From: Microcella alkaliphila
GTDB taxonomy: Bacteria; Actinomycetota; Actinomycetes; Actinomycetales; Microbacteriaceae
Assembly: GCF_004216855.1 (NCBI RefSeq)
Contig: NZ_SGXT01000014.1
Location: 62,001-126,000, forward strand
DNA: 64,000 bases
Direction: 5' to 3'
Positions 1 to 64,000 of this stretch are shown one piece after another (positions within the stretch are counted from its first letter, which is position 1; each line of letters opens with the position of its first letter). The position numbers and the translations under genes were made by a program. The notes beneath the pieces are model-generated. The model searched no databases, was not told the origin of the DNA, and was given only the letters and a program-made list of their open reading frames with translations.

Positions 1-342
1 GAGCGATTCCAGTGGCGTGGCTTCCTGGTCAAGGACAGTCGCCCGGAGGTCCGTCACGACGGCATAGGCGGTATCGGCCGTGAGCTTGACCCCGATAAAC
101 CGATAGCGCTCCGGAACGACGTCGAGCGTGAACGCCGTACGCCCCCGACTGGCCGTACGCAGCGCATCCGCTTCGACGAGGACCTCCGACTCCAGAAGCG
201 AGCGCACAAGCCTGGTGACTGTTGCGGCGGAAATTCCCATGCGACGTCCAACGCTCGAGCGCGTCTGTGCACCATGAACGAGAATGTCGATAGCGACGTC
301 GCGGGAGAGCCCCGCCAGGGCCGGATCGGCTTCGACCTGCAC
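1..342 (-). CDS. ROK-family transcriptional regulator, N-terminal part (cut by window edge)
   Basis: The open frame runs off the left edge, so only the first 114 codons are seen. I place the start at GTG 342-340: it follows an in-frame stop (346-348) and has a GGGAGGGG ribosome site just upstream. Residues about 12-65 form a winged helix-turn-helix (RRMGISAATVTRLVRSLL), and the following stretch (RYRFIGVKLTADTAYAVVTD) matches the opening of a ROK sugar-kinase-like domain. ROK regulators usually repress carbohydrate genes until a sugar binds. It is the last visible gene of the alpha-galactosidase/dehydrogenase operon and probably controls it. The effector cannot be read from this fragment. Confidence 0.8.
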   Translation of the reverse strand, partial: MQVEADPALAGLSRDVAIDILVHGAQTRSSVGRRMGISAATVTRLVRSLLESEVLVEADALRTASRGRTAFTLDVVPERYRFIGVKLTADTAYAVVTDLRATVLDQEATPLESL

Positions 343-434
343 CGCTCACCCCTCCCGTGCCGCGGAACCCACCGCGCCATCAGCGAGACTATCGCTCAAC
401 TCGCGAGGGCACGGAACCACCACGCCCTCTCCGG

Positions 435-1442
435 TCAGCCCTCACCCGGGTAGACGAGCCCGATAGACGCTCGGACGCGATCCATGGAACGCATGACGGC
501 GATCGAGTCGCGGGGAGGCATCAGCGCGCTTGACGTATCACCACCCTCGATCAACCGTTCCATCTCGACGGCCTGAAACTGCATGCCCCTGCCCGTCACC
601 GGGGACTCGAACCGATCGAGGGTGCGCCCCCTGCGGTCGACGAGTTCGACAGTGGTCGGCGCGTACCAGGTGCCGGCGATCTCCAGGCGGGCCAGATGAC
701 CGGTGATCGAGGCAGCGTTGCGACCGGGGGCGACCATCGACGACAGGGTGGTACCGATAGCCCCACCCACGTGAGTGGAGACCGTCGCCACCGTTGCATC
801 GACCCCCGTCGATGTCAGCTGCGCGTGACTGTTGAGCATTACCGGCTCGCCCACGATGTCGTGCAGGAGTGAGATCGGGTAGACCCCCAGGTCGAGCAAG
901 GCGCCACCGCCCAGGTGCGGGTCACGCAGTCGGTGCGAATCCGGCACCTCTAGCAACTGCGCGTGTTCGGCGTGCACCGCGGCGACCGTGCCAATGTCAC
1001 CCCGCGCGATGCGGTCGCGCACGTACGCCATATGGGGCAAGAATCTCGTCCACATCGCCTCCATGACCGTGAGACCACGACGCTGGGCGGTGTCGACGAC
1101 GTTCTGTGCTTGAAGCTCATTGAGCGTAAAGGGCTTCTCGAGCAGAACATGCTTGCCGTGCGCCAGCGCCAGGAGTGCGTGCTCTTCATGCTCAGACGGG
1201 GGCGTAGCGACATAGATGACATCTACTTGCTCGTCCGCGGCGAGAGCCTCGTACGACCCGTGCGCCCGCCCGATGTCGTGCGCATCCGCGAACGCCTGAG
1301 CAGAAGCATCGGAACGCGATCCGACGGCGGAAACGACGTGCCCATGCGCGAGAAGATCACGCGTAAAGAGCCGGGCGATTCCGCCCGTCGCCAGAATTCC
1401 CCACCGGATGCGCGTGTCCGTCCGCCTGTGCCCGTCCGTCAT
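435..1442 (-). CDS. Gfo/Idh/MocA-family NAD(P)-dependent sugar oxidoreductase
   Basis: A 335-residue protein with an N-terminal Rossmann fold (WGILATGGIARLF, about residues 14-26), the family EKPF motif near residue 102 that contributes the catalytic lysine, and a C-terminal alpha/beta substrate domain. The sequence resembles the dihydrodiol/xylose dehydrogenase branch (EAMWTRFLPH segment). These cytoplasmic enzymes oxidize or reduce sugars and cyclic polyols. The ATG at 1442 shares one base with the stop of the upstream dehydrogenase; GTG 1445 is an alternative start. Co-transcription with alpha-galactosidase suggests it acts on a galactoside or its released sugar, but the substrate is not determinable. 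Confidence 0.85.
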   Translation of the reverse strand: MTDGHRRTDTRIRWGILATGGIARLFTRDLLAHGHVVSAVGSRSDASAQAFADAHDIGRAHGSYEALAADEQVDVIYVATPPSEHEEHALLALAHGKHVLLEKPFTLNELQAQNVVDTAQRRGLTVMEAMWTRFLPHMAYVRDRIARGDIGTVAAVHAEHAQLLEVPDSHRLRDPHLGGGALLDLGVYPISLLHDIVGEPVMLNSHAQLTSTGVDATVATVSTHVGGAIGTTLSSMVAPGRNAASITGHLARLEIAGTWYAPTTVELVDRRGRTLDRFESPVTGRGMQFQAVEMERLIEGGDTSSALMPPRDSIAVMRSMDRVRASIGLVYPGEG

Positions 1443-2482
1443 CACGCGCGATAGTCGAGAACGACCTGCAGGACGTCGCTATCGGCGGCGTCGAGCATCT
1501 CGAACGCGCTCACAGCCTCGCGAGCGGCCACCGTGTGAGAAATTAAGGGAGCGAGCTGCAACGACCCGCCCGCCTCCAGCTCGAGGACGGTCTGCGACAT
1601 GCGAATCTCGTCCCAGCGGTGCTGCAATGCCGGAGCGACGCCCGAAATTTGCGAACCCACGATGGCCACGCGGTTGTGGTGAAACTCCTCGCCGAGCCTG
1701 ATCGGCGTGCCGCCCGCCTGATAAAAGCCAGCCGCGACAACGCGCGAGCTGTAGGCGACAGAGCGCACCGCATCATGCAACGCCTGGTAACTGCCACTGA
1801 TCTCGATCGCGACGTCAGCGCCACGGCCATCCGTCAGCTCCTTGAGCCTCGTCGCGACGTCCGTCTGCCGCGGATCGAGCGTCTCGTGGGCACCCAACCT
1901 TCGTGCGAGGTCACGCCGCTGCTCTACCAGGTCAACGACGACTACGCGCGCGCCATTGAGCCGCGCCAGCTGAGCCACAATCTGCCCGGGCACCCCGGCG
2001 CCAAAGACCGCTACGGTCTCCCCCACATGCAGATCGGCATCGAGCACCGCGTTCAAGGCGATCGCACCGATCTTCGCGAAGATGCCCACAACATCATCGT
2101 TGGCATCGGGCATCAGGCGCGCCTTTGCCCAGTCGGCCGGGCGAACTGCCGTCGTGCGGTGACCCCACGCGCCCCAAACGCGGCGGCCGAGAAGTGCAGC
2201 ATCGACACCCTCGCCGATGTCGGTGACCTCGCCCACCTCCTCGTATCCCCAGCCGTCGAGCGGGTAGCGGTGCGTCGGCTCGCCCTCGACGAACAGTCGC
2301 GACTCCACATCCCACCGATGACTCATGTAAGGGTTTGTGCCTCGATAAGCCGTGAGCTCAGTGCCAGCAGAGATGCCCGAGTAGCGAGTCGTGATGCGAA
2401 CTTCGCCTGGCCCTGGAACGGGCGCCTCCCAGTCGACAATCTCTGCCCGGCGGGGTGAGGTGAAACGGACCAGATGACCCAA
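1442..2482 (-). CDS. Zinc-independent medium-chain dehydrogenase (MDR superfamily)
   Basis: A 346-residue MDR protein with a GroES-like N-terminal domain and a Rossmann domain (VAVFGAGVPGQIVAQLA, about residues 160-176). The catalytic-zinc cysteine region reads SGISAGTE, and I see no structural-zinc cysteine cluster. This matches the group of zinc-less dehydrogenases related to bchC and sugar dehydrogenases. The start is the rare codon TTG at 2482-2480, supported by AGGAG seven bases upstream. It lies 27 bp after the alpha-galactosidase gene and overlaps the Gfo/Idh gene by one base, so all three are one transcription unit. A role in oxidizing a sugar alcohol or keto sugar is likely; the substrate is unknown. 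Confidence 0.85.
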   Translation of the reverse strand: MGHLVRFTSPRRAEIVDWEAPVPGPGEVRITTRYSGISAGTELTAYRGTNPYMSHRWDVESRLFVEGEPTHRYPLDGWGYEEVGEVTDIGEGVDAALLGRRVWGAWGHRTTAVRPADWAKARLMPDANDDVVGIFAKIGAIALNAVLDADLHVGETVAVFGAGVPGQIVAQLARLNGARVVVVDLVEQRRDLARRLGAHETLDPRQTDVATRLKELTDGRGADVAIEISGSYQALHDAVRSVAYSSRVVAAGFYQAGGTPIRLGEEFHHNRVAIVGSQISGVAPALQHRWDEIRMSQTVLELEAGGSLQLAPLISHTVAAREAVSAFEMLDAADSDVLQVVLDYRA

Positions 2483-2509
2483 GGAACTACTCCTATTTTC
2501 TCGTCATGC

Positions 2510-4705
2510 CTATGTAAGGGTGCCAGCGGTAACGCGCACCAGCCGGAAAACCAGCGCCTGTTCCGGGTACAACATGGGTGCTTGCAGCCCGATGGCGGCC
2601 AGCGTTGCGCCACTCACAGTCGTCGGCGTCGACCACCACGAGGGTGGACCATCAGCCGTCCTGGTGAGCGCCACCTCCGACAACCGCACCGGTTCGATGC
2701 GGTACGTCGAATCAGGGTCCAAGCCGGGTAGTCGAATGCGTCCCGGCTGGGTCGCAACCATTGTCTCCATGGCGACAAATGAGAACAACGCCTCGCCCTG
2801 GTCGGGCGCGACGACACCGTGCGCCCAGTAGGCCGCGTCGGGGTAGTCAGCGTGGACGGCCGTTCCGGTGTGCACGAGGTGTCTCACGTCTTTATACAAA
2901 CTGATCCACGCGGCCAGTTCCTCGCGTTCTTCCTCGGACGCCATCCGCACGTCCCACTCGATCCCCATGTGGCCGAACAACGCAGTGGCGCACCGGAACG
3001 CCAGCGAGTGAGTGCGCCGAGTGGTGTGTGCTGTGGGGGCGCCGACGTGTGATCCGACCAATTCGGCCGGCAGTAGGAGCCCTGTCCAGCGCTGAATGAG
3101 TTGGCGCTCGAGCGGGTCAATGCAGTCGCTCGCCCAAACACGGTCGGTGCGCTCCAGAACCTCGAAGTCGACGCGCCCGCCACCCGAGGAGCACGACTCA
3201 ATCTCGACCTGGGGAAATCGACGCTTTAGTTCATCCATCAGTGCGTAGACCGCCACTGTCTGCTCGTGGACTGCCGCGCGACCGGTGTGCTGGTCGCCGG
3301 GCTCAGCGAGATCGCGATTGTGGTCCCACTTGATGTAGTCGATGGAGTGTTCATCAATGATTGCGCTCATGCTCTCGAGCACTGAGGCAAAAGCGTCAGG
3401 CCGCGTCAGATTAAGAACGTGCTGGTTTCGACCGCTAATGGGGAGACGATCCCCTGGGGCAAGGATCCAGTCGGGGTGCTCACGCGCCATCGTTGAATCA
3501 GCATTGAGCATTTCTGGCTCGAACCACAGTCCGAACTGCATGCCTAGCGACCGCACCGCGCTCACGAGCGGGCCGAGCCCGTCGGGCCACACCTCGGTGT
3601 CGATCTGCCAATCGCCCAAGCCACGAGTGTCGTCCCGGCGACCGGTGAACCAACCGTCGTCAAGGACGAAGCGCTCAACGCCGACAGCGGCGCCCACTCG
3701 GGCGAGTTCGATGAGTTCGTCGAGGTCGTGACGGAAGTAGACCGCCTCCCAAGTGTTGAGCACGACAGGTCGAGTCGAGGTCGGGTGGCTCGCGCGCGAG
3801 CGCAGGTAGCGGTGGAAGCTCGCGGCGATCTCATCGAGACCGCGCCCGTAGGCCGCGTAGACCCATGGCGAGTCGTAATGCTCGCCCGGTGCGAGGATGA
3901 CCTCACCTGGAAGAAGCACCTCGCCACCGCCGATGACTCGCGAATTATTGCTGAGCCCCCGCTCGGCGAACGTCACGTGATTGCCGCTCCACGCGGTGTG
4001 GACGGCCCAGACCTCCCCCGACCCAAAGTCGAACCCCGCGGATCCGGCGGCGAGCACTGTTGCCGCGTCCGAGCCCGTGCGGCCCCGACGGCCCTCCCGA
4101 TTGTGTGTGCCGACCACGAAGGGGTGACGTTGGGGTGTGCGCTCACGAAGGTGGCGCCCGACGAAGTCCAGAATCTCGTCAGCCTCGACCGGCACCGGCA
4201 GAGTCACGCGAACCGTGTCCACCGTGTAGGGAGCGGCCTCGCTCTCATTGGTAACGGTGGCTCGCGCCCGCAGGATGCCCGATGCCGTGAGTTCGAGGAC
4301 GGTGTCGAGGCGCAACTGTGCTGTGCTGTCTCGGCCCACCACTGTCAGCCGCGCACCGCTCTCAGCGCTCAAGCTCAGTGTGTGGTCGACGGCCTCGAAT
4401 AGTGTCGAGAAGTGCTGGCCGTCTCGGTGGCCTTCTAACCCTGGAGTGCCCACCCACCCAGCACTTTGCTCGGGCAGCACTGCGGGCGGCCCCGAGCCGC
4501 GGAGAGCGTCTGCACCACGCTGTGCGCTGGCCAGTGTTCGCAGGTAGTCCGCCTCGTCACCGAGGGCGTCGACCCTCGCACCCCAGTGCAGCACCCGCGG
4601 AACGCCGCGAAGGGCCTCCACGATCACGGTCACGGCATCCGTGTGCATCGCTACGAGGCCGCCCCCAAGGTCTGACGTCTGCACGATGGAGTTGTGTTCG
4701 CTCAC
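2510..4705 (-). CDS. Alpha-galactosidase, glycoside hydrolase family 36
   Basis: A cytoplasmic GH36 enzyme that releases terminal alpha-galactose from oligosaccharides such as raffinose or melibiose. From GTG 4705 the protein is 731 residues, the usual family size. It has an N-terminal beta-sandwich, a TIM barrel (WEAVYFRHD and LDDGWFTGRRDD) and a C-terminal beta domain. The nucleophile is Asp461 in KWDHNRD, and the acid/base is Asp527 in ASDCIDPLERQ next to CSSGGGR. An in-frame start 18 codons earlier (4759) is possible, but the conserved N-terminus begins near SEHNS. No signal peptide is seen. It is the first gene of the operon that ends in the ROK regulator. Confidence 0.93.
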   Translation of the reverse strand: MSEHNSIVQTSDLGGGLVAMHTDAVTVIVEALRGVPRVLHWGARVDALGDEADYLRTLASAQRGADALRGSGPPAVLPEQSAGWVGTPGLEGHRDGQHFSTLFEAVDHTLSLSAESGARLTVVGRDSTAQLRLDTVLELTASGILRARATVTNESEAAPYTVDTVRVTLPVPVEADEILDFVGRHLRERTPQRHPFVVGTHNREGRRGRTGSDAATVLAAGSAGFDFGSGEVWAVHTAWSGNHVTFAERGLSNNSRVIGGGEVLLPGEVILAPGEHYDSPWVYAAYGRGLDEIAASFHRYLRSRASHPTSTRPVVLNTWEAVYFRHDLDELIELARVGAAVGVERFVLDDGWFTGRRDDTRGLGDWQIDTEVWPDGLGPLVSAVRSLGMQFGLWFEPEMLNADSTMAREHPDWILAPGDRLPISGRNQHVLNLTRPDAFASVLESMSAIIDEHSIDYIKWDHNRDLAEPGDQHTGRAAVHEQTVAVYALMDELKRRFPQVEIESCSSGGGRVDFEVLERTDRVWASDCIDPLERQLIQRWTGLLLPAELVGSHVGAPTAHTTRRTHSLAFRCATALFGHMGIEWDVRMASEEEREELAAWISLYKDVRHLVHTGTAVHADYPDAAYWAHGVVAPDQGEALFSFVAMETMVATQPGRIRLPGLDPDSTYRIEPVRLSEVALTRTADGPPSWWSTPTTVSGATLAAIGLQAPMLYPEQALVFRLVRVTAGTLT

Positions 4706-4797
4706 GTCGTTATCTTTGCGCTCTGAAAGTAATGCCGCAAGTGGCACACCGGGGAGCACTCGCTCGTCTATACCGCGCGTGCTCCAAGAGGCCAGCG

Positions 4798-5397
4798 TTA
4801 TCGCTCGACCGTGCGTCGCCCTTCGAAGGCCCGCCCGAGCGTGACCTCGTCGGCGTATTCGAGGTCCCCGCCGACGGGGAGCCCGCTGGCCAGGCGCGAG
4901 ACCGTGAGGTTGGGTTGCACGAGCAACCGCGTGAGGTAGGTCGCGGTGGCCTCACCCTCGAGGTTGGGGTCGGTGGCGATGATGACCTCGGTCACGGTGC
5001 CGTCACCGAGGCGGCTGAGTAGCTGCGCGATGCGCAGATCGTCGGGGCCGATGCCATCGATCGGGCTGATCGCGCCGCCGAGCACGTGATAGAGCCCGCG
5101 GAACTCGCGGGTGCGCTCGATCGCGACCACGTCTTTCGCCTCCTCGACCACGCAGATGGTCGTCGGGCTACGACGCGGGTCGCGACAGATCGAGCACTGC
5201 GCCTCCTCCGCCACGTTGCCGCAGACCTCGCAGAAGCGCACCTTCTCGCGAATCTCGGTGAGCAGCTGCGCGAGGCGGGCCACGTCGAACGACTCGGTCT
5301 GAAGGATGTGGAAGGCGATGCGCTGGGCCGACTTCGGGCCGATGCCGGGCAGCCGGCCGAACTCGTCGATCAGGTCTTGGATGATGCCGTCGTACAT
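4798..5397 (-). CDS. recR: Recombination protein RecR
   Basis: A 199-residue RecR, full length for the family. It has an N-terminal helix-hairpin-helix ([15 protein letters not shown], residues 14-28), a four-cysteine zinc finger (Cys56, Cys59, Cys68, Cys71), a Toprim domain ([26 protein letters not shown]) and the C-terminal region. RecR works with RecO and RecF to load RecA at single-strand gaps. It begins three bases after dnaX, the usual pairing in actinobacteria, although no YbaB-family gene lies between them. Confidence 0.98.
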
Positions 5398-5400
5398 GCG

Positions 5401-7557
5401 TCAGAGCCCTTCAGGGTCGGGCGGCGTCTCCTGCGGGACGACGACGGGGGCGATGGGCTCTTCGGCGATGAACCGTGCGCCGAGCAACTCGCGCACGACG
5501 GCCTCGCCGTAGCGCTGGCGGCCAGACGCCTCGGCGGGGTGCGGAACCGACGGGGGCGGCGGCGCGGCTGGCGCCCTCTCGGGTTCGGGCTCGAGATCGT
5601 CGTCGGCAGGCGGGGGCTCGTCATCAAGCGGAGGCGCGTCGGCCGATGCCGGGGCGCTCGCGCCCGGAATCGCGGCGACCGCCCACTCGGTCACCGAGGC
5701 CGCCGGCGCGGACGCCTGAGGGGCGCGCGCCGGCTCAGCGGGACGGGTCGGCTCGGCAGACCGCGCGGACGGCTCGGGCGCGTGCGTCGGCTGCGGGTCG
5801 GGTTCGGGCCGCGGGGCTGGGGAGGGCTCCGGGTCGGCAGCCGGCTCGGCCGGTGCCGCGGCCGGGGTCTCTGAGCGCGGGGCGCGTGCCGCATCGACCC
5901 GCACGAGGAACTTCACCTTCAGGCCAAGCTCGCCGAGGATCGCCTGCCGCACGTGCTCGCTCACCGTGTCGGCCGGATTGCCGCGCTGCTTGAACGCCGC
6001 CGCATCCGACTCGTTCGTGAACACCAGCGTCAGCACATCGTCATTGAGCTCCGCCGGAAGCGCCGTGTAGATGACCGTCCACGACGACATCTTGAGCTTC
6101 TGGATGCGGTCGAGGATGGCCGGCCACGACTGCCGCATGCGCTCGATGTCGACCGGGGCCGCGACCGGCGCGGGGGTGTTGTCGGGCGCGGGCGTCGCGT
6201 CGGCATCCGCGGCGGCCGGCTCGGAGGCCTGCGCGGGAGCGGGCACCGGGGCGACGGGGGTGGCCGCAGGCGCCGGGGCTGCAGCCTGCGGGGCCTGATC
6301 CACTGCCGGGGCCGGGTTCGCTGCCGGGGCCGGGGTCGCTGCCGTGGCCGGGGTTGCTGCCGGGGCCGCAGGCTGCGCCGTCGGCACGGGGCCGTCGACG
6401 CCCACGCGCCGCTCAAGCACCTCGACGCGGGCGAGCGCGCCGCGGGCCGGCTCGTCGGCGGCGGGCACCAGCAGGCGTGCCGTCATCAACTCGAGGTGCA
6501 GCCGCGGCGACGTCGCGCCCGTCATCTCGGTGAGGGCGCGGTTGACGATGTCGGCCGCGCGGCTCAGCTGTGCCGGGCCGAAGTGGGCGGCCTGGGTGTG
6601 CATGCGCTCGAGGTCGTCTTGCGGGATGCCGCGCAGCACACTCGACGCCCCGTCGCTCGTGGCCTGCACGACGATCAGGTCGCGCAAGCGCTCGAGCAGG
6701 TCGTCGACGAAGCGCCGCGGGTCCTGCCCCGTCTGGATGACGCGGTCGACCGCTTGGAACGCGGCCGCAGCATCCTGCATCGCGAGAGCGGTGACCACAT
6801 CGTCGAGGAGGGCTCCGTGGGTGTAGCCGAGCAGGGCGACCGCGCGCTCGTAGGTAACCGTGTCGGCGTCGCTGCCGGCGATCAGCTGGTCGAGCAGCGA
6901 CAGGGTGTCGCGCACCGAGCCTCCGCCGGCGCGCACCACGAGCGGCATGACGCCGGCCTCGATGGTGACGTTTTCGCTCGCCGCCAGCTGCTCGACGTAC
7001 TCGAGCAACTGCGCGGGCGGCACCAGGCGGAACGGGTAGTGGTGCGTGCGCGAGCGGATCGTGCCGATGACCTTCTCGGGCTCAGTCGTCGCGAAAATGA
7101 ACTTCACGTGCGGCGGCGGCTCTTCGACGATCTTCAGCAGCGCGTTGAAGCCCTGCGGGGTCACCATGTGCGCCTCGTCGAGGATGAAGATCTTGAAACG
7201 GTCGCGGGCCGGGGCGAACACGGCGCGCTCGCGCAGGTCGCGGGCGTCGTCGACACCGTTGTGGCTGGCCGCGTCGATCTCGACCACGTCGAGCGAGCCG
7301 CCGCCCTGCCGGCTCAGCTCAACACAGCTCGGGCACGTGCCGCACGGGGTGTCGGTGGGGCCCTCGGCGCAGTTCAGACAGCGCGCCAAAATGCGGGCGC
7401 TCGTCGTCTTGCCGCAGCCGCGCGGGCCGCTGAACAGGTAGGCGTGGTTGACCCGGTCGCCGCGCAGCGCCGCCATCAGCGGATCGGTGACGTGCGCCTG
7501 CCCGATCAGCTCGGCGAACGACTCGGGTCGGTAGCGGCGATACAGGGCGGTGGACAC
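5401..7557 (-). CDS. dnaX: DNA polymerase III subunits gamma and tau
   Basis: The clamp-loader ATPase, 718 residues. Walker A is GPRGCGKT (44-51), the zinc site uses Cys60, Cys63, Cys72 and Cys75/78, and Walker B is DEAH (127-130), followed by AAA+ sensor motifs and the clamp-loader domain. Residues about 395-470 and 575-690 are Ala/Pro-rich linkers encoded by near-repetitive GC-rich DNA, flanking a conserved tau-like block around 480-570. The start is GTG 7557, preceded by remains of a galE end (see the repeat at 7568). I cannot see a clear slippery sequence to produce a shorter gamma form. Confidence 0.97.
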   Translation of the reverse strand: MSTALYRRYRPESFAELIGQAHVTDPLMAALRGDRVNHAYLFSGPRGCGKTTSARILARCLNCAEGPTDTPCGTCPSCVELSRQGGGSLDVVEIDAASHNGVDDARDLRERAVFAPARDRFKIFILDEAHMVTPQGFNALLKIVEEPPPHVKFIFATTEPEKVIGTIRSRTHHYPFRLVPPAQLLEYVEQLAASENVTIEAGVMPLVVRAGGGSVRDTLSLLDQLIAGSDADTVTYERAVALLGYTHGALLDDVVTALAMQDAAAAFQAVDRVIQTGQDPRRFVDDLLERLRDLIVVQATSDGASSVLRGIPQDDLERMHTQAAHFGPAQLSRAADIVNRALTEMTGATSPRLHLELMTARLLVPAADEPARGALARVEVLERRVGVDGPVPTAQPAAPAATPATAATPAPAANPAPAVDQAPQAAAPAPAATPVAPVPAPAQASEPAAADADATPAPDNTPAPVAAPVDIERMRQSWPAILDRIQKLKMSSWTVIYTALPAELNDDVLTLVFTNESDAAAFKQRGNPADTVSEHVRQAILGELGLKVKFLVRVDAARAPRSETPAAAPAEPAADPEPSPAPRPEPDPQPTHAPEPSARSAEPTRPAEPARAPQASAPAASVTEWAVAAIPGASAPASADAPPLDDEPPPADDDLEPEPERAPAAPPPPSVPHPAEASGRQRYGEAVVRELLGARFIAEEPIAPVVVPQETPPDPEGL

Positions 7558-7567
7558 GGCTCAAGCG

Positions 7568-7600
7568 TAGTCGCGAGCACCGACCACCGAGTCGAGGATG
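7568..7600. repeat. Direct-repeat copy A: remnant of a galE 3' end
   Basis: These 33 bases match 8707-8739 (inside the end of galE) at 32 of 33 positions, and weaker similarity continues to about 7613. Read on the minus strand in the galE frame, the copy encodes ILDSVVGARDYA and a TGA at 7561-7563, just before the dnaX start. It therefore looks like the original end of galE, left behind when the toxin-antitoxin cassette entered. Confidence 0.8.
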
Positions 7601-7623
7601 ACAGTCGAGGGTGAGGGTCGCGG

Positions 7624-8358
7624 TCAGCGGCTGCCGCGGTGGGCGCCGGCGTGGCCCTTCACGCGAACGCACGGCTTGCCCAGCTTCGGCATCATCACGC
7701 CGCAGCGTTCTGTGCGGCGAGAAGCCAGAATGCGATCCGGGGTTGTGCTGGTGGCAATCCGTCGCAGTGCGGCGGCGATGCCAGCTTGCGGGTCGAGCGT
7801 TCCGCCCTCCCATGCGGCGGCCATCGCAGCAACGATTTCATCTTTCGATAAGAGCCTCGCGAACTCCTCGTCGATGCCGGCGGCGCTCGCCGCCTTCACG
7901 AGGCCTTCCGGGGCAGGCTCTTCCGCGTAATCCCACTGCTCGAGGCCGAGGCGGGTCTTTGTCTCGTCAAGCAGAGTCAGCGCATCCCAGATCTGCGTTT
8001 GCTCTGACTCGGTGAGCTTGCCGGAACGCACCAGATCGTCGGCGGCGGAATAGACCTCGCCATCGCGCCGCTGGCCGATCGCGATGATCTCGATGAGACC
8101 GACGCCGTCGGTCACCGTCACCCGGTAGATGATTCTGAACTCGCGTCGCGCTGCCTCGACCGTGTTGAACCCGACAAGGTTCGTAGCGTTCTGGTTCGAG
8201 AGCGGGTGCTTACCGCGTGGTGCGCGAAAGAGACCCACGATCGTGTCGGAGACGTCGTCACGCTCGGCCTCAGTGACGTTCTCAATCAGCCAATCGATGC
8301 TCTGCTCGGTGAAGACGACCTCGGCCTGCTCGTCGGGTAACGAGTCAACGGGAGGCAC
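7624..8358 (-). CDS. RelE/ParE-like toxin with a long C-terminal extension
   Basis: A 244-residue protein beginning at GTG 8358 and overlapping the antitoxin end by 14 bases. Residues about 10-105 resemble a RelE/ParE-type toxin fold (VVFTEQSIDWLIENV, AARREFRIIYRV, GLIEIIAIGQR). Such toxins cut mRNA on the ribosome or poison gyrase. Typical members have about 90-110 residues. Here about 140 more follow: an acidic helical region and a terminal Cys/His tail (Cys219, Cys230, His236, His240; pattern CGxxxPxxGxPC) seen as a small conserved motif in other actinobacterial proteins. The extension's function is unknown. The gene pair is flanked by direct repeats of galE, which suggests acquisition. 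Confidence 0.7.
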   Translation of the reverse strand: MPPVDSLPDEQAEVVFTEQSIDWLIENVTEAERDDVSDTIVGLFRAPRGKHPLSNQNATNLVGFNTVEAARREFRIIYRVTVTDGVGLIEIIAIGQRRDGEVYSAADDLVRSGKLTESEQTQIWDALTLLDETKTRLGLEQWDYAEEPAPEGLVKAASAAGIDEEFARLLSKDEIVAAMAAAWEGGTLDPQAGIAAALRRIATSTTPDRILASRRTERCGVMMPKLGKPCVRVKGHAGAHRGSR

Positions 8359-8620
8359 GAAGCCGTTCTCTCGCCTCCTGGGCGGACAGCATCGTCGAGC
8401 GGTCAGCCACCAAATTCGCCGCGGCGCTCAGCACCGTGATCTCCAACTCACGCAGAAGTCGCCGCTGCTCATCGCGCTCGGCCGCCGACATCACCACGGC
8501 AACAGGTTTGCCATGACTGGTCAGCGTCACGGGGCGCTCTTGCGCCTGCGTGGTGATGAAGCCCACCCCGCGTCGCGCGGCGACGGTCGAGGAGATGGTG
8601 AGAGGCTCAGTTGAGGTCAT
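8345..8620 (-). CDS. Phd/YefM-family antitoxin
   Basis: A 91-residue protein with the Phd/YefM N-terminal fold: a short strand-helix start, then RPVTLTSHGKPVAVVMSAAE (residues 29-48), the typical DNA-binding and dimerization core. Its C-terminal half would wrap around and neutralize the toxin encoded by the overlapping downstream gene. Phd-type antitoxins also repress their own promoter, and two inverted repeats lie directly upstream (8639-8675). Gene order (antitoxin first) and overlap are standard for type II modules. Confidence 0.85.
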   Translation of the reverse strand: MTSTEPLTISSTVAARRGVGFITTQAQERPVTLTSHGKPVAVVMSAAERDEQRRLLRELEITVLSAAANLVADRSTMLSAQEARERLRASR

Positions 8621-8638
8621 GACACAAGACTACTCAAA

Positions 8639-8675
8639 GTACATAGAAATGTACATTTTTGTGCACCGTGGTGCA
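8639..8675. promoter_or_regulatory. Two inverted repeats, probable toxin-antitoxin operator
   Basis: Just upstream of the antitoxin start lie GTACAT-N4-ATGTAC (8639-8654) and TGCACC-N2-GGTGCA (8662-8675). The stretch is AT-rich compared with its surroundings, as expected for the promoter of the minus-strand module. Binding by the Phd-like antitoxin is inferred from position and family habit. Confidence 0.6.
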
Positions 8676-8705
8676 GCAAGATCGCCCCTCGTGCCGCTCG
8701 TTCGT

Positions 8706-9686
8706 TTAGTCGCAAGCACCGACCACCGAGTCGAGGATGTCGTCGAGGGTGCGGCGGGCGCGCCAGCCGAGCGCCTCGGCGATGCGGGAGGGGTCGGCGA
8801 CCACCTCGGCCGGGTCGCCCGGGCGGCGCGGCTCGACCACCGCAGCCGGAACGGGCGGCGAGTCGGGGGCCGAATTCGGCCAGCGAGCGCGCACACCCTC
8901 GACCACCTGGCGCACGCTGCTGCCCGTGCCCGTGCCGACGTTGAACACGTGGTGGGTCGAGGAGGGAGCGCCCGCAAGCGCGTCGAGAGCCGCCAGGTGC
9001 GCCTCAGCCAGGTCGAGCACGTGCACGAAGTCGCGCACGCACGTGCCGTCGACCGTCGCGTAGTCGTCACCAAAGATGCGCGGAGCCTCACCTGCCGCGA
9101 GCCGCTCCATCACCATCGGCACCAGGTTCAACACGGCCGTGTCGGCCAGCTCCGGCCAGCCCGCACCCGCCACGTTGAAGTAGCGCAAACTCGTCGCCCT
9201 GAGCCCACTCGCGCGCGCCACGTCAGCCGTCAGCCACTCCCCCGCCAGCTTCGACGCGCCGTACGGGTTCACCGGGGTACAGGGCGCGCCCTCCGCGACG
9301 TGACCCAACGCATCCCCGTACACGGCCGCCGAACTCGAAAACAGAAACGCCTCTACACCGGATGCGGCGCACGCCTCCAGCACCGCCGCAAGCCCCGCAA
9401 CGTTGTCGTGCCAATACATCAGCGGATGCTCAACCGACTCAGCGACCTGCTTGCGCCCCGCGAAATGAATCACCGCATCGACGGCGTGCTCGCGGGCAAA
9501 CGCGGCGACCGCGTCAGCAGCCCCGGGTTCAGCGAGCGACAGCTCGAGTTGCGCAAACTCGGCCACCCGATCACGGATGCCCGTCACAAAGTCGTCGACG
9601 ACCACCACGTGGTCGCCCCGATCGCGCAACAGCCGGCACACGTGCGCGCCGATGTACCCCGAGCCGCCCGTCACCAAAATACGCAC
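8706..9686 (-). CDS. galE: UDP-glucose 4-epimerase
   Basis: A 326-residue extended SDR that interconverts UDP-galactose and UDP-glucose in the Leloir pathway and for cell-envelope sugars. It shows the NAD-binding GGSGYIGAH (7-15), the catalytic Ser in SSSAAVYG (around 117-119) and YGASK (Tyr142, Lys146). The start is GTG 9686. Its last codons lie in a 33-bp sequence repeated next to dnaX (7568-7600), so the present C-terminus (VVGACD) probably came in with the toxin-antitoxin cassette and replaced VVGARDYA. The enzyme core is intact. Confidence 0.95.
   Translation of the reverse strand: MRILVTGGSGYIGAHVCRLLRDRGDHVVVVDDFVTGIRDRVAEFAQLELSLAEPGAADAVAAFAREHAVDAVIHFAGRKQVAESVEHPLMYWHDNVAGLAAVLEACAASGVEAFLFSSSAAVYGDALGHVAEGAPCTPVNPYGASKLAGEWLTADVARASGLRATSLRYFNVAGAGWPELADTAVLNLVPMVMERLAAGEAPRIFGDDYATVDGTCVRDFVHVLDLAEAHLAALDALAGAPSSTHHVFNVGTGTGSSVRQVVEGVRARWPNSAPDSPPVPAAVVEPRRPGDPAEVVADPSRIAEALGWRARRTLDDILDSVVGACD
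8707..8739. repeat. Direct-repeat copy B: 3' end of galE
   Basis: Partner of 7568-7600 with one mismatch in 33 bases. It lies inside the galE coding sequence and supplies the last ten codons and stop. The two copies bracket the toxin-antitoxin module and its promoter. Confidence 0.8.
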
Positions 9687-9850
9687 GGGTCAATCCTGCC
9701 GGACAGTGCCGCCGTGTACGGATAGCGGGGCGCGATATTGAGGGTGATGAAACCCTGGCGGGTGTGCGAATTACTTAAATTTCGCCGAGACTATTCACAC
9801 GAGGAAACTTTTCGCGCAGCGCATAGTTCACATTCGCTAGTGTGTGCGCC

Positions 9851-10198
9851 ATGGCACACAAGATTGTTCTCGTCGACGACCTCGACGGTACCGAACTCGG
9901 CGATAACGCCGTCACCACGCGCTTTTCGTTGAACGGCGCTCACTACGAAATCGATTTGAACGAATCGAACCAGCAGAAGCTGGCCGACGCGCTTGCTCCG
10001 TTCATCGCTGCCGGTCGGCGAGCCAGCGCTGGCGGGGCATCGGGGCGTTCCGCGGGCACGAAAAGGCGCGGTGGTGCAGCGAAAAGTAACACCTCCGCAA
10101 TTCGCGAATGGGCGAACGCCAACGGCCACCCCGTCGGAGACCGCGGCCGAATTCCTGCGCATATTGTCGAAGCGTACGAAGCGGCCACCGGAAAGTAG
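9851..10198 (+). CDS. lsr2: Lsr2-family nucleoid-associated protein
   Basis: A 115-residue Lsr2. The N-terminal dimerization domain begins MAHKIVLVDDLDGTE and is followed by a basic linker (about 57-80). The C-terminal DNA-binding domain (AIREWANANGHPVGDRGRIP, ending EAYEAATGK) carries the RGR minor-groove contact. Lsr2 bridges AT-rich DNA and silences acquired genes, acting like H-NS in actinobacteria. I chose ATG 9851 because family members begin MAxK; GTG 9842 is also in frame. No Shine-Dalgarno is visible. The 164-bp upstream gap is AT-rich for this genome, which is consistent with autoregulation but not proof. Confidence 0.95.
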   Translation: MAHKIVLVDDLDGTELGDNAVTTRFSLNGAHYEIDLNESNQQKLADALAPFIAAGRRASAGGASGRSAGTKRRGGAAKSNTSAIREWANANGHPVGDRGRIPAHIVEAYEAATGK

Positions 10199-10242
10199 TC
10201 GCACCGCGAGCATCCGCTCGCATTAATCCCTATTCGGATGAT

Positions 10243-10282
10243 CGGGGCTGGGCCCGTCTCGTGGAGGCGGCACCCAGCCCCG
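10243..10282 (+). terminator. Terminator-like hairpin after lsr2
   Basis: A perfect 10-bp stem, CGGGGCTGGG (10243-10252) paired with CCCAGCCCCG (10273-10282), followed by a short T-containing tail (ACTGTTTGTCT). It sits 45 bases after the lsr2 stop and just before the next gene. Confidence 0.7.
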
Positions 10283-10299
10283 ACTGTTTGTCTGGTCGC

Positions 10300-10947
10300 A
10301 TGAAAATCGCCATCGCCGGAGGACACGGAAAAATCGCGCGTCACCTGTCGCGCCTGCTGAGCACGAACGGCCACGAGCCGTGGGCACTCATTCGAAACGC
10401 TGACCACGCCGCCGACGTCGAAAGCGACGGGGCACGGGCCATCATCGTTGACCTCGAGCACGACGGGGATGACGCCGTCGCCGAAGCCATCACCGGGGCC
10501 GACGCCGTCGTGTTCGCCGCCGGAGCCGGCGAGGGCAGCGGCGCCGCGCGCAAGCTGACCCTCGACCGCGGCGGGGCCATCCTGCTGGCCGACGCCGCCG
10601 TGCAGGCGGGCGTGCGGCGCTACGTGATGGTGTCGGCCCGGCGAGCAGACACGTTTGACCCCGACTCAGACGACGTGTTCCAGGTGTACCTGCGGGCCAA
10701 GAGCGAGGCGGATGCCGCCGTGCGCGCGCATGACGACCTCGACTGGACCATCGTGCGCCCGGGAGGGCTGACCGACGACGAGGGCACCGGGCGGGTGCAG
10801 GTCGGCGACGACGTGTCGGGCACGATCCCGCGGGCCGACGTGGCGGCCGTGCTGTACGCGCTGCTCGTGACCGGCCGCGGGGTGGGGGCGCAGTTCGAGT
10901 TGGTGTCGGGAGACGCGCCGATCGCGGAGGTCGTCGCCGGGCTGTAG
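10300..10947 (+). CDS. NAD(P)H-binding atypical SDR protein
   Basis: A 215-residue Rossmann protein beginning MKIAIAGGHGKIARHL, with the glycine-rich cofactor loop at residues 7-12. It belongs to the atypical short-chain dehydrogenase group (NmrA/YwnB-like) that often senses or uses NAD(P)H without a known substrate. Conserved points include VVFAAGAG (about 69-76), YVMVSARRAD and DWTIVRPGGLTD. The usual catalytic YxxxK is not clear, since only VYLRAKSEAD is seen. ATG 10300 follows directly after the lsr2 terminator, and longer in-frame starts would run through that hairpin. Confidence 0.8.
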   Translation: MKIAIAGGHGKIARHLSRLLSTNGHEPWALIRNADHAADVESDGARAIIVDLEHDGDDAVAEAITGADAVVFAAGAGEGSGAARKLTLDRGGAILLADAAVQAGVRRYVMVSARRADTFDPDSDDVFQVYLRAKSEADAAVRAHDDLDWTIVRPGGLTDDEGTGRVQVGDDVSGTIPRADVAAVLYALLVTGRGVGAQFELVSGDAPIAEVVAGL

Positions 10948-10982
10948 GCGGGGTTGCAGGCGGGGTTGCAGGCGGGTTTACA
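10947..10982. repeat. Three tandem 12-bp repeats
   Basis: GGCGGGGTTGCA occurs twice (10947-10958, 10959-10970), followed by the variant GGCGGGTTTACA (10971-10982), starting at the stop codon of the SDR gene. It is non-coding and has no obvious role. Confidence 0.7.
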
Positions 10983-11050
10983 GATGGGATCACACGACTG
11001 GACTCGGCTGGCTGAGCCACCTCGCCGGAAACCCACCACGACCCGCACGT

Positions 11051-11088
11051 GACTACTTCGGTGTAGGAACTCCTACACCGGAGTAGTC
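11051..11088. repeat. 38-bp dispersed palindrome, copy 1 (possible bidirectional terminator)
   Basis: A near-perfect palindrome of 38 bases with arms GACTACT/AGTAGTC and CGGTGTAGGA/TCCTACACCG. It lies between the convergent SDR gene (ends 10947) and ackA (ends 11221). A second copy of the same length, with four differences, is at 16151-16188, again between convergent genes. No T-run follows on either strand. Confidence 0.75.
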
Positions 11089-11220
11089 GCCGGGAAGGGG
11101 TCAGGCTTTCGGCGTGGCTCAGCGAGCAGCGCGGCTCACGGCACGCGGTTCACGGCACGGGGGAAGCCACAAGTGCGACGCAAGACGTTGCTTGCAGAAG
11201 TTGAGCACAAAGCCGGCCGC

Positions 11221-12345
11221 TCAACCGGCGACAAGCTGCGCGGCCTGGCGCGCGATCGCCAACTCTTCGTTGGTGGGCACCACGAGCACCTTCGGGCCCT
11301 CCAGGGCCGGCGAGATGATGCGGGCACCCTTCGCGGGGCGCTCGTTGAGGAAGCGGTCGACCCGAATACCCAGGTGGTCGAGCCCCGCGAGGGCGCGGGC
11401 GCGCAGGGCCGGCGCGTTTTCGCCCACCCCCGCCGTGAACACCACGGCGTCGAGGCCGCCCAACTGGGCCAGGTACGCGCCCACATAGTGACGAATGCGG
11501 TGCGCCCACACGGCGAGCGCCGCCTCGGCGAGCTCGTCGCCGGCGGCAGCCGCATCCGTGACGTCGCGCATGTCGCTGCGGCCCGTGAGCCCCAGCAGGC
11601 CGCTGCGCTTGTTCAGCAGCGCATCGATCTCGTCGACGCTCAAGCCCGCCACGCGGTGCAGGTGCACGAGCACCGCCGGGTCGAGGTCACCCGAGCGCGT
11701 GCCCATCACCAGGCCCTGCAGGGGGGTCAACCCCATCGACGTGTCGATCGAACGGCCGCCGTCGACCGCCGTGACGCTCGCGCCGTTGCCGAGGTGTAGG
11801 ACGATCAGCTTCAGCTCCTCCAGCGGGCGGCCCAACACCGCTGCGGCCTGGCCGGCCACGAACTGGTGACTCGTGCCGTGGAAGCCATACTTGCGCACCC
11901 CGTAGCGCTCAGCGAGCGCGCGATCGATCGCGTACGTGTACGCCTCCGGTGGCATCGACTGGTGAAACGCCGTGTCGAACACGGCCACGTGCGGCACATC
12001 GGGCAGCACGGTGCGCGCCGCAATCACGCCCGCCAGGTTCGCCGGATTGTGCAGCGGCGCCAGCGCGCTCAACTCGTCGATCGCCGCCACCACCGCGTCG
12101 TCGATCAGCGTCGGCGCCGTGAAACGCGCGCCGCCGTGCACGACCCGGTGACCGACCGCAGCGATCTGCGCGTCGTGACCGAGAGCATCCAGCACCTGGC
12201 GCATGCCGCTCGTGTGGTCGGGGGCGTCGCCGCCCTCCTCGCCGATGCGCTCGAGCGTGCCGGCGAGCACGCGCTCGCCGGATGCCGTGTCGATCAGTTG
12301 GTACTTGATCGAGCTCGAGCCCGAGTTGACGACGAAGACGCGCAT
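11221..12345 (-). CDS. ackA: Acetate kinase
   Basis: A 374-residue ASKHA-fold kinase interconverting acetyl phosphate plus ADP with acetate plus ATP. It shows the N-terminal NSGSSSIKY (7-15), the substrate motif VAVFDTAFHQSMP, the phosphate loop HLGNGASV and the ATP-site segment VFTAGVGENAP. It is slightly shorter than the E. coli enzyme (400), but the core is complete. Its ATG (12343-12345) overlaps the pta stop (ATGA), so translation is coupled to the partner enzyme. Together they form the overflow acetate pathway. Confidence 0.97.
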   Translation of the reverse strand: MRVFVVNSGSSSIKYQLIDTASGERVLAGTLERIGEEGGDAPDHTSGMRQVLDALGHDAQIAAVGHRVVHGGARFTAPTLIDDAVVAAIDELSALAPLHNPANLAGVIAARTVLPDVPHVAVFDTAFHQSMPPEAYTYAIDRALAERYGVRKYGFHGTSHQFVAGQAAAVLGRPLEELKLIVLHLGNGASVTAVDGGRSIDTSMGLTPLQGLVMGTRSGDLDPAVLVHLHRVAGLSVDEIDALLNKRSGLLGLTGRSDMRDVTDAAAAGDELAEAALAVWAHRIRHYVGAYLAQLGGLDAVVFTAGVGENAPALRARALAGLDHLGIRVDRFLNERPAKGARIISPALEGPKVLVVPTNEELAIARQAAQLVAG

Positions 12346-14606
12346 CAGGCCTCGCTTCCGTTCGCCGACTCGCCCGTGACGCCCGCCTCTGCGGCCGCCG
12401 CCGCGTCGTCACGGCTGATCACCGGAATCGCCGTCGTCGCCGGCGGCGGCGTGCGCTGCGCCTGAATCGCCGTGATCGCGACCGTGTTCACGATGTCCTG
12501 CACGAGCGCGCCGCGCGACAGGTCGTTGACCGGCTTGCGCAGGCCCTGCAGTACCGGCCCGATGGCCACAGCGCCCGCCGAGCGCTGCACCGCCTTGTAG
12601 GTGTTGTTGCCGGTGTTCAGGTCGGGGAAGACGAACACCGTCGCGCGCCCGGCGACCGGCGAATCGGGCATCTTCGTCGCCGCGACGCTCGGCTCTGCCG
12701 CCGCGTCGTACTGAATCGGTCCCTCCACCAGCAGCTGCGGCTGGCGCTCGCGCACAAACGCGGTCGCCGTGCGCACCTTCTCAACGTCGTCGCCCGAGCC
12801 CGACTCCCCCGTCGAATACGACAGCATCGCCACGCGCGGCTCGATCGCGAACTGCTGGGCCGTCGCTGCACTGGAGATCGCGATGTCGGCAAGTTGCTCG
12901 GCCGTCGGGTCGGGAACCACCGCGCAGTCGCCGTAGACGAGCACGCGGTCGGCCAGGCACATCAGGAACACACTCGACACGACGCTCACGCCCGGGTCGG
13001 TCTTGATGATCTCGAAGCTCGGGCGAATCGTGTGCGCCGTCGTGTGGGCGGCCCCGCTCACCATGCCGTCGGCGAGCCCGACGTGCACCATCATCGTGCC
13101 GAAGTAGCTGACGTCGGTCACGACGTCGCGGGCGAACTCGACCGTGACGCCCTTGTGGGCGCGCAGCCGCGCGTACTCGATCGCGAACTGTTCGCGCAGC
13201 TCCGTGTCGTACGGGCTCAGAATCTCGGCCGCCTCGAGATCGAGGCCGAGCTCGGCAGCGCGCGCCCGAACATCCACCTCGTCGCCCAGAATCGTGATGT
13301 CGCAGACCGAGCGCTTCAGCAGCGTCGCGGCCGCGCGCAGCACACGGTCGTCGTTGCCCTCGGGCAGCACGATGCGCTTGCGCTCGCTGCGGGCGCGCTC
13401 GAGCAGGTCGTACTCGAACATCAGCGGCGTCACCACGTCGCTGCGGCTCACGTCGGCGCGGTCGAGCAGCGCGTCAGAGTCGAAGTGCTTCTCGAACAGC
13501 GCCAGCGCCGTGTCGTACTTGCGCTGCGAGTCGGCCGCCAGCCGCCCCCGACTCTCGGTGATGCGCAGCACCGTGTCGTAGGTGCCATACGGCGTGCGGA
13601 TGATCGGCAGCGTCGGGTCGAGCCCGTCAATCAGCGACTGCACGCTGTCGGGCGTCTCAAAACCGCCGTACAGGATGATCGCCGCAATACTCGGGAACGT
13701 CTCGCTCGCGTGCGCCATCAGCACCGCCAGCAGCACCTCGCTGCGGTCACCCGGAACGAGCACCACCGCGCCCTCGGTGAGGCGGGGCAGCACGTTCTCC
13801 ATGCTCATGCCGGCGACGACGGCGCCCAACACCTCGCGCTGGAGCAGCGCCTCCTCGCCGCGCTCGAGCTCGCCATCGCAGGAGGCCATGACGGCGGCGA
13901 CCGTCGGGGCGATCAGGTAGCGGTCTTCGGGAATCGCGCCGACCACGGCGTTGGGGGCGAGGGTGGCGAGCTCGGCGCTGATCTCGTCGAGACGGTCGGC
14001 GTCGGCGCGGTTCGCGACCACGGCGAGCAGGGTGGCGTGCTCGTGGGCCAGCTCGGCGACGGCCGCCTCGGCGGCGCGGCGCACCTCGTCGGGGGTGCGC
14101 GGGCCCGACTCGGCGAGGCCCCGCCCGCCGCTGGCGCCGGATGCGCGGCCGCCGATCACCAAGACCACCGGGGCGCCCAGGTTCGCGGCGATGCGGGCGT
14201 TCACCGTGAACTCGGTCGGCGTCGAAATATCGGTGTAGTCGGAGCCGACGATGACGACGGCGTCGCACTGACGCTCGACGGCGCGGTAGCGTTCGACGAT
14301 CGTCGCGAGCGCCGCGTCGGGGTCGGCGTGCACCTCGTCGTAGCTCACGCCGATGCACTCGTCGTAGTCGAGGTCGACGCCGTCGTGGGCGAGCAGGGTC
14401 TCGAGCACGTAGTCGCGGTTGGCCGCCGAGTCGGCGCCGATCACGCCCGACGCAGTCGCCGCCGCCCTCTCTGCGCTGACCCGCGCGATGGGCCGGAACA
14501 CCCCGACTCGCTGCACGCGGCTCGACAGCGCGTTCAGCACGCCGAGCGCCACGGTCGACTTGCCCGAGTTGCCCTCGGCGGACGTGATGTACAGGTTGCG
14601 TGCCAT
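12345..14606 (-). CDS. pta: Phosphate acetyltransferase (long form)
   Basis: A 753-residue three-domain Pta converting acetyl-CoA and phosphate to acetyl phosphate. The N-terminal P-loop-like domain begins MARNLYITSAEGNSGKST, the middle is a DRTGG domain (about 220-330), and the C-terminal PTA_PTB catalytic domain runs from about 430 (RIVLPEGNDDRVLRAA; SAATAQQFA; FPDLNTGNNTYK). I place the start at ATG 14606, with GGGAG upstream. The frame is open for 50 more codons, but those run toward the SRP RNA gene and do not look like protein. It overlaps ackA by one base. Confidence 0.96.
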   Translation of the reverse strand: MARNLYITSAEGNSGKSTVALGVLNALSSRVQRVGVFRPIARVSAERAAATASGVIGADSAANRDYVLETLLAHDGVDLDYDECIGVSYDEVHADPDAALATIVERYRAVERQCDAVVIVGSDYTDISTPTEFTVNARIAANLGAPVVLVIGGRASGASGGRGLAESGPRTPDEVRRAAEAAVAELAHEHATLLAVVANRADADRLDEISAELATLAPNAVVGAIPEDRYLIAPTVAAVMASCDGELERGEEALLQREVLGAVVAGMSMENVLPRLTEGAVVLVPGDRSEVLLAVLMAHASETFPSIAAIILYGGFETPDSVQSLIDGLDPTLPIIRTPYGTYDTVLRITESRGRLAADSQRKYDTALALFEKHFDSDALLDRADVSRSDVVTPLMFEYDLLERARSERKRIVLPEGNDDRVLRAAATLLKRSVCDITILGDEVDVRARAAELGLDLEAAEILSPYDTELREQFAIEYARLRAHKGVTVEFARDVVTDVSYFGTMMVHVGLADGMVSGAAHTTAHTIRPSFEIIKTDPGVSVVSSVFLMCLADRVLVYGDCAVVPDPTAEQLADIAISSAATAQQFAIEPRVAMLSYSTGESGSGDDVEKVRTATAFVRERQPQLLVEGPIQYDAAAEPSVAATKMPDSPVAGRATVFVFPDLNTGNNTYKAVQRSAGAVAIGPVLQGLRKPVNDLSRGALVQDIVNTVAITAIQAQRTPPPATTAIPVISRDDAAAAAEAGVTGESANGSEA

Positions 14607-14676
14607 TGACTCCCAGCCTACGGAAGGGGCCTGGGCAGAACCTAGGGGCGGATGGCTCGGGTGCCCGCGCACAAAA

Positions 14677-14774
14677 AGGACCCCCCGCGCACCCGCCAGA
14701 GCCCGGTTACCCTTGCTGCGTTTCCGCCCTGGGGGAGTTGGCCTGGATGGCGCCACGCGAGGAGCCGCCCCCCA
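14677..14774 (-). ncRNA. ffs: Signal recognition particle RNA, small bacterial type
   Basis: On the minus strand the sequence carries the conserved SRP domain IV: CCAGGGCGGAAACGCAGCAA, then GGGTAACC, around 14702-14733. The flanking sequences pair into the long rod (GGCTCC side near 14765, GGGGGGTCC near 14679). A TTTTT run follows at 14673-14677 and acts as the transcription terminator. The RNA binds Ffh and targets membrane proteins to the translocon. Its place beside tRNA-Ser, near dnaX, is common in actinobacteria. End points are approximate by several bases. Confidence 0.88.
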
Positions 14775-14843
14775 CTTTACCGGTAGTATCGCCGGGTCGG
14801 GTTCGCGCGCTCATTCCGAGTGTGATGTGCGGGCGCGGCACCT

Positions 14844-14928
14844 GGAGGATTCGCCTAGTGGCCTATGGCGCACGCTTGGAAAGCGTGTTGGGTGCAAGCC
14901 CTCAGGGGTTCGAATCCCCTATCCTCCG
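14844..14928 (+). tRNA. tRNA-Ser, anticodon GGA
   Basis: A class II tRNA. The acceptor stem is GGAGGAT/ATCCTCC, the anticodon arm CACGC-TTGGAAA-GCGTG reads GGA at positions 34-36, there is a long variable arm (TTGGGTGCAAGCCCTCA), and the T-arm is AGGGGTTCGAATCCCCT. The discriminator is G, and CCA is encoded directly after it (14929-14931). Confidence 0.97.
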
Positions 14929-14963
14929 CCAAAGCCTCGTGAAACGGCAGCGCGCACGACAGA

Positions 14964-16070
14964 ATGATGCTCGTGAGCGATGACCGAGCATCCGCATTGA
15001 ACGATCCGCGTCCGAAATGGATGACCGGAATTCTGTCCAGCGGACCGTTCCGGTTCGGCTTCGTCACCACCCTCGGCGTGCTGCTCGCCCTGCTGCTCGG
15101 CGCCGCCGTCGTCTCGCTCAGCTACGCGATCACGCTGATCTTCCTCGCCATCTTCATCAGCCTCGGGCTTTACCCGGTGGTGACCCGGCTGCAGAACCGC
15201 GGGGTGTCGAAGACGGGCGCGATCCTCATCGTGCTCGCCGGGTTCATCGGCATCGTCGTCACCATGGTGCTGCTCATCACCCCCATCGTGATCGAGCAGG
15301 CCACCGAGCTGATCACCACGGTGCCGCAGTACCTGACCGACATCGAGAACCAGGCGTGGTTCGTGAACCTCGACACCGACTTCGGCGGGGCGCTGACCAC
15401 GCTGCTCGCACTCGTGACCGACGCGGTCGCCGACCCGAACACGTGGCTCGTCGTCGGTGGAGGCGCGCTCGCCATCGGGGCGTCGATCGTCAACGGGGTG
15501 TTCGGCATCATCTTCGTCGTCGTCATGACCCTCTACTTCGTGGCCTCGCTCGACCAGATGAAGGGCGCCCTGTACGAACTAGTGCCGGCCTCGCAGCGCC
15601 GCGGCTTCCGCGAGCTGGCGGAGGAAATCTTCGACTCGATCGGCAAGTACCTCATCGGGCAGATCGTGCTCGCCGTGTTGAACGCGACGTTCTCGTTCAT
15701 TCTGCTGACGATTCTCGGCGTGCGGTACGCGGTCGTCTTGGCGTTCCTCGCACTGTTCATCACGCTGATCCCGATCATCGGGCCCGTCATCAGCACGACC
15801 CTGATGACCGTGGTCGTGTTGTTCGAGTCGCCGGTCAGCGCGCTCATCGTCGCCGTCGTGATGATTGTCTACATGCAGGTCGAGTCGTACGTGCTGACGC
15901 CGCGCATCATCGGCAAGGCGATCAGCATTCCGTCGGCGCTCGTCCTGATCGCCGCATTCATCGGCGCCACGCTCTTGGGGCTGCTCGGCGCGCTGGTCGC
16001 GGCGCCGCTCGTCGCGTCGATCCTGCTGATCCTCAAGAAGGTGATCGTGCCGCGGCAGAACCTGCGGTGA
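14964..16070 (+). CDS. AI-2E family transporter (PerM-like membrane protein)
   Basis: A 368-residue integral membrane protein. About eight hydrophobic segments occur in the family's pattern: two near the N-terminus (residues 31-70), one near 80-105, a periplasmic-like loop (about 110-155), then a block from 160 to 355. The conserved family region FLALFITLIPIIGPVIS and the PRIIGKAIS stretch are present. The family is named for autoinducer-2 export, but other members are Na+/H+ antiporters or permeases of unknown cargo, so the substrate is open. Starts at ATG 14964, ATG 14967 or GTG 14976 are all possible. Confidence 0.88.
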   Translation: MMLVSDDRASALNDPRPKWMTGILSSGPFRFGFVTTLGVLLALLLGAAVVSLSYAITLIFLAIFISLGLYPVVTRLQNRGVSKTGAILIVLAGFIGIVVTMVLLITPIVIEQATELITTVPQYLTDIENQAWFVNLDTDFGGALTTLLALVTDAVADPNTWLVVGGGALAIGASIVNGVFGIIFVVVMTLYFVASLDQMKGALYELVPASQRRGFRELAEEIFDSIGKYLIGQIVLAVLNATFSFILLTILGVRYAVVLAFLALFITLIPIIGPVISTTLMTVVVLFESPVSALIVAVVMIVYMQVESYVLTPRIIGKAISIPSALVLIAAFIGATLLGLLGALVAAPLVASILLILKKVIVPRQNLR

Positions 16071-16150
16071 GAAGGGGATCGCTCGTGAGGAGGGCGCCTG
16101 GTGAGGCGCTACCCGCGCCACGGCCGCGGGAAGTGCGCATCCTTTGCCGC

Positions 16151-16188
16151 GACTGCTTCGGTGTAGGAATTCCTACAGCGGAGTAGTC
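16151..16188. repeat. 38-bp dispersed palindrome, copy 2
   Basis: The second copy of the 11051-11088 element, with a perfectly palindromic centre (GGAATTCC). It lies between the convergent AI-2E-type gene and the ACR3-like gene, and it overlaps the last codons and TAG stop of the latter (16173-16175). Confidence 0.75.
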
Positions 16189-17174
16189 GATGGTGGGGCG
16201 GGCAGGAATCTCGGCAGCACGCGCACCAACACGGCGACACCGGCGAGCTCGACCAAGGTCTGCGTCACTACCACGACCGCGACCACTCCGCCGCCCTCGG
16301 GCACGGCGAGCGCGATCGGCAACACGACGAACGAGTTGCGGGTCGCGAGGCTCATTACGAGCGTGCGGCCGACGGTGTGCGGCAGCCGCGCCACGCGCGC
16401 CGCGGCCACCCCCAGCACCTCCGCCGCGAGCAGATAAAGGAGGAACACTCCGACGAGCAGGGGCAGCACCGGGGCCGCATCGAGCACCGCGGGCACCTCC
16501 GACGCCGCGACCAGCAGCAGCACGACCGCGAGCAGGGGCACCGGCAAGCGGGCAGTCGTCGCAACCGATCTCGCGTTGCGCCGCGCCAGAAGATGTTGCA
16601 CCACTGCCGCCAGCACAAGCGGAAGCAACAGAACCAAGACCACCGTGACAACGACCTGCTCGACGTCGAGAAGCGCGCCCACATCGGCTCCGCCCGCACC
16701 ACCCGCGATCAGCCACACGTACACCGGCAGCAGCCCCAACTGCACGATCAGCGACACCGGGGCGAACGCCACCGCTCGCGCCGTATCGCCGCCCGCCAGC
16801 TGCGTGAACGTGAGAAACCAGTCCGTGCACGGCACGACCAGCACCAGCACTATGCCGAGCACCACCAGGGCGCCGTCCACCCCGGCCACCTCGGCGGGCA
16901 CGAGCAGCACCAGTCCCGCCACGAGCAGCGGAACCAGCACGAAATTCGCGACGAACGCTGTCAGCAGAAATCGCGCATCCCGAAACGCGACCGGGATGCT
17001 CGCGAGCGGCACCAGCAGAAACGTTACGAACAACAACACGGCGAGCGCCGGCGAAACCGCCACCCCCAGCGCCGCACCCGCGGCGGGGGCGAGGCTACCG
17101 ACGGCGAGGCCTGCCGCGATCGCCGCCAGGTAGACGAGGGCCTGCGGGCGCTCGAGCCGGCCCACGCCTGTCAT
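16173..17174 (-). CDS. ACR3/BASS-type arsenite or bile-acid:sodium symporter family transporter
   Basis: A 333-residue, very hydrophobic protein with about ten membrane segments. The conserved half-site motifs of the BASS/ACR3 fold are visible: VLVVPCTDWFLTFTQLAGGD (about 110-129), whose cysteine is the thiol position typical of ACR3, and MSLATRNSFVVLPIAL (about 277-292). ACR3 proteins export arsenite. This shorter, more divergent form could move another anion. No arsR or arsC lies nearby, so I would not assign arsenic resistance firmly. The final four codons come from the palindromic repeat. Confidence 0.75.
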   Translation of the reverse strand: MTGVGRLERPQALVYLAAIAAGLAVGSLAPAAGAALGVAVSPALAVLLFVTFLLVPLASIPVAFRDARFLLTAFVANFVLVPLLVAGLVLLVPAEVAGVDGALVVLGIVLVLVVPCTDWFLTFTQLAGGDTARAVAFAPVSLIVQLGLLPVYVWLIAGGAGGADVGALLDVEQVVVTVVLVLLLPLVLAAVVQHLLARRNARSVATTARLPVPLLAVVLLLVAASEVPAVLDAAPVLPLLVGVFLLYLLAAEVLGVAAARVARLPHTVGRTLVMSLATRNSFVVLPIALAVPEGGGVVAVVVVTQTLVELAGVAVLVRVLPRFLPAPPSTTPL

Positions 17175-17183
17175 GGGCTGAGC

Positions 17184-18599
17184 CTACGCGCGGGCTGCCG
17201 CCTGCGGCGACGCCGCCCGGTCGAGCGCCCGGCGCCGCCACATGCCACACGCGAGGAACCCGACCGCGAGGCCAAGCGATACGAGGCCGAAGGTCAGCGA
17301 CCCCCACGCGATGATGAGCGGCACCGAGAACGCCGTGATGAGGCCTCCACCGAGGAAGGGCTCGTAGCCGAGCTGCTTGTAGCCGTAGGCGTTGGCAGCG
17401 TTCGTGCGACGCTGGGGGTCGACCATGTCGGCCAGCACGAACCCCGTGGCGACGTTGCCCTGCGACTGCCCGAAATCGGCGATCGCGTGCTCGAACCAGT
17501 CGCGGCCGTGAATGCGCGGACCGAAGACGATCAGGGCGATGACGCTCCAGGCGACGGCGAGGATCGTGAACACGACCAGCACCGGCACGTTCGCTCCGAG
17601 GGTCGCGAGGCCCATGGTGCCGATCGCGGTCGCGATGAGAACGTCGAGGCTGATCGCCGAAATGCCATTGACGCTGCGCTTCTCAATGAAGTGGTCTTGC
17701 TTGATCGCGGTCGCGGCAAGCTGCACGAGGTAGCCACCGATCACCGCGAACGGGAAGAGCGGGAAACTGTCAAACACGTCCGACCCGAACAGGTTCGCAA
17801 CGAAGCGGAATGCCTCCAACAGGCCGATCGCGGCGGCGATGGCGAGCGCGATACACATGAGGGCGACCGTCACCGGGCCCATGCCACGGTTGTCGGGCTC
17901 TGCGTCGCGCTCACTCGGGTCGACGCCCGCGTTGTTCAGGTCGTGCGCCTCTTTACCCGTCAACGGGGTCGTGCGGGCGAGCTGAATTCTCGGGTTCTTC
18001 ACCGCCCAGCGCACGAGCAGCGAGCCGCCGACGATGCCCGTCACCATCGAGATGGTCGCAAGGCCCAGCCCCAGGTCGATAAGCTCGCTCGCGCCAGCCT
18101 CTGCGAGCAGCGGACCCATGCCCGCGATCGTGCCGTGGCCGCCCGCGAACGACAACTCGATGATTGATCCGGCGAGGTCGGTCACGCCGAAGAAGGGTGT
18201 CAAGATGAGCGCGACCGCAAGCGCCCCGAGCGCGAACTGGCCGAAAGACAGCGCGCTACCGAAGATCACGTGCGGCGCCGAGGCTCTCCAGATCTGCGCG
18301 GGCTTCGGCAGCTTCTTGCCGAGCATCACCGCCGCGAACACGACGTTGATCAAGAGCCCGGGCAGCGTTGCCCAGATCGCCAGCACCTCGCCCGGGATCG
18401 CTCCGTCAGTGTCCGTCCACACCCCGAGCAGCTGCGGCCCGATCAGCAGAATCACGAAGCCCGCGATCACCGACGTCGGGATGAACAGGGACGCGAACAG
18501 CGGAACGTAGCGTCTGACGACGGTCGCCAGCAACAGCACGATGCCGAGCACCACGATCGAGAAGCCGGCCCACTGCGCGTCGCTCAGGTCGAAGCTCAT
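17184..18599 (-). CDS. Sodium/glutamate symporter family protein (GltS/ESS)
   Basis: A 471-residue membrane carrier with two inverted halves of hydrophobic segments. The first half contains LSFAGGHGTIAGMGP (about 147-161), the family's substrate-loop signature. The second half has the corresponding region near AIADFGQSQGNVATGFVLADM (split by a short gap). ESS carriers import glutamate with sodium. It is larger than E. coli GltS (401), with an extended charged central loop (about 205-235, rich in Asp and Glu). It is transcribed away from the sulfur operon across a shared 167-bp promoter region, so the true substrate could be a sulfur-containing acid; this is inference. Confidence 0.82.
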   Translation of the reverse strand: MSFDLSDAQWAGFSIVVLGIVLLLATVVRRYVPLFASLFIPTSVIAGFVILLIGPQLLGVWTDTDGAIPGEVLAIWATLPGLLINVVFAAVMLGKKLPKPAQIWRASAPHVIFGSALSFGQFALGALAVALILTPFFGVTDLAGSIIELSFAGGHGTIAGMGPLLAEAGASELIDLGLGLATISMVTGIVGGSLLVRWAVKNPRIQLARTTPLTGKEAHDLNNAGVDPSERDAEPDNRGMGPVTVALMCIALAIAAAIGLLEAFRFVANLFGSDVFDSFPLFPFAVIGGYLVQLAATAIKQDHFIEKRSVNGISAISLDVLIATAIGTMGLATLGANVPVLVVFTILAVAWSVIALIVFGPRIHGRDWFEHAIADFGQSQGNVATGFVLADMVDPQRRTNAANAYGYKQLGYEPFLGGGLITAFSVPLIIAWGSLTFGLVSLGLAVGFLACGMWRRRALDRAASPQAAARA

Positions 18600-18634
18600 G
18601 GCCTCTAGTCAATCAAACCTTCATGTTGCCCTCC

Positions 18635-18726
18635 GTGACGTTCAGTCACCGCACGCTACGGCCCATGAACCGCCGTTTCCACCCGTGACATCGCCGCTTG
18701 GGGAATCGATTCCGGCCTGCCATAAC
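18635..18726 (+). promoter_or_regulatory. Divergent promoter region of the sulfur operon, with two palindromes
   Basis: A plausible promoter is TTGGGG (18698-18703), a 17-bp spacer, and CATAAC (18721-18726), about 40 bases before the first gene. A perfect 12-bp palindrome, GGAATCGATTCC (18702-18713), covers the spacer, and GTGAC-N5-GTCAC lies at 18635-18649 nearer gltS. Both are candidate binding sites for a regulator of the operon and gltS. No riboswitch-like fold was recognized. Confidence 0.45.
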
Positions 18727-18766
18727 TGACGGACACAGCCACCGCTTCACCCCGAAAGGAACCATC

Positions 18767-19768
18767 ATGTCCACCCCAGACACACCACAGCAGAGCGACC
18801 TCAGAGCGACGCTCGACGAGCGCTCAGCTGGCCGTCGCCGATTCGGCTTCATTGCCGGCGGACTTGCCGCGGCAGGACTCCTCGCCGCGGGAGTCGTGTT
18901 CGCGGCGTCGGCCCTCGGTGGAAACACCGCCGGAGCCGGCGAAGCAGCAACGCCCGCTGACGCGCCCAGCGAGCCCCTCTCGGTGCGCATCGCCACGAGC
19001 CAAGACTCCGACTTCCAGACGGCGATCGCGCAGGTCGCCCGCGAGAAGGGTCTGATCGTCGAGTGGGTGAACCTCTCGGACTGGGTGCTGCCCAACACCG
19101 AGCTGGCGGCCGGCTCGGTTGACGCGAACGCCTTCCAACACATTCTGTACCTCAGCAACTTCAACGTGCAGAACGAGGAAAACCTCACGCCGGTCTTCTC
19201 GACCGTCATCACACAGTGGGGAATCTTCTCGGCCACGCTCGACAGCCTCGACGAGCTGGAAGCCGGGGCACGCATCGCGATTCCCGACGACCCGTCGAAC
19301 GGCGGTCGTGCCCTGTTCATCCTCGAGGCCGCCGGTCTTCTTGAAATCGCCGATGACTCGGGAGAGTTCCCGACGCTCGACGACGTCACGAGCAACCCGC
19401 TGAACCTCGAGCTCGTGGCCATTCAGGCGACGACGATCCCGCAGCAGTTTGACGACCCGAGCCTGTCGGCCGTCGTCGTCGGAACCGCGTACTTCGACCC
19501 GTCGCAGAACATCACGAGCGACGACGCGCTCTACCTCGACAACTCGCTCGACGAGGCGAACTTGCCGTACATCAACGTGATCGCCACGCGTGACGAGAAC
19601 AAGGATGACCCGGCCTGGGAGATCCTCCGCGACGCGTACGCCGATCCGCGGGTCGCCGAGGCGCTACAGATCGAGAGTGCCGGGGCAACGACGCTCGTCC
19701 AGGTGTCCACAGAAACCCTGCGCTCGAAGCTCGCGGACCTCGAAGAGCTCGCCCGCGCGAACCTGTAA
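18767..19768 (+). CDS. MetQ/NlpA-family ABC substrate-binding protein (non-lipoprotein form)
   Basis: A 333-residue binding protein of the methionine-type ABC family. ATG 18767 has GAAAGGAA upstream. Residues 23-28 are basic with a twin-arginine-like start (GRRRFGFIAGG), followed by a hydrophobic stretch (about 29-52). No lipobox cysteine is present, and the whole protein lacks cysteine, so it is either membrane-anchored by its N-terminus or exported by Tat/Sec. The mature part has the NlpA features VNLSDWVLPNTELAAGSVDA and NAFQHILYL. MetQ proteins bind methionine. With monooxygenases downstream, this one may bind an organosulfur compound. Confidence 0.88.
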   Translation: MSTPDTPQQSDLRATLDERSAGRRRFGFIAGGLAAAGLLAAGVVFAASALGGNTAGAGEAATPADAPSEPLSVRIATSQDSDFQTAIAQVAREKGLIVEWVNLSDWVLPNTELAAGSVDANAFQHILYLSNFNVQNEENLTPVFSTVITQWGIFSATLDSLDELEAGARIAIPDDPSNGGRALFILEAAGLLEIADDSGEFPTLDDVTSNPLNLELVAIQATTIPQQFDDPSLSAVVVGTAYFDPSQNITSDDALYLDNSLDEANLPYINVIATRDENKDDPAWEILRDAYADPRVAEALQIESAGATTLVQVSTETLRSKLADLEELARANL

Positions 19769-19804
19769 CGGCAGGATCCGCGTACCGATGACGAGCATCC
19801 TCAT

Positions 19805-19839
19805 CCGTGGCCGGGAGACCTCAGGTCTCCCGGCCACGG
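19805..19839 (+). terminator. Perfect 16-bp hairpin between metQ-like and metN-like genes
   Basis: CCGTGGCCGGGAGACC (19805-19820), loop TCA, then GGTCTCCCGGCCACGG (19824-19839), with all 16 pairs matching. It begins 36 bases after the stop of the binding-protein gene. No T-run follows, so it may stabilize the upstream mRNA or attenuate the rest of the operon. It argues for a metN start after the hairpin. Confidence 0.75.
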
Positions 19840-19859
19840 CCACCGTGAAGGCGCCTCCC

Positions 19860-20888
19860 GTGACCACAGCAATCGAATTCCGCGACGTGTCGAAAACCTT
19901 CGTGACCCGTCGTACGTCGTTCTCCGCACTGACGAATGTGTCGCTGAGCATTCCCCGCGGCGACATCTTCGGAATCGTGGGCTACTCGGGAGCCGGCAAG
20001 TCCACCCTTCTGCGCACCGTCAACGCCCTCGAACGTCCCACCTCGGGAAGCGTGTTCGTGAACGGCCACGAGATCTCTGCCCTGCGCGGCCGCGCGCTCT
20101 ACCAGGCCCGCCAGCGCATCGGAATGATCTTCCAGCAGTTCAACCTCCTACAGTCCCGCACCGTCTTCGCGAACATCGCGTACCCGCTCGCGCTCGCCGG
20201 CGTCGCCAAACCCGAGGTCGTCGACCGCGTGGAGGAACTGCTCGAGTTCGTCGGTCTCTCGGACAAAGCTTTCGCCTATCCGTCGCGCCTGTCTGGCGGC
20301 CAGAAGCAGCGGGTCGGAATCGCCCGCGCACTGGCAAATCGGCCGGACGTTCTCATCTCCGATGAAGCGACGAGCGCTCTCGACCCCGACACCACCGCGG
20401 AGGTGCTCGAGCTCTTGAAGCGAACGAACGCCGAATACGGCATCACCATCGCGCTCGTCACCCACGAGATCGACGTCGTGCGGTCCATCGCCGACCGCGT
20501 CGCCGTCATGGAACGCGGTGAAGTTGTGGAGCATGGAACGGCGTATCGCGTCTTCTCCCGGCCCGAGCATCCGACGACGCGCCGGTTCGTCTCGTCCGTG
20601 CTTCAACACGTGCCGAGTGACGAAACCCTCGACCGGATACGCCGCACCCACTCCGGCCGTCTCGTGCAGATTGCCATTGACAACCCCGACGCGAGCGACC
20701 CCTACCTCTCACGCATCTCACGCGAGCACGGCGTCGACGCAACTGTTGTGTTCGGCGGAGTCAGTGAGATCGCGGCGAAACTGTTCGGAAGCCTGATCGT
20801 CGAGCTTTCGGGCGACGACCGTGCCGTGGATGCAGCGATTCGGGACCTCGCGCGCACGGTGTCCGTGACGGAGGTGCCGCATGGATGA
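19860..20888 (+). CDS. MetN-type ABC transporter ATP-binding protein
   Basis: A 342-residue ATPase, the family's usual length when started at GTG 19860 (AAGG eight bases upstream). Walker A is GYSGAGKST (41-49), the Q-loop sits in IFQQFNLL, the signature is LSGGQKQR and Walker B is DVLISDEATSALD. The C-terminal 90 residues form the NIL/ACT-like domain that senses methionine in MetN. It powers import with the neighbouring permease and binding protein. The in-frame ATG at 19788 would translate through the preceding hairpin and is less likely. It overlaps the permease gene by eight bases. Confidence 0.93.
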   Translation: MTTAIEFRDVSKTFVTRRTSFSALTNVSLSIPRGDIFGIVGYSGAGKSTLLRTVNALERPTSGSVFVNGHEISALRGRALYQARQRIGMIFQQFNLLQSRTVFANIAYPLALAGVAKPEVVDRVEELLEFVGLSDKAFAYPSRLSGGQKQRVGIARALANRPDVLISDEATSALDPDTTAEVLELLKRTNAEYGITIALVTHEIDVVRSIADRVAVMERGEVVEHGTAYRVFSRPEHPTTRRFVSSVLQHVPSDETLDRIRRTHSGRLVQIAIDNPDASDPYLSRISREHGVDATVVFGGVSEIAAKLFGSLIVELSGDDRAVDAAIRDLARTVSVTEVPHG

Positions 20889-21546
20889 GGCCTACTTCAC
20901 CGCACTTATCCCCCGCATCTGGCAGGCGCTCGCCGAGACCGGGTTGATGGTCAGTGTGTCCTTCCTGCTGGCTGGAATCCTCGGCGTCGGGCTGGGCCTG
21001 CTCCTCTACGCGTCGAGGCCTGGCAACCTGCTGGAGAATCGGGTCGTGTTCGGCGTCCTGAATGCCGTCATCAACATCATCCGACCGGTGCCGTTCCTGA
21101 TCGTGGCGGTGTCGATCATCCCGTTCACCCGACTCATCGTGGGAACAAGCATCGGGCCGCTCGCAGCGACCGTGCCGCTCGTTCTCGTCGCCAGTGTGGC
21201 GATCGCGCGCATCTCGGAGTCGAATCTCGTTGCGGTCGATCCGGGCGCGGTCGAAGCGGGGGCGGCCATGGGTGCAAGCCCCGCGCGGGTGCTCTTCACC
21301 ATCGTCATTCCCGAGGCGCTTGGCCCACTCGTGCTCGGGCTGACCTATATCTTCGTCGCGCTCGTCGATGCGACCGCCGTTGCGGGCGTCGTTGGAGGCG
21401 GCGGTCTGGGACACCTCGCCATCACCTACGGCTATCAGCGTTTCGACTGGTTCGTCGTCGGGGTCATCGTGCTCATCCTGATCGTGCTCGTGCAGTCGGC
21501 GCAGTTGCTCGGAAATTGGATCTCGCGCCGGGTGATGCACGCATGA
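20881..21546 (+). CDS. MetI-type ABC transporter permease
   Basis: A 221-residue inner-membrane permease with five predicted membrane segments. The EAA coupling motif is EAGAAMGASPARVLF (about 124-138), which docks onto the ATPase. Family stretches RPVPFLIVAVSIIPFTRLIVG and VGGGGLGHLAITYGYQRFD (split here) match MetI. It starts inside the metN-like gene and ends in an ATGA overlap with the first monooxygenase, so transport and catabolism are translationally coupled. Confidence 0.93.
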   Translation: MDEAYFTALIPRIWQALAETGLMVSVSFLLAGILGVGLGLLLYASRPGNLLENRVVFGVLNAVINIIRPVPFLIVAVSIIPFTRLIVGTSIGPLAATVPLVLVASVAIARISESNLVAVDPGAVEAGAAMGASPARVLFTIVIPEALGPLVLGLTYIFVALVDATAVAGVVGGGGLGHLAITYGYQRFDWFVVGVIVLILIVLVQSAQLLGNWISRRVMHA

Positions 21547-22694
21547 CCAGCACCACGACCACCGACCTGGCGGCGACACTCGCGGCACTGCGCGACGGAC
21601 AGGCCGAACGCGAACGCGAACGCCGCCTTCTCCACCACGAAGTTCGGGCGCTCGCCGATGCAGGGTTCGGCAGTCTCCGTGTACCCACCGAGTTCGGCGG
21701 CGCGGGGTCCAGCCTTCGCCAGGTGATCGCGCACCAGATCGACATCGCTCGTGCCGACGCTAGCCTCGGGCACCTGTGGCGGGGGCACATCGCCTTCGTC
21801 GAGAAGCTTCGGTATCGCGGCGTCGACGCCGCCCGCTGGTACCCGCGCCTCGTCGCGGGTGATGTGATCGGCAACGCCCAGTCCGAGCGCCATGACACGG
21901 CACGGCTCGATACGGTGCTCACCCGACAGGGCTCGACCCTCACCCTGACGGGAACGAAGTACTACACGACGGGGAGCATCTACGCCGACTGGATTCACCT
22001 TGCGGCTCTCGACGGTGATGAACGCGTCGCGGTGACCGTCGCCACAGCCCAAGACGGCGTCGAGTCTGTCGACGACTGGGACGGTTTCGGTCAGTTGTTG
22101 ACAGGCAGCGGGACGACCCGCTTCGCCAACGCCGACGTTGACCACGCCGAGGTGAATCGGGAAGACGACGACGCGGCACTCTGGCCGCTTCTCGGCAGCG
22201 TGTTTCAGCTCTCACTGCTGGCGACGATCGCGGGGATCGCTCAACGCGCGCACGATGACCTCGTCGCGTACGTCGTGCCCCGTCGCCGAACCTTCGGCTT
22301 CGCCGGCGAGACCCTCCCGCGGGAAGACCCACTCGTGCAGCACGTGGTGGGTGAGGTGAGCGGCGCCGCCAGCGCCGCGCGGCGCCTCGTGCTGTCGGCC
22401 GTCGGTGACCTCGACGAGATCATCGATGCGGGATACGACCGTGACGGGCTCCAAGAGCTGCAGTGGGACGTCTACCGTCTGCAACGCGTCGTTCCCGACA
22501 TTGTCTTGGATGCGACAACGCGGCTCTTCGAAGTGGGCGGGGCCTCCGCGGTCAGCGTGCGGCACGCCCTCGACCGGCACTGGCGAAACGTGCGCACCAT
22601 CGCGTCGCACAATCCGGTGGCGCAGCGAACCCGGGCAATCGGGCAGTGGGAACTGACGGGCACCCGCCCCGACTGGAAGACACCCGGCCGATGA
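21543..22694 (+). CDS. DszC/SfnC-like flavin-dependent monooxygenase (acyl-CoA dehydrogenase fold), paralog 1
   Basis: A 383-residue protein with the acyl-CoA dehydrogenase fold but the features of reduced-flavin monooxygenases such as DszC and SfnC. It has LTGTKYYTTGSIYADW (about 138-153), DDWDGFGQLLTGSGTT (about 178-193) and the C-terminal DRHWRNVRTIASHNP. DszC oxidizes a thiophene sulfur to the sulfone, and SfnC acts in dimethylsulfone use. It needs FMNH2 from a separate reductase, for which 26688-27323 is the candidate. Four-base overlaps join it to the permease and the aldo/keto reductase. A second copy lies two genes on. The exact substrate is unknown. Confidence 0.85.
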   Translation: MTSTTTTDLAATLAALRDGQAERERERRLLHHEVRALADAGFGSLRVPTEFGGAGSSLRQVIAHQIDIARADASLGHLWRGHIAFVEKLRYRGVDAARWYPRLVAGDVIGNAQSERHDTARLDTVLTRQGSTLTLTGTKYYTTGSIYADWIHLAALDGDERVAVTVATAQDGVESVDDWDGFGQLLTGSGTTRFANADVDHAEVNREDDDAALWPLLGSVFQLSLLATIAGIAQRAHDDLVAYVVPRRRTFGFAGETLPREDPLVQHVVGEVSGAASAARRLVLSAVGDLDEIIDAGYDRDGLQELQWDVYRLQRVVPDIVLDATTRLFEVGGASAVSVRHALDRHWRNVRTIASHNPVAQRTRAIGQWELTGTRPDWKTPGR

Positions 22695-23701
22695 GCACAG
22701 TGCCCATGGTCGCCCTCGGCGATGGCCTCATCACCTCCGCGCTCGGATTCGGATGTATGTCGCTGTCGGGCACCTACGGCCCGGCAGACGACGAGGAATC
22801 GGAACACGTTCTCGACGCGGCGATCGATGCGGGCGTGCGCCTCATCGACACGGCGGATGTGTACGGAGCCGGCCACAACGAATTGCTCGTCGGGCGCACC
22901 GTGCGCAGGCGCCACCACGAGGTCGAGCTGGCGACGAAGTTCGGTTTCGCGCCGCCCGGCTCCGTCGACGAGCGACGATTCATCGGAGACCCGGAGTACG
23001 TCGCCACTGCGGCGCGCGCGAGCCTCGGGCGACTCGGCGTCGATCACATCGACCTGTACTACTACCACCGGCTTGACCCCACGGTGCCGATTGAGGACAC
23101 GATCGGCGCCATGGCCGAGCTAGTGCGACAGGGGCTCGTGCGACACCTTGGGGTTAGTGAGGTCACGGGCGAAGAGCTGCGCCGAGCGCACACCGTGCAT
23201 CCCATCGCCGCCGTACAGAGCGAGTGGTCGCTGATCAGCCGAGATGTCGAGGCACAGGTGATCCCCACCGCCCGAGAGCTCGGCGTCGGCTTCGTCGCCT
23301 ACGCACCGCTCGGTCGCGGACTCCTCGCGAACGCTGACGTCGACATTCCTGACGATGACCTACGACGAGCATTCCCGCGCTTCGATGACGACGCGCTACC
23401 CACCAACCAGGGCCTCGCGCGAACGGTGGCCGAGCTTGCCGCGCGACTGTCGGTCACTCCGAGTCAACTCGCACTGGCCTGGGTGCGCGAGCGCGCGCGA
23501 GAGCTCGCGATTCCCGTCACGCCGATCCCGGGCACGCGCCGAAGCCGCCGGCTGCGAGAGAATCTGGACAGCCTCACGGTCGCGATTCCGCCCACCGTGC
23601 GCGCGAGCCTCGACGCCCTGGCGGAGCGATCGCTGGGCGATCGCGCGCGCGATGCCTCGGCCATTTCGCAGGGCCGCGAGCGGGTCGGCGGTCACCCATG
23701 A
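22691..23701 (+). CDS. Aldo/keto reductase
   Basis: A 336-residue AKR with the (beta/alpha)8 fold. The catalytic tetrad is visible: Asp in LIDTADVYG (about 49-57, Asp then Tyr), Lys in ELATKFG and His in YYYHRLDP. NADPH-binding residues lie near ITPIPGTRR-type sequence (VTPIPGTRRSRRLREN, about 277-292). It resembles the YajO/pyridoxal-reductase-like AKR13 group. Sandwiched by ATGA overlaps between two DszC-like genes, it probably reduces an aldehyde or ketone released by the monooxygenases, or acts on an imported precursor. That role is inferred from context. Confidence 0.9.
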   Translation: MSTVPMVALGDGLITSALGFGCMSLSGTYGPADDEESEHVLDAAIDAGVRLIDTADVYGAGHNELLVGRTVRRRHHEVELATKFGFAPPGSVDERRFIGDPEYVATAARASLGRLGVDHIDLYYYHRLDPTVPIEDTIGAMAELVRQGLVRHLGVSEVTGEELRRAHTVHPIAAVQSEWSLISRDVEAQVIPTARELGVGFVAYAPLGRGLLANADVDIPDDDLRRAFPRFDDDALPTNQGLARTVAELAARLSVTPSQLALAWVRERARELAIPVTPIPGTRRSRRLRENLDSLTVAIPPTVRASLDALAERSLGDRARDASAISQGRERVGGHP

Positions 23702-24870
23702 GCGTCGTATCACCCGCTCTGCGCGACGTGTTCGATGCGATCGGACGAGACGCCGCGCGCCGGGATCGGGATCGCATCCTGCCCTTCGCGGAGGTCGACG
23801 CGCTGCGCGACGCCGGCTTCACACGCCTCACCCTGCCGAGAGAGTACGGCGGTCGCGGAGCGAGCAGAAGTGAGCTGTTCGAGACACTCGCCGAGCTGGC
23901 GCGCAGCGACTCGAATCTCGCACAGCTGTTCCGTTCCCACTTTTCGTTTATCGACCGCACCCTGCTGATGCCCGACGGCGCGACCAAGACCGAGCGACTT
24001 CGTCTCGTCGCCGACGGGGCGATCCACGGCAATGCCACCTTCGACCGTGGCGGGCCGGATGCCGAGAAGACGACGCTTAGCGATACCGCGGCTGGCCCGC
24101 GACTGTCGGGGCGCAAGTTCTACAGCACGGGCACACTCTTCGCCGATCTCGTTTCGGTGCTGGCCGAACGTGACGGGCAGCCGGTGAGCGTGCTCGTGCC
24201 GACCACGCGATCGGGCGTCGAGCGTGTCGACGACTGGAACGGCTTCGGTCAACGCGTGACGGGCAGCGGAACGACTGTGTTCACCGACGTGGTCGTCGAG
24301 CCAGAGCGGGTCAGCGGGGTGAGGGAGGCGCCCACCGACGGGCCGGCGTTCGTTCAACTCGTTCTTCTCGCAACGCTGGTCGGAATCGGGCGAGCCGTCG
24401 TTGACGACGCCGTTGCCTACGTCACCGCTCGCACCCGCACCTACAGTCACGCGAGCGCCCCGCGCGCCGCCGACGATCCGCTCGTGCAGGAGGTGATCGG
24501 CGAGCTATCGGCGCTCGCCTACCGCGCGGACGCGGCGCTCACCCTCGCGGCGAGCGTCCTCGAGACGAGCGCATCATCGTTGTCGAGTGACTCAGGCGAG
24601 GCCGACCGCGACGCGGCCATCTGCGCCTCTGAGACGCATGTCACGAAGGCGCAACTCGTGATCGTCCCCGCGGTTCTCGATGCTGCAAGCCGCCTGTTCG
24701 AGGTGGGAGGGGCATCCGCCCTCGATCGTGACCGTGGCCTCGATCGACACTGGCGGAACGCGCGCACACTCGCCTCCCACAATCCCGCACGCTACAAGGC
24801 GCGCGCTCTCGGCGCTCACCTCCTCACCGGATCCGATCTGGTCGGATGGTGGACGAGCGGCGATGCGTAG
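23698..24870 (+). CDS. DszC/SfnC-like flavin-dependent monooxygenase, paralog 2
   Basis: A 390-residue paralog of the 21543 gene with the same landmarks: LSGRKFYSTGTLFADL (about 135-150), DDWNGFGQRVTGSGTT and DRHWRNARTLASHNP near the end. The N-terminal half is clearly diverged and has its own SHFSFIDRTLLMPDG segment. Two such genes in one operon suggest successive oxidation steps, different chain lengths of substrate, or a hetero-oligomer. It overlaps the aldo/keto reductase by four bases and is followed after 51 bases by the LLM monooxygenase. Confidence 0.85.
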   Translation: MSVVSPALRDVFDAIGRDAARRDRDRILPFAEVDALRDAGFTRLTLPREYGGRGASRSELFETLAELARSDSNLAQLFRSHFSFIDRTLLMPDGATKTERLRLVADGAIHGNATFDRGGPDAEKTTLSDTAAGPRLSGRKFYSTGTLFADLVSVLAERDGQPVSVLVPTTRSGVERVDDWNGFGQRVTGSGTTVFTDVVVEPERVSGVREAPTDGPAFVQLVLLATLVGIGRAVVDDAVAYVTARTRTYSHASAPRAADDPLVQEVIGELSALAYRADAALTLAASVLETSASSLSSDSGEADRDAAICASETHVTKAQLVIVPAVLDAASRLFEVGGASALDRDRGLDRHWRNARTLASHNPARYKARALGAHLLTGSDLVGWWTSGDA

Positions 24871-24921
24871 CCGCGGCTCGTCGACGAAGGCCCTACCCGA
24901 CACCCTCACCGGAAAGCAGTC

Positions 24922-26292
24922 ATGACCGAACGCAAGAAGCTCATCCTCAACCTCTTCGAGATGAATACGGTGAGCCACATCACCCACGGGCTGTGGGCAC
25001 TGCCGGGCAACAATCGCGAACGGTACGCCGACATTGGGTATTGGACTGAATTGGCTGAGCTTCTGGAAGACGGCGGGTTCGACGGTGTGTTCCTAGCCGA
25101 CGTGATCGGCGCGTACGACGTTTTCGGCGGCGACTTCAGTGCGGCGGCAGAGGAGGGCCTCCAGCTGCCGTCAAACGACCCTCTTCTCGTCGTACCGGTG
25201 ATGGCCGCGGCGACTCGCCACCTCGGGTTCGGGGTCACCTTCGCCACGACCTACGAGCCCCCGTTCCCCTTTGCCCGCCGGATGTCGACTCTCGACCACC
25301 TCACGAATGGGCGAATCGGGTGGAACATCGTCACCTCATACCTGCCTAACGCGGCTCGCAACTTCGGCCTTCGCGACGAGATTCCGCACGACGAGCGGTA
25401 CGCGATCGCCCACGAATTCCTCGACGTCGTCTACAAGCTCTGGGAGGGTTCGTGGGACGACGACGCGATCGTCGCCGACCGCGATACCGGCGTATTCGCC
25501 GACCCCACGAAGGTTCGCTACATCAACCACGAGGGGCCGCGCCACAGCGTCGCCGGGCCGCACCTCGCTGCACCGTCCCGACAGCGCACTCCTGTTCTCT
25601 ATCAGGCGACCGGATCGCCCGCCGGCGTCGCGTTTGCGGGAAAGCATGCCGAGGTGGTCTTCACTGGCGGCCGCACCGCCGATGACTTCCGACGCACGGC
25701 TGGCGCCATTCGCGAGGCCGCGCACACTGAAGGACGGGGCGAGGACGCCGTTCGATTCCTCGTTCAGGCGGGCGTCGTCGTTGGCCGGACGGAAGAAGAG
25801 GCGTCGGACAAATGGCGGCTCTACCAGGAACGGACGAGTGTGCGAGGCATACTGGCGCACGCGAGTTCGCCGATCGACCTCACCGCCTACCCACGCGAGT
25901 GGACGGTGGAGCGTGCCGCGGCAGCCGCGGGTGTGCCGTCGACCACCATCCCGTACGCGAACCCGAAGAGCACGGTCGGCGAGGCGCTCGACGCCCTCCG
26001 CGGTGGCCGCGAAGGGCGCTTCTTTGTGGCAGGAACGCCGTCCGTCGTCGCGGACGAGATCGAGCGCTGGCTCGATGAGGACGGCGTCGACGGAATCAAC
26101 CTCCGGCAGTACCACTCCTTCGATACGGCGCGAGATTTCGCCGAGCTCGTGGTGCCCGAACTGAGAAAGCGTGGGCGGATCCTCGAGCGACCCGCTGAGC
26201 CGCGCAGCCTTCGCGACGTGTTGTTCGGCGCTGGGGACCGCATTCCCGAGGCGCATACTGCCGCGCGGTACCGAGGCGGTGCGAACCTCTGA
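24922..26292 (+). CDS. DszA/NtaA-family LLM flavin-dependent monooxygenase
   Basis: A 456-residue bacterial-luciferase-like enzyme of the NtaA/SnaA/DszA/DmoA group. The length and N-terminus (LILNLFEMNTVSHITHGLW) match that group and are longer than single-step alkanesulfonate monooxygenases. Conserved parts include DGVFLADVIGAYDVFGGD, RRMSTLDHLTNGRIGWNIV, YQATGSPAG and GRTEEEA. DszA cleaves the C-S bond of a sulfone and DmoA cleaves dimethylsulfide, so it fits as the final desulfurization step. It needs FMNH2 from an external reductase. It is the last gene of the operon, and the convergent regulator ends 17 bases beyond. Confidence 0.88.
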   Translation: MTERKKLILNLFEMNTVSHITHGLWALPGNNRERYADIGYWTELAELLEDGGFDGVFLADVIGAYDVFGGDFSAAAEEGLQLPSNDPLLVVPVMAAATRHLGFGVTFATTYEPPFPFARRMSTLDHLTNGRIGWNIVTSYLPNAARNFGLRDEIPHDERYAIAHEFLDVVYKLWEGSWDDDAIVADRDTGVFADPTKVRYINHEGPRHSVAGPHLAAPSRQRTPVLYQATGSPAGVAFAGKHAEVVFTGGRTADDFRRTAGAIREAAHTEGRGEDAVRFLVQAGVVVGRTEEEASDKWRLYQERTSVRGILAHASSPIDLTAYPREWTVERAAAAAGVPSTTIPYANPKSTVGEALDALRGGREGRFFVAGTPSVVADEIERWLDEDGVDGINLRQYHSFDTARDFAELVVPELRKRGRILERPAEPRSLRDVLFGAGDRIPEAHTAARYRGGANL

Positions 26293-26308
26293 CATTCGCG
26301 TGTCGCCG

Positions 26309-26713
26309 TTAGGCCGGACGCGTCGTCACCTCGAGCGAAGGGTGAGAGACGAGAACAAAGCCGGCGCCACGAACAGAACGGATGGCATCGCCCCCGGGCC
26401 CGAGCTTCTCGCGAATGCGGCGAATCACCATGTCGAGGGCACGGGCACCGGAAGGCGGATCATCACCCCAAATTGTGGTGGTCAGTTCTGACCGTCGGAC
26501 GACCCGACCAGGCTCCGCGGCGAGCAAAGCCAGCGCTTCGACCTCACGAACCGACAACGGGATCACCGTGTGGCCCCGCACGACGGCGTGTCGACTGAGA
26601 TCGAGTCGAACGGGCGTCGGCGGCTCGACCGCCGACAACGTGATCGTGGCCGCTGAGTCGAAGCCCTCGCGCACGCGGGGTTGCGTACTACGCCCAGGCG
26701 GGCCGAGAGACAT
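26309..26713 (-). CDS. Stand-alone OmpR/PhoB-type winged-helix DNA-binding protein
   Basis: A 134-residue protein from ATG 26713, which has GAGG nine bases upstream and overlaps the end of the FMN reductase by 26 bases; GTG 26674 is an alternative. Residues about 32-125 are a complete Trans_reg_C winged helix: LSVREVEALALLAAEPGRVV, ELTTTIWGDD, RALDMVIRRIREKLG and SVRGAGFVLV. No receiver domain exists, and no histidine kinase lies nearby, so it is not a standard response regulator. Translational linkage to the reductase and position facing the sulfur operon make it a candidate local regulator. Confidence 0.72.
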   Translation of the reverse strand: MSLGPPGRSTQPRVREGFDSAATITLSAVEPPTPVRLDLSRHAVVRGHTVIPLSVREVEALALLAAEPGRVVRRSELTTTIWGDDPPSGARALDMVIRRIREKLGPGGDAIRSVRGAGFVLVSHPSLEVTTRPA

Positions 26714-27323
26714 CGCGGGAAACCTCGAGTCCGAGTTGCGAGCGCAAGAGGGGCGTTGCTCGGCGGACGGCCATCTCGATGCGTTCATCGAGTTCGTGTG
26801 AGCTGACCCGATAGTCGGTGAAGTCGGCCTCGCTCGCGTAGATGCCCAGGGGAAGAGTGAGCGCCTGAAAGAACCCGAATAGCGGGCGCATCTGGTGTTC
26901 GACGAGCAGAGCGTGACGTTCGCTTCCTCCCGTGGCGGTGAGGACGACCGGCGTGTCCACGAGCGCGTACTGAGCGACGTGATCAAAGAAAAGCTTGAAC
27001 AAGCCGGTAAAAGTAGCGCGGTAGGCCGGTGAGCCGACGATGAGAATGTCGGCTGCCTCAACGGTGTCTAGGGCAGCCCGAGCATTTACTCCGAGTCCGT
27101 CGCGGTATGGGTGCTCGCCGAGCTCTCCGAGTAGTGGACCAAGCGCGATGACCTCAACCTCACCGCCGACGGTGTCGGCCAAGACCCTCGCCACGTGGTC
27201 GACCAGCGCTGTCGTGCGCGACGGGCTGGTCGGGCTGCCGCTCACGCCAACGATGCGAGGGGCTCGGGCCGCGGCGGGGTTGGCGGTGGACGCGATCACG
27301 GTGTGCGGTGAGCTGATAGTCAT
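26688..27323 (-). CDS. NADPH-dependent FMN reductase (SsuE/MsuE-like)
   Basis: A 211-residue flavodoxin-fold reductase. The FMN phosphate loop is GVSGSPTSPSRTTALV (about 26-41), and GSPAYRATFTGLFKLFFDH (about 97-115) is the conserved active-site stretch of the SsuE/MsuE/CE1759 group. These enzymes supply free FMNH2 to two-component monooxygenases. The adjacent operon encodes three such monooxygenases but no reductase, so this is the likely partner even though it is on the opposite strand. It is the first gene of a two-gene unit with the winged-helix protein. Confidence 0.9.
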   Translation of the reverse strand: MTISSPHTVIASTANPAAARAPRIVGVSGSPTSPSRTTALVDHVARVLADTVGGEVEVIALGPLLGELGEHPYRDGLGVNARAALDTVEAADILIVGSPAYRATFTGLFKLFFDHVAQYALVDTPVVLTATGGSERHALLVEHQMRPLFGFFQALTLPLGIYASEADFTDYRVSSHELDERIEMAVRRATPLLRSQLGLEVSRDVSRPAWA

Positions 27324-27408
27324 GAGACCAGTTTTTGGGGACTCCGCTCGCTACCGCCACCGGGCCTGTCACACCGCGACCAGATACGACACGTCGTGAC
27401 ACGAGCCG

Positions 27409-28506
27409 TTACCGAGCGTCATGCGGCGTGACACTCTGAGCGAGCTGGGCGCCGGCCGCGTGCAGCCAGCGGGCCGGGTCGGCCATCGCCGCCTGCGCGG
27501 CGCCGGCCAGGTCGGTCAGCGACACCGCGGCGGCGAAGCCGCGCGGCTCGGCCGCGATCGCCCCCGCGACGAGGGCGCGGGGCGTGCCGACCGTGTCGGC
27601 GCGGCGCGCCACCTCGTGGGCGACCTTGCCCGCCGCCGTCTGGCCGTCGAAGCGGCCCTCGCCCGTGATGACCAGGTCGGCGCCGGCGAGCGCCGCACCG
27701 AGCCCGATCGCATCGGCGACGGCAACGGCACCCGACTGCAGGGATGCGCCCCAGGCGACCAGGGCGAACCCGGTGCCGCCGGCGGCCCCCGCACCCGGCG
27801 TGGCCGGGTCGGCGCCGAGCAGCCCGGCAAATCGTGCGAGCGCCGCGTCGACCCACGACACGTCGACGGGGGCGAGCCCCTTCTGCGGGCCGAACACCGC
27901 AGCCGCGCCGCGCTCGCCCGTGAGCGGCGAGTCGACGTCGGTCAGCGCGACGACCCCGCCAGGTGGCAGCGCCCGCAGCTCAGAGGGGTCAACGCCCTCG
28001 ATGAGAGAAACGTCGGCGGGGCCGCGGGGGTGACCGCCTTCGACGGGTGCGAAGCGGGCGCCGAGCGCGGCGAGCATCCCGGCGCCGCCGTCGGTGGACG
28101 CGCTTCCGCCGATCGCGACCAGCATGCGCGTGACGCCGTGGTCGAGCGCGGCGGCGATCGCCTCGCCAACGCCGAGCGTGTGGGCGGTGCGCGGCGCGAG
28201 CTCGTCGAGCAGGGTGATGCCCGACGTAAGCGCGAGCTCGACGACGCCCGTGCCGTCGGGCAGCAGCAACCAGTGCGTGTCGACGGGCCGGTCGTCGGGG
28301 CCGGTGACCGTCACGGGCACGCGCCTCGCCCCGGGCGTTGCGGCCGCGATCGCGTCGAGGGTGCCCTCACCGCCGTCCGCCATCGGCGCCGCGACCACGG
28401 TGTCGTCGGCGCGCACGCTGCGCCAGCCGGCGGCGAGCGCCGCGGCCACGTCCGCCGCGTCGATCGTGCCCTTGAACGAGTCGGGCGCGATGACGATGCG
28501 GGTCAT
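27409..28506 (-). CDS. Glycerate kinase, GarK/GlxK type
   Basis: A 365-residue type I glycerate kinase producing phosphoglycerate from glycerate and ATP. Conserved parts are IVIAPDSFKGTIDA (4-17), MADGGEGTLDA, the GGSASTDGGAGMLAALG loop and the C-terminal DLVITGEGRFDGQTAAGKV. Glycerate is an end product of several uronic-acid and aldarate routes, which fits its place beside the pectin genes. It follows the GH42 gene on the same strand, but a strong hairpin lies between, so it may have its own promoter. Confidence 0.92.
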   Translation of the reverse strand: MTRIVIAPDSFKGTIDAADVAAALAAGWRSVRADDTVVAAPMADGGEGTLDAIAAATPGARRVPVTVTGPDDRPVDTHWLLLPDGTGVVELALTSGITLLDELAPRTAHTLGVGEAIAAALDHGVTRMLVAIGGSASTDGGAGMLAALGARFAPVEGGHPRGPADVSLIEGVDPSELRALPPGGVVALTDVDSPLTGERGAAAVFGPQKGLAPVDVSWVDAALARFAGLLGADPATPGAGAAGGTGFALVAWGASLQSGAVAVADAIGLGAALAGADLVITGEGRFDGQTAAGKVAHEVARRADTVGTPRALVAGAIAAEPRGFAAAVSLTDLAGAAQAAMADPARWLHAAGAQLAQSVTPHDAR

Positions 28507-28577
28507 CGCGTCACCACCTCCGCCCGCCGCGCCCCCGTCGACCCGCCCCTACGAGCGTGCGGCGGCGCCGCGCAGTG

Positions 28578-28636
28578 GTGAGTTGCGCGTTGTGGCGGTG
28601 TCGCGGCGACTGAGGCAACCACAACACGCAACTCAC
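28578..28636. terminator. Long hairpin between GH42 and glycerate kinase genes
   Basis: Arms of 18 bases, GTGAGTTGCGCGTTGTGG (28578-28595) and CCACAACACGCAACTCAC (28619-28636), pair at 17 positions around a 23-base loop. No T-run follows. It lies 36 bases after the GH42 stop and could terminate or insulate the upstream operon. Confidence 0.65.
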
Positions 28637-28672
28637 GCCCGGCCAGCGCGCGGCGGGGTGGCGCAGCAGGCC

Positions 28673-30667
28673 TCACCGCGCGGGGTGGCGCAGCAGCTGC
28701 ACGCCGAAGCCGGGCAGCTCGACGGCACCCACCGGCTCGTCGGTGAGAAAGTCGCGGCCGGGCAGCTCGACGGCGACCCCGATCGACGACTGGTTGATCA
28801 CCGTCACAAGGTCGCCGCGGCGCATCACCTCGACATAGTCGGGCAGGCCCGCAACGACGGGATGCACGCCCGCCTCCGCGAGGACGTGGTCGACGACCGC
28901 GCGCACTCCCGCCTCGTCGGGCACGGTCGCGAGGTAGCGCGCGACCCCGGCACCGTGCTGCCGCGCCGTGAGCGCCGGCCCTCCGGCGACATGCCCGTCG
29001 GTGAAGTGTGCCTCGACGGTCGCGTCGTGCACGCGCAGCTCTTCGGCGAAATAGTGGCCGGCGCCGGCGAGAGTCAGCGCGTCGACCCCGGCAAAGCGGG
29101 CCTCGCGCGCGCCCGGCTCGCCCTCGGCGGCCCCGGGATCGACGAGGGCATTGAACTCGAGCACCTCAGCGCCGAGCATGTCGCGCCACTGAGTGGTGAA
29201 CCCGCCGGGGCGGAAGCGGTCGTGCTCATCGACCACGTCGGTGAAGGGGCCCGTGAGCAGGTGGCCTCCGCGCTCGACCCAGCCGGCGAGGTGGGTCGCA
29301 TCGTCGTCGCGCAACAGGTACAGCAGCGGGGCGATCGCGAGCGCGTGATGGTCGCGCACGCCCGACGGCGGCACGACGTCGACCTGCACGTGGCGACGGT
29401 GCAGGGCCGCGTGCGACCGGTGCAGCACCGGCAGGTACTCGAGGGCGACCGGGTGGTCGGGGGCCTCGAGCGCCCACCAGTTCTCCCAGTCCATGACGAG
29501 CGCGACCCGTGCATCCGTGGGGCCGGCCGACAGCGCAGGAAGCTGCGCGAACGCCTCGCCGAGGGCGGTGACCTCTCGCCAGACCCGCGTGTCGGTGCCG
29601 GCCTGCGGCAGCATCGCCGCGTGAAACTTCTCGGCGCCGGCGCGAGACTGACGCCACTGGAAGAACATCACGCCGTCGGCCCCGCGGCCGACGCACTGCC
29701 AGCTGAGGGCGGCCATCTGACCGGGCTGCTTCGGGGCGTTTGACGGGCGCCAGTTGACCGCGTTCGTGGCCTGCTCCATGAGGATCCACGGCACATCGGG
29801 CTTCAGCGAGCGCACGAGATCACGCTGGAAGGCGGCGTCGCGGAAGCTGTCGGGGTCGTTCGGGTCGGGGTAGCTGTCGTCGCTGATGACGTCGAGGTGC
29901 GGTGCCCACTGTGCGTAGTTGGCGGGCTTGAACGGGCCCATGAAGTTCGTCGTGATCGGCTGGGTGGCGCCGGCGGCGCGAATGATGTCGCGCTCCATCA
30001 GGTAGCACTCAAGCCACATGTCGCTCGTGAAGCGCTGGTAGTCGAGCAGCTGACCGGGGTTGTGGCTATACGGCGCCTTCTTCGGCGGCATGACCTCGTC
30101 GAACGAGGCGTAGGCCTGCGCCCAGAACATCGTTCCCCACGCAGCGTTCAGCGCGTCGATGTCGTCGTAGCGCCCGCGCAGCCAGCGTCGAAACGCGTCA
30201 CGCGCGGCGTCGGAGTAGTCGACCGGCAGGTGGCAGCCGTACTCGTTATTGACGTGCCACAGTTCGATCGCCGGATGCTCGGCGTAACGTTCTGCGAGGC
30301 GTCGGACGAGTTCGCCTGCCAGTCGCCGGTAGTCGGGCGAGGAGGGCGCGTAGTGCTGTCGGCTGCCGTGCCAGTACGGCGCGCCGTCCTCGTCGGCGGC
30401 CAGCAGCCCCGGGTACGCGAGACCCGCCCACGGCGGGGGTGACGCTGTCGCGGTCGCGAGGTCGACGCGGATACCGGCGTCGTGCAGCAGGCCGATGACG
30501 CGATCGAGCCACTCGAAATCGAACACACCCTCGGCAGGCTGGATGCGCGCCCACGAGAAGATGCCGACGCTCACCATCGTCACGCCCGCCTCGCGCATGC
30601 GCGCGACGTCCTCGGGCCAGATCTCTTCTGGCCACTGCTCGGGGTTGTAGTCGGCTCCGTAGTGCAC
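28673..30667 (-). CDS. Beta-galactosidase, glycoside hydrolase family 42
   Basis: A 664-residue GH42 enzyme with no signal peptide. The TIM barrel holds the acid/base Glu142 in WHVNNEYG and the nucleophile Glu298 in PWILMEQA. A trimerization domain and C-terminal beta domain follow (FFQWRQSRAGAEKFH, VALVMDWENWWA). GH42 enzymes in such loci usually act on imported beta-1,4-galactan oligosaccharides rather than lactose. GTG 30667 has AAAGG eight bases upstream. It is the distal gene of the ABC-importer operon. Confidence 0.94.
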   Translation of the reverse strand: MHYGADYNPEQWPEEIWPEDVARMREAGVTMVSVGIFSWARIQPAEGVFDFEWLDRVIGLLHDAGIRVDLATATASPPPWAGLAYPGLLAADEDGAPYWHGSRQHYAPSSPDYRRLAGELVRRLAERYAEHPAIELWHVNNEYGCHLPVDYSDAARDAFRRWLRGRYDDIDALNAAWGTMFWAQAYASFDEVMPPKKAPYSHNPGQLLDYQRFTSDMWLECYLMERDIIRAAGATQPITTNFMGPFKPANYAQWAPHLDVISDDSYPDPNDPDSFRDAAFQRDLVRSLKPDVPWILMEQATNAVNWRPSNAPKQPGQMAALSWQCVGRGADGVMFFQWRQSRAGAEKFHAAMLPQAGTDTRVWREVTALGEAFAQLPALSAGPTDARVALVMDWENWWALEAPDHPVALEYLPVLHRSHAALHRRHVQVDVVPPSGVRDHHALAIAPLLYLLRDDDATHLAGWVERGGHLLTGPFTDVVDEHDRFRPGGFTTQWRDMLGAEVLEFNALVDPGAAEGEPGAREARFAGVDALTLAGAGHYFAEELRVHDATVEAHFTDGHVAGGPALTARQHGAGVARYLATVPDEAGVRAVVDHVLAEAGVHPVVAGLPDYVEVMRRGDLVTVINQSSIGVAVELPGRDFLTDEPVGAVELPGFGVQLLRHPAR

Positions 30668-30679
30668 GAGGGGCGCCTT

Positions 30680-31339
30680 TCAGCGTCGGCGCGGCCGCTC
30701 GGGGGCGGCCACGGTGGCGAACACGACGCATCCCAGCGCCGGAATGACGAGCGGCAGCAGCTGCCACGTGACGATCGCCGCGAAGGCCGCAATCACGAGC
30801 AGGTACACGGCCCCGACCGGGTCTCCGCGGACGTCAGCCGGCACCGCGCGAAGGGCGCCGCGCCAGCCGATCTCGGGGGTCCACGCGCGAGCCGCGCTGA
30901 GCATCCCGATGGCGAGGGCCGCGAAGCCGGCCCAGCCGACCGCCTCGATGAGGAAGCCGCCGGGCAGGAAGCCCGAGCGAGCCAGGTCGATGTCGATCAG
31001 CAGGACGACGACGATGACGCTCGCACCGAGCGCGAGGAGGGCGCTGCCGCCGAGCCCCGCCCACACGTCACGCCAGAATGACGCCAGCCCCGATTCGCGC
31101 GCGGCAAGAAAGCGACGCATGTGGCGGATGCTCGCGGCGAGCGCCGCCGGAAAGGTCACGACGGGCAGCGCGAGCAGCGTCACGAGAATGCCCATCAGCA
31201 TGACCTCGCCGAACAGCGCGAACCCCTGAGACGCCCCCGGCCAGGCGGGCGGTTGCCAGCCCTCGCGGGCCGGACCGCTGCCCGAGCGTTCGGCGCGTTC
31301 TGCGCGGCGGCGGCGCGCTGCGTCGTCGCGGGAAACCAT
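30680..31339 (-). CDS. DUF624/YesL-like membrane protein
   Basis: A 219-residue protein with a basic cytoplasmic start (DDAARRRRAERAER), then about five hydrophobic segments (residues 42-75, 95-118, 127-148, 170-190, 192-210). The layout and the RHMRRFLAARESGLASFWRD-type loop recall DUF624, whose Bacillus member YesL sits in the rhamnogalacturonan yes cluster. Its molecular role is unknown; an accessory part in sugar uptake is the usual guess. It lies between the second permease gene and GH42, with gaps of 9 and 12 bases. Confidence 0.7.
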   Translation of the reverse strand: MVSRDDAARRRRAERAERSGSGPAREGWQPPAWPGASQGFALFGEVMLMGILVTLLALPVVTFPAALAASIRHMRRFLAARESGLASFWRDVWAGLGGSALLALGASVIVVVLLIDIDLARSGFLPGGFLIEAVGWAGFAALAIGMLSAARAWTPEIGWRGALRAVPADVRGDPVGAVYLLVIAAFAAIVTWQLLPLVIPALGCVVFATVAAPERPRRR

Positions 31340-31348
31340 GCCGGGACG

Positions 31349-32275
31349 CTACCCCTTGAGGCCCTGTGTTGCGACACCGTCGACCAGGAAGCGCTGGAAG
31401 ACGATGAAGAACAGCAGGATCGGCACGAGCGCGAGGAACGAGACGGCCACCGTGGCGCCGTAGTCGGAGGTGCTCGTGGTGTCGTTGTAGAGCCGCAGCG
31501 CGACGGGCAGCGGATACTTCTCGGGCGAGTTCACGTACAGCAGCGGGCCCAGGAAGTCATTCCATGTCCAGATGAACGAGAAGATCGCGCTCGTGATCAA
31601 GGCCGGCTTGATGAGCGGCAGGATGATCGACACGAAGGTGCGCGCGTGGCCGGCACCGTCGATGCGAGCGGCCTCATCCATTTCGCGAGGAATGCCGCGG
31701 ATGAACTGCACGATCAGGAAGACGAAGAACGCCTCGGTCGCGAGGAACTTGCCGATGAGAAGAGGCACGTAGGTGTCGATGAGGTCGAGCCGCTGGAAGA
31801 TGATGTACTGCGGAATGATGATGACGTGGAACGGCAAGAGCAGCGTTCCGATCATCGCGGCGAAGAAGACTCCGACGAACTTGAAGCGGATGCGGGCGAA
31901 CGCGTACGCCGCGAGCGCCGATGAGAACAGCGTGCCGATGACAGCCATGACCGCGATGAAGATCGAGTTCGCGAAGAACCGCCACAGCGGCACGCCCGCG
32001 ATGCCGTCAACGACCTTGATGTAGTTGTCGATCGTGGGATTGTTCGGAATCAGGCCCGGGTTCTGGCCAAACTCGCTCGACGGCTTGAACGTCGACACGA
32101 ACAACCAGACGAGCGGGTACAGGATGATCGCGGTCAGGACGACGAGCACGACGCCCCAGATGATGCGCACGATGCGTCGGCGCAGGCGGTGGTTGCCGCG
32201 CTCGATGTTCAAGTTCGGCCCGGTAGCGGTGCGCAGCGAGGTCGTGTCGAGCGGCTCGCGCATGACGGCGGTCAT
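31349..32275 (-). CDS. CUT1 carbohydrate ABC transporter permease (MalG-like)
   Basis: A 308-residue inner-membrane permease with six predicted segments. The EAA loop is EMDEAARIDGAGHARTFVSI (about 191-210), and the C-terminus ends GVATQGLKG, a CUT1 hallmark. ATG 32275 overlaps the stop of the first permease gene (ATGA). Together with the preceding permease and the lipoprotein it should import oligosaccharides, probably galactan or rhamnogalacturonan fragments. No ATPase gene lies in the window for it, so a shared MsiK-type ATPase encoded elsewhere is expected. Confidence 0.93.
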   Translation of the reverse strand: MTAVMREPLDTTSLRTATGPNLNIERGNHRLRRRIVRIIWGVVLVVLTAIILYPLVWLFVSTFKPSSEFGQNPGLIPNNPTIDNYIKVVDGIAGVPLWRFFANSIFIAVMAVIGTLFSSALAAYAFARIRFKFVGVFFAAMIGTLLLPFHVIIIPQYIIFQRLDLIDTYVPLLIGKFLATEAFFVFLIVQFIRGIPREMDEAARIDGAGHARTFVSIILPLIKPALITSAIFSFIWTWNDFLGPLLYVNSPEKYPLPVALRLYNDTTSTSDYGATVAVSFLALVPILLFFIVFQRFLVDGVATQGLKG

Positions 32276-33282
32276 CGGTTGTCGTCTCCTGCGTAGTGCA
32301 CCCACTTCTTCTGCGAGCGGAAGAGGATGAAGGCGATGATGGCGACGACGACGAGCAGAACCCACGCCATCGCGGAGGCGTACCCGAGCTGCAGGTCGCG
32401 GAACGCGCGCTGGTAGAGGTACAGCGTGTAGAAGTTCGTCTGACCGGCGGGGCCGCCCGAGCCGTTCGAGATGATGAACGCCGAGGCGAACACCTGGAAG
32501 GCGTTGATGGTCTCGAGCAGCAGGTTGAAGAAGATGACCGGCGAGAGCATCGGCAACGTGACGCTGCGGAACTTGCGCCAGGGGCCGGCGCCGTCGACCT
32601 CGGCAGCCTCATAGAGCTCGCGCGGCACCTGCTTGAGGCCGGCGAGGAAGATCACCATCGGGGCGCCGAACTGCCACACCGCCAAGAGAATCATCATGGG
32701 TAGCACGAGGGCGACGTTGCCGACCCAGCCGCCGATGTTGATGCCGAGGAACGAGAGCCCCGAGTCAACGGGGCCATCGGTCATGAACATGGCCCGCCAG
32801 ACGATCGCGACGGAGACACTGGCGCCGATGAGCGACGGAGCGTAGAACGACGAGCGGAAGAAGCCGGTCGCCCACGTTGTGTAGTTGAGCAGCATGGCGA
32901 TGCCCAGCGCGGCCATGAGCTTGATGGGGACGCCGACGAAGACGTAGATCGCGGTGACCTGCACCGACTGCAGGTAGACCGAGTCTTGCGTGAAGAGGCG
33001 AATGTAGTTGTCGAATCCGATCCACTGTGGGTCGGAGAAGATGTTGTAACGCGTGAACGAGAGGTACAACGAGTACGCCATCGGCCCGATGGTGAGGGCG
33101 AAGAAGCCGATTAGCCAGGGTGCGAGGAAGGCGTAGCCGGCTCGGTTTTCCCGGGCCGCCATGCGGTGGCGTTTGCGAGGCCCACCGGGGCCGCCCGCCC
33201 GGCTTTTCGCCGAGCGGGCGGCGGACGACGCGAGACCTGCAGCGTGCGACGTTTCGGTCGCCTGCGGAATCGTTGAAGTCAC
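32272..33282 (-). CDS. CUT1 carbohydrate ABC transporter permease (MalF-like)
   Basis: A 336-residue permease. An unusually long basic N-terminal tail (about 45 residues, Lys/Arg-rich) precedes six membrane segments starting at GYAFLAPWLIGFFALTIGP. The EAA loop is ELYEAAEVDGAGPWRKFRSV (about 237-256). GTG 33282 has a GGAGAG ribosome site. It lies downstream of the binding-protein gene and forms a heterodimer with the MalG-like partner. Confidence 0.93.
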   Translation of the reverse strand: MTSTIPQATETSHAAGLASSAARSAKSRAGGPGGPRKRHRMAARENRAGYAFLAPWLIGFFALTIGPMAYSLYLSFTRYNIFSDPQWIGFDNYIRLFTQDSVYLQSVQVTAIYVFVGVPIKLMAALGIAMLLNYTTWATGFFRSSFYAPSLIGASVSVAIVWRAMFMTDGPVDSGLSFLGINIGGWVGNVALVLPMMILLAVWQFGAPMVIFLAGLKQVPRELYEAAEVDGAGPWRKFRSVTLPMLSPVIFFNLLLETINAFQVFASAFIISNGSGGPAGQTNFYTLYLYQRAFRDLQLGYASAMAWVLLVVVAIIAFILFRSQKKWVHYAGDDNR

Positions 33283-33334
33283 GATCTCTCCGTTGCGTGT
33301 ATCGAGTCGAACCGGTGGATGACGACGAGTCGTC

Positions 33335-34642
33335 TTAGTTGTTGAGGATGACGTTCATCTCGGTGAAGAACCGCTCGACCGCCTGCTCAGGCGTGATGGT
33401 TCCGAGCCCGAGCTCTGCGCCGATCTGGCGGAACGTCTCTTCGATCGAACCGTAGCCGACGATCGGCACCGGGGGCGCGTCGCCGAGGCGGTCGGCGATC
33501 GACGCCTCGTAGTCGCGGATTTGTGCGTCGAGCTCACCGAGGTTGGCGCCCGCAAGCTGCGTCTGCGAGGCGGGCAGTCCACGGTTGGTGCCGAAGATCG
33601 ACCCCACCTCAGGGCTGTTGACGAGGAAGTTCACGAGCAGCGCGGCCGCCTCGGGGTGGTCGGTGCCCGCCGAGATGGTGTGCAGCATCGAGGGCTTCAG
33701 GTAGAGGTCGCGCGCGCCCTCGACGTGGACGGGCGGTTCGACCAGACCCAACGAGGTGTAAGGCTCGCCGAGGTTGCCGAGGTACCCGGCGCCGAAGTTG
33801 TCCCATGTGAGCTCGGTGAGCGTGAGGGCCGCGTCGAAGCCCGAAACCGGGGCGATTTCTTCCAGGCGCTGGCCGGGGATTGCGCCCCCGTTGCGAATGG
33901 CCTCGCCCTGCTGCCAGAACTCGAGGAGGCGAGCCTCGTCGAAGCCGGGCTGACCGTCTTCGGTGAAGAGGTTGCCGCCTTCTGCGCGCAGCTGAATCTC
34001 GAAGTTCTGGATACGGCCCGTCCAGTCGGTGCCGCCCCAGTGGCCGTCGAGCTGGCCCGAGACCTCGTTGATCCAGTCGTTGTAGTCGTCCCAGCTGCCG
34101 CCGCCCGGGTACGACTCGACACCCAGCTGCTCGGCAAGGATCGGGTTCGTGTACATGCCCCACGCGTTGGTGGAGGTGGCGATGCCGGTGGTCACGCCAC
34201 CGACGACACCGATCGACAGGATCTCGTCACTGATGCCCGAGGTGTCGATGATGTCGCCGAGGTAGGGGCCGAGGTCGAGCAGCAGGCCGTTCTCGGAGTA
34301 TTGCCGCATGTACGAGTAGTCGAACTGCATCACGTCGGGCAGGCCACCGCCGGCGGCCTCGATCTGGCGAGCCTCCCAGAACTCGGGGAAGCCGAGGAAG
34401 GTCGAGTTGACCGTGATGTTCGGGTACTCGTCCATGAACGCGTCGAGAGCCTCGTTGTAGAAGCCGGCACGCACATCGTTGCCCCAGAAGGCGAAGTTGA
34501 GGGTGACCTCTTCGACCGTCGGGTCGACCGGCTCGCCGGGAGTGGCGCCGTTGTCGCCCGAGGCGCACGCGCCGAGCACGAGCGCCGCGCTCGCAATGAT
34601 CGCTGCTCCGCCGAAGACGGAGCGCTTGCGGGTGGTGAACAT
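33335..34642 (-). CDS. Carbohydrate ABC transporter substrate-binding lipoprotein
   Basis: A 435-residue family-1 solute-binding lipoprotein. ATG 34642 has AAAGGAC upstream. The signal peptide ends in the lipobox LVLGAC, with the lipidated cysteine near residue 26, then an acidic linker. The mature protein has the SBP landmarks NFAFWGNDVRAGFYNEALDA, EARQIEAAGGGLPDVMQFD and TIEPEQAVERFF-like end (TITPEQAVERFFTEMN). The frame is open for 50 codons further upstream, but those cross two LacI-type operators and are not coding. First gene of the importer operon. Confidence 0.95.
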   Translation of the reverse strand: MFTTRKRSVFGGAAIIASAALVLGACASGDNGATPGEPVDPTVEEVTLNFAFWGNDVRAGFYNEALDAFMDEYPNITVNSTFLGFPEFWEARQIEAAGGGLPDVMQFDYSYMRQYSENGLLLDLGPYLGDIIDTSGISDEILSIGVVGGVTTGIATSTNAWGMYTNPILAEQLGVESYPGGGSWDDYNDWINEVSGQLDGHWGGTDWTGRIQNFEIQLRAEGGNLFTEDGQPGFDEARLLEFWQQGEAIRNGGAIPGQRLEEIAPVSGFDAALTLTELTWDNFGAGYLGNLGEPYTSLGLVEPPVHVEGARDLYLKPSMLHTISAGTDHPEAAALLVNFLVNSPEVGSIFGTNRGLPASQTQLAGANLGELDAQIRDYEASIADRLGDAPPVPIVGYGSIEETFRQIGAELGLGTITPEQAVERFFTEMNVILNN

Positions 34643-34690
34643 CTTTGTCCTTTCGGAAACGTCGTTGTGTTCCTGGTGCGGGGTTCGCTT

Positions 34691-34755
34691 TGGGAAAGCG
34701 TTTCCCAGAGAGTAGCCGACGGCCTGGGGGCGGTCAAGTGGGAATACGTTTCCCG
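34691..34755 (-). promoter_or_regulatory. Two LacI-type operators upstream of the ABC importer operon
   Basis: TGGGAAAGCGTTTCCCA (34691-34707) is a perfect palindrome around a central base, and TGGGAATACGTTTCCCG (34739-34755) is a close copy with its centre 48 bp away. They lie 50-110 bases before the binding-protein start. The 309-bp gap 34643-34951 holds no other feature I can support. Related sites at 38667, 38747, 44334 and 44491 suggest one regulator. Confidence 0.8.
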
Positions 34756-34951
34756 GCGTGGCGGGCGCCCTCGTGGCAGGTGTCACGCGCAACCATCCGA
34801 CCCCCCTCGATCGCTATCTCTCCTAGAGAAATCCCTGGTCAAAGCCCTCTCCACTGGCACGCCACGGTCTCGCGGCGAGGCACGAATGAGGGCGAAACCC
34901 GCGGGCGGCCGAGCATTCTAACGATTCAATTGCGAGCGTACCCGACGCTGC

Positions 34952-35884
34952 TCATCGCGGCGCGCGGTGGCACAGCAGGCGGTCGCCAACCACCTCGAGT
35001 CGGGCCTCGTGGACGGCGCTGATGCGCGCATCCCGCGCCGCAGCGTCCGCGACCTCCGAGCCGTCCCAGAAGGGGTGAGTGAAGTAGAACAGACGCGCCG
35101 AATCACCCTCGACCAGCACCTCGCCGTGCCGCCCGACCGTGCGGTCGAGCGGATGCGCGCCCGGCTCCGCGAGGATCACCGCGCCCTCATCGCCCTGCCG
35201 CGTCCACGCCACACCATCGGTCGACCGATAGACGCCCATTCCGCGCCACTCGTCGACGAGCATCCACCACCAGCCGCCGAGAGGGAAGACGCTGGGGCCC
35301 TCGTGCGGGCGACCCGGAATCGCGCAGCCGGCGACCCGCCACGACGAACCGTCGACGCTCTCGGCGACCCAGGTCGTCGAGTCATGCACCTCGTCCTTGT
35401 ACCAGAGGCGCCACAGCCCGTCGGGGCACCGCGCGACGGCGGCGTCGATCACGGCGCGTGATGACAGTACGAGCTCGCCGCCCCCCGTGAGACTGCCGCG
35501 GCGAAGGTCATCGGTCGCATAGTCGCGGATGACCCGCTCGTGCCCCTCCCACCGGTCGGGGATCCCCCGGATGACGGAGACGAAGAGGCGCCAGCGCCCC
35601 GCCATGCGCACCACGGCGGGGGCCCAGAAGGTCATCTCGGGATCGTCGCCCGCCAGACGCAGCCCCTCGAGCACCCCGTCGTACGCCCACGTCGCGCCGT
35701 CGTCAAACGACACGGCACGGCCAACGTGGGAGCCGTGCACCCACGCGACCCCCGGCCCGGGAACCGTGGCGCGGCGCTGCGTATACAGCATGACGAGCGC
35801 GCCATCGCGCTCGCGCACGACGACCGGGTCGGTCGGGCCGTCGAACACCGGATCGCGGTAGGGCAGCGGCTGCGCGCGCGTCAT
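34952..35884 (-). CDS. GH43-like five-bladed beta-propeller glycosidase
   Basis: A 310-residue cytoplasmic protein with repeated propeller blades and the spaced acidic residues of the GH43/GH32 clan: Asp in FDGPTDPVVV (about 17-26), WAPAVVRMAGRWRLF, Asp in SSRAVIDAAVARC and Glu in PHEGPSVFPLGGWWW. GH43 enzymes remove arabinose, xylose or galactose from side chains; which one here is unclear. ATG 35884 overlaps the cupin gene stop (ATGA). It is the last gene of the operon led by the Gfo/Idh gene at 38620. Confidence 0.75.
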   Translation of the reverse strand: MTRAQPLPYRDPVFDGPTDPVVVRERDGALVMLYTQRRATVPGPGVAWVHGSHVGRAVSFDDGATWAYDGVLEGLRLAGDDPEMTFWAPAVVRMAGRWRLFVSVIRGIPDRWEGHERVIRDYATDDLRRGSLTGGGELVLSSRAVIDAAVARCPDGLWRLWYKDEVHDSTTWVAESVDGSSWRVAGCAIPGRPHEGPSVFPLGGWWWMLVDEWRGMGVYRSTDGVAWTRQGDEGAVILAEPGAHPLDRTVGRHGEVLVEGDSARLFYFTHPFWDGSEVADAAARDARISAVHEARLEVVGDRLLCHRAPR

Positions 35885-36600
35885 CGCTGTGCGTAGCTCT
35901 GCAGAACGCCGCACATCCCCAGCCGCTCTGAGGCGAGCGTGTCTCCGACGGTGGGGGCGGCATTGCCGAGTTGGTCGACGACTCCCGATGCGATGGCGGA
36001 ACGCAGGCGCTCGACGCGGTGAGCTTCGGCCAGCACCCGTTCGTCGAGCAGTTCACGCCATTGCGCGGTGCGCCCCTGGCACAGCCGCGCCGCGGCGCGG
36101 TACGTCCGCTCCAAGAGCTCGCCCTGACCCGCTTCCGCCGCCCGGCGCAGCGCGAGAAATCCGTCGACGGCCCGATCGCGGCGTGCGGCGGCGGCCCGCA
36201 CCGAGTGGGCGTCGCGGGCATCTGTCGAGGGAAGCGCGGACGCGCGGTCGTACGCGTCCGCGTCGTCCAGCACGTCAATGGGAAAGCTGATGACGGCGTC
36301 GCCGGCCTCGGGCAGTCCGGCGTTCGCCATGAGCACGAACAGCTCGAGGTCACCATCGGTCACGGCGCGATGCACGGTGCCGGGCGCGAACCACACCACC
36401 TTTCCCGGCGAGAGCGCCGTGGAGGCGAAGCCCTCGCGCGTGATCGTCTCGAGGCGCCCCGTGCCCGCCGTCACGAGGTACGCCTCGGTCGACACGAGAT
36501 GCAGGTGGGGCGTACCACCGCGCACGCCGTCGGCGGCGGCCGGCGAATCGTAGACGCGGAGGCGACTGACAGCGGTGCCCCCCGGGAACGGCACCGTCAC
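35881..36600 (-). CDS. Cupin-domain protein of unknown function
   Basis: A 239-residue protein. Residues about 10-110 form a cupin barrel with the metal-binding pattern (GGTPHLHLVSTEAYLVTAG, then PGTVHRAV). Residues 125-239 are mostly helical and match nothing I recognize. Cupins of this type are often sugar isomerases, lyases or sensors. Four-base overlaps on both sides tie it to the DUF6807 and GH43-like genes, so it probably acts on the same sugar intermediate. The function cannot be stated from sequence. Confidence 0.7.
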   Translation of the reverse strand: MTVPFPGGTAVSRLRVYDSPAAADGVRGGTPHLHLVSTEAYLVTAGTGRLETITREGFASTALSPGKVVWFAPGTVHRAVTDGDLELFVLMANAGLPEAGDAVISFPIDVLDDADAYDRASALPSTDARDAHSVRAAAARRDRAVDGFLALRRAAEAGQGELLERTYRAAARLCQGRTAQWRELLDERVLAEAHRVERLRSAIASGVVDQLGNAAPTVGDTLASERLGMCGVLQSYAQR

Positions 36601-37541
36601 GCGGCACCTCCCGCGTCGTCGCGGCGCAGCCGATCGAGAAGGCGCGTCGCCTGATCGGCGAGCTGCGCCGCCCCCTCGGGATGCTCATGACCGTCCGCGA
36701 TCACGACCGCGTACCAAAAACGCACCGCCCCGCCCGCGGGCAGTTCGAATTCGTCGCTGAAGAAGGGCGCGGGGTTGAGGCACGCGAACTGCTCGGACCG
36801 CGCGAACCACTGGGGCGGGTGGCGCGGGTTGTCGCGGTCGTCGACGATCAGAACGGTGGCGGAGGCGTCGACCTCGTCGAATCGACCCGTGAAGCCGAGC
36901 CAGGGGTGGCGGCTGCCGCGCACCTCGTCACCACCGTCGCCCGCCGCCGAGCGCACCACACCGTCGGTGAACGAGCGCGGCCCGCGCCAGAACAGGCCGC
37001 CGTAGCCGGCGTTCTCGCGCCCCTTCGTCGTCGGCGAGCCGAAGGCGAGTGGGGCGTCTGAGACGTTCGTCATCTCGGTGTCGATGACGAGCATCCAGCA
37101 GTCGTCGCCGAGGGCGGCCCGCAGACGGCGCCGCTCGTCGATGACGGGCACACCGGAGGGCGCCGACCAGTGCAGCGATTCGTCGATGTCGATTCCGTCG
37201 CGCGACGGCGAGACGGCCGCCGAGTGGAACCCGGCGTGCTCGGCCCGACCGTTGTTGTCGAGCTGCACGTAGCCGCGGCCGTGCACGTAGGTGGGCCCGC
37301 CCCAGAAGTTCAGCTCGCCGACGTTCGGCAGCGCCCATGCGATGCCTTTGTGCCAGACATGGTCGTGCGGGCGAAAGAGGGTGACCTCCCGTCCGGCGAG
37401 GGTGCGCAACGGATGCAGGTATGGCTTCGGCGACTCGAGGGCCGGTGTCGTGGGCGCGTACACGTAGGTGGCCAGCGGCGCGGGCGCCGCCGAGTGCGTG
37501 ATCGTCAGCGCTCCGGCGGTGGAGGCGAGGGTAAAGCTCAC
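36597..37541 (-). CDS. DUF6807 (PmoA-like) family protein
   Basis: A 314-residue protein starting at GTG 37541, which overlaps the Gfo/Idh stop (GTGA). Its N-terminal strands and segments YLHPLRTLAGREVT, RPHDHVWHKGIAW (about 58-70) and GLFWRGPRSF match the DUF6807 family, which is found repeatedly beside Gfo/Idh oxidoreductases and glycosidases. The conserved histidines suggest metal or sugar binding in a galactose-mutarotase-like sandwich. No reaction has been firmly assigned to the family to my knowledge. Confidence 0.75.
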   Translation of the reverse strand: MSFTLASTAGALTITHSAAPAPLATYVYAPTTPALESPKPYLHPLRTLAGREVTLFRPHDHVWHKGIAWALPNVGELNFWGGPTYVHGRGYVQLDNNGRAEHAGFHSAAVSPSRDGIDIDESLHWSAPSGVPVIDERRRLRAALGDDCWMLVIDTEMTNVSDAPLAFGSPTTKGRENAGYGGLFWRGPRSFTDGVVRSAAGDGGDEVRGSRHPWLGFTGRFDEVDASATVLIVDDRDNPRHPPQWFARSEQFACLNPAPFFSDEFELPAGGAVRFWYAVVIADGHEHPEGAAQLADQATRLLDRLRRDDAGGAA

Positions 37542-38620
37542 GGGGTCTCCCACGGAGCGCCGGTTCCGCGCATCGACGTGTAGAACGGGTCGCCGGGGCC
37601 GATCTCGCCGGCCGCGACGGTCGCTCCGGTGAAGGCCGACTTGTACGTCGCCGCCGCGAGGTCGAGCAGCTCGCGCGCGTCGGCCATCGTGACCGGCGCG
37701 GGCCGACCGGCGTCGAGGGCGTCGAGCACGTCGGCGAATTGCGCCGTGTGGCTGCTCTCGTGGTGCGTGGTGTCGGCGGCCCACCGCTCGGCGAGGTGCG
37801 GCGAGTCCGGCGCCGGGGTGAAACGCCACGCGTCACGCGTGTACCCGTAGAGGTGCTCGAGTTCGGCGGTCGCGTGCTCAAAGTCGATGCGCACCCTGCT
37901 GGTTTCCCGGGGAGAGATGAGCGAGTTGACCACCGTCGCGACGGCTCCCGACGCGAACGTGACGAGCGCCGCCGACACGTCTTCGGTCTCGGTCGGGCGC
38001 GACTGCCGCCGGGCCACCGCCCGCACGTCGCTCCAGGGGCCGAGCAGCCCCAGCAGGGTCGACAGCTGGTGGATACCGTGCCCCATCGTCGGCCCGCCGC
38101 CCTCGCTCTGCCAGGTACCGCGCCAGGGCACGGCGAAGTAGTCAGCGTCTCGATACCAGAGGGTTTCGCAGGTGGCGACGAGCGGCCGACCCAGCACACC
38201 TTCGGCCATCATCGCCGCGAGCGTGTCGGCGCCCGACCCGAAGCGCTGCTGGAAGACGCCGATCGCGGCCAGCCCGGTCTCCCGCTCGACCGCGATGACC
38301 TCGTCGAGCTCGGCGAGGCTGAGTGCCGGCGGCTTCTCGACGATCGGCACCGCGCCGGCCCGTAGCGCCGCGATCATGAGCGGCACGTGCGAGCCGGGGG
38401 GCGTGCAGATCTGCACGAAATCGGGGCGCGTCTCCGCGATCATCCGCTCGGCGTCGTCGAAGACGGCGGATGCGCGGTGCCGGTCGGCGAATTCTCGCCC
38501 GCGCTCGGCGTCGAGGTCGCACACGGCGACCAGCTCGAATCGCTCGGCATGGGCCGCCACCGCGTCGGCGTGGGCGTGGGCGATCGCGCCAGTGCCGATG
38601 ATCGTCGTGCGGTATCGCAT
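37538..38620 (-). CDS. Gfo/Idh/MocA-family sugar oxidoreductase
   Basis: A 360-residue enzyme with Rossmann loop IIGTGAIAHAHADAV (7-21) and the EKPPALS motif (about 95-101) containing the catalytic lysine. In the C-terminal domain GHGIHQLSTLLGLLG carries the active-site histidine region. It heads the operon with DUF6807, cupin and GH43-like genes and is transcribed away from lacI across a region with two LacI-type operators. It likely oxidizes a sugar or glycoside (often at C3 in this family); the substrate is unknown. Confidence 0.88.
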   Translation of the reverse strand: MRYRTTIIGTGAIAHAHADAVAAHAERFELVAVCDLDAERGREFADRHRASAVFDDAERMIAETRPDFVQICTPPGSHVPLMIAALRAGAVPIVEKPPALSLAELDEVIAVERETGLAAIGVFQQRFGSGADTLAAMMAEGVLGRPLVATCETLWYRDADYFAVPWRGTWQSEGGGPTMGHGIHQLSTLLGLLGPWSDVRAVARRQSRPTETEDVSAALVTFASGAVATVVNSLISPRETSRVRIDFEHATAELEHLYGYTRDAWRFTPAPDSPHLAERWAADTTHHESSHTAQFADVLDALDAGRPAPVTMADARELLDLAAATYKSAFTGATVAAGEIGPGDPFYTSMRGTGAPWETP

Positions 38621-38666
38621 TCGTTCACTCTCGTCGTTGGGGGTGTCGGCGCTCGCCTGGCGCGCT

Positions 38667-38681
38667 GGGAAAACGTTATCC
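38667..38681. promoter_or_regulatory. LacI-type operator, lacI/Gfo-Idh divergent promoter (site 1)
   Basis: GGGAAAACGTTATCC, a slightly imperfect copy of the TGGGAAAnCGTTTCCCA palindrome, lies 47 bases before the Gfo/Idh start on the minus side. Confidence 0.7.
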
Positions 38682-38746
38682 AAGACGCTCCGTCAAGGCA
38701 AGCCTGGCCCGCCTGCCCGCCACCGGCTGTGTAAAGTCTGCCCCGA

Positions 38747-38763
38747 CGGGAAAACTTTTCCCG
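38747..38763. promoter_or_regulatory. LacI-type operator, lacI/Gfo-Idh divergent promoter (site 2)
   Basis: CGGGAAAACTTTTCCCG is a perfect palindrome around one base and ends 16 bases before the lacI start, as expected for autorepression. Confidence 0.78.
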
Positions 38764-38779
38764 AACGAGAGGGCACCCC

Positions 38780-39823
38780 GTGACCGAGGCGACGCGCACC
38801 AGTGCCGCGACACTGCACGATGTCGCGCGCGAGGCAGGGGTGTCGCTCGCCACCGCCTCGCGCTCGATCAACGGCAGTACGCGCAAGGTCAACGAGGAAC
38901 TGCGCCAGCGCGTCCTGCTGGCCGCCGACAAGCTCGGCTACGTCGCGAACCAGTCGGCGCAGGCCATCGCGAAGGGCAGCGCGTCAACCGTCGCCCTCGT
39001 GGTCAGCGACATCGCCGACCCCTACTTCTCAACCATGGCCTCCGGCGTCATTCGCGGTGCCGAAGAGGCACGACTGCTGGTCACGATGGCGATGACCGAG
39101 CGCAGCGCCGAGCGCGAACTCGAGCTCGTCCGCGCCCTGCGCGGCGGACGCCCGCGGGTGCTCGTGCTGACCGGCTCACGATTCGCCGGCACCGAACTGG
39201 AAGCCTCCCTCGTCAAAGAACTCACCGCCTACGAAGAAACCGGCGGCACGGTCGTCATCGTGTCGCAGCGCTCGCTGCCCTTCGACACGGTACAGATCGA
39301 CAACCTTGCGGGCGCTCGGGACCTCGCCCGCGCCCTCGTCGACCAGGGATACCGCCGGTTCGCGGCCTTCACCGGCGTCAGCTCGCTGCTGACGTCGAGC
39401 GACCGCCTGCAGGGCTTTCGCGACGGGCTCGGCGAGTTCGGGCTCGCGCTCGATGACGACCGCGTCTACCGCACCGACTTCACCCGCGACGGCGGAATCG
39501 CCGCCGTCGACGCCATGCTCGACGACGGAATCGATGACATCGACTGCGTCTTCGCCGTCAACGACGTGATGGCGATCGGCGCCCTCTCGCGCCTGCGCGA
39601 TCGAGGGGTGAGCGTCCCCGACGACATCGCCATCGCGGGTTTTGATGACATCGACACCGCACGCGACGTCACCCCCGCGCTCACGACGGTGCGCCTACCG
39701 CTCGCCGACGTCGGAGCAGAAGCGATCCACCTGGCGCTGACCGCCGACCAGCGCACGAGCGTCGCCACCGTCACGATCGGTGGCGACGTCGTCCTGCGCG
39801 CCTCCACGCCGCGCCGCGCGTAG
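38780..39823 (+). CDS. LacI-family transcriptional regulator of the pectin locus
   Basis: A 347-residue LacI repressor starting at GTG 38780. The N-terminal helix-turn-helix and hinge read ATLHDVAREAGVSLATASRS, then VLLAADKLGYVANQSAQAIA (about 45-64). The effector domain has VALVVSDIADPYFSTMASGV and the C-terminal DDIAIAGFDDIDTA. This HTH type binds palindromes centred on CG, matching the six sites near 34.7, 38.7 and 44.4 kb. It probably represses the importer, lyase and oxidoreductase operons until an oligosaccharide or sugar acid binds. Confidence 0.93.
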   Translation: MTEATRTSAATLHDVAREAGVSLATASRSINGSTRKVNEELRQRVLLAADKLGYVANQSAQAIAKGSASTVALVVSDIADPYFSTMASGVIRGAEEARLLVTMAMTERSAERELELVRALRGGRPRVLVLTGSRFAGTELEASLVKELTAYEETGGTVVIVSQRSLPFDTVQIDNLAGARDLARALVDQGYRRFAAFTGVSSLLTSSDRLQGFRDGLGEFGLALDDDRVYRTDFTRDGGIAAVDAMLDDGIDDIDCVFAVNDVMAIGALSRLRDRGVSVPDDIAIAGFDDIDTARDVTPALTTVRLPLADVGAEAIHLALTADQRTSVATVTIGGDVVLRASTPRRA

Positions 39824-39870
39824 CGGCCGACACGCGGTGCACGCCGCCGCGATGCGGGGGCGGCAGCGAA

Positions 39871-39904
39871 CGGGGCGCGACCGTTCGAAAACGACCGCGC
39901 CCCG
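39871..39904. terminator. Hairpin between convergent lacI and PL11 genes
   Basis: CGGGGCGCG (39871-39879) pairs with CGCGCCCCG (39896-39904) around a 16-base loop that itself contains CGTTCG/CGAACG-like complementarity. It sits between two facing stop codons, so it may terminate both. Confidence 0.6.
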
Positions 39905-39922
39905 CGCATCCCGAGTCGATGG

Positions 39923-42900
39923 CTACCGGACGCGCACGGTGACCGGTCGGCTCTCGGTGACCCCCGCCGCGTTCACGAACTCGGCGACGTATGTGTACGT
40001 GCCGGGCGCGCGATCCTCCGCGACGAACGAGACGCTCTGCGCGAGCGGCGTCTGCGCGACAAGCTCCTGCTCGTCGACGACATCGCCGTTCTCGAGCAGC
40101 CGGTACGACGTCGCGTTGGTTCCCCACCACAGGTTCGTCGTCACCGTGTACGTCGAGGCCTTGCCGTTGTGGTTCGTGTGACTGACGACGGGCACGCCCG
40201 GCGCAGCGTCACGAACGACGACGGTGACCGAGGTGGTGGCCGTCACCCCCGCGGCGTTGATCAGCTCGCCCGTGAACACGTAGCGCCCGTTCGGCAATCC
40301 GCTGATGCGGGTCGACGCGAGCTGCGCGTTCGGCGAATTCGGCGTCAGCAGTTGCTGATCGATGAGCTCGCCATCCTGATAGAGGCGATACACGCTGCCG
40401 TTCTCGCCCCACCACAGATTCATCATCACGGCGAAGTGACCGTCAGCGAGGCCGTAGTCCCAGCCGCTCGTCGTCGACAGGTTTCCGCGCGCCGGGGCGA
40501 CCGTCGCGCCCTCGTCGGCGAAGACCGTGATCGTCGCCGACACGGTCGACGTGAGCCCCTGGTTGTTCACCGCAGTGACCACCAGCTCGCGCTCGCCGAC
40601 GAGGCCGTCCAGCGCAATGCTCGCATCGGCAGCGACACGCTCGCCGTCGAAGGTCACCTCGACGGTCCGCACGCCCGACTCCGGGTCGGTGGCGACCACG
40701 TCGAGATCGAGCGTCGCCGACTCCGCGAGCAGAGCATCCTGCACGCCCGTGATGACCGGCGCCGACTCATCGGCCTCCGCCGTCGGCCCGCCCACAATCG
40801 CGACCGGCGGCATCGCCGGGCGCTCCATGTCGTGCCCGATGAAGAAGCTCGGGTGCGGCGGCTGGTTGTAGCTGACGTTCTGCCAGGCCACCGCCAGACG
40901 GTACTGCGAGTCGTGCATGAGGGTGTGGATGCGCGTGTCGGTCACGTACGGCGTCGCGTAGATGCGCAGCTCGGTGCTGTCTTCATCGCGCCACACGATC
41001 TCTTCACGCCAGTCGCCGAACAGGTCGGCCTGGATCACCGGGGTGCCCTTCGTACCGTTGTTCGCGAACGTGCCCTCGGCGCGGAAGACCTCGTCAACCT
41101 GTTCGGTCTCCCAGTTCCACTTCGAGATGACGGGCACGCCGGTGCGGCTCGCGGCATCCCAGTCGTGGTCGACGATCTCGCGCAGGGTGTCCCCCGTCCA
41201 CCACGCGACGAAGTTCGCCGCCGGGATGGTGTTCGAGATGAGCGAGCCATCCGACGCGCGCAGCTGCCCGACCGTCGTGTTGAACGAGCCGTCGCCGCCG
41301 ATCGCCCAGCCCTCGGCTCCGGGGAACCGCGGGTCGATGTCGGCCGCGGCCGCGCGACCCGTGTCGCGGGTCGCCGGGATCGCCCAAATGATCTCGCCGG
41401 TCGCAGCGTCGCGCATCGTGGCGCCGCGGTTGCCCGACTCGCCCATGCTCTCGTGCGCACCGAAGACCTCGAGGCCCTCGCGGTCGGGAATCAGGTTGCC
41501 CACGTGCAGGGCATCACCGTGCCCGAGCCCCGTGCTGTAGAGCAGGGTGCCGTCGTGGTTGACCGTCGCCTGGCCGAAGATGATCTCGTCCCGGCCGTCG
41601 CCATCGACATCGGCGATCGACAGCTGGTGGTTGCCCTGGCCGTACAGCGCGGCAGCCCCCGGCGTCGTGTCCGAGTCGATCACCCAGCGCTCGACGAGCT
41701 GCTTGTCGACCACGTCGTAGGCGGCAAGCACCGTGCGCGTGTAGTAGCCGCGGCTGAAGATGACGCTGGGCGTCTCTCCGTCGAGGTACGCGGTTCCGGC
41801 AAGGAACCGGTCGACCCGGTTACCGTAGGTGTCACCCCACGAGCCGACGTTGCCGCGCGGCGGCGTGTAGTCGATCGTGTGCAGCGCGCCACCGGTCTCA
41901 CCGTCGAACAGGGTGAGGAACTCGGGGCCGCTCAGGATGTACCCACCGCTGTTGCGGAAGTCGGCGTCGGGGTTGCCGATGACGACACCCTGCCCGTCGA
42001 CGGTCGCGTCAGCGGTCTTCAGCACGAGTTCGGCCTTGCCGTCGCCGTCGTAGTCGAAGGCCTGCAGCATCGTGTAATGCGCACCGGCCCGGATGTTGCG
42101 GCCCATGTCGATGCGCCACAGCTGCTCGCCCTCCATCGTGTAGGCGTCGATGAGCACGTTGCCCGTGTACCCGCTCTGCGAGTTGTCGCGCTCGTTCGAC
42201 GGCGCCCACATGAGGATGAACTCGTACTTTCCGTCACCCGTCAGGTCGGCGACGGTGGCGTCACCGGCCGAGTACGTGAATTGCTGCCCGCCGGGCACCG
42301 TTCCGCCCTCAGGCTTGTTCAGCGGAATGGGGAAGTACGTCTCGTCCCACACCCCGAAGGCGTCCGTCTCCGTGACCTCGCGGTCGCCGCGGATGCTCGT
42401 GACGAGGTACGTGGAATCGGCCGCGCCGTCTGGGTCCAGCAGGTTCGTCGAGTCGGTGATCGGCGCATCCGTGATCTTCACGCCGTCTCGGTAGACGTGG
42501 AAGCCGAGATCAGGATCGTCGGTGCCGAGCAGTCGCCACGAGACGAGGACGCCCTCGTCCACGGGCAGGGCCGCCGGCGAGCGATCGAGGTACTCGGTCT
42601 GGCGCTGAAGCACCGTTGCCGCCTCTGACTGCAGCACCGCGGACGCCTCGGACGATCCGCCCTCGTTGACCGCGATCACGCGGTAGAAGAACGACAGCGT
42701 CGTCAAGATGTCGGTGTCGGAATACGAGGCGGATGCACTCTCACCGATCGTGAGGAACGGCGCGTCCGCGCGCGGCGCGCGCTGCACGAGGTAGTAGCGC
42801 GCACCCTCGACCGGCGCCCACGACAGCTCGACGAGGTTCTTGTCGATGTCGGTGACGGCCAGCCCACTGGGGGCGGCGGGCGCATCCGTATCGGGGTCGA

Positions 42901-44221
42901 TGAGGCCGACGAGCAGTTCCTCCGACGGAACCGACTGGCGGCCGTCCTCCGACAGCGCGACGACGGCGTAGCGGTAGTCGCGGCCAAGGCGCGCGGTCGA
43001 GTCGGTGAAGCTCGGCTCGGCCGTCTCGCCGAGCACCGTGGCGCGGGCGTCGCCCTCGCCGGTGCGCAGCACGCGGTACGTCACGTCGTCAGCGGCGTCC
43101 CAGCCGAGCGTGACGCTCGAGGGGTCAGTGCTGAGGTCGATGCTCGTGACCGCGAGGCCCGTGGGGGCCAGCAGGGTCGGAATGATCGAGATGCCGTTGA
43201 AGCGTGACGAGTTGCCGCCGATGAGCACGTTGAGTTGACCGTCGGTCACCGTCACCGAGCCGTGGTCGACTTCGGTCACGAAGCCGGAGGCCGCGTTGCC
43301 GTTGCTGCTCTGCTGGCCCTCGAAGGCGAAGGTCGTCTGACTGGAGGCGATCGTGTCGCCGCTCCAAGTGCGCACGTCGTAGGTGCCGTTCGGCACGTCA
43401 ACGAGAAGCTCGAAAGCGGCACCCGAGATGATGAAGTCGCGGATCATGTCGCCCAGCTCGCCGGGTTCGGCGCCGCGGAGGCGGTCGTTCAGGCCCGAGA
43501 CGTTGGCGAAGCCAAATCCGCGCTCGGCGGAGTACGTCATCGAGCGATCAAGCGCCGTCCAGCCGGGCGCCACCGGGGCACCCACCGGGCCCGCGTCGAG
43601 CAGCAGCCCGCCGAACTCGCCGTCGTCCTCGACGGGCGGAGCCGTCGGGGCGAATTCGAGGCCGTTCAGGCGAATCGAGTTGCCCGAGATGCGCACGATG
43701 ACGTGCCCGCCCTCCGCCACGATCGAGCCCCGGTTGACCTCGGCCACGAGGCCGGATGAAACCTGTCCGCCACCGAGGTCGACGCCGTCGATGGCGAAGC
43801 TCGTGTTACTCGAGGCGATGGTGTCACCGCTCCAGGTGCGCAGGTCGTAGGAACCGTCGGGAAGGTCAATGCGAACCTCGAAGGGCGCGCCCGAAATGAC
43901 GAAGTCACCGGTCATGGCACCGAGTTCGCCCGGCTGTACACCGCGATTGCGGTCGTCGAGGCCGCTGGTCGTCACGAATCCATAGCCGCGCTCGGCGGTG
44001 TACGCCATCGTGCGATCGAGCGGCTGGAAGCCGGGTGCGACGGCTTGATTACTGGGGCCGGCATCGAGCCGGATGGTCGGAAGCTCGGGATCGGTTGCCG
44101 ACGCGGGAGCCGCGATGGCGAGGGAGGCGGCGACCACGACCGCGGTCGCGAGACCGGCTGTTCGCCGGAATCGGGCGCGAAGGGCGGTGCCACGCGGGGG
44201 GCGGGAAACGGGGGAATCCAC
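39923..44221 (-). CDS. Secreted rhamnogalacturonan lyase (PL11-type) with carbohydrate-binding modules
   Basis: A 1,432-residue secreted enzyme. GTG 44221 has AAGGAG seven bases upstream, followed by a signal peptide ending APASA (about residue 43). Two malectin-like modules (about 48-190 and 203-348, each opening LDAGP and containing DLRTWSGDTIASS or DVRTWSGDTIASS) come next, then two FnIII domains (350-543). The PL11 beta-propeller region (about 550-1125) has AGDATVADLTGDGKYEFILM, FDYDGDGKAELVLKTAD, VDGDGRDEIIFG and GDWREEIVWRDED. An Ig-like domain follows, then two tandem 80-residue repeats with NLWWGxN (about 1257-1336, 1350-1432). It cleaves the rhamnogalacturonan-I backbone by beta-elimination. 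No sortase signal is seen. Confidence 0.9.
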   Translation of the reverse strand: MDSPVSRPPRGTALRARFRRTAGLATAVVVAASLAIAAPASATDPELPTIRLDAGPSNQAVAPGFQPLDRTMAYTAERGYGFVTTSGLDDRNRGVQPGELGAMTGDFVISGAPFEVRIDLPDGSYDLRTWSGDTIASSNTSFAIDGVDLGGGQVSSGLVAEVNRGSIVAEGGHVIVRISGNSIRLNGLEFAPTAPPVEDDGEFGGLLLDAGPVGAPVAPGWTALDRSMTYSAERGFGFANVSGLNDRLRGAEPGELGDMIRDFIISGAAFELLVDVPNGTYDVRTWSGDTIASSQTTFAFEGQQSSNGNAASGFVTEVDHGSVTVTDGQLNVLIGGNSSRFNGISIIPTLLAPTGLAVTSIDLSTDPSSVTLGWDAADDVTYRVLRTGEGDARATVLGETAEPSFTDSTARLGRDYRYAVVALSEDGRQSVPSEELLVGLIDPDTDAPAAPSGLAVTDIDKNLVELSWAPVEGARYYLVQRAPRADAPFLTIGESASASYSDTDILTTLSFFYRVIAVNEGGSSEASAVLQSEAATVLQRQTEYLDRSPAALPVDEGVLVSWRLLGTDDPDLGFHVYRDGVKITDAPITDSTNLLDPDGAADSTYLVTSIRGDREVTETDAFGVWDETYFPIPLNKPEGGTVPGGQQFTYSAGDATVADLTGDGKYEFILMWAPSNERDNSQSGYTGNVLIDAYTMEGEQLWRIDMGRNIRAGAHYTMLQAFDYDGDGKAELVLKTADATVDGQGVVIGNPDADFRNSGGYILSGPEFLTLFDGETGGALHTIDYTPPRGNVGSWGDTYGNRVDRFLAGTAYLDGETPSVIFSRGYYTRTVLAAYDVVDKQLVERWVIDSDTTPGAAALYGQGNHQLSIADVDGDGRDEIIFGQATVNHDGTLLYSTGLGHGDALHVGNLIPDREGLEVFGAHESMGESGNRGATMRDAATGEIIWAIPATRDTGRAAAADIDPRFPGAEGWAIGGDGSFNTTVGQLRASDGSLISNTIPAANFVAWWTGDTLREIVDHDWDAASRTGVPVISKWNWETEQVDEVFRAEGTFANNGTKGTPVIQADLFGDWREEIVWRDEDSTELRIYATPYVTDTRIHTLMHDSQYRLAVAWQNVSYNQPPHPSFFIGHDMERPAMPPVAIVGGPTAEADESAPVITGVQDALLAESATLDLDVVATDPESGVRTVEVTFDGERVAADASIALDGLVGERELVVTAVNNQGLTSTVSATITVFADEGATVAPARGNLSTTSGWDYGLADGHFAVMMNLWWGENGSVYRLYQDGELIDQQLLTPNSPNAQLASTRISGLPNGRYVFTGELINAAGVTATTSVTVVVRDAAPGVPVVSHTNHNGKASTYTVTTNLWWGTNATSYRLLENGDVVDEQELVAQTPLAQSVSFVAEDRAPGTYTYVAEFVNAAGVTESRPVTVRVR

Positions 44222-44333
44222 GAAAAAACTCCTTGAGACGTCGTTGACTAAGGACGGCGTGGCGGGATCCGCGTTCCCCGTCGACACTCTGCCGCGCCAG
44301 CCGCCGTCGATGTCGGGCCGGAACCGTGACAGA

Positions 44334-44352
44334 GTGGGAAAACGCATTCCAC
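44334..44352 (-). promoter_or_regulatory. LacI-type operator upstream of the PL11 gene
   Basis: GTGGGAAAACGCATTCCAC, 113 bases before the lyase start, shares the half-site GTGGGAA/TTCCAC with the other operators. The 333-bp gap 44222-44554 is a divergent promoter with this site near the lyase side and another near the oxidoreductase side. Confidence 0.72.
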
Positions 44353-44490
44353 TACGGAACGATCGTTACACCCGCGGCGCGATTGCGCAACCCCACGCGC
44401 CCTCCCGCCCCTGCGCTGGGCCGAGTCGCGTGGCGGAGGCGAGCCCGCCACGCCGGGGTGTTGCGCACGCCGCGCACCTGCCCTACACTG

Positions 44491-44507
44491 CGGTAAACGC
44501 TTTCCCA
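44491..44507 (+). promoter_or_regulatory. LacI-type operator upstream of the Gfo/Idh-DUF993 operon
   Basis: CGGTAAACGCTTTCCCA; its reverse complement TGGGAAAGCGTTTACCG differs from the 34691 site at two of 17 positions. It ends 47 bases before the GTG start at 44555. Confidence 0.75.
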
Positions 44508-44554
44508 TCCGGGCGGTGTTCACACCCTCCCGGCCGCACCAGAAAGAGCCACAC

Positions 44555-45721
44555 GTGTCAGAGTCGACAATCGGAATCATCATGAACGGCGCCAGCGGGC
44601 GCATGGGGTACCGCCAGCACCTGGTGCGCTCGATCCTCGCGATCCGCGAGCAGGGCGGAGTCGAACTCGCCGATGGGCGCCGCGTGCACGTGCGCCCTCT
44701 CCTGGTGGGCCGCAGTGAAGACAAGCTCGCCGAGCTGGCGAAACGTCACGACATTCCCGACTACACCACCGATCTCGATGGCGCTCTCGCCGACCCGACG
44801 TGGCAGATCTACGGCGACTTTCTCGTGACCAAGGCCCGCGCAGCTGCCATCAAGAAGGCCATCGCCGCGGGCAAGGCGATCTACACCGAGAAGCCGACCG
44901 CCGAGAACTACGACGACGCGCTCGAGCTCGCCCGACTCGCCTCCGAAGCGGGCGTGAAGAACGGCGTCGTGCACGACAAGCTGTACCTTCCCGGTCTGCA
45001 GAAGTTGAAGCGCCTGGTCGACTCCGGCTTCTTCGGCCAGATCCTCAGCGTGCGGGGTGAATTCGGCTACTGGGTTTTCGAGGGCGACTGGCACCCCGCG
45101 CAGCGGCCGAGCTGGAATTACCGCGCTGAGGACGGCGGCGGCATTACGGTCGACATGTTCCCGCACTGGAGCTACGTACTCGAGAACATCTTCGGTCGCG
45201 TCGAGTCCGTCTATGCCCGCGCCGTCACGCACATCCAGGCACGCGTCGATGAAGAGGGTCGCCCGTACCCGGCCACCGCCGACGACGCGGCGTACGCGAT
45301 CTTCGAGTTGGAGGGCGGCATCGTCGCGCAACTCAACTCGAGTTGGGCCGTGCGGGTCAACCGCGACGAGCTCGTCGAATTCCAGGTCGACGGCACGCAC
45401 GGCTCCGCGGTCGTCGGTCTCTTCGGCTGCAAGATCCAACCGCGAAACGCGACGCCGAAGCCGGTATGGAACCCCGACCTCGTCGACGAGATCGACTACG
45501 CCTCGACCTGGCTCGACGTGCCAACGAACGAGGTGTTCGAAAACGGCTTTAAGACGCAGTGGGAAGACTTCATCCGCCACGTCGTCGACGACGCTCCCCA
45601 CCACTATGACTTCCTCGCCGGTGCGCGCGGCATGCTGCTGGCCGAGAAAGGCCTCGAGTCGTCGCGCTCGGGTCGTCGCATCGACCTGCCCATCATCAGC
45701 GTCTCGGGCGCACGCGTCTAG
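44555..45721 (+). CDS. Gfo/Idh/MocA-family oxidoreductase (first gene of DUF993/isomerase operon)
   Basis: A 388-residue enzyme starting at GTG 44555 (AGAAAGAG upstream). The cofactor region is degenerate for the family (IGIIMNGASGRMGYRQHL), but YTEKPTAENYDDALEL (about 109-124) has the EKP motif. The C-terminal domain includes DKLYLPGLQKLKRLVDSGF, and GGGITVDMFPHWSYVLENIF carries the active-site region. It is followed closely by DUF993 and a sugar isomerase, a set I associate with oxidative breakdown of unusual sugars. The substrate is unknown. Confidence 0.88.
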   Translation: MSESTIGIIMNGASGRMGYRQHLVRSILAIREQGGVELADGRRVHVRPLLVGRSEDKLAELAKRHDIPDYTTDLDGALADPTWQIYGDFLVTKARAAAIKKAIAAGKAIYTEKPTAENYDDALELARLASEAGVKNGVVHDKLYLPGLQKLKRLVDSGFFGQILSVRGEFGYWVFEGDWHPAQRPSWNYRAEDGGGITVDMFPHWSYVLENIFGRVESVYARAVTHIQARVDEEGRPYPATADDAAYAIFELEGGIVAQLNSSWAVRVNRDELVEFQVDGTHGSAVVGLFGCKIQPRNATPKPVWNPDLVDEIDYASTWLDVPTNEVFENGFKTQWEDFIRHVVDDAPHHYDFLAGARGMLLAEKGLESSRSGRRIDLPIISVSGARV

Positions 45722-45730
45722 GTATCGCCG

Positions 45731-46942
45731 ATGTCCCACCTCACCCTTCTGGCCGCCGACGGATCGACGCGCACGACCGAGTTGCGCGAGACCGTCGCCA
45801 CGGCGCGGCCCTCGGCGCCGCTCCGCTCGCGCGTCGCCTACGCGGCCGCCCACGTCGTTCCGAAGACCGCATCGGAAACCGTGCCGGGGCATCCCGCCGA
45901 CATCGACTGGGACGCGACGCTCGCCTTCCGGCACGAGGTGTGGTCGTGGGGTCTCGGCGTCGCCGACGCCATGGACACAGCTCAGCGCAACATGGGCCTT
46001 GACGCTGCGGCCACCCGCGAGCTGATCGGCCGCAGTGCCACCGAGGCAGCCTCGGTGAACGGTTCCCTCGTCGTTGGTGTCAACACCGACCACATCGGCG
46101 ACGAGGTGATTTCTCTGCCCGCCGTGATCGACGCGTATCGCGAGCAGCTCGCGTTCGTCGAGCAGACCGGGGCGGGTGCGGTGCTCATGGCGAGTCGGCA
46201 CCTCGCGCGCGTCGCCGACGGGCCCGACGACTACCGACGCGTCTACAACGCCGTGCTCGGTTCGGCCACCACGCCCGTGGTGCTGCACTGGCTGGGCACC
46301 GCCTTCGATCCGCACTTGGCGGGCTATTTCGGCTCGAACGACCAGGCCGAGGCGGCGGGCACAATGCTCGCGATCATCGCCGACAACGTCGACGTGGTGG
46401 CCGGCGTCAAGATGAGCTTGCTCGACGCCGACGCCGAGATCGCGGTACGCCGCCGCCTGCCCGACAGCGCCCGCATGTTCACCGGCGACGACTTCAATTA
46501 CGTGTCGCTCATCGAGGGCGACGAGCACGGCTACTCGGATGCTCTGCTCGGCGCCTTCGCTGCCCTCGCGCCCTTGGCCTCCACCGCCATCCAGGCGCTC
46601 GACGCCGGCGACACGGCCGCGTATCGCCGCGTGCTCGGGCCGACCGAAGAGCTATCCCGGCACATCTTCGCGGCCCCCACCTTCTACTACAAGACGGGGA
46701 TCGCGTTCATGTCGTGGCTGAATGGTCACCAGAGCGCCTTCCGAATGGTCGGCGGCCTCCACGCGGCGCGCAGCCTGCCGCACCTGTCGCGCACGGTCGA
46801 ACTCGCGAACGCCGCGGGAGCCCTCACCGACCCCGAGCTCGCGGCCGCACGCTGGCACGCCCTGCTGTCGGTGAACGGCGTCGACGCGTCGCGCGCCACG
46901 ATCGCACCACGCGCATCCACCCTCAGCGAGGTCGTCGCGTGA
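45731..46942 (+). CDS. DUF993 family protein (TIM-barrel, DapA-like)
   Basis: A 403-residue protein of the DUF993 family, whose fold resembles dihydrodipicolinate synthase/aldolase barrels. Seen are WDATLAFRHEVWSWGLGVAD (about 56-75), GAVLMASRHLARVADGPDDY (about 149-168), VAGVKMSLLDAD with a lysine in the position of the Schiff-base lysine of aldolases (about 222), and GDDFNYVSLIEGDEHGYSDA. A retro-aldol or dehydratase step is a reasonable inference. It is bounded by the Gfo/Idh gene (9-base gap) and overlaps the isomerase gene by four bases. Confidence 0.85.
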   Translation: MSHLTLLAADGSTRTTELRETVATARPSAPLRSRVAYAAAHVVPKTASETVPGHPADIDWDATLAFRHEVWSWGLGVADAMDTAQRNMGLDAAATRELIGRSATEAASVNGSLVVGVNTDHIGDEVISLPAVIDAYREQLAFVEQTGAGAVLMASRHLARVADGPDDYRRVYNAVLGSATTPVVLHWLGTAFDPHLAGYFGSNDQAEAAGTMLAIIADNVDVVAGVKMSLLDADAEIAVRRRLPDSARMFTGDDFNYVSLIEGDEHGYSDALLGAFAALAPLASTAIQALDAGDTAAYRRVLGPTEELSRHIFAAPTFYYKTGIAFMSWLNGHQSAFRMVGGLHAARSLPHLSRTVELANAAGALTDPELAAARWHALLSVNGVDASRATIAPRASTLSEVVA

Positions 46943-47817
46943 GCGCGACCGCGCGCCTGTCGCTGAACCAGGCGACCATCAAGCACGCCGATTTGGAAAC
47001 CGCGCTGAGCGTCACGCGCGAGGCCGGCATCGAGAGCATCGGCCTGTGGCGCGAACCGGTCGCCGAGGTCGGTCTCGAGGTGGCCTGCCGCATGCTCGCC
47101 GATTCGGGTCTGCGATTCTCCTCCCTGTGTCGGGGCGGCTTCTTCACCGTCGAGAAGGAGCCGTCCCGGCGTGACGCCCTCGACGAGGTGCGGCGCGCGA
47201 TCGACGAGACGGCGGCCCTGCATGCTGCGGGGGCCGAGGGCTCGGCACCCGTGCTCGTGATCGTCGCGGGCGGCCTGCCCGAGGGGTCGCGCGACCTGGC
47301 GGGCGCCCGGGCGCGCGTCTCGGAGGCGATCGCCGCCGTCGCGCCGCATGCACGTGCATCCGGTGTTCAGCTCGCGATCGAGGCGCTGCACCCGATGTAT
47401 GTCTCTGACCGCGCCGTCGTCTCGACGCTCGGGCAGGCCCTCGACCTCGCCGAAGCGTTCGATCCGGACGTCGTCGGCGTCGTGATCGACAGCTTCCACG
47501 TGTTCTGGGACCCGCAGCTCCTGCAGCAGATTCGTCGGGCTGGGCGCGGCCGTCGGATCGCCAGCTACCAGGTGTGCGACTGGGCGACGCCGCTGCCCGC
47601 CGACGCCCTGCTCGCCCGCCACTACCCGGGCGACGGGGTGATTGACTTCGGCAGCATGACACGCGAGGTCGAACAGGCCGGCTACCGCGGCGATATCGAG
47701 GTCGAACTCTTCAACGCCGACATCTGGGCGAGGCCGTTCGCCGAGGTCGCTCGACGCACCCGCGAGAGCTTCGCCGACGCCGTCACGCCCTATATGTTGT
47801 CTACAACCGCAAAATAG
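46939..47817 (+). CDS. Sugar phosphate isomerase/epimerase (AP_endonuc_2 TIM barrel)
   Basis: A 292-residue xylose-isomerase-like barrel starting at GTG 46939 (GTGA overlap with DUF993). Metal-ligand positions are visible: Glu in LAIEALHPMY (about 142-151), Asp/His in VVIDSFHVFWDP (about 178-189), and Glu in DIEVELFNADIW near the C-terminus. Members include sugar isomerases, epimerases, inosose dehydratases and the enzymes that cleave 3-keto-glycosides. With two Gfo/Idh oxidoreductases in the locus the last option deserves attention. The precise reaction is not determinable. Confidence 0.85.
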   Translation: MSATARLSLNQATIKHADLETALSVTREAGIESIGLWREPVAEVGLEVACRMLADSGLRFSSLCRGGFFTVEKEPSRRDALDEVRRAIDETAALHAAGAEGSAPVLVIVAGGLPEGSRDLAGARARVSEAIAAVAPHARASGVQLAIEALHPMYVSDRAVVSTLGQALDLAEAFDPDVVGVVIDSFHVFWDPQLLQQIRRAGRGRRIASYQVCDWATPLPADALLARHYPGDGVIDFGSMTREVEQAGYRGDIEVELFNADIWARPFAEVARRTRESFADAVTPYMLSTTAK

Positions 47818-47890
47818 CAGGCGGATGCTCGGCGACCGTCACGGTCGCCGCTCGCGCCCCTGCCCCGTCACCGCCGACAGGGAAGCCTTC

Positions 47891-49405
47891 ATGACCTCCA
47901 CCGCCCGCATCACCGTCCACCCCTCCTTCGTGCGGGGACACATCGACCGACGCATCTTCGGCTCGTTCGTGGAACACCTCGGTCGCGCCGTCTACACCGG
48001 CATCTACGAGCCCGGCCACCCCACCGCCGATGCCGACGGCTTCCGCGGGGACGTCGCTGAACTGACGCGCGAACTCGGCACGACCGTCGTGCGCTACCCC
48101 GGCGGCAACTTCGTCAGCAACTACATCTGGGAGGACGGCGTCGGGCCGCGGGACGACCGCCCGAGCCGCATCGACCTCGCCTGGCGCACGATCGAGCCGA
48201 ACGAGATCGGCACCGACGAGTTCGTCGCGTGGACGAAGAAGACCGGCACCGAGCCGATGATGGCCGTGAACCTGGGTACCCGCGGCGCGGCCGAAGCGGC
48301 CGCGCTCGTCGAGTACTGCAACACTTCGGGCGGCACCACGTGGTCGGAGCTGCGCCGCCGCAACGGCTACGACGAACCGCACGCTATTCGCCTGTGGTGC
48401 CTCGGCAACGAAATGGACGGGCCGTGGCAGATCGGCCACAAGACGGCCGACGACTACGGCAAGATCGCGAGCCAAGCCGCCCAGGCGATGCGCCGCGTCG
48501 ACCCCACGATCGAGTTCGTCGCGTGCGGCAGCTCGTCGCGCGAGATGGACACGTTCGGCGAGTGGGAGCGCGTCGTGCTCGAGCACACCTTCGACGACGT
48601 CGACTACATCTCGGTGCACGCCTACTACCAGGAGCGCGACGGCGACCGGCAGAGCTTCCTCGCGAGCGGCGCCAGTTTCGAGGCGTTCATGCACGAGGTC
48701 ATCGCGACGGCCGACGCCGTGGCCGCCCGTCGTCACTCGGACAAGCGCATCCGCCTGTCCGTCGACGAATGGAACGTCTGGTACATCGACAACTTCGCCG
48801 GCGAGGACAACCTCGAGCTGCTCGAGCAGCCCCGCCTGATCGAAGACGTGTATTCGACGATCGACGCCGTCGTCGTCGGCGACCTGCTCGGCACGCTGCT
48901 GCGCAACGCCGACCGCGTGGCGATCGCCTGCCTCGCCCAGCTCGTCAATGTGATCGCCCCGATCATGACCGAGCCGGGCGGCGAGGCCTGGCGCCAGACG
49001 ACGTTCTACCCGATCGCGCTGCTCGCGCAGCACGCAAGCGGCGTGGCCCTGGATGCTCGCAGCGACTCGCCGAGACTCGTCACCGCCAAGCACGGTGAGG
49101 TCGACGCGGTCTCGACCGTGGTCACCTGGAATGCCGACGCCGGTGAACTCGTCGTCGGTCTCACCAACCGCTCGACCGAGCCGGTCGAGGTCACGATCGA
49201 TCACGTGGGATTCGTCGACGCGTCACTCTCCGACGCGCGCGCCATCGTCGCCGACCACGAGGGGCCCCGCCACACCGCTGAGTCGGCGCGCGCCGCTGAG
49301 CCGCAGCCGCTCGACGGGGTGAGCGTCCGAGACGCTGCAACGACGCTGACGGTGCCAGCGGAAAGCTGGAGCTTCCTGCGGATCGCCGCCCGCGCATCCG
49401 CATGA
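47891..49405 (+). CDS. Alpha-L-arabinofuranosidase, glycoside hydrolase family 51
   Basis: A 504-residue cytoplasmic GH51 enzyme, typical length. The barrel opens GHIDRRIFGSFVEHLGRAVY (16-35). The acid/base is Glu174 in LGNEMDGPWQIGH and the nucleophile Glu293 in SVDEWNVWY. A C-terminal beta-sandwich ends FLRIAARAS. It removes arabinofuranose from imported arabino-oligosaccharides, such as side chains of rhamnogalacturonan-I. ATG 47891 was chosen because the preceding in-frame codons are not family-like. The GH35 remnant starts inside its stop codon (ATGA). Confidence 0.94.
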   Translation: MTSTARITVHPSFVRGHIDRRIFGSFVEHLGRAVYTGIYEPGHPTADADGFRGDVAELTRELGTTVVRYPGGNFVSNYIWEDGVGPRDDRPSRIDLAWRTIEPNEIGTDEFVAWTKKTGTEPMMAVNLGTRGAAEAAALVEYCNTSGGTTWSELRRRNGYDEPHAIRLWCLGNEMDGPWQIGHKTADDYGKIASQAAQAMRRVDPTIEFVACGSSSREMDTFGEWERVVLEHTFDDVDYISVHAYYQERDGDRQSFLASGASFEAFMHEVIATADAVAARRHSDKRIRLSVDEWNVWYIDNFAGEDNLELLEQPRLIEDVYSTIDAVVVGDLLGTLLRNADRVAIACLAQLVNVIAPIMTEPGGEAWRQTTFYPIALLAQHASGVALDARSDSPRLVTAKHGEVDAVSTVVTWNADAGELVVGLTNRSTEPVEVTIDHVGFVDASLSDARAIVADHEGPRHTAESARAAEPQPLDGVSVRDAATTLTVPAESWSFLRIAARASA

Positions 49406-51448
49406 CCCGCGCGGCGGCCACGCCGACGCCGCAGGCTCGCCACGGGGTGACGCACTCCCGCGTCACGCTGACCCGGGAGGCCGTGCTCGTCGACGACACC
49501 CCCACCGTGCCCGTTTCGGGTGAGCTGCACTACAGTCGGGTGCCCCGCGAACGGTGGGAGGAACGACTGCGCCTGCTGCGGTCGGGCGGCGTCACGGTCG
49601 TGTCGAGCTACGTGTTCTGGAATCACCATCAGCCGCGGCTCGATGCGGAGCCCGACTTCAACGACCGGCTCGACGTCGCCGCGTTCGTGTGCGCTGCCGC
49701 CGACGCCGGGCTGTTCGTGATCCTGCGCATCGGGCCGTGGTGCCACGGCGAGGCACGGTACGGCGGGCTGCCCGATGAGGTCGCGACCGCGGCGCACCCC
49801 GTTCGCACCGACGACCCGCGCTACCTCGCTCAGGTCGAGGCCTGGTGGCGAGCACTGGCCGGCCACCTCGACGCGGTTCTCGGCCCCGACGGACCCGTGG
49901 TGGGCATCCAGATCGAGAACGAACTCGTCGACGACCCCGCCCACATCGCCACCCTCGCCGCGCTTGCCCGCCGCCTCGGCCTGAGTGCCGCCATCACGAC
50001 CGCCACCGCGTGGATGGGAGCGCGGCTGCCGATCGACGACGTCATGCCGCTCTACGGCGGCTACAGCGACGGCTTCTGGGTCGACCACGACGCGCCATGG
50101 CACGACACTTTCCGCGAGCACTTCTTCTTCAGCCACGTCTGGGACGACCCCGGCATCGGTGCCGACGTCACCGCACGGGATGCACGCCCCGCGCCGCCCG
50201 CGGACGTGCCCGTCCCCGGCGCCCACTACCCCGTTGCGACGTGCGAGCTCGGCGGGGGCATGGCGACCGCCTACCACCGACGCCCGCGGCCGGATGCCCT
50301 CGAGGCTGCCCGCTGAGCTGCCCCGCGGGCTCGACGATACGACCACCGTGCGCTGGGCGGCCCGCACCGACGGACGCGCCGCACTTGCCGTCGTGTCGTG
50401 GCACCAACCGCACCGGCCCCTGCCGACGCTGCACGACGTGCAGCTGGACGTGCCGGTCGGCGACGGCGGCCACCGCTGTGTCGAGGCCGTGCCCGCCCTG
50501 CCGGTCGACCTGCCAGCGGGCACGCTCGCCCACTGGCCGGTGCGGTGGCCGATCGGCGCGCTCACGCTGGGCTCCGCGTCGGCGTCGCTCATCACCGAAC
50601 TTCCCGGCCCCACACCCGTCACGGTCCTCGCCGCGCACGACGCCGTGCCCGTGCTGCTCAGCGTGGCTGCGAGCGCCGTCGTGACCGGAGACGGCGTCGA
50701 GGCGGTGGGCGGGCATCCGGGTGTCTGGCGGGTCGATGCGAGCGCACCGCGCGTCATCGAACTTGTCGACGGCGATGCGGCGGCTCGGATGCTCGTGCTC
50801 AGCACCGACGATGCGTCCGCGGCATGGGTGCTCACCACCCAGCGCGGCCGCGAGCTCGTCGTCAGCACCGACGATGTCTGGGTCGACGCCGCGGGCCGGA
50901 TCGTCGTGCGCTCACTCGGCGGCACGCCCTCAGCGCGACGGTTCGACACGCGGGCGGGTGCGTGGGTCGACCTGCCGCTGAGCGGCGAGACCGGGCACTC
51001 CGTCGCCGTGTCGGCGATCGCCACCACGGCCGGCACCCCCGTGCCCGCGGGGTACGGCGCACGCGAGCGTCGGGCGGCGGCGCCCTCCGCCGACGAGCGA
51101 GAACGGCATGCCCACCGGTGGTCACTGAGCGGGCTCGACGCGCTCGGGCCCGACGATGATCCCGTGCTCACCGTCGACTGGGCGGGTGACGTCGCCGAGC
51201 TGGCAATCGATGGCCGCGTGGTGCTCGACCGCTTCTGGGACGGCTCGCCGTGGATTGTCCGGCTACGCGACCACGGGTGGCGGCCGGGGTCGGCGCTCGA
51301 GGTGCGCGTGGTTCCACTGCACGCCGAGGCGGCCGTGCATCTCCCCCGCGATGCGGCCGCGCGCCGGTCAGCTGCGGGCAGCGAGCCGCTCGTGGCGCTG
51401 GATGCCGTCACGTGCGCAACCCTCGGTGTCGCGGTCAAGACGCAGTAG
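49402..51448 (+). pseudogene. Broken GH35-family beta-galactosidase gene (internal deletion and frameshift)
   Basis: The 5' part (49402-50316, 304 codons) is a GH35 barrel with acid/base Glu174 in GIQIENEL and nucleophile Glu282 in TCELGGGM, running to AYHRRPRP before a TGA. From about 50,300 the frame at +1 continues with the C-terminal part: PRGLDDTTTVRWAARTDGR, then beta-sandwich sequence to 51448. The usual middle section linking these parts (end of the barrel, roughly 120 residues by my recollection of the family) is absent. A deletion whose length is not a multiple of three therefore joined the halves. Flanking genes are intact. A sequencing error alone would not explain the missing segment. 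Confidence 0.75.
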
Positions 51449-51470
51449 TCAGTAGACCGTCAGCCGGTCG

Positions 51471-53324
51471 TCAACCGGCCTGCACCCGGTGCAGTTGCGC
51501 GTAGCGGCCGTCGGCGGCGAGCAGCTCGTCGTGGCTGCCCTGCTCGACGATGCGGCCGCGCTCGAGCACCACGATGCGGTCGGCGCTGCGGATCGTCGAC
51601 AGGCGGTGGGCGACCACGAGGGTCGTGCGGCCGCGCATGAGCCGCGACAGCGCGTCGGCGATCACGGCCTCCGACTCGCTGTCGAGCGCGCTCGTCGCCT
51701 CATCGAGCAGCAGGATGCTCGGGTCGCGCACGAGCGCCCGTGCGATCGACAGGCGCTGCCGCTGCCCTCCCGAGAGCCGCGCCCCCCGCTCGCCGACCCG
51801 CGTGTGCCAGCCCTCGGGCAGCGCCGTCACGATGTCGAGCGCGTTCGCGTCGCGCAGGGCTTGTTCGACCGTCGCGTCGTGAACGTCGCCGAGGCCGTAC
51901 GTGATGTTGTCGCGGATCGATCCTTCGAACAGCACCGACTCTTGCGGCACGACCGACACGTGTCGCCGCACGGCGCGCAGGTCGAGCGTCGACGCGTCAA
52001 CGCCGTCGATGAGCACGCGGCCGTCGGTGGGTCGCACGAAACCCAGCACGAGGTTCAGCAGGGTGGACTTACCCGAGCCCGATGGTCCGACGAAGGCAAC
52101 CGTCTCGCCCGGGGCGATCGAGAGGGTGAGCCCGTCGAGGGCGGGGGCCGATGTCGGCGGGTCGCCTGGTGCATCCGCGTCGGGGTAGCGGAAGGTGACC
52201 GCGTCGAGGGCGATCGCGCCGCTCGGGCGAGCGGCGACGGCCCGACCGGCGTTGTGCTCGATGTCGGGGTCCTGCAAAACCTCGGCGATCGAGCGCACCG
52301 ACTCGGTGCCCCGGGCGATGATCGGCAGCAGCATGAGCAGGCCGGTCGCCGCCGTGGTCAGCAGCGCGAAGTAGGAGCTCAACAGCACCACCTGGCCGGG
52401 CGAGATCGGCAGCAGCCCCGAGATCGCGAAGTAGGCGGCGAGCACGAGACACGCAACGCCGAGAAGCTGCAGCGTCACCCACGACAGGGAGGCGAAGCGT
52501 CCGTTCAAGAGGTCGAGGCGGTAGCCCGCGGTGCGCACGCCCTCAGCGCCCGCCGCGACGCGGTCGGTGGCGATGTGCTCGAGGCCGTGGGCGCGGGTGA
52601 TGGGCATGAGGCTCGCCATCTCGCCGACGCGGGCCGAGAAGTGCTCGACCTCGCGGCGGAACAGCTCGTTGCGTTCGCGGCTGCGCCGCATCAGGATCGC
52701 GCGCAAGAGCACGGCGAGCGGAATCGCCAGCGCGTACACGGGCAAGAACTGCGGCACCTCGATGGCCGTCATGACGATCGCGCCAATCAGCACCATGGTT
52801 GCCGACAGCAGCGGGTGGGTGACCTGCTGCAGCATGACCTCGACGTTTTCGACGTCACGCACGACCTTCGTCTGCACGATAGACGAGTTCGCGCGCGTGT
52901 GGAAGCCGATCGACAGCTGCTGCAGCCGGTTGGCGAGCGCGTTGCGCAGGCCCGCCCCGAGGGAGCGCACGGCCCCCATGAAGAGCTTCGTGTAGAGCAC
53001 GTGATTGGGGTAGTGCTGGGCGAGGGTGGCAAGCGCGATGCCGGCCCAGAGCCAGAGCGAGCTTGCGGGACCGCCGGCGACCACGATGTCGATGATCTGT
53101 GCCGTGACAACCGGCAGCATCCAGACGGGGGTCTCTTTCACCGCGAAGGCGGCAACGGCGCCCGCCATGCGCCAGCGGTGCAGGCCCAGCAGGCGCAGCA
53201 CACTGCGCACGGGATGCGCGCCCTCGACGATCTCGGGGCGCACCTCGCGCACGTGGGAAAACGCTTGCCGCATGGGTACAGTCTGCCGTATGCGGCCCGC
53301 CCAGAGCGCGCGTCGCCCGGCCAT
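51471..53324 (-). CDS. ABC exporter, fused membrane and ATP-binding domains
   Basis: A 617-residue half-transporter. I chose ATG 53324 because GGGAGG lies seven bases upstream; ATG 53273 is an alternative. Six membrane segments span about residues 60-340. The ATPase has Walker A VGPSGSGKST, the Q-loop in VVPQESVLFEG, signature LSGGQRQR, Walker B ILLLDEATSALD and an H-loop VVAHRLSTI. As a homodimer it would export lipid, peptide or drug; cargo is unknown. It lies 29 bases after the alditol oxidase gene and is probably co-transcribed with it, and it converges on the GH35 remnant. Confidence 0.9.
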   Translation of the reverse strand: MAGRRALWAGRIRQTVPMRQAFSHVREVRPEIVEGAHPVRSVLRLLGLHRWRMAGAVAAFAVKETPVWMLPVVTAQIIDIVVAGGPASSLWLWAGIALATLAQHYPNHVLYTKLFMGAVRSLGAGLRNALANRLQQLSIGFHTRANSSIVQTKVVRDVENVEVMLQQVTHPLLSATMVLIGAIVMTAIEVPQFLPVYALAIPLAVLLRAILMRRSRERNELFRREVEHFSARVGEMASLMPITRAHGLEHIATDRVAAGAEGVRTAGYRLDLLNGRFASLSWVTLQLLGVACLVLAAYFAISGLLPISPGQVVLLSSYFALLTTAATGLLMLLPIIARGTESVRSIAEVLQDPDIEHNAGRAVAARPSGAIALDAVTFRYPDADAPGDPPTSAPALDGLTLSIAPGETVAFVGPSGSGKSTLLNLVLGFVRPTDGRVLIDGVDASTLDLRAVRRHVSVVPQESVLFEGSIRDNITYGLGDVHDATVEQALRDANALDIVTALPEGWHTRVGERGARLSGGQRQRLSIARALVRDPSILLLDEATSALDSESEAVIADALSRLMRGRTTLVVAHRLSTIRSADRIVVLERGRIVEQGSHDELLAADGRYAQLHRVQAG

Positions 53325-53353
53325 GCGCGAGCCTCCCAAGCCCGGCCCGGGCT

Positions 53354-54607
53354 CTACATGCCCCACGCGGCGAGCTGGGCGTTGCGGAAGACGCGGTCAG
53401 GGTCGAACTGCCTGCGCAGATCGGCGGCGTCGGCGAACCGCGGCCACCGTGACGCGAGCGTGTGCGCATCCAGTGTGAAGACCTTCCCCCAGTGCGGGCG
53501 TGCGTCGAATGGCGCGAGGGCCGCCTCGATCCGCGGCAGCACAGTGCGCACGCCCGCCACGTCGGGGCGCCACGTGAAATGGATGCCGATGGTGTCGCGC
53601 CCGTACGCGCCCGACAGCCACAGGTCGTCGGCGCGGATGCTGCGAATCTCGCTGACGAAAAGCAGGCTCGCGAGCTCCGGACCGAGCGACCGCATGGCCC
53701 TCAACGCATCGACCGCACGGTCACGCGGAACGAAGTACTCCGACTGCAGCTCGTCGCCGTTCGACGGGGTGAACTCGGCGCGGAAGTGCGGCAAGCGCTC
53801 GTGCCACGGCCCCGGCGCTCCCGTCTGGTCGGTGCAGTTCTCGGCGGGTTCGCCGTCGAGCGGGTGCCCGGGAGCCCCAGCCCGCGTCGCGCCGTCGAGA
53901 GCGGGCGGCGCGAGCGACCCGCGAGCCTTTCGCCACACCTGGTCGATTCGTTCCGGATCGACCCACGTCGTGAACATGCTGACGCTGTCGGCAGACCCCA
54001 TGACGGTGTCGAGATTGTCGAGCGCCGTCTCCCACGGCAGGCCCCGGTCAACCACCTGGGTCATGGTGTAGCTCGGCTCCACCTCCAGTTCGACGCGCGT
54101 CACGACCCCGAGCGCTCCGAGTGCGACGACCGCGCCGGCGAAGTCGGCGTCTGCGCGGCGCAGCGTGACGAGAGACCCGTCGGCCCGCACCACGTCGAGA
54201 GCGGTGACGGCGCTCGCGAGCGAGCCCGCCGCATCCCCCGAGCCGTGGGTTCCGGTCGCGATCGCGCCGGCCACCGTGATGTGCGGAAGCGACGCCATCG
54301 CGCCGAGCGCCCAGCCCAACGCGTCGAGTGCGCGCGCCACCTCCGCGTAGCGCATGCCGCCAGACACGGATGCGGTGCGCGCGTTCTCGTCGACCGTCAC
54401 CTCGGCGGGAAGCGCCTCCGTCGACACCATCAGGTCGGCGCTGTCGGCGAGCGCCGTAAAGGTGTGTCGTGAGCCCACGGCGCGCACCGACGTGGCCGTG
54501 CGGACAAGGTCGGCGAGCTCATCGATGCTCGTCGGGTGCGCAAGGCGGGGAGCGGTGAATGAGATGTTGCCGGCCCAGTTGCGGCCCGCCGTGGTGGTGT
54601 CGGTCAC
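53354..54607 (-). CDS. FAD-linked alditol/xylitol oxidase-like protein
   Basis: A 417-residue member of the vanillyl-alcohol-oxidase FAD family. The N-terminal FAD domain has RAVGSRHTFTALADS (about 41-55), where the histidine is in the position used for covalent FAD, and GAMASLPHITVAGAIATGTH (about 101-120). The C-terminal region has HWGKVFTLD and RQFDPDRVFRN as in AldO and L-gulonolactone oxidases. Streptomyces AldO oxidizes xylitol and sorbitol, producing H2O2. GTG 54607 lies ten bases after the saccharopine-dehydrogenase-like gene, so the two are co-transcribed. Confidence 0.88.
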   Translation of the reverse strand: MTDTTTAGRNWAGNISFTAPRLAHPTSIDELADLVRTATSVRAVGSRHTFTALADSADLMVSTEALPAEVTVDENARTASVSGGMRYAEVARALDALGWALGAMASLPHITVAGAIATGTHGSGDAAGSLASAVTALDVVRADGSLVTLRRADADFAGAVVALGALGVVTRVELEVEPSYTMTQVVDRGLPWETALDNLDTVMGSADSVSMFTTWVDPERIDQVWRKARGSLAPPALDGATRAGAPGHPLDGEPAENCTDQTGAPGPWHERLPHFRAEFTPSNGDELQSEYFVPRDRAVDALRAMRSLGPELASLLFVSEIRSIRADDLWLSGAYGRDTIGIHFTWRPDVAGVRTVLPRIEAALAPFDARPHWGKVFTLDAHTLASRWPRFADAADLRRQFDPDRVFRNAQLAAWGM

Positions 54608-54617
54608 CCGCGAAAGA

Positions 54618-55907
54618 CTACGCGCGGCTCGGCGTGCGCTCCTCGAGACCCCACGCCTGGCCGTAGCCGCCTTCGCTCTCAGGCTTCGCCATCAGGTCGA
54701 GGAAGGGCTTCGCGTCGAACGCCTCCGGGCCGAGCACGCCGGCGCCGCTCCAGGCGCCGGTCGCGAGCAGCTCGAGCGCGACGACCGGGTTGAGGGCGGT
54801 CTGCCAGACGACGCACTGGGCCTCGTACTCGGCCATCGTCCACTCGTTGTCGCTCACGTGGTAGAGGTACACCTCGCGCGGCTGGCCGTCCTTCCCCGTG
54901 CCCGTCGCCCAGAGGCCGGCGCAGGTCTTGCCGGTCATGCGCGGGCCGAGGGTTGCGGGGTCGGGCAGGCTGGCCGCGACGACGTCGCGCGGGCTGACCT
55001 CGACGGGCCCGTTCGCGCTGCGCACGCGAATCGGCTCTGTCTTGTCGAGCCCCAACTGGTTGAGGGCCTTCAGAATGCCAATGAACTCGTCGCCGAGCCC
55101 GTACTTAAAGGTGACGCGCTTCGCGTCGAGCCAGCGCGGCATGAGCAGCACCTCTTCGTGCTCGACGTTGACGCACTCGACCGGGCCGATGCCCTCAGGA
55201 AAGTCGAAGACCTCCGGCTCGCTGAACGGCGGCGTCGTGAACCAGCCCTTGTCCTTCTCGAAGATCACGGGCGGGTTCAGGCACTCTTCGATGGTGGTCC
55301 AGATTGAGAACGACGGGGCGAAGATCTCGTTGCCCTCGTCGTCGCACACGACCAGGTTGGCGCCGTCGCGCGTGCCGAGCTCGTCGACCTCGCTGAAGAG
55401 GTGGTCGACGGCGTAGCGGGCGAACACGTCCGACAGGCCGGGCTCAACGCCCATGCCGACGAGCGCCAGGCGGCCGGCGGCCTCCCACTCGTCGGCGCCC
55501 GCGAACTGCTCGTCGCCGAGCTTCACGCCGGTTTCGGCGTAGGGGTTCGACGGGTGCGGAACCGACAGGCTCATCGCCATGTCCATGTAGTCGGCACCAG
55601 CGGCGATCGCACCGCGGAAGATCGGCATGACGAACTTCGGCTCGACGGCGTTCATCACGTGGGTGGCGCCGTGCTCGCGCGCTACCTTCTCGACGACAGC
55701 CGCATCCGAGGCGTCGATCTGCGCGGCAACGAAGCGGTCGCCCTGGTCACCGTGCTTCGCGGCGATCCACGCGATGGTTCGCTCGGCGCGGCTGATGTCG
55801 TAGTCACTCACGATCATCTGCTCGAAGAACGAGCGGCGGGCGGCGATCTTGGCGATGGCGTCTCCGACGCCTCCGGCGCCGACAAGGAGAATCTTCATGC
55901 GGGCCAT
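54618..55907 (-). CDS. Saccharopine dehydrogenase-like / carboxynorspermidine synthase-family protein
   Basis: A 429-residue oxidoreductase with Rossmann loop ILLVGAGGVGDAIAKIAARR (residues 5-24) and a second domain carrying NAVEPKFVMPIFRGA, GMGVEPGLSDVFARYAVDH and WATGTGKDG. Family members make or split secondary amines: saccharopine in lysine metabolism, or carboxynorspermidine in polyamine synthesis. ATG 55907 has GGA just upstream, and ATG 55898 is also possible. A palindromic site overlaps the 5' end (55909-55924). No partner genes such as a decarboxylase lie nearby, so the reaction is open. Confidence 0.85.
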   Translation of the reverse strand: MARMKILLVGAGGVGDAIAKIAARRSFFEQMIVSDYDISRAERTIAWIAAKHGDQGDRFVAAQIDASDAAVVEKVAREHGATHVMNAVEPKFVMPIFRGAIAAGADYMDMAMSLSVPHPSNPYAETGVKLGDEQFAGADEWEAAGRLALVGMGVEPGLSDVFARYAVDHLFSEVDELGTRDGANLVVCDDEGNEIFAPSFSIWTTIEECLNPPVIFEKDKGWFTTPPFSEPEVFDFPEGIGPVECVNVEHEEVLLMPRWLDAKRVTFKYGLGDEFIGILKALNQLGLDKTEPIRVRSANGPVEVSPRDVVAASLPDPATLGPRMTGKTCAGLWATGTGKDGQPREVYLYHVSDNEWTMAEYEAQCVVWQTALNPVVALELLATGAWSGAGVLGPEAFDAKPFLDLMAKPESEGGYGQAWGLEERTPSRA

Positions 55908-55908
55908 T

Positions 55909-55924
55909 TTATCCAGATGGACAA
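55909..55924 (-). promoter_or_regulatory. Palindrome at the start of the saccharopine-dehydrogenase-like gene
   Basis: TTATCCA-GA-TGGACAA: six of seven arm positions pair. It lies immediately before ATG 55907 in an AT-rich patch (GATAAAAT on the coding strand resembles a -10 box). It could be an operator covering a promoter with a very short leader. Confidence 0.4.
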
Positions 55925-55994
55925 TAACGCGCAAGAGGGATGCGCATCCCTAATACTCGACGGATGCCCGTCACGCGCGGGCACTCCTCTCGCG

Positions 55995-56660
55995 TCAGCC
56001 GCCGAGGGACGCGCGCGCCCGCGGCTCAGCCGCCAGCCGGTCGGCGATCGGAGCCCACAGCACCACCGCGACCCCCGCGCCGAGGAGCGCGCCACCGATC
56101 GTGTCGGTGACCCAGTGCACGCCGAGGTAGGTGCGCGCGAGCGCCATCGCGACCACGTACGCGGCCCCGGCCAGCCACACCCACCAGCGCGAGCGCTCGA
56201 GACCGAAGACGAGGGCGAGCACCACCGCGATCGTCGCCGCGTTCGCCACGTGACCCGACGGGAACGACCCCTCGTCGCTCGCCACCAGCATGAACTCGGG
56301 GCGGGCGCGATCGAACAGCGCTTTCAGCAGCTGCACGAGCCCAGCGCTGACCGCCGCCGCCACGATCGAGAACCCCGCCGCCCACGGGCGACGCAGAGCG
56401 AGCAGCCAGATCACCATCGCGAGCGGCACGATCACGACGCCCACCAGGTGCCCGCCGATCCAGTCAAGGAACAGCGCCGGAACGTCGAACCAGGGGCCGC
56501 GCTCCTCGAGCAGCTCGCTCATGAACTCCTCGTCGGCCCCGAGCGGCGACCCGCGCAGCGCGATCAACGCGCCGAGCAGCACGGCGACCCCCATGCCGAC
56601 GCCGGCGCTGATCACCGGCCAGCGGCGACGAATCTTTCGGGCCTCGCGAACAGTAGACAT
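55995..56660 (-). CDS. PAP2-family membrane phosphatase
   Basis: A 221-residue membrane protein with about six segments and the three phosphatase motifs: KALFDRARP (113-121), PSGH (134-137) and RTYLGVHWVTD (176-186, with Arg176, His182 and Asp186 catalytic). PAP2 enzymes dephosphorylate phosphatidate, undecaprenyl pyrophosphate or other lipid phosphates at the outer face. It stands alone between the saccharopine-like and MFS genes. Confidence 0.92.
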   Translation of the reverse strand: MSTVREARKIRRRWPVISAGVGMGVAVLLGALIALRGSPLGADEEFMSELLEERGPWFDVPALFLDWIGGHLVGVVIVPLAMVIWLLALRRPWAAGFSIVAAAVSAGLVQLLKALFDRARPEFMLVASDEGSFPSGHVANAATIAVVLALVFGLERSRWWVWLAGAAYVVAMALARTYLGVHWVTDTIGGALLGAGVAVVLWAPIADRLAAEPRARASLGG

Positions 56661-56703
56661 GCGCGCGACGCTAGCGCAGCATCCCTGTCGACCGCGGAAA
56701 CGC

Positions 56704-57933
56704 TCAGCGACTGAGCGGCGGAACCGTCCACGGGCGCACGACCGCCCACAGCGACACGACCGCGAGGGCGCCGCAGACGGCCATCATCGCGCCCATCGGC
56801 ACCGAGTTCGTGATGCCGAAGAGGCCAACGATCGGCGAGAGTGTGCCGGCGAGTCCGAAGTTGAGGGCGCCGAGCAGAGACGCGGCCGTGCCGGCCTCCT
56901 TGCCGTGGTTCGCAAGCGCCAGCACCTGCACGCAGGGGAAGCCGAAGCCGCACGCCGTGATGAAGAACCACAGCGGCACGATCGTGCCGAGGAGGCCAGC
57001 GCCGGCCGAGTCGAGCACGACGATCGCGGTCGCGCTGAGGACGAGGACGGCGGTCGAAACGCCAAGGATCCACTGCGGGCCGACAAACTTCGCCAGCCTC
57101 GAGGCGATCTGCACGCCCGCGACCACGCCGACCGAGTTGATGGCGAACAGCAGGCCGTAGCCCTGTGCATCCAGGCCGTAGACGCCTTGAAACAGGAACG
57201 ACGACGCCGACAGGTAGACGAACAGGCCCGAGAAGGTGAAGCCGCCCACCAGCGCGACGCCGACGAAGATGCGGTCGCCGAACAGCGACCGGTAGCGCTG
57301 CCCGATCGTCGAGTGGCCCGGGTCGACGCGGCGCGCGGGAGGCAGCGTCTCAACGATGAACAGCCACGACGCCAGCACGATGACGACGCCGTAGATGGCG
57401 AGGAAGACGAAGAGCCCCCGCCACTCTGTCACCAGCAGCAGCTGCGAGCCGATGATGGGAGCGGCGATCGGCGCGAGGCCGTTCACGAGGGCGAGGCGCG
57501 ACAGCATGCGCACGAGCGGGTAGCCACCGAACAGGTCGCGCACGGTCGCCATCGCGACGACGGCACCGGCCGCCGCGCCCGCGCCCTGCAGCACGCGGGC
57601 GACCATCAGCCAGGTGATGTCGGGGGCGAGCACCACGCCGATGCTCGCGGCGACGTGCACGGTTGTCGCAACGATGAGCGGCAGGCGGCGGCCCACCTTG
57701 TCGCTCCACGGGCCGACGAGCAGCTGGCCGAGGGCGAAGCCGATCATCGTGGCGGTGAGCGTGAGTTGGATCGTCGCCGTGCTGACGTCGAGCTCGGCCT
57801 CGATCGCGGGGAACGCCGGCAGGTACAGGTCGACCGTGAACGGTCCGAGCGCCGTGAGTGCGCCCAGCACTATGACGTAGACGAGGCGCTGACGGCGGGT
57901 CAGCGAGTCTCCGGGATGCACGACGGTCGTCAC
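56704..57933 (-). CDS. Bcr/CflA-family MFS drug efflux transporter
   Basis: A 409-residue twelve-segment MFS pump. GTG 57933 has AGAAAGG eight bases upstream and gives the family's normal length; the frame is open 62 codons further but is Arg/Ala-rich filler there. The N-terminal half has GPFTVDLYLPAFPAIEAELD, motif A as GQLLVGPWSDKVGRRLPL, and VARVLQGAGAAAGAVVAMA. Relatives export bicyclomycin, chloramphenicol or cysteine-pathway compounds with proton exchange; the substrate is unknown. Confidence 0.92.
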   Translation of the reverse strand: MTTVVHPGDSLTRRQRLVYVIVLGALTALGPFTVDLYLPAFPAIEAELDVSTATIQLTLTATMIGFALGQLLVGPWSDKVGRRLPLIVATTVHVAASIGVVLAPDITWLMVARVLQGAGAAAGAVVAMATVRDLFGGYPLVRMLSRLALVNGLAPIAAPIIGSQLLLVTEWRGLFVFLAIYGVVIVLASWLFIVETLPPARRVDPGHSTIGQRYRSLFGDRIFVGVALVGGFTFSGLFVYLSASSFLFQGVYGLDAQGYGLLFAINSVGVVAGVQIASRLAKFVGPQWILGVSTAVLVLSATAIVVLDSAGAGLLGTIVPLWFFITACGFGFPCVQVLALANHGKEAGTAASLLGALNFGLAGTLSPIVGLFGITNSVPMGAMMAVCGALAVVSLWAVVRPWTVPPLSR

Positions 57934-58459
57934 GCGGGCTGCCTTTCTGGGCGCGTCGGCGCGGGCGGCGTCGGCGCGTCGGTGCGAGCGGTCGGTCTGG
58001 GGCGGCGGTGCTGGTCGCGCACGGTGGCTCGCGGGCGACGTCGACGCGATGGCGGTCGCGTCGACGTCGGCAGGCGGTCGGATGCGCAGCTCGCGCGGGC
58101 GGGACGGATCGCCGTTCACAAACCCCCGGCCTCCGCACTCGAGCGGGGCCAGCCTACGCCTGCAGAGGCCCCGGTGTCGAATCGATTCGAGTCGGCGTGT
58201 TCGGGTGCGCTGCGCCGTGCGGTGGGGGTGAGCGAGGCGTCAGCACCGACCATCGCCACCCCTACCCTGGTCGTCACCGCCCCTACCCCGGCAGTTCGGT
58301 GCACACCCGCAGGTTCGTTCGCCCGGTCTTGCCACAAACGCGCTGGGTAAGACGCGCCGTACGCCGTCCACTCGGCAGCGCCGGGCCGCCTCGCGCAGCC
58401 TTATCCTCGCGCGGTCAGGCCTCAGCTGTACCGCACTACGAATCGACCGTTCTGGCGCT
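57934..58459. other. 526-bp intergenic stretch with no recognizable gene
   Basis: Short open frames here (for example 73 codons on the minus strand at 58116-58337) have no recognizable motif or ribosome site. The stretch should contain the promoter of the MFS gene. I see no RNA gene or strong hairpin. Confidence 0.6.
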
Positions 58460-59038
58460 CTACTTCGCTTTCACCTTGGCAGCCCTCTTGGCCTCGCGCA
58501 CGCGGGCGAGCGAGTCGGCATCCACGATGTCGGCGACCGATCGGTACGAGCCCTCGACCCCATAGTCTCCGGCGGCTTCGCGCCAGCCGTCAGCCTCCAG
58601 TCCGCACTGCTTGCCCAGCAGCGCGAGGAAGATCTTCGCCTTCTGCTCACCGAAGCCCGGCAGCCCCTTCAGCCGGCGCAGCACGTCGGCCCCCGTCGGA
58701 GCGTGACCGTCATCGGTGGGCGCGGTCCAGATCGCGGCCGCGTCGCCACCCCACTCATCACGCACGACCTCGGCAAGCGCCTGCACCCGCCCGGCCATCG
58801 AGCCGGGGAACCGGTGCACCGCCGGAGTCTGCCGAAACACCTCGACGAACTCCTCCGGGTCGGCCGAGGCGACCGCGGCCGGAGTGAGTGAGCCCATCCG
58901 GTCGGCGATCTTCGCCGGCCCCGCGAACGCGGTCTCCATCGTGACCTGCTGGTCGAGCAGCATGCCGACGAGCAGGGCGAACGGGTCGTCGGTGAGCAGT
59001 TGGTCGGCGCGGGCATCCCCCGTGATATTCAGAGCCAT
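58460..59038 (-). CDS. HhH-GPD-type base-excision repair protein
   Basis: A 192-residue protein of the actinobacterial HhH-GPD group. Conserved are ALLVGMLLDQQVTMETAFAG (about 21-40), the helix-hairpin-helix RRLKGLPGFGEQKAKIFLAL (about 126-145) and a Lys/Ala-rich basic end. It lacks the four-cysteine iron-sulfur loop of endonuclease III. The family removes damaged bases, but substrate specificity of this branch is not known to me. ATG 59038 begins the conserved MALNITGD; longer in-frame starts run into a repeat-rich region. Confidence 0.85.
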   Translation of the reverse strand: MALNITGDARADQLLTDDPFALLVGMLLDQQVTMETAFAGPAKIADRMGSLTPAAVASADPEEFVEVFRQTPAVHRFPGSMAGRVQALAEVVRDEWGGDAAAIWTAPTDDGHAPTGADVLRRLKGLPGFGEQKAKIFLALLGKQCGLEADGWREAAGDYGVEGSYRSVADIVDADSLARVREAKRAAKVKAK

Positions 59039-59138
59039 ACGCCCATTCTGGCGACTGTTCCTGAACGACGGGATGCGCGCATCCCGTCCCGGCGTCGCGC
59101 ACGCCGCACCCCGCACGCCGCACGCCAGGGTGCTCAGC

Positions 59139-59211
59139 CCCAACACTGGACGATCGGTGCAACACCGCACGTACGAACGTGCGGTGTTGCACCAAGCTCG
59201 CAGCGTTGGGG
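59139..59211. terminator. Nested cruciform downstream of the GH1 gene
   Basis: An inner perfect 17-bp stem (GGTGCAACACCGCACGT at 59156-59172, loop ACGA, complement at 59177-59193) is enclosed by an outer stem CCCCAACACTG (59139-59149) with CAGCGTTGGGG (59201-59211), ten of eleven paired. It lies between the GH1 stop and the HhH-GPD start on the same strand and probably ends GH1 transcription. Confidence 0.65.
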
Positions 59212-59218
59212 GCGGCGG

Positions 59219-59268
59219 GAAGGTGGCGAGGCGGCGAGGCGGCGGCGAGGTGGCGAGGCGGCGGCGCG
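59219..59268. repeat. GC-rich short tandem repeat
   Basis: AGGTGGCGAGGCGGCG occurs twice within a run of degenerate GGCGAGGC units, directly downstream of the GH1 gene and beside the cruciform. Such tracts vary in length by slippage. No coding role is seen. Confidence 0.6.
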
Positions 59269-59293
59269 GCCCCGCGCGACGCGCCCGCGCCCC

Positions 59294-60712
59294 CTACGCG
59301 GGGATCGCGCGCTCGCGGATCAGTTGCGCGTACCAGTGCGCCGAGTCTTTCGGCGTGCGCTCGAGCGTGTCGTAGTTGACGCGCACGATGCCGAAGCGCT
59401 TCGTGTAGCCGTAGGCCCACTCGTAGTTGTCCATGAGGCTCCACACCTGGCAGCCGACGATGTCGGCGCCGCGCTCCATGGCGCGGTGCACGGCTGTGAA
59501 GTGCTGGCGCAGGTAGTCGATACGGTCGGCATCGCGCACCCGCTCCGACTCGTCGGCCACATCGGGGAACGCCGCCCCGTTCTCGGTGATCATGAGCGGC
59601 AGCCCATACGACTCGTGCAACTCGACGAGCAGGTCTTCGAACGCGGCCGGGTCGATGTTCCAGCCCATGTCGGTGTGCGGCCCGTCGGTCGGCAGAAACT
59701 CGATCTCTTCCGCAGCCCCTGGCCAGGCCGTGCCGCGCGACGCGCCGTGCCCGTCGGCCGACTGCCGCTCACCCACGCCGTCCCACAGCCGCACCCGCAT
59801 GGTCGAGTAGTAGTTGACGCCGAGTACGTCGAGCGGCTGGTGGATCTGCTCGAGGTCGCCCGGTTCGACGAACGACCAGTCGGTGATCGACGCGGTGTCG
59901 GCGAGCAGGTCGGCGGGGTACTCGCCCCGCAGCATTGGGCCGGTGAAGGCGCGGTTGCCGAGCGCGTCGATGCGCCGAATTGCTTCGGCCGACGTGTCGT
60001 CGACGCCGCGCGCGACCTGCGGGTTGAGGGTCGCCGAGTACTGCACGTCGGGCTTCGTCACGCTCGCCCGCAGCGCCTGAATGCCGAGCCCGTGCGCGAG
60101 GTTCAGGTGGTGCACGGCGCGCAGCGTCGCGAGCCGGTCGGTCACGCCCGGAGCGTGCACGCCCGCCCCGTACCCGAGGTAGGCGCTGCACCACGGCTCG
60201 TTGAGGGTCGTCCACACGGCGACCCGGTCGCCGAGAGCCTCACCCATGTGGTGCGCGTAGTCGCCGAAGCGCAGCGCGGTGTCGCGCGCCGCCCACCCCC
60301 CCGCATCTTCGAGGGTCTGGGGCAGGTCCCAGTGGTAGAGCGTCGCTATGGGAGTGATGCCGCGGGCGAGCAGCCCGTCGACGAGGCGGCTGTAAAACGC
60401 GACGCCGCGGTCGTTCGCGGAACCTTTCCCGTCAGCCTGGATGCGCGGCCACGCGATCGAGAATCGGTACGCCTGAAGACCGAGCGAGGTCATCAGGTCG
60501 AGGTCGTCGTCGAGGCGGTGGTAATGGTCGCACGCGACGTCGCCGGTGTGCCCGTGCAGCACGGCTCCGGGCTTGCGGCTGAACGTGTCCCAGATTGACG
60601 CTCCGCGCCCGTCCTCGGTCGCCGCCCCCTCGATCTGGTAGCTGGCGGTGGCCGAGCCAAACAGGAAGGTGTCCGGGAACTGCACCCCGTGCTGGCGGTA
60701 GTCGTCACTCAT
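59294..60712 (-). CDS. Beta-glucosidase, glycoside hydrolase family 1
   Basis: A 472-residue cytoplasmic GH1 enzyme, normal length. It opens FPDTFLFGSATASYQIEGA (12-30). The acid/base is Glu172 in TLNEPW and the nucleophile Glu377 in ITENGA; the aglycone region WSLMDNYEWAYGYTKRFG is also present. It hydrolyses beta-glucosides, or beta-galactosides and fucosides, taken up as disaccharides. ATG 60712 begins the conserved N-terminus; the longer open frame crosses an operator-like site and a hairpin. A CebR-like box 26 bases upstream suggests cellobiose-type induction. Confidence 0.95.
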   Translation of the reverse strand: MSDDYRQHGVQFPDTFLFGSATASYQIEGAATEDGRGASIWDTFSRKPGAVLHGHTGDVACDHYHRLDDDLDLMTSLGLQAYRFSIAWPRIQADGKGSANDRGVAFYSRLVDGLLARGITPIATLYHWDLPQTLEDAGGWAARDTALRFGDYAHHMGEALGDRVAVWTTLNEPWCSAYLGYGAGVHAPGVTDRLATLRAVHHLNLAHGLGIQALRASVTKPDVQYSATLNPQVARGVDDTSAEAIRRIDALGNRAFTGPMLRGEYPADLLADTASITDWSFVEPGDLEQIHQPLDVLGVNYYSTMRVRLWDGVGERQSADGHGASRGTAWPGAAEEIEFLPTDGPHTDMGWNIDPAAFEDLLVELHESYGLPLMITENGAAFPDVADESERVRDADRIDYLRQHFTAVHRAMERGADIVGCQVWSLMDNYEWAYGYTKRFGIVRVNYDTLERTPKDSAHWYAQLIRERAIPA

Positions 60713-60738
60713 GCCTCCGAGCCTAAGCGGAAACCGTG

Positions 60739-60752
60739 TGGAACCGCTCCCA
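60739..60752 (-). promoter_or_regulatory. CebR-like LacI-family operator upstream of GH1
   Basis: On the coding strand TGGGAGCGGTTCCA, which matches the known Streptomyces CebR box TGGGAGCGCTCCCA at 12 of 14 positions. It differs from the GGGAAA-type sites of the pectin locus, so a different LacI-family repressor is likely. Confidence 0.6.
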
Positions 60753-60756
60753 CGCA

Positions 60757-60792
60757 ACGAGGCCCCGCGGCGATCTCGCCGCGGGGCCTCGT
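60757..60792. terminator. Perfect 17-bp hairpin between GH1 and the sugar ABC operon
   Basis: ACGAGGCCCCGCGGCGA (60757-60773) pairs completely with 60776-60792 across a two-base loop. It follows the permease stop (60844) on the minus strand and separates that operon from the GH1 promoter. No T-run is present. Confidence 0.7.
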
Positions 60793-60843
60793 GACGCGAG
60801 TTCCCTCGTGGGCCGGATGCGCGCATCCGGGTTCTCGGAATTC

Positions 60844-62091
60844 TTACCGGCGGGTGCGCACCCCGGCCCGGTTCTTGTTGTAGACGTCGAAGGCGACCGC
60901 CAGGAGGAGCACGAGTCCCTTCACCGCCTGCTGCCACTCGATACCGATGCCCATGATCGACATGCCGTTGTTCAGCACACCGATGATGAAGCCACCAATA
61001 ATGGCGCCAGTCACCGTTCCGATGCCGCCTTGCACTGCGGCACCACCGATGAACGCGGCAGAGATGGCCTCGAGCTCGAAGCCCTCACCGGCCTTCGGGC
61101 CCGCCAGGTTGAGGCGGGCGGTGAAGATGAGGCCGGCGAGCGCGGCGAGGACACCCATGTTGACGAACAGGTAGAAGTCGACCCAGCGCGTCTTGATGCC
61201 CGAGAGCTCCGCAGCGCGGCGGTTGCCGCCGATCGCGTAGACGTGGCGGCCGAACGTGGTGCGGTTCGCGACGACGCCGTACGTGAGCACGAGAGCGGCA
61301 AGGACGACGAGCGTGACCGGGATGCCCTTGTACGAGCTCAGCGCAAACGAGACCGCGCCGATACCGACGACGAACAGGCCGAGCTTTCCGATGAACCACG
61401 GGGTCGGCTCGACCTCCTGGCCGTACTTCAGGCGGCCTGCGCGGGTGCGCAGCTGCTGCACGATGAGCCCCGCGATAGCAAACGCCCCGATCGCGAGGGT
61501 CAGCGGATCGACCGTGGTGCCGAACAGCTCGACCGGGAAGTTGATGAAGCCGTTGCCGAGGTTGCGGTACTCCTGCGGGAACGAACCGATGTTCGAGTTC
61601 CCGAGGGTGATGAGGGCGGCACCGCGGAATATCAGCATGCCCGCCAATGTGACGATGAACGCGGGTATCCCGACGTAGGCGATCCAGAACCCCTGCCATG
61701 CACCGACGAGCGCGCCGACGGCGAGCGAGAGGATGATCGCGAGCCACCATGGCAGGCCCCAGGTGACCGCGAAGACTCCGGACACGGCGCCGATGAAGGC
61801 CGCGACCGAGCCGACGGAGAGGTCGATGTGGCCAGCGACGATCACGAGGACCATGCCGATCGCAAGGACGAGGATGTATCCGTTCTGCACGATCAGGTTC
61901 GAGATGTTCTGCGGCCGCAAGAGGATGCCGTTGGTCGTGATCGAGAAGAACACGACGACGGCGAGCAGGGCCAGGAAGATGCCGTTCTTGCCGAGGTCGG
62001 CCGCGGCGTGCGACAGCATCGCCGTGATCTTGTTCTGGCGGCCGGTGTCAGCGGGCCCGAGCGGAGCGGGGTTCGTGGTCTGGCTGGTCAT
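60844..62091 (-). CDS. Monosaccharide ABC transporter permease (MmsB/GguB/XylH-like)
   Basis: A 415-residue CUT2-family permease with about ten or more membrane segments. The sequence has LIVQNGYILVLAIGMVLVIV, GHIDLSVGSVAAFIGA (about 108-123), ALPALIVTLA-like IPAFIVTLAGMLIFRG, YAIGGNRRAAELSGI and SISAAFIGGAAVQGG-type EAISAAFIGGAAVQGGIGTV. This is the long MmsB/GguB form rather than the 320-residue RbsC form. It shares one base with the ATPase stop (TAATG). With a ChvE-like binding protein it would import galactose, arabinose, xylose or glucose. Confidence 0.93.
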   Translation of the reverse strand: MTSQTTNPAPLGPADTGRQNKITAMLSHAAADLGKNGIFLALLAVVVFFSITTNGILLRPQNISNLIVQNGYILVLAIGMVLVIVAGHIDLSVGSVAAFIGAVSGVFAVTWGLPWWLAIILSLAVGALVGAWQGFWIAYVGIPAFIVTLAGMLIFRGAALITLGNSNIGSFPQEYRNLGNGFINFPVELFGTTVDPLTLAIGAFAIAGLIVQQLRTRAGRLKYGQEVEPTPWFIGKLGLFVVGIGAVSFALSSYKGIPVTLVVLAALVLTYGVVANRTTFGRHVYAIGGNRRAAELSGIKTRWVDFYLFVNMGVLAALAGLIFTARLNLAGPKAGEGFELEAISAAFIGGAAVQGGIGTVTGAIIGGFIIGVLNNGMSIMGIGIEWQQAVKGLVLLLAVAFDVYNKNRAGVRTRR

Positions 62092-63620
62092 TATCGCTGC
62101 TTCTCCAGGGTCATGAGCTTGAGCAGAGCTTCAGGGGTGGCGTCTTCGGTCGGCAGCTCGCCGGTGATGCGACCTTCGGACAGGGTGTAGATGCGATCAC
62201 AGATGCCGAGCAGCTCGGGCAGCTCGGAGGAGATGACGATGATCGCCTTCCCCTCGTCGGCGAGGCGGTTGATGATCGTGTAGATCTCGTACTTCGCCCC
62301 CACGTCGATGCCGCGGGTGGGCTCATCGAGGATGAGCACATCGGGGTCCGACTGGATCCACTTCGACAGGACAACCTTCTGCTGGTTACCGCCCGACAGC
62401 TGGCCGGTCTTGTTCATCACGCTCGGCGTCTTGATGTTCATCGACTTCTTGTACTCGTTCGCGATGCGGTACTCCTCGTTGTCGTTCACGAGGCCCATCG
62501 TCACGAGCTTGTCGAGGGAGGCAACAGAGATGTTGCGCTTCACGTCTTCGATGAGGTTCAAGCCGTACGTCTTGCGGTCCTCCGTCGCGTACGCGAGCCC
62601 GTTCTGGATCGCTTCGGCGACAGAGCGCACCTTGATCTCTTTGCCGCGCTTGTAGACCGTGCCCGAGATGCGCGAGCCGTACGCGCGCCCGAACAGGCTC
62701 ATCGCGAACTCGGTGCGGCCGGCGCCCATGAGGCCCGCGATGCCGACGATCTCGCCTGCATTCGCGGTGATCGACACGTTGTCGACGATGACCCGCTGGT
62801 TGTCTTGCGGGTGGTGGGCCGTCCAGTTCTCGACGCGCAGCACCTCCTCACCGATGTGCGACGTGTGGTCGGGGTACCGGTGCTCGAGGTCGCGGCCGAC
62901 CATCCCCTTGATGATGCGGTCTTCACTGACCTCGGTGCGGGTGATCGTCTCGATGGTCTTGCCGTCGCGGATGACGGTGACGTTGTCGGCGATCTTGCGA
63001 ATCTCGTTGAGCTTGTGACTGATGATGATCGACGTGATGCCCTGCTGCTTCAGGTGCAGGATCAGGTCGAGCAGGTGGTCGGAGTCAGCGTCGTTGAGCG
63101 CGGCGGTCGGCTCGTCGAGGATGAGCAGCTTCACTTCCTTCGACAGCGCCTTCGCGATCTCGACCAGCTGCTGCTTGCCGACACCAATGTCCATGACCTT
63201 CGTGGTCGGCTTCTCGCTCAAGCCCACGCGGGCGAGAAGCTTCGCGGCCTCGAAGTTGGTCTTGTTCCAGTCGATGAGGCCGAAGGGTCCCTTGACCTCG
63301 TTGCCGAGGAAGATGTTCTCGGCGATCGACAGGTACTGGCTGAGGGCCAGCTCCTGGTGAATGATGACGATGCCCTTCGACTCGCTGTCGCGGATGTCGG
63401 AGAACTCGACCGTCTCATTTTCGAAGACGATCTCACCGTCGTAGGTGCCGTGCGGGTACACGCCCGAGAGCACCTTCATGAGGGTGGACTTGCCCGCGCC
63501 GTTCTCGCCGCAGATCGCGTGGACTTCGCCGCGCTGAACCTGCAGGGTCACGTCAGACAGGGCCTTCACACCCGGGAAGGTCTTCGTGATGCCGCGCATC
63601 TCGAGGATGTTCTGGGTCAC
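62091..63620 (-). CDS. Monosaccharide ABC transporter ATP-binding protein (MmsA/GguA-like)
   Basis: A 509-residue protein with two ATPase domains. The first has Walker [10 protein letters not shown] and Walker [12 protein letters not shown]; the second lacks a standard Walker A (GLMGAGRTE), as in this family, but keeps LSGGNQQKV and [16 protein letters not shown] 63620 gives the conserved [20 protein letters not shown] start. The linker [14 protein letters not shown] with PHGTYDG is the MmsA/GguA subtype. It lies downstream of the binding-protein gene with a hairpin between them. Confidence 0.94.
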
Positions 63621-63661
63621 GTCAGTACCCGATCCCTTTCGTACGTCGTTGTTCTGGGGGT

Positions 63662-63696
63662 GGCCGGTGGTGGGGAGCATAACCCCACCACCGGCC
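63662..63696 (-). terminator. Perfect 14-bp hairpin between binding-protein and ATPase genes
   Basis: GGCCGGTGGTGGGG (63662-63675), seven-base loop, CCCCACCACCGGCC (63683-63696). It starts 36 bases after the binding-protein stop. Lacking a T-run, it is more likely an mRNA-stabilizing or partial-termination element, like the hairpin at 19805. Confidence 0.72.
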
Positions 63697-63732
63697 GATG
63701 TGACGACCGAATCGGTCAGAGGTGTCGACCCG

Positions 63733-64000
63733 TTACAGGCCGACGTCCTCCGCCGTCCAGTAGCCGGTGTCGATCAGAGCCGACTGCACGTTGTCCGCGA
63801 TCACGGGCACCGGGCCGAGCAGGAACGACGGCACGATCTTCACGCCGTTGTCGTACGTCTCGGTGTCGTTGATCTGGGGCTCGCCGCCCTCGAGCAGGGC
63901 CTGCGCCATGCCCGCGGCAACCTTCGCCAGCTCACGGGTGTCCTTGAAGATCGTCGCGTGCTGCTCACCCGCGAGGATGGCGCGCACCGAGTCGAGCTCC
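63733..64000 (-). CDS. ChvE/MmsE-like sugar-binding protein, C-terminal part (cut by window edge)
   Basis: Only the last 88 codons are in the window; the start lies beyond 64000. The tail has [20 protein letters not shown] and [20 protein letters not shown], which match the C-terminal region of ChvE-type periplasmic binding proteins for galactose, arabinose, glucose or xylose. It is the first visible gene of the mmsA/mmsB-like importer operon. Confidence 0.88.

Follow-up and report, generated by a model that had tools for sequence, protein, structure and literature searches.

Nine adjoining genes of Microcella alkaliphila, contained in the window (the whole stretch of 64,000 nucleotides that was analysed), raise the question of which compound they would serve to take up and in what form sulfur would be released from it. 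Import and cleavage of an organosulfur compound is the best reading of the gene set. On balance, though by no means firmly, the genes would constitute an accessory module for using such a putative compound, comprising import, S-oxidation, and a C-S cleavage like that of DmoA or CmoJ, in which the sulfur is kept reduced. A preliminary description of this DNA proposed an organosulfur module that depends on FMNH2 and brings along both a reductase and an importer; this is supported by the protein families, by the MsuE equivalog and by the recurrence of the set.

Arrangement of the nine genes

Gene calls and domain searches place all nine genes of the preliminary description between positions 18767 and 27323 (Table 1). 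Seven of them, in the order MetQ-MetN-MetI-SfnBa-AKR-SfnBb-LLM, form one coupled plus-strand unit (18767-26292). The intergenic distances are +19 nucleotides from MetQ to MetN, then -8 to MetI, -4 to SfnBa, -4 to the aldo/keto reductase (AKR), -4 to SfnBb and +51 to LLM; the five central genes (MetN, MetI, SfnBa, AKR, and SfnBb) overlap. The start of SfnBa was corrected to the ATG at 21543, and for MetN a later GTG start is possible at 19860.

Table 1. Genes of the locus, with positions in the window and supporting domain matches.
Feature	Position	Strand	Evidence
MetQ/NlpA-family substrate-binding protein	18767..19768	+	PF03180 Lipoprotein_9 190 bits; NCBIfam 141 bits (cut-off 228.9); N-terminal membrane anchor
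MetN-type ABC ATPase, C-terminal NIL domain	19788..20888	+	ABC_tran; PF09383 NIL above cut-off; TIGR02314 344 bits (cut-off 499.7)
MetI-type permease	20881..21546	+	BPD_transp_1; NF008049 163 bits (cut-off 212)
SfnBa, acyl-CoA-dehydrogenase-fold (group D) FMN-dependent monooxygenase	21543..22694	+	Acyl-CoA_dh_2; TIGR04022 243 bits (cut-off 430.9)
Aldo/keto reductase (AKR)	22691..23701	+	PF00248 Aldo_ket_red 226 bits; nearest PDB entry perakine reductase
SfnBb, second group D monooxygenase	23698..24870	+	Acyl-CoA_dh_2; TIGR04022 279 bits (cut-off 430.9)
LLM (group C) FMN-dependent monooxygenase, NtaA/DmoA family	24922..26292	+	Bac_luciferase; TIGR03860 456 bits (cut-off 279.7)
Stand-alone OmpR/PhoB-type winged-helix DNA-binding protein	26309..26713	-	PF00486 Trans_reg_C 62.6 bits
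MsuE-type FMN reductase	26688..27323	-	FMN_red; TIGR03566 232.6 bits (cut-off 212.5)

The operon is faced by the predicted pair of an SsuE/MsuE-type FMN reductase and a DNA-binding protein (26309-27323). The reductase scores above the cut-off of the MsuE equivalog model. The DNA-binding protein, whose gene start overlaps the end of msuE, is a winged helix of 134 residues devoid of a receiver domain; similar proteins (37-38%) adjoin the modules in L082 and L225, and it is a probable regulator of the module. Neither promoters nor terminators were found in a scan of positions 18500-27500, where shuffled sequence averages 0.8 and 3.8, resp. The two Rfam matches in the whole window (SRP RNA and tRNA) both lie outside the island, and no repeats are located at its borders among the matches listed (20 out of 57 direct repeats and 25 out of 72 inverted ones). 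Of the self-contained island described initially, the operon with its own importer and reductase stands, but it is not an isolated oddity, since the set recurs.

The importer and its ligand pocket

The methionine-type ABC importer noticed earlier has the domains of a MetQNI system, including NIL on MetN, all three components scoring below the respective NCBIfam cut-offs and no lipobox cysteine being seen in MetQ; the ligand pocket departs from expectation. Compared with the methionine-contacting residues Y81, F98, H100, Y103, R156, N213, and N238 (N. meningitidis numbering), the window's MetQ has W106, F123, H125, Y128, R181, G239, and N270, i.e., five of seven residues are kept and two are changed to Trp and Gly. 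The importer is methionine-type by family, yet, judged by these aligned residues, its pocket departs from that of methionine-binding MetQ, and methionine itself is therefore a poor guess for the substrate.

The Trp at the thioether-packing position (position 81) is found in both MetQ lineages described below. As controls, 30 MetQ loci were used that were the best-scoring Pfam matches, thus biased to the consensus and with short flanks only; 34 further loci, picked from part of the remaining list entries, were added. Among these further loci, the pocket Trp goes with SfnB, which is carried by all four Trp loci versus one of the 30 others; an LLM gene is visible in only two of the four new Trp loci within the stretch fetched. 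A canonical pocket occurs beside LLM in Rhizobiales (L100, L113, L117, L136), Janthinobacterium (L109, L119), Trinickia (L118), and Paenibacillus (L123), as well as in L242, and L196 combines the W/G pocket with the lack of SfnB and LLM within its 19 kb. That a plain importer of methionine or a derivative merely shares the operon with unrelated monooxygenases would agree with the five retained residues; this is very improbable, however, given the association of the position-81 Trp with SfnB, the gene order kept across genera and the apparent reassembly of the set in another phylum. Since a modified MetQ pocket is found repeatedly alongside S-oxygenases, ligand binding offers a direct test of the substrate.

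The oxygenases and the probable form of the released sulfur

The two DszC/SfnC-like monooxygenases of the preliminary description are borne out as DszC-fold group D enzymes. Their best NCBIfam model is SfnB, followed by DszC; both stay below the SfnB equivalog cut-off and, with 124 (SfnBa) and 151 bits (SfnBb), far below that of DszC (NF043015; 850 bits). The nearest PDB entries of SfnBa are TdsC, 8cda, MsuC, and DszC. Its residues H89, N118, W186, and H363 (P0001 numbering, which is 7 higher than counted from the ATG) align with an H, N, W, and H of DszC which we take to be the working residues of that enzyme. SfnBb is about 40% identical to SfnBa, and the two fall into separate clades of the SfnB tree.

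The LLM enzyme is a member of the NtaA/DmoA subfamily and is proposed, from its relatives, as the C-S cleaving enzyme. Its earlier designation as DszA/NtaA-like holds for NtaA; DszA (205 bits) had to be rejected as closest relative, because the scores of LadA (433 bits) and DmoA (372 bits), the closest solved relatives, exceed its own by factors of 2.1 and 1.8. DmoA, the dimethylsulfide monooxygenase, converts DMS to methanethiol and formaldehyde. CmoJ, presumably the same as YtnJ, is only a distant relative (178 bits). Around the LadA-like gene of pLW1071, the plasmid setting of LadA itself, neither SfnB nor MetQ is annotated in the 9.4 kb viewed, for which the gene table is incomplete. The AKR would probably remove an aldehyde product; homologues (52-60%) adjoin LLM or SfnB in L043, L082, L221, and L225. 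Since the LLM family also takes in NTA, EDTA, LadA, and HcbA1 enzymes, and a sister MetQ clade adjoins genes of a DAO oxidoreductase and an aminotransferase, the actual substrate might be a carbon or nitrogen compound, attacked by NtaA- or LadA-like chemistry with no release of sulfur. This is improbable in view of the MsuE equivalog and the SfnB/DszC-like enzymes, and of relatives of the module near ssuD, sulfonate-transporter, and TauD-family genes. If organosulfur cleavage is correct, a physiological role would be at hand for a widespread enzyme family that has alkane and nitrilotriacetate monooxygenases among its relatives.

In the favored organosulfur pathway, the changed-pocket MetQ together with MetNI would import a compound that probably carries a carboxylate as well as a thioether, sulfoxide or sulfone group. 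FMNH2 would come from the MsuE-type reductase and be used by SfnBa and SfnBb to oxygenate the sulfur. LLM would then cut the C-S bond to give an aldehyde, to be reduced by the AKR, and a sulfur fragment. Since the search of the host genome yielded no sulfite reductase, the useful fragment would most likely be a thiol or sulfenic acid, not sulfite, by analogy with the reactions of CmoO/CmoJ and DmoA.

At the sensitivity of the search, neither PAPS/APS reductase (PF01507) nor sulfite reductase (PF01077) is matched in the window's genome (G000), and both are without match in the single-contig genome G002. A sulfite-ending pathway should therefore not feed assimilation. Matches to PF01077 occur in nine of 40 genomes searched. 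A hidden sulfite reductase among them was rejected for eight (G001, G015, G046, G076, G112, G168, G248, G532), in which the gene is the nitrite reductase NirB; G164, which holds the module, has NirB and a NirA/sulfite-reductase-family gene beside PAPS reductases. PF01507 is present in 209 of 396 genomes of the order sample. Of the 58 genomes that have an SfnBa match, 18 possess it (Fisher p 0.00035), and of the 15 in which this match reaches at least 300 bits, two do (p 0.0025). With one of five full-module genomes possessing it, the lack in four of five versus 183 of 391 others is not significant (p 0.19). All these p values are too small, related genomes having been counted apart. As the bacterium seems unable to use sulfite, the sulfur would probably be released in reduced form and not by the textbook route, and, if so, bacteria devoid of sulfate and sulfite reduction would gain sulfur by an O2-dependent route that keeps it reduced.

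Alternatively, an ordinary sulfone route might be followed, in which SfnB forms a sulfone and LLM a sulfinate or sulfonate, with sulfite as end product that is used or discarded via genes elsewhere. Relatives with SfnB-LLM beside SsuD count against a reduced-sulfur ending: in Komagataeibacter, a true SsuD comes after an SfnB-family gene and LLM (58% identical), with a flavin reductase three genes further along, and on a Pantoea plasmid the set is annotated with ssuD nearby. The reductase genes of G164 point in the same direction, as does the assimilation of DMS in Acinetobacter baylyi ADP1, where the group D enzymes Dms1, Dms2, and Dms3, fed by MsuE, have been shown experimentally to oxidize DMS and DMSO (PMC13352529). 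Two of these have adjacent locus numbers, and thioether oxidation with MsuE-supplied FMNH2 would be shared; unlike the window, the Dms pathway ends in sulfite via MsuD/SsuD in a host that reduces sulfite, and its description does not contain the terms MetQ, ABC transporter or aldo (PMC13352529). Since neither SsuD, MsuD nor DszB is found among the operon genes and both reductases are without match in G000 and G002, the sulfone route is considered unlikely.

Closer to a reduced ending are CmoO/CmoJ and YxeK of Bacillus subtilis, which act in S-alkylcysteine salvage and S-(2-succino)cysteine breakdown; they likewise use NtaA-family C-S cleavage, keep the sulfur reduced and release a carbonyl (PMC10863075, PMC9706529). 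Experiments on CmoO/CmoJ show that S-alkylcysteine sulfoxide is split into a sulfenic acid and an aldehyde, the sulfoxidation being due to CmoO (PMC10863075), in place of which the window has SfnB. The yxe system has its own ABC importer, as does the window's module (PMC9706529). Against the favored reading counts that the N-acetylation and deacetylation genes of these CmoJ/YxeK pathways (PMC10863075, PMC9706529) are without an acetyltransferase or deacetylase counterpart among the nine genes. The 4S pathway (DszABC/TdsABC) shares a DszC-fold S-oxygenase, an NtaA-family C-S cleaving enzyme and a separate flavin reductase; the window differs in its weak DszC scores, in the affinity of LLM to LadA and DmoA, in possessing an importer and in the lack of a DszB-like desulfinase among the nine genes. 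If the favored reading is right, a family name alone is no basis for assigning methionine transport or DBT desulfurization. In agreement with the initial view that the combination is no named pathway, no description of it was found in the literature searched.

Recurrence and origin of the gene set

Conservation of the whole set, proposed earlier as a check, was found. The seven-gene order recurs in G002, which belongs to the same genus and has proteins 93-100% identical, in a Microbacteriaceae MAG (L082), and in another genus (L225 of G458, with LLM cut by the end of the stretch), and hence is not a chance juxtaposition. L082 and L225 share about 78% DNA identity over the operon and possibly belong to a single genus, so that at least two genera are shown to have the seven-gene form. 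MetQNI-SfnBa-SfnBb-LLM without the AKR occurs in G168, G112, G076, G164, Microbacterium oleivorans NBRC 103075 (L066), and a MAG (L069), and at least two SfnB with LLM and MetQNI in 24 of 80 named loci, selected by similarity to the LLM enzyme.

In the SfnB tree, the tandem SfnB of Pseudomonas, Pantoea, and Serratia form a 25-row group (SH-aLRT 99), and actinobacterial SfnBa and SfnBb lie in a different part, in a 32-row group (SH-aLRT 99). The MetQs of the two lineages are likewise separate clades (22 rows, 100; 16 rows, 98) in a tree built with the seven pocket columns removed. These trees, computed from a selection of loci by a quick method with midpoint root, indicate separate assembly of the set in Actinomycetota and Pseudomonadota; a single origin across the phyla was rejected, as both trees place the lineages apart. 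Tentatively, and with some doubt, a hitherto undescribed salvage pathway assembled more than once may be envisaged, in which a methionine-type importer with retuned pocket would bring in a thioether derivative of an amino acid, from which two DszC-fold S-oxygenases and a DmoA-like enzyme would produce an aldehyde and reduced sulfur, usable sulfur being gained by oxidation in actinobacteria unable to reduce sulfate or sulfite.

No consistent downstream gene hinting at the substrate is shared by the loci (SDR, GNAT with LLMs, NUDIX, melibiase, RibD_C, and OsmC being encountered). In G005, LLM-SfnB is followed by SufS-SufU.

Organization and recurrence of the gene set

The island is a real, recurring organosulfur module which is built from known enzyme families, and for the combination no description was found. 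The operon and the facing FMN reductase/DNA-binding pair claimed in the preliminary description are present, with the junctions listed in the table.

Genes and borders of the island (positions in the window)
Gene	Position	Orientation	Remark
Glt_symporter-family gene	17184-18599	-	island border
MetQ	18767-19768	+	first gene of operon
MetN	19788-20888	+	+19 bases after MetQ
MetI	20881-21546	+	-8 bases vs MetN
SfnBa	21543-22694	+	-4 bases vs MetI
AKR	22691-23701	+	-4 bases vs SfnBa
SfnBb	23698-24870	+	-4 bases vs AKR
LLM	24922-26292	+	+51 bases after SfnBb
Winged-helix protein	26309-26713	faces operon	overlaps FMN reductase gene
MsuE-type FMN reductase	26688-27323	faces operon	overlaps winged-helix gene
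Glycerate kinase	27409-28506	-	island border

A search of genomes for the conserved gene set, as had been proposed, found that it recurs. At least two SfnB together with MetQ, MetI, and MetN lie within 6.5 kb in 24 of 80 named loci among the matches listed, these being the best 80 of a longer list by LLM similarity, with a lean to Pseudomonas; three of the 24 are from Actinomycetota, 19 from Pseudomonadota (Pseudomonas, Pantoea, Serratia), and two from Paenibacillus. By the same count, 25 of the 80 contain none of these four components. On a Pantoea plasmid, the annotated order is SfnB, SfnB, LLM, MetQ, MetN, MetI, with ssuD nearby. All seven genes, including AKR, are found in G002 (same genus, single contig) and in the loci L082 (a MAG) and L225, the DNA of the latter two being approximately 78% identical; the seven-gene form spans at least two genera. 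The order MetQNI-SfnBa-SfnBb-LLM, lacking AKR, occurs in the genomes G168, G112, G076, and G164, in Microbacterium oleivorans (L066), and in a Microbacterium MAG (L069).

That the combination is not known to be a named pathway is in keeping with the open-licence PMC literature, where no paper describing an SfnB plus MetQNI gene set was found. The genes seuABC and ssuI are those of C. glutamicum. In passages of PMC3868597, no link to MetQ was found. In a DBT culture of Rhodococcus IGTS8, MetQ and MetN are in the table of changed proteins, above the downregulated heading, alongside two nitrilotriacetate-monooxygenase proteins (PMC8557817), and on organic sulfur sources a methionine ABC ATPase gene and two nitrilotriacetate monooxygenase genes of Gordonia NB4-1Y are up (PMC7661421).

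The MetQ pocket and its association with SfnB

In N. meningitidis MetQ, the amino and carboxyl groups are held by R156, N213, and N238, while the thioether is surrounded by Y81, F98, H100, and Y103; replacement of N238 by Ala weakens L-methionine binding by more than 10^5 (PMC6739813), and binding is likewise weakened in the E. coli counterpart N229A (PMC12357092). By alignment, window MetQ has W, F, H, Y, R, G, and N at positions 81, 98, 100, 103, 156, 213, and 238, and WFH[YF]RGN is found in 11/11 actinobacterial module MetQs. Among the matches listed, Trp is present at position 81 in 22 of the 24 full-set named loci (3 WFHYRGN, 19 WFHFRYI), the two Paenibacillus loci having V or I, and in none of the 30 best-scoring family MetQs taken as control. 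A further 38 MetQs from 34 loci include five with Trp, in four loci; all four loci contain at least one SfnB homologue, as does 1/30 non-Trp loci (Fisher p 0.0001, related loci being counted separately), and two of the four contain LLM in the fetched stretch. This recurrent pocket change tied to SfnB is new. Counting against a strict rule are L196 (WFHFRGN, with neither SfnB nor LLM in 19 kb), L144 (WFHFRYL, zero SfnB counted), and L118 (canonical pocket) and L110 (YFHFRNC), each with two SfnB.

The MetQ tree, for which the pocket columns were removed, has an actinobacterial module clade of 16 rows, among them four P..I relatives and L196; the pseudomonad clade (22 rows) is apart from it and groups with canonical MetQs. 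The SfnB tree also places the two actinobacterial and the two pseudomonad proteins in different groups. Since both trees (quick search, SH-aLRT support, midpoint root, long branches on several rows) separate the proteins of the two phyla, it appears that the Trp change and the wiring to two group D enzymes and one group C enzyme arose at least twice, which would make separate assembly of the gene set in two phyla a new feature.

In the MetQ-like N-terminus (18767-18960), a cytosolic SDLR motif is accompanied by a stretch of basic residues and a hydrophobic segment. Because this N-terminus is without a lipobox Cys, which was seen in none of the 11 module N-termini compared, and all 11 start similarly, window MetQ is probably held by a membrane helix anchor.

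Other pocket types were encountered. A sister clade with PFHWR[AG]I, followed by genes for an aminotransferase (L198, 11256-12602) or for a DAO oxidoreductase and an aminotransferase (L197, 11038-13280), is, judged from its sequences, another non-methionine MetNIQ type. In six loci from the window's family (L213-L218), the MetQ pocket reads SYHWQYG; four of these have an approximately 45% identical LLM nearby, and no SfnB was found there. [YF]FNFRTN (H100 to N, N213 to T) is present in six of the 30 family controls (L150, L157, L158, L161, L163, L170).

Predicted chemistry and the fate of sulfur

In A. baylyi, MsuE-fed group D enzymes convert DMS to DMSO and DMSO2 (PMC13352529). CmoJ, which is homologous to YxeK and DszA, cleaves a sulfoxide to give an aldehyde and sulfenic acid (PMC10863075), and the products of YxeK are oxaloacetate and N-acetylcysteine (PMC9706529). 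Taken together, SfnB, LLM, MsuE, and AKR fit S-oxygenation, C-S cleavage, and aldehyde reduction; that the steps run in this order and that sulfur leaves in reduced form is inferred. The nearest solved relative of AKR is perakine reductase, and AKR homologues of 52-60% identity adjoin LLM or SfnB in L043, L082, L221, and L225.

A sulfite-yielding route instead fits a Komagataeibacter operon of SfnB-family, LLM (58% vs window LLM), SsuD (scoring above its cut-off), FAD oxidoreductase, MFS transporter, and flavin reductase genes, which counts against the reduced-sulfur ending. Sulfite release conflicts with the sulfite reductase missing from the host, a new aspect of the module. Neither PF01507 (PAPS/APS reductase; 14/14 known genomes matched as positive controls) nor PF01077 (sulfite reductase; 11/14) has a match in the 100% complete genome containing the window; they are absent from 25 and 24, respectively, of the 26 genomes of the genus, both PF01077 matches (G001, G015) being nitrite reductase NirB. 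Among 11 genomes with MetQNI, LLM, and SfnB (G000, G002, G003, G005, G168, G112, G076, G164, and G532-G534, completeness being unstated for the last three), a PF01507 match and a NirA/sulfite-reductase-family gene are confined to G164; in G168, G112, G076, and G532, the genes matching PF01077 are NirB. For the order as a whole, an association between the module and the absence of PAPS reductase is no more than suggestive.

Genomic setting

The window (C3, 62001-126000) is part of a 2.69-Mb genome. Homologues of both border genes match 23 bases apart in G022 (1703338, 1703362), so that this genome seems to have an empty site. SfnB-like proteins (E <= 1e-20 to SfnBb) occur in five of the 26 genomes of the genus, and of these the window's genome and G002 alone have two; G003 and G005 have a divergent MetQNI/LLM-SfnB arrangement. 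In G005, genes for a SufS-family cysteine desulfurase and SufU directly follow LLM and SfnB (L059, 7442-11918); this may tie the product to cysteine sulfur, or the genes may be neighbours by chance. The island-adjacent Glt_symporter-family gene of G002 (C1, 2498941-2500140) has apparently lost an internal stretch that the window copy retains. Elsewhere in the window, a 1474-residue protein (39923-44347) with rhamnogalacturonan lyase family 11 domains is encoded near arabinofuranosidase and GH35 genes, which suggests pectin use.
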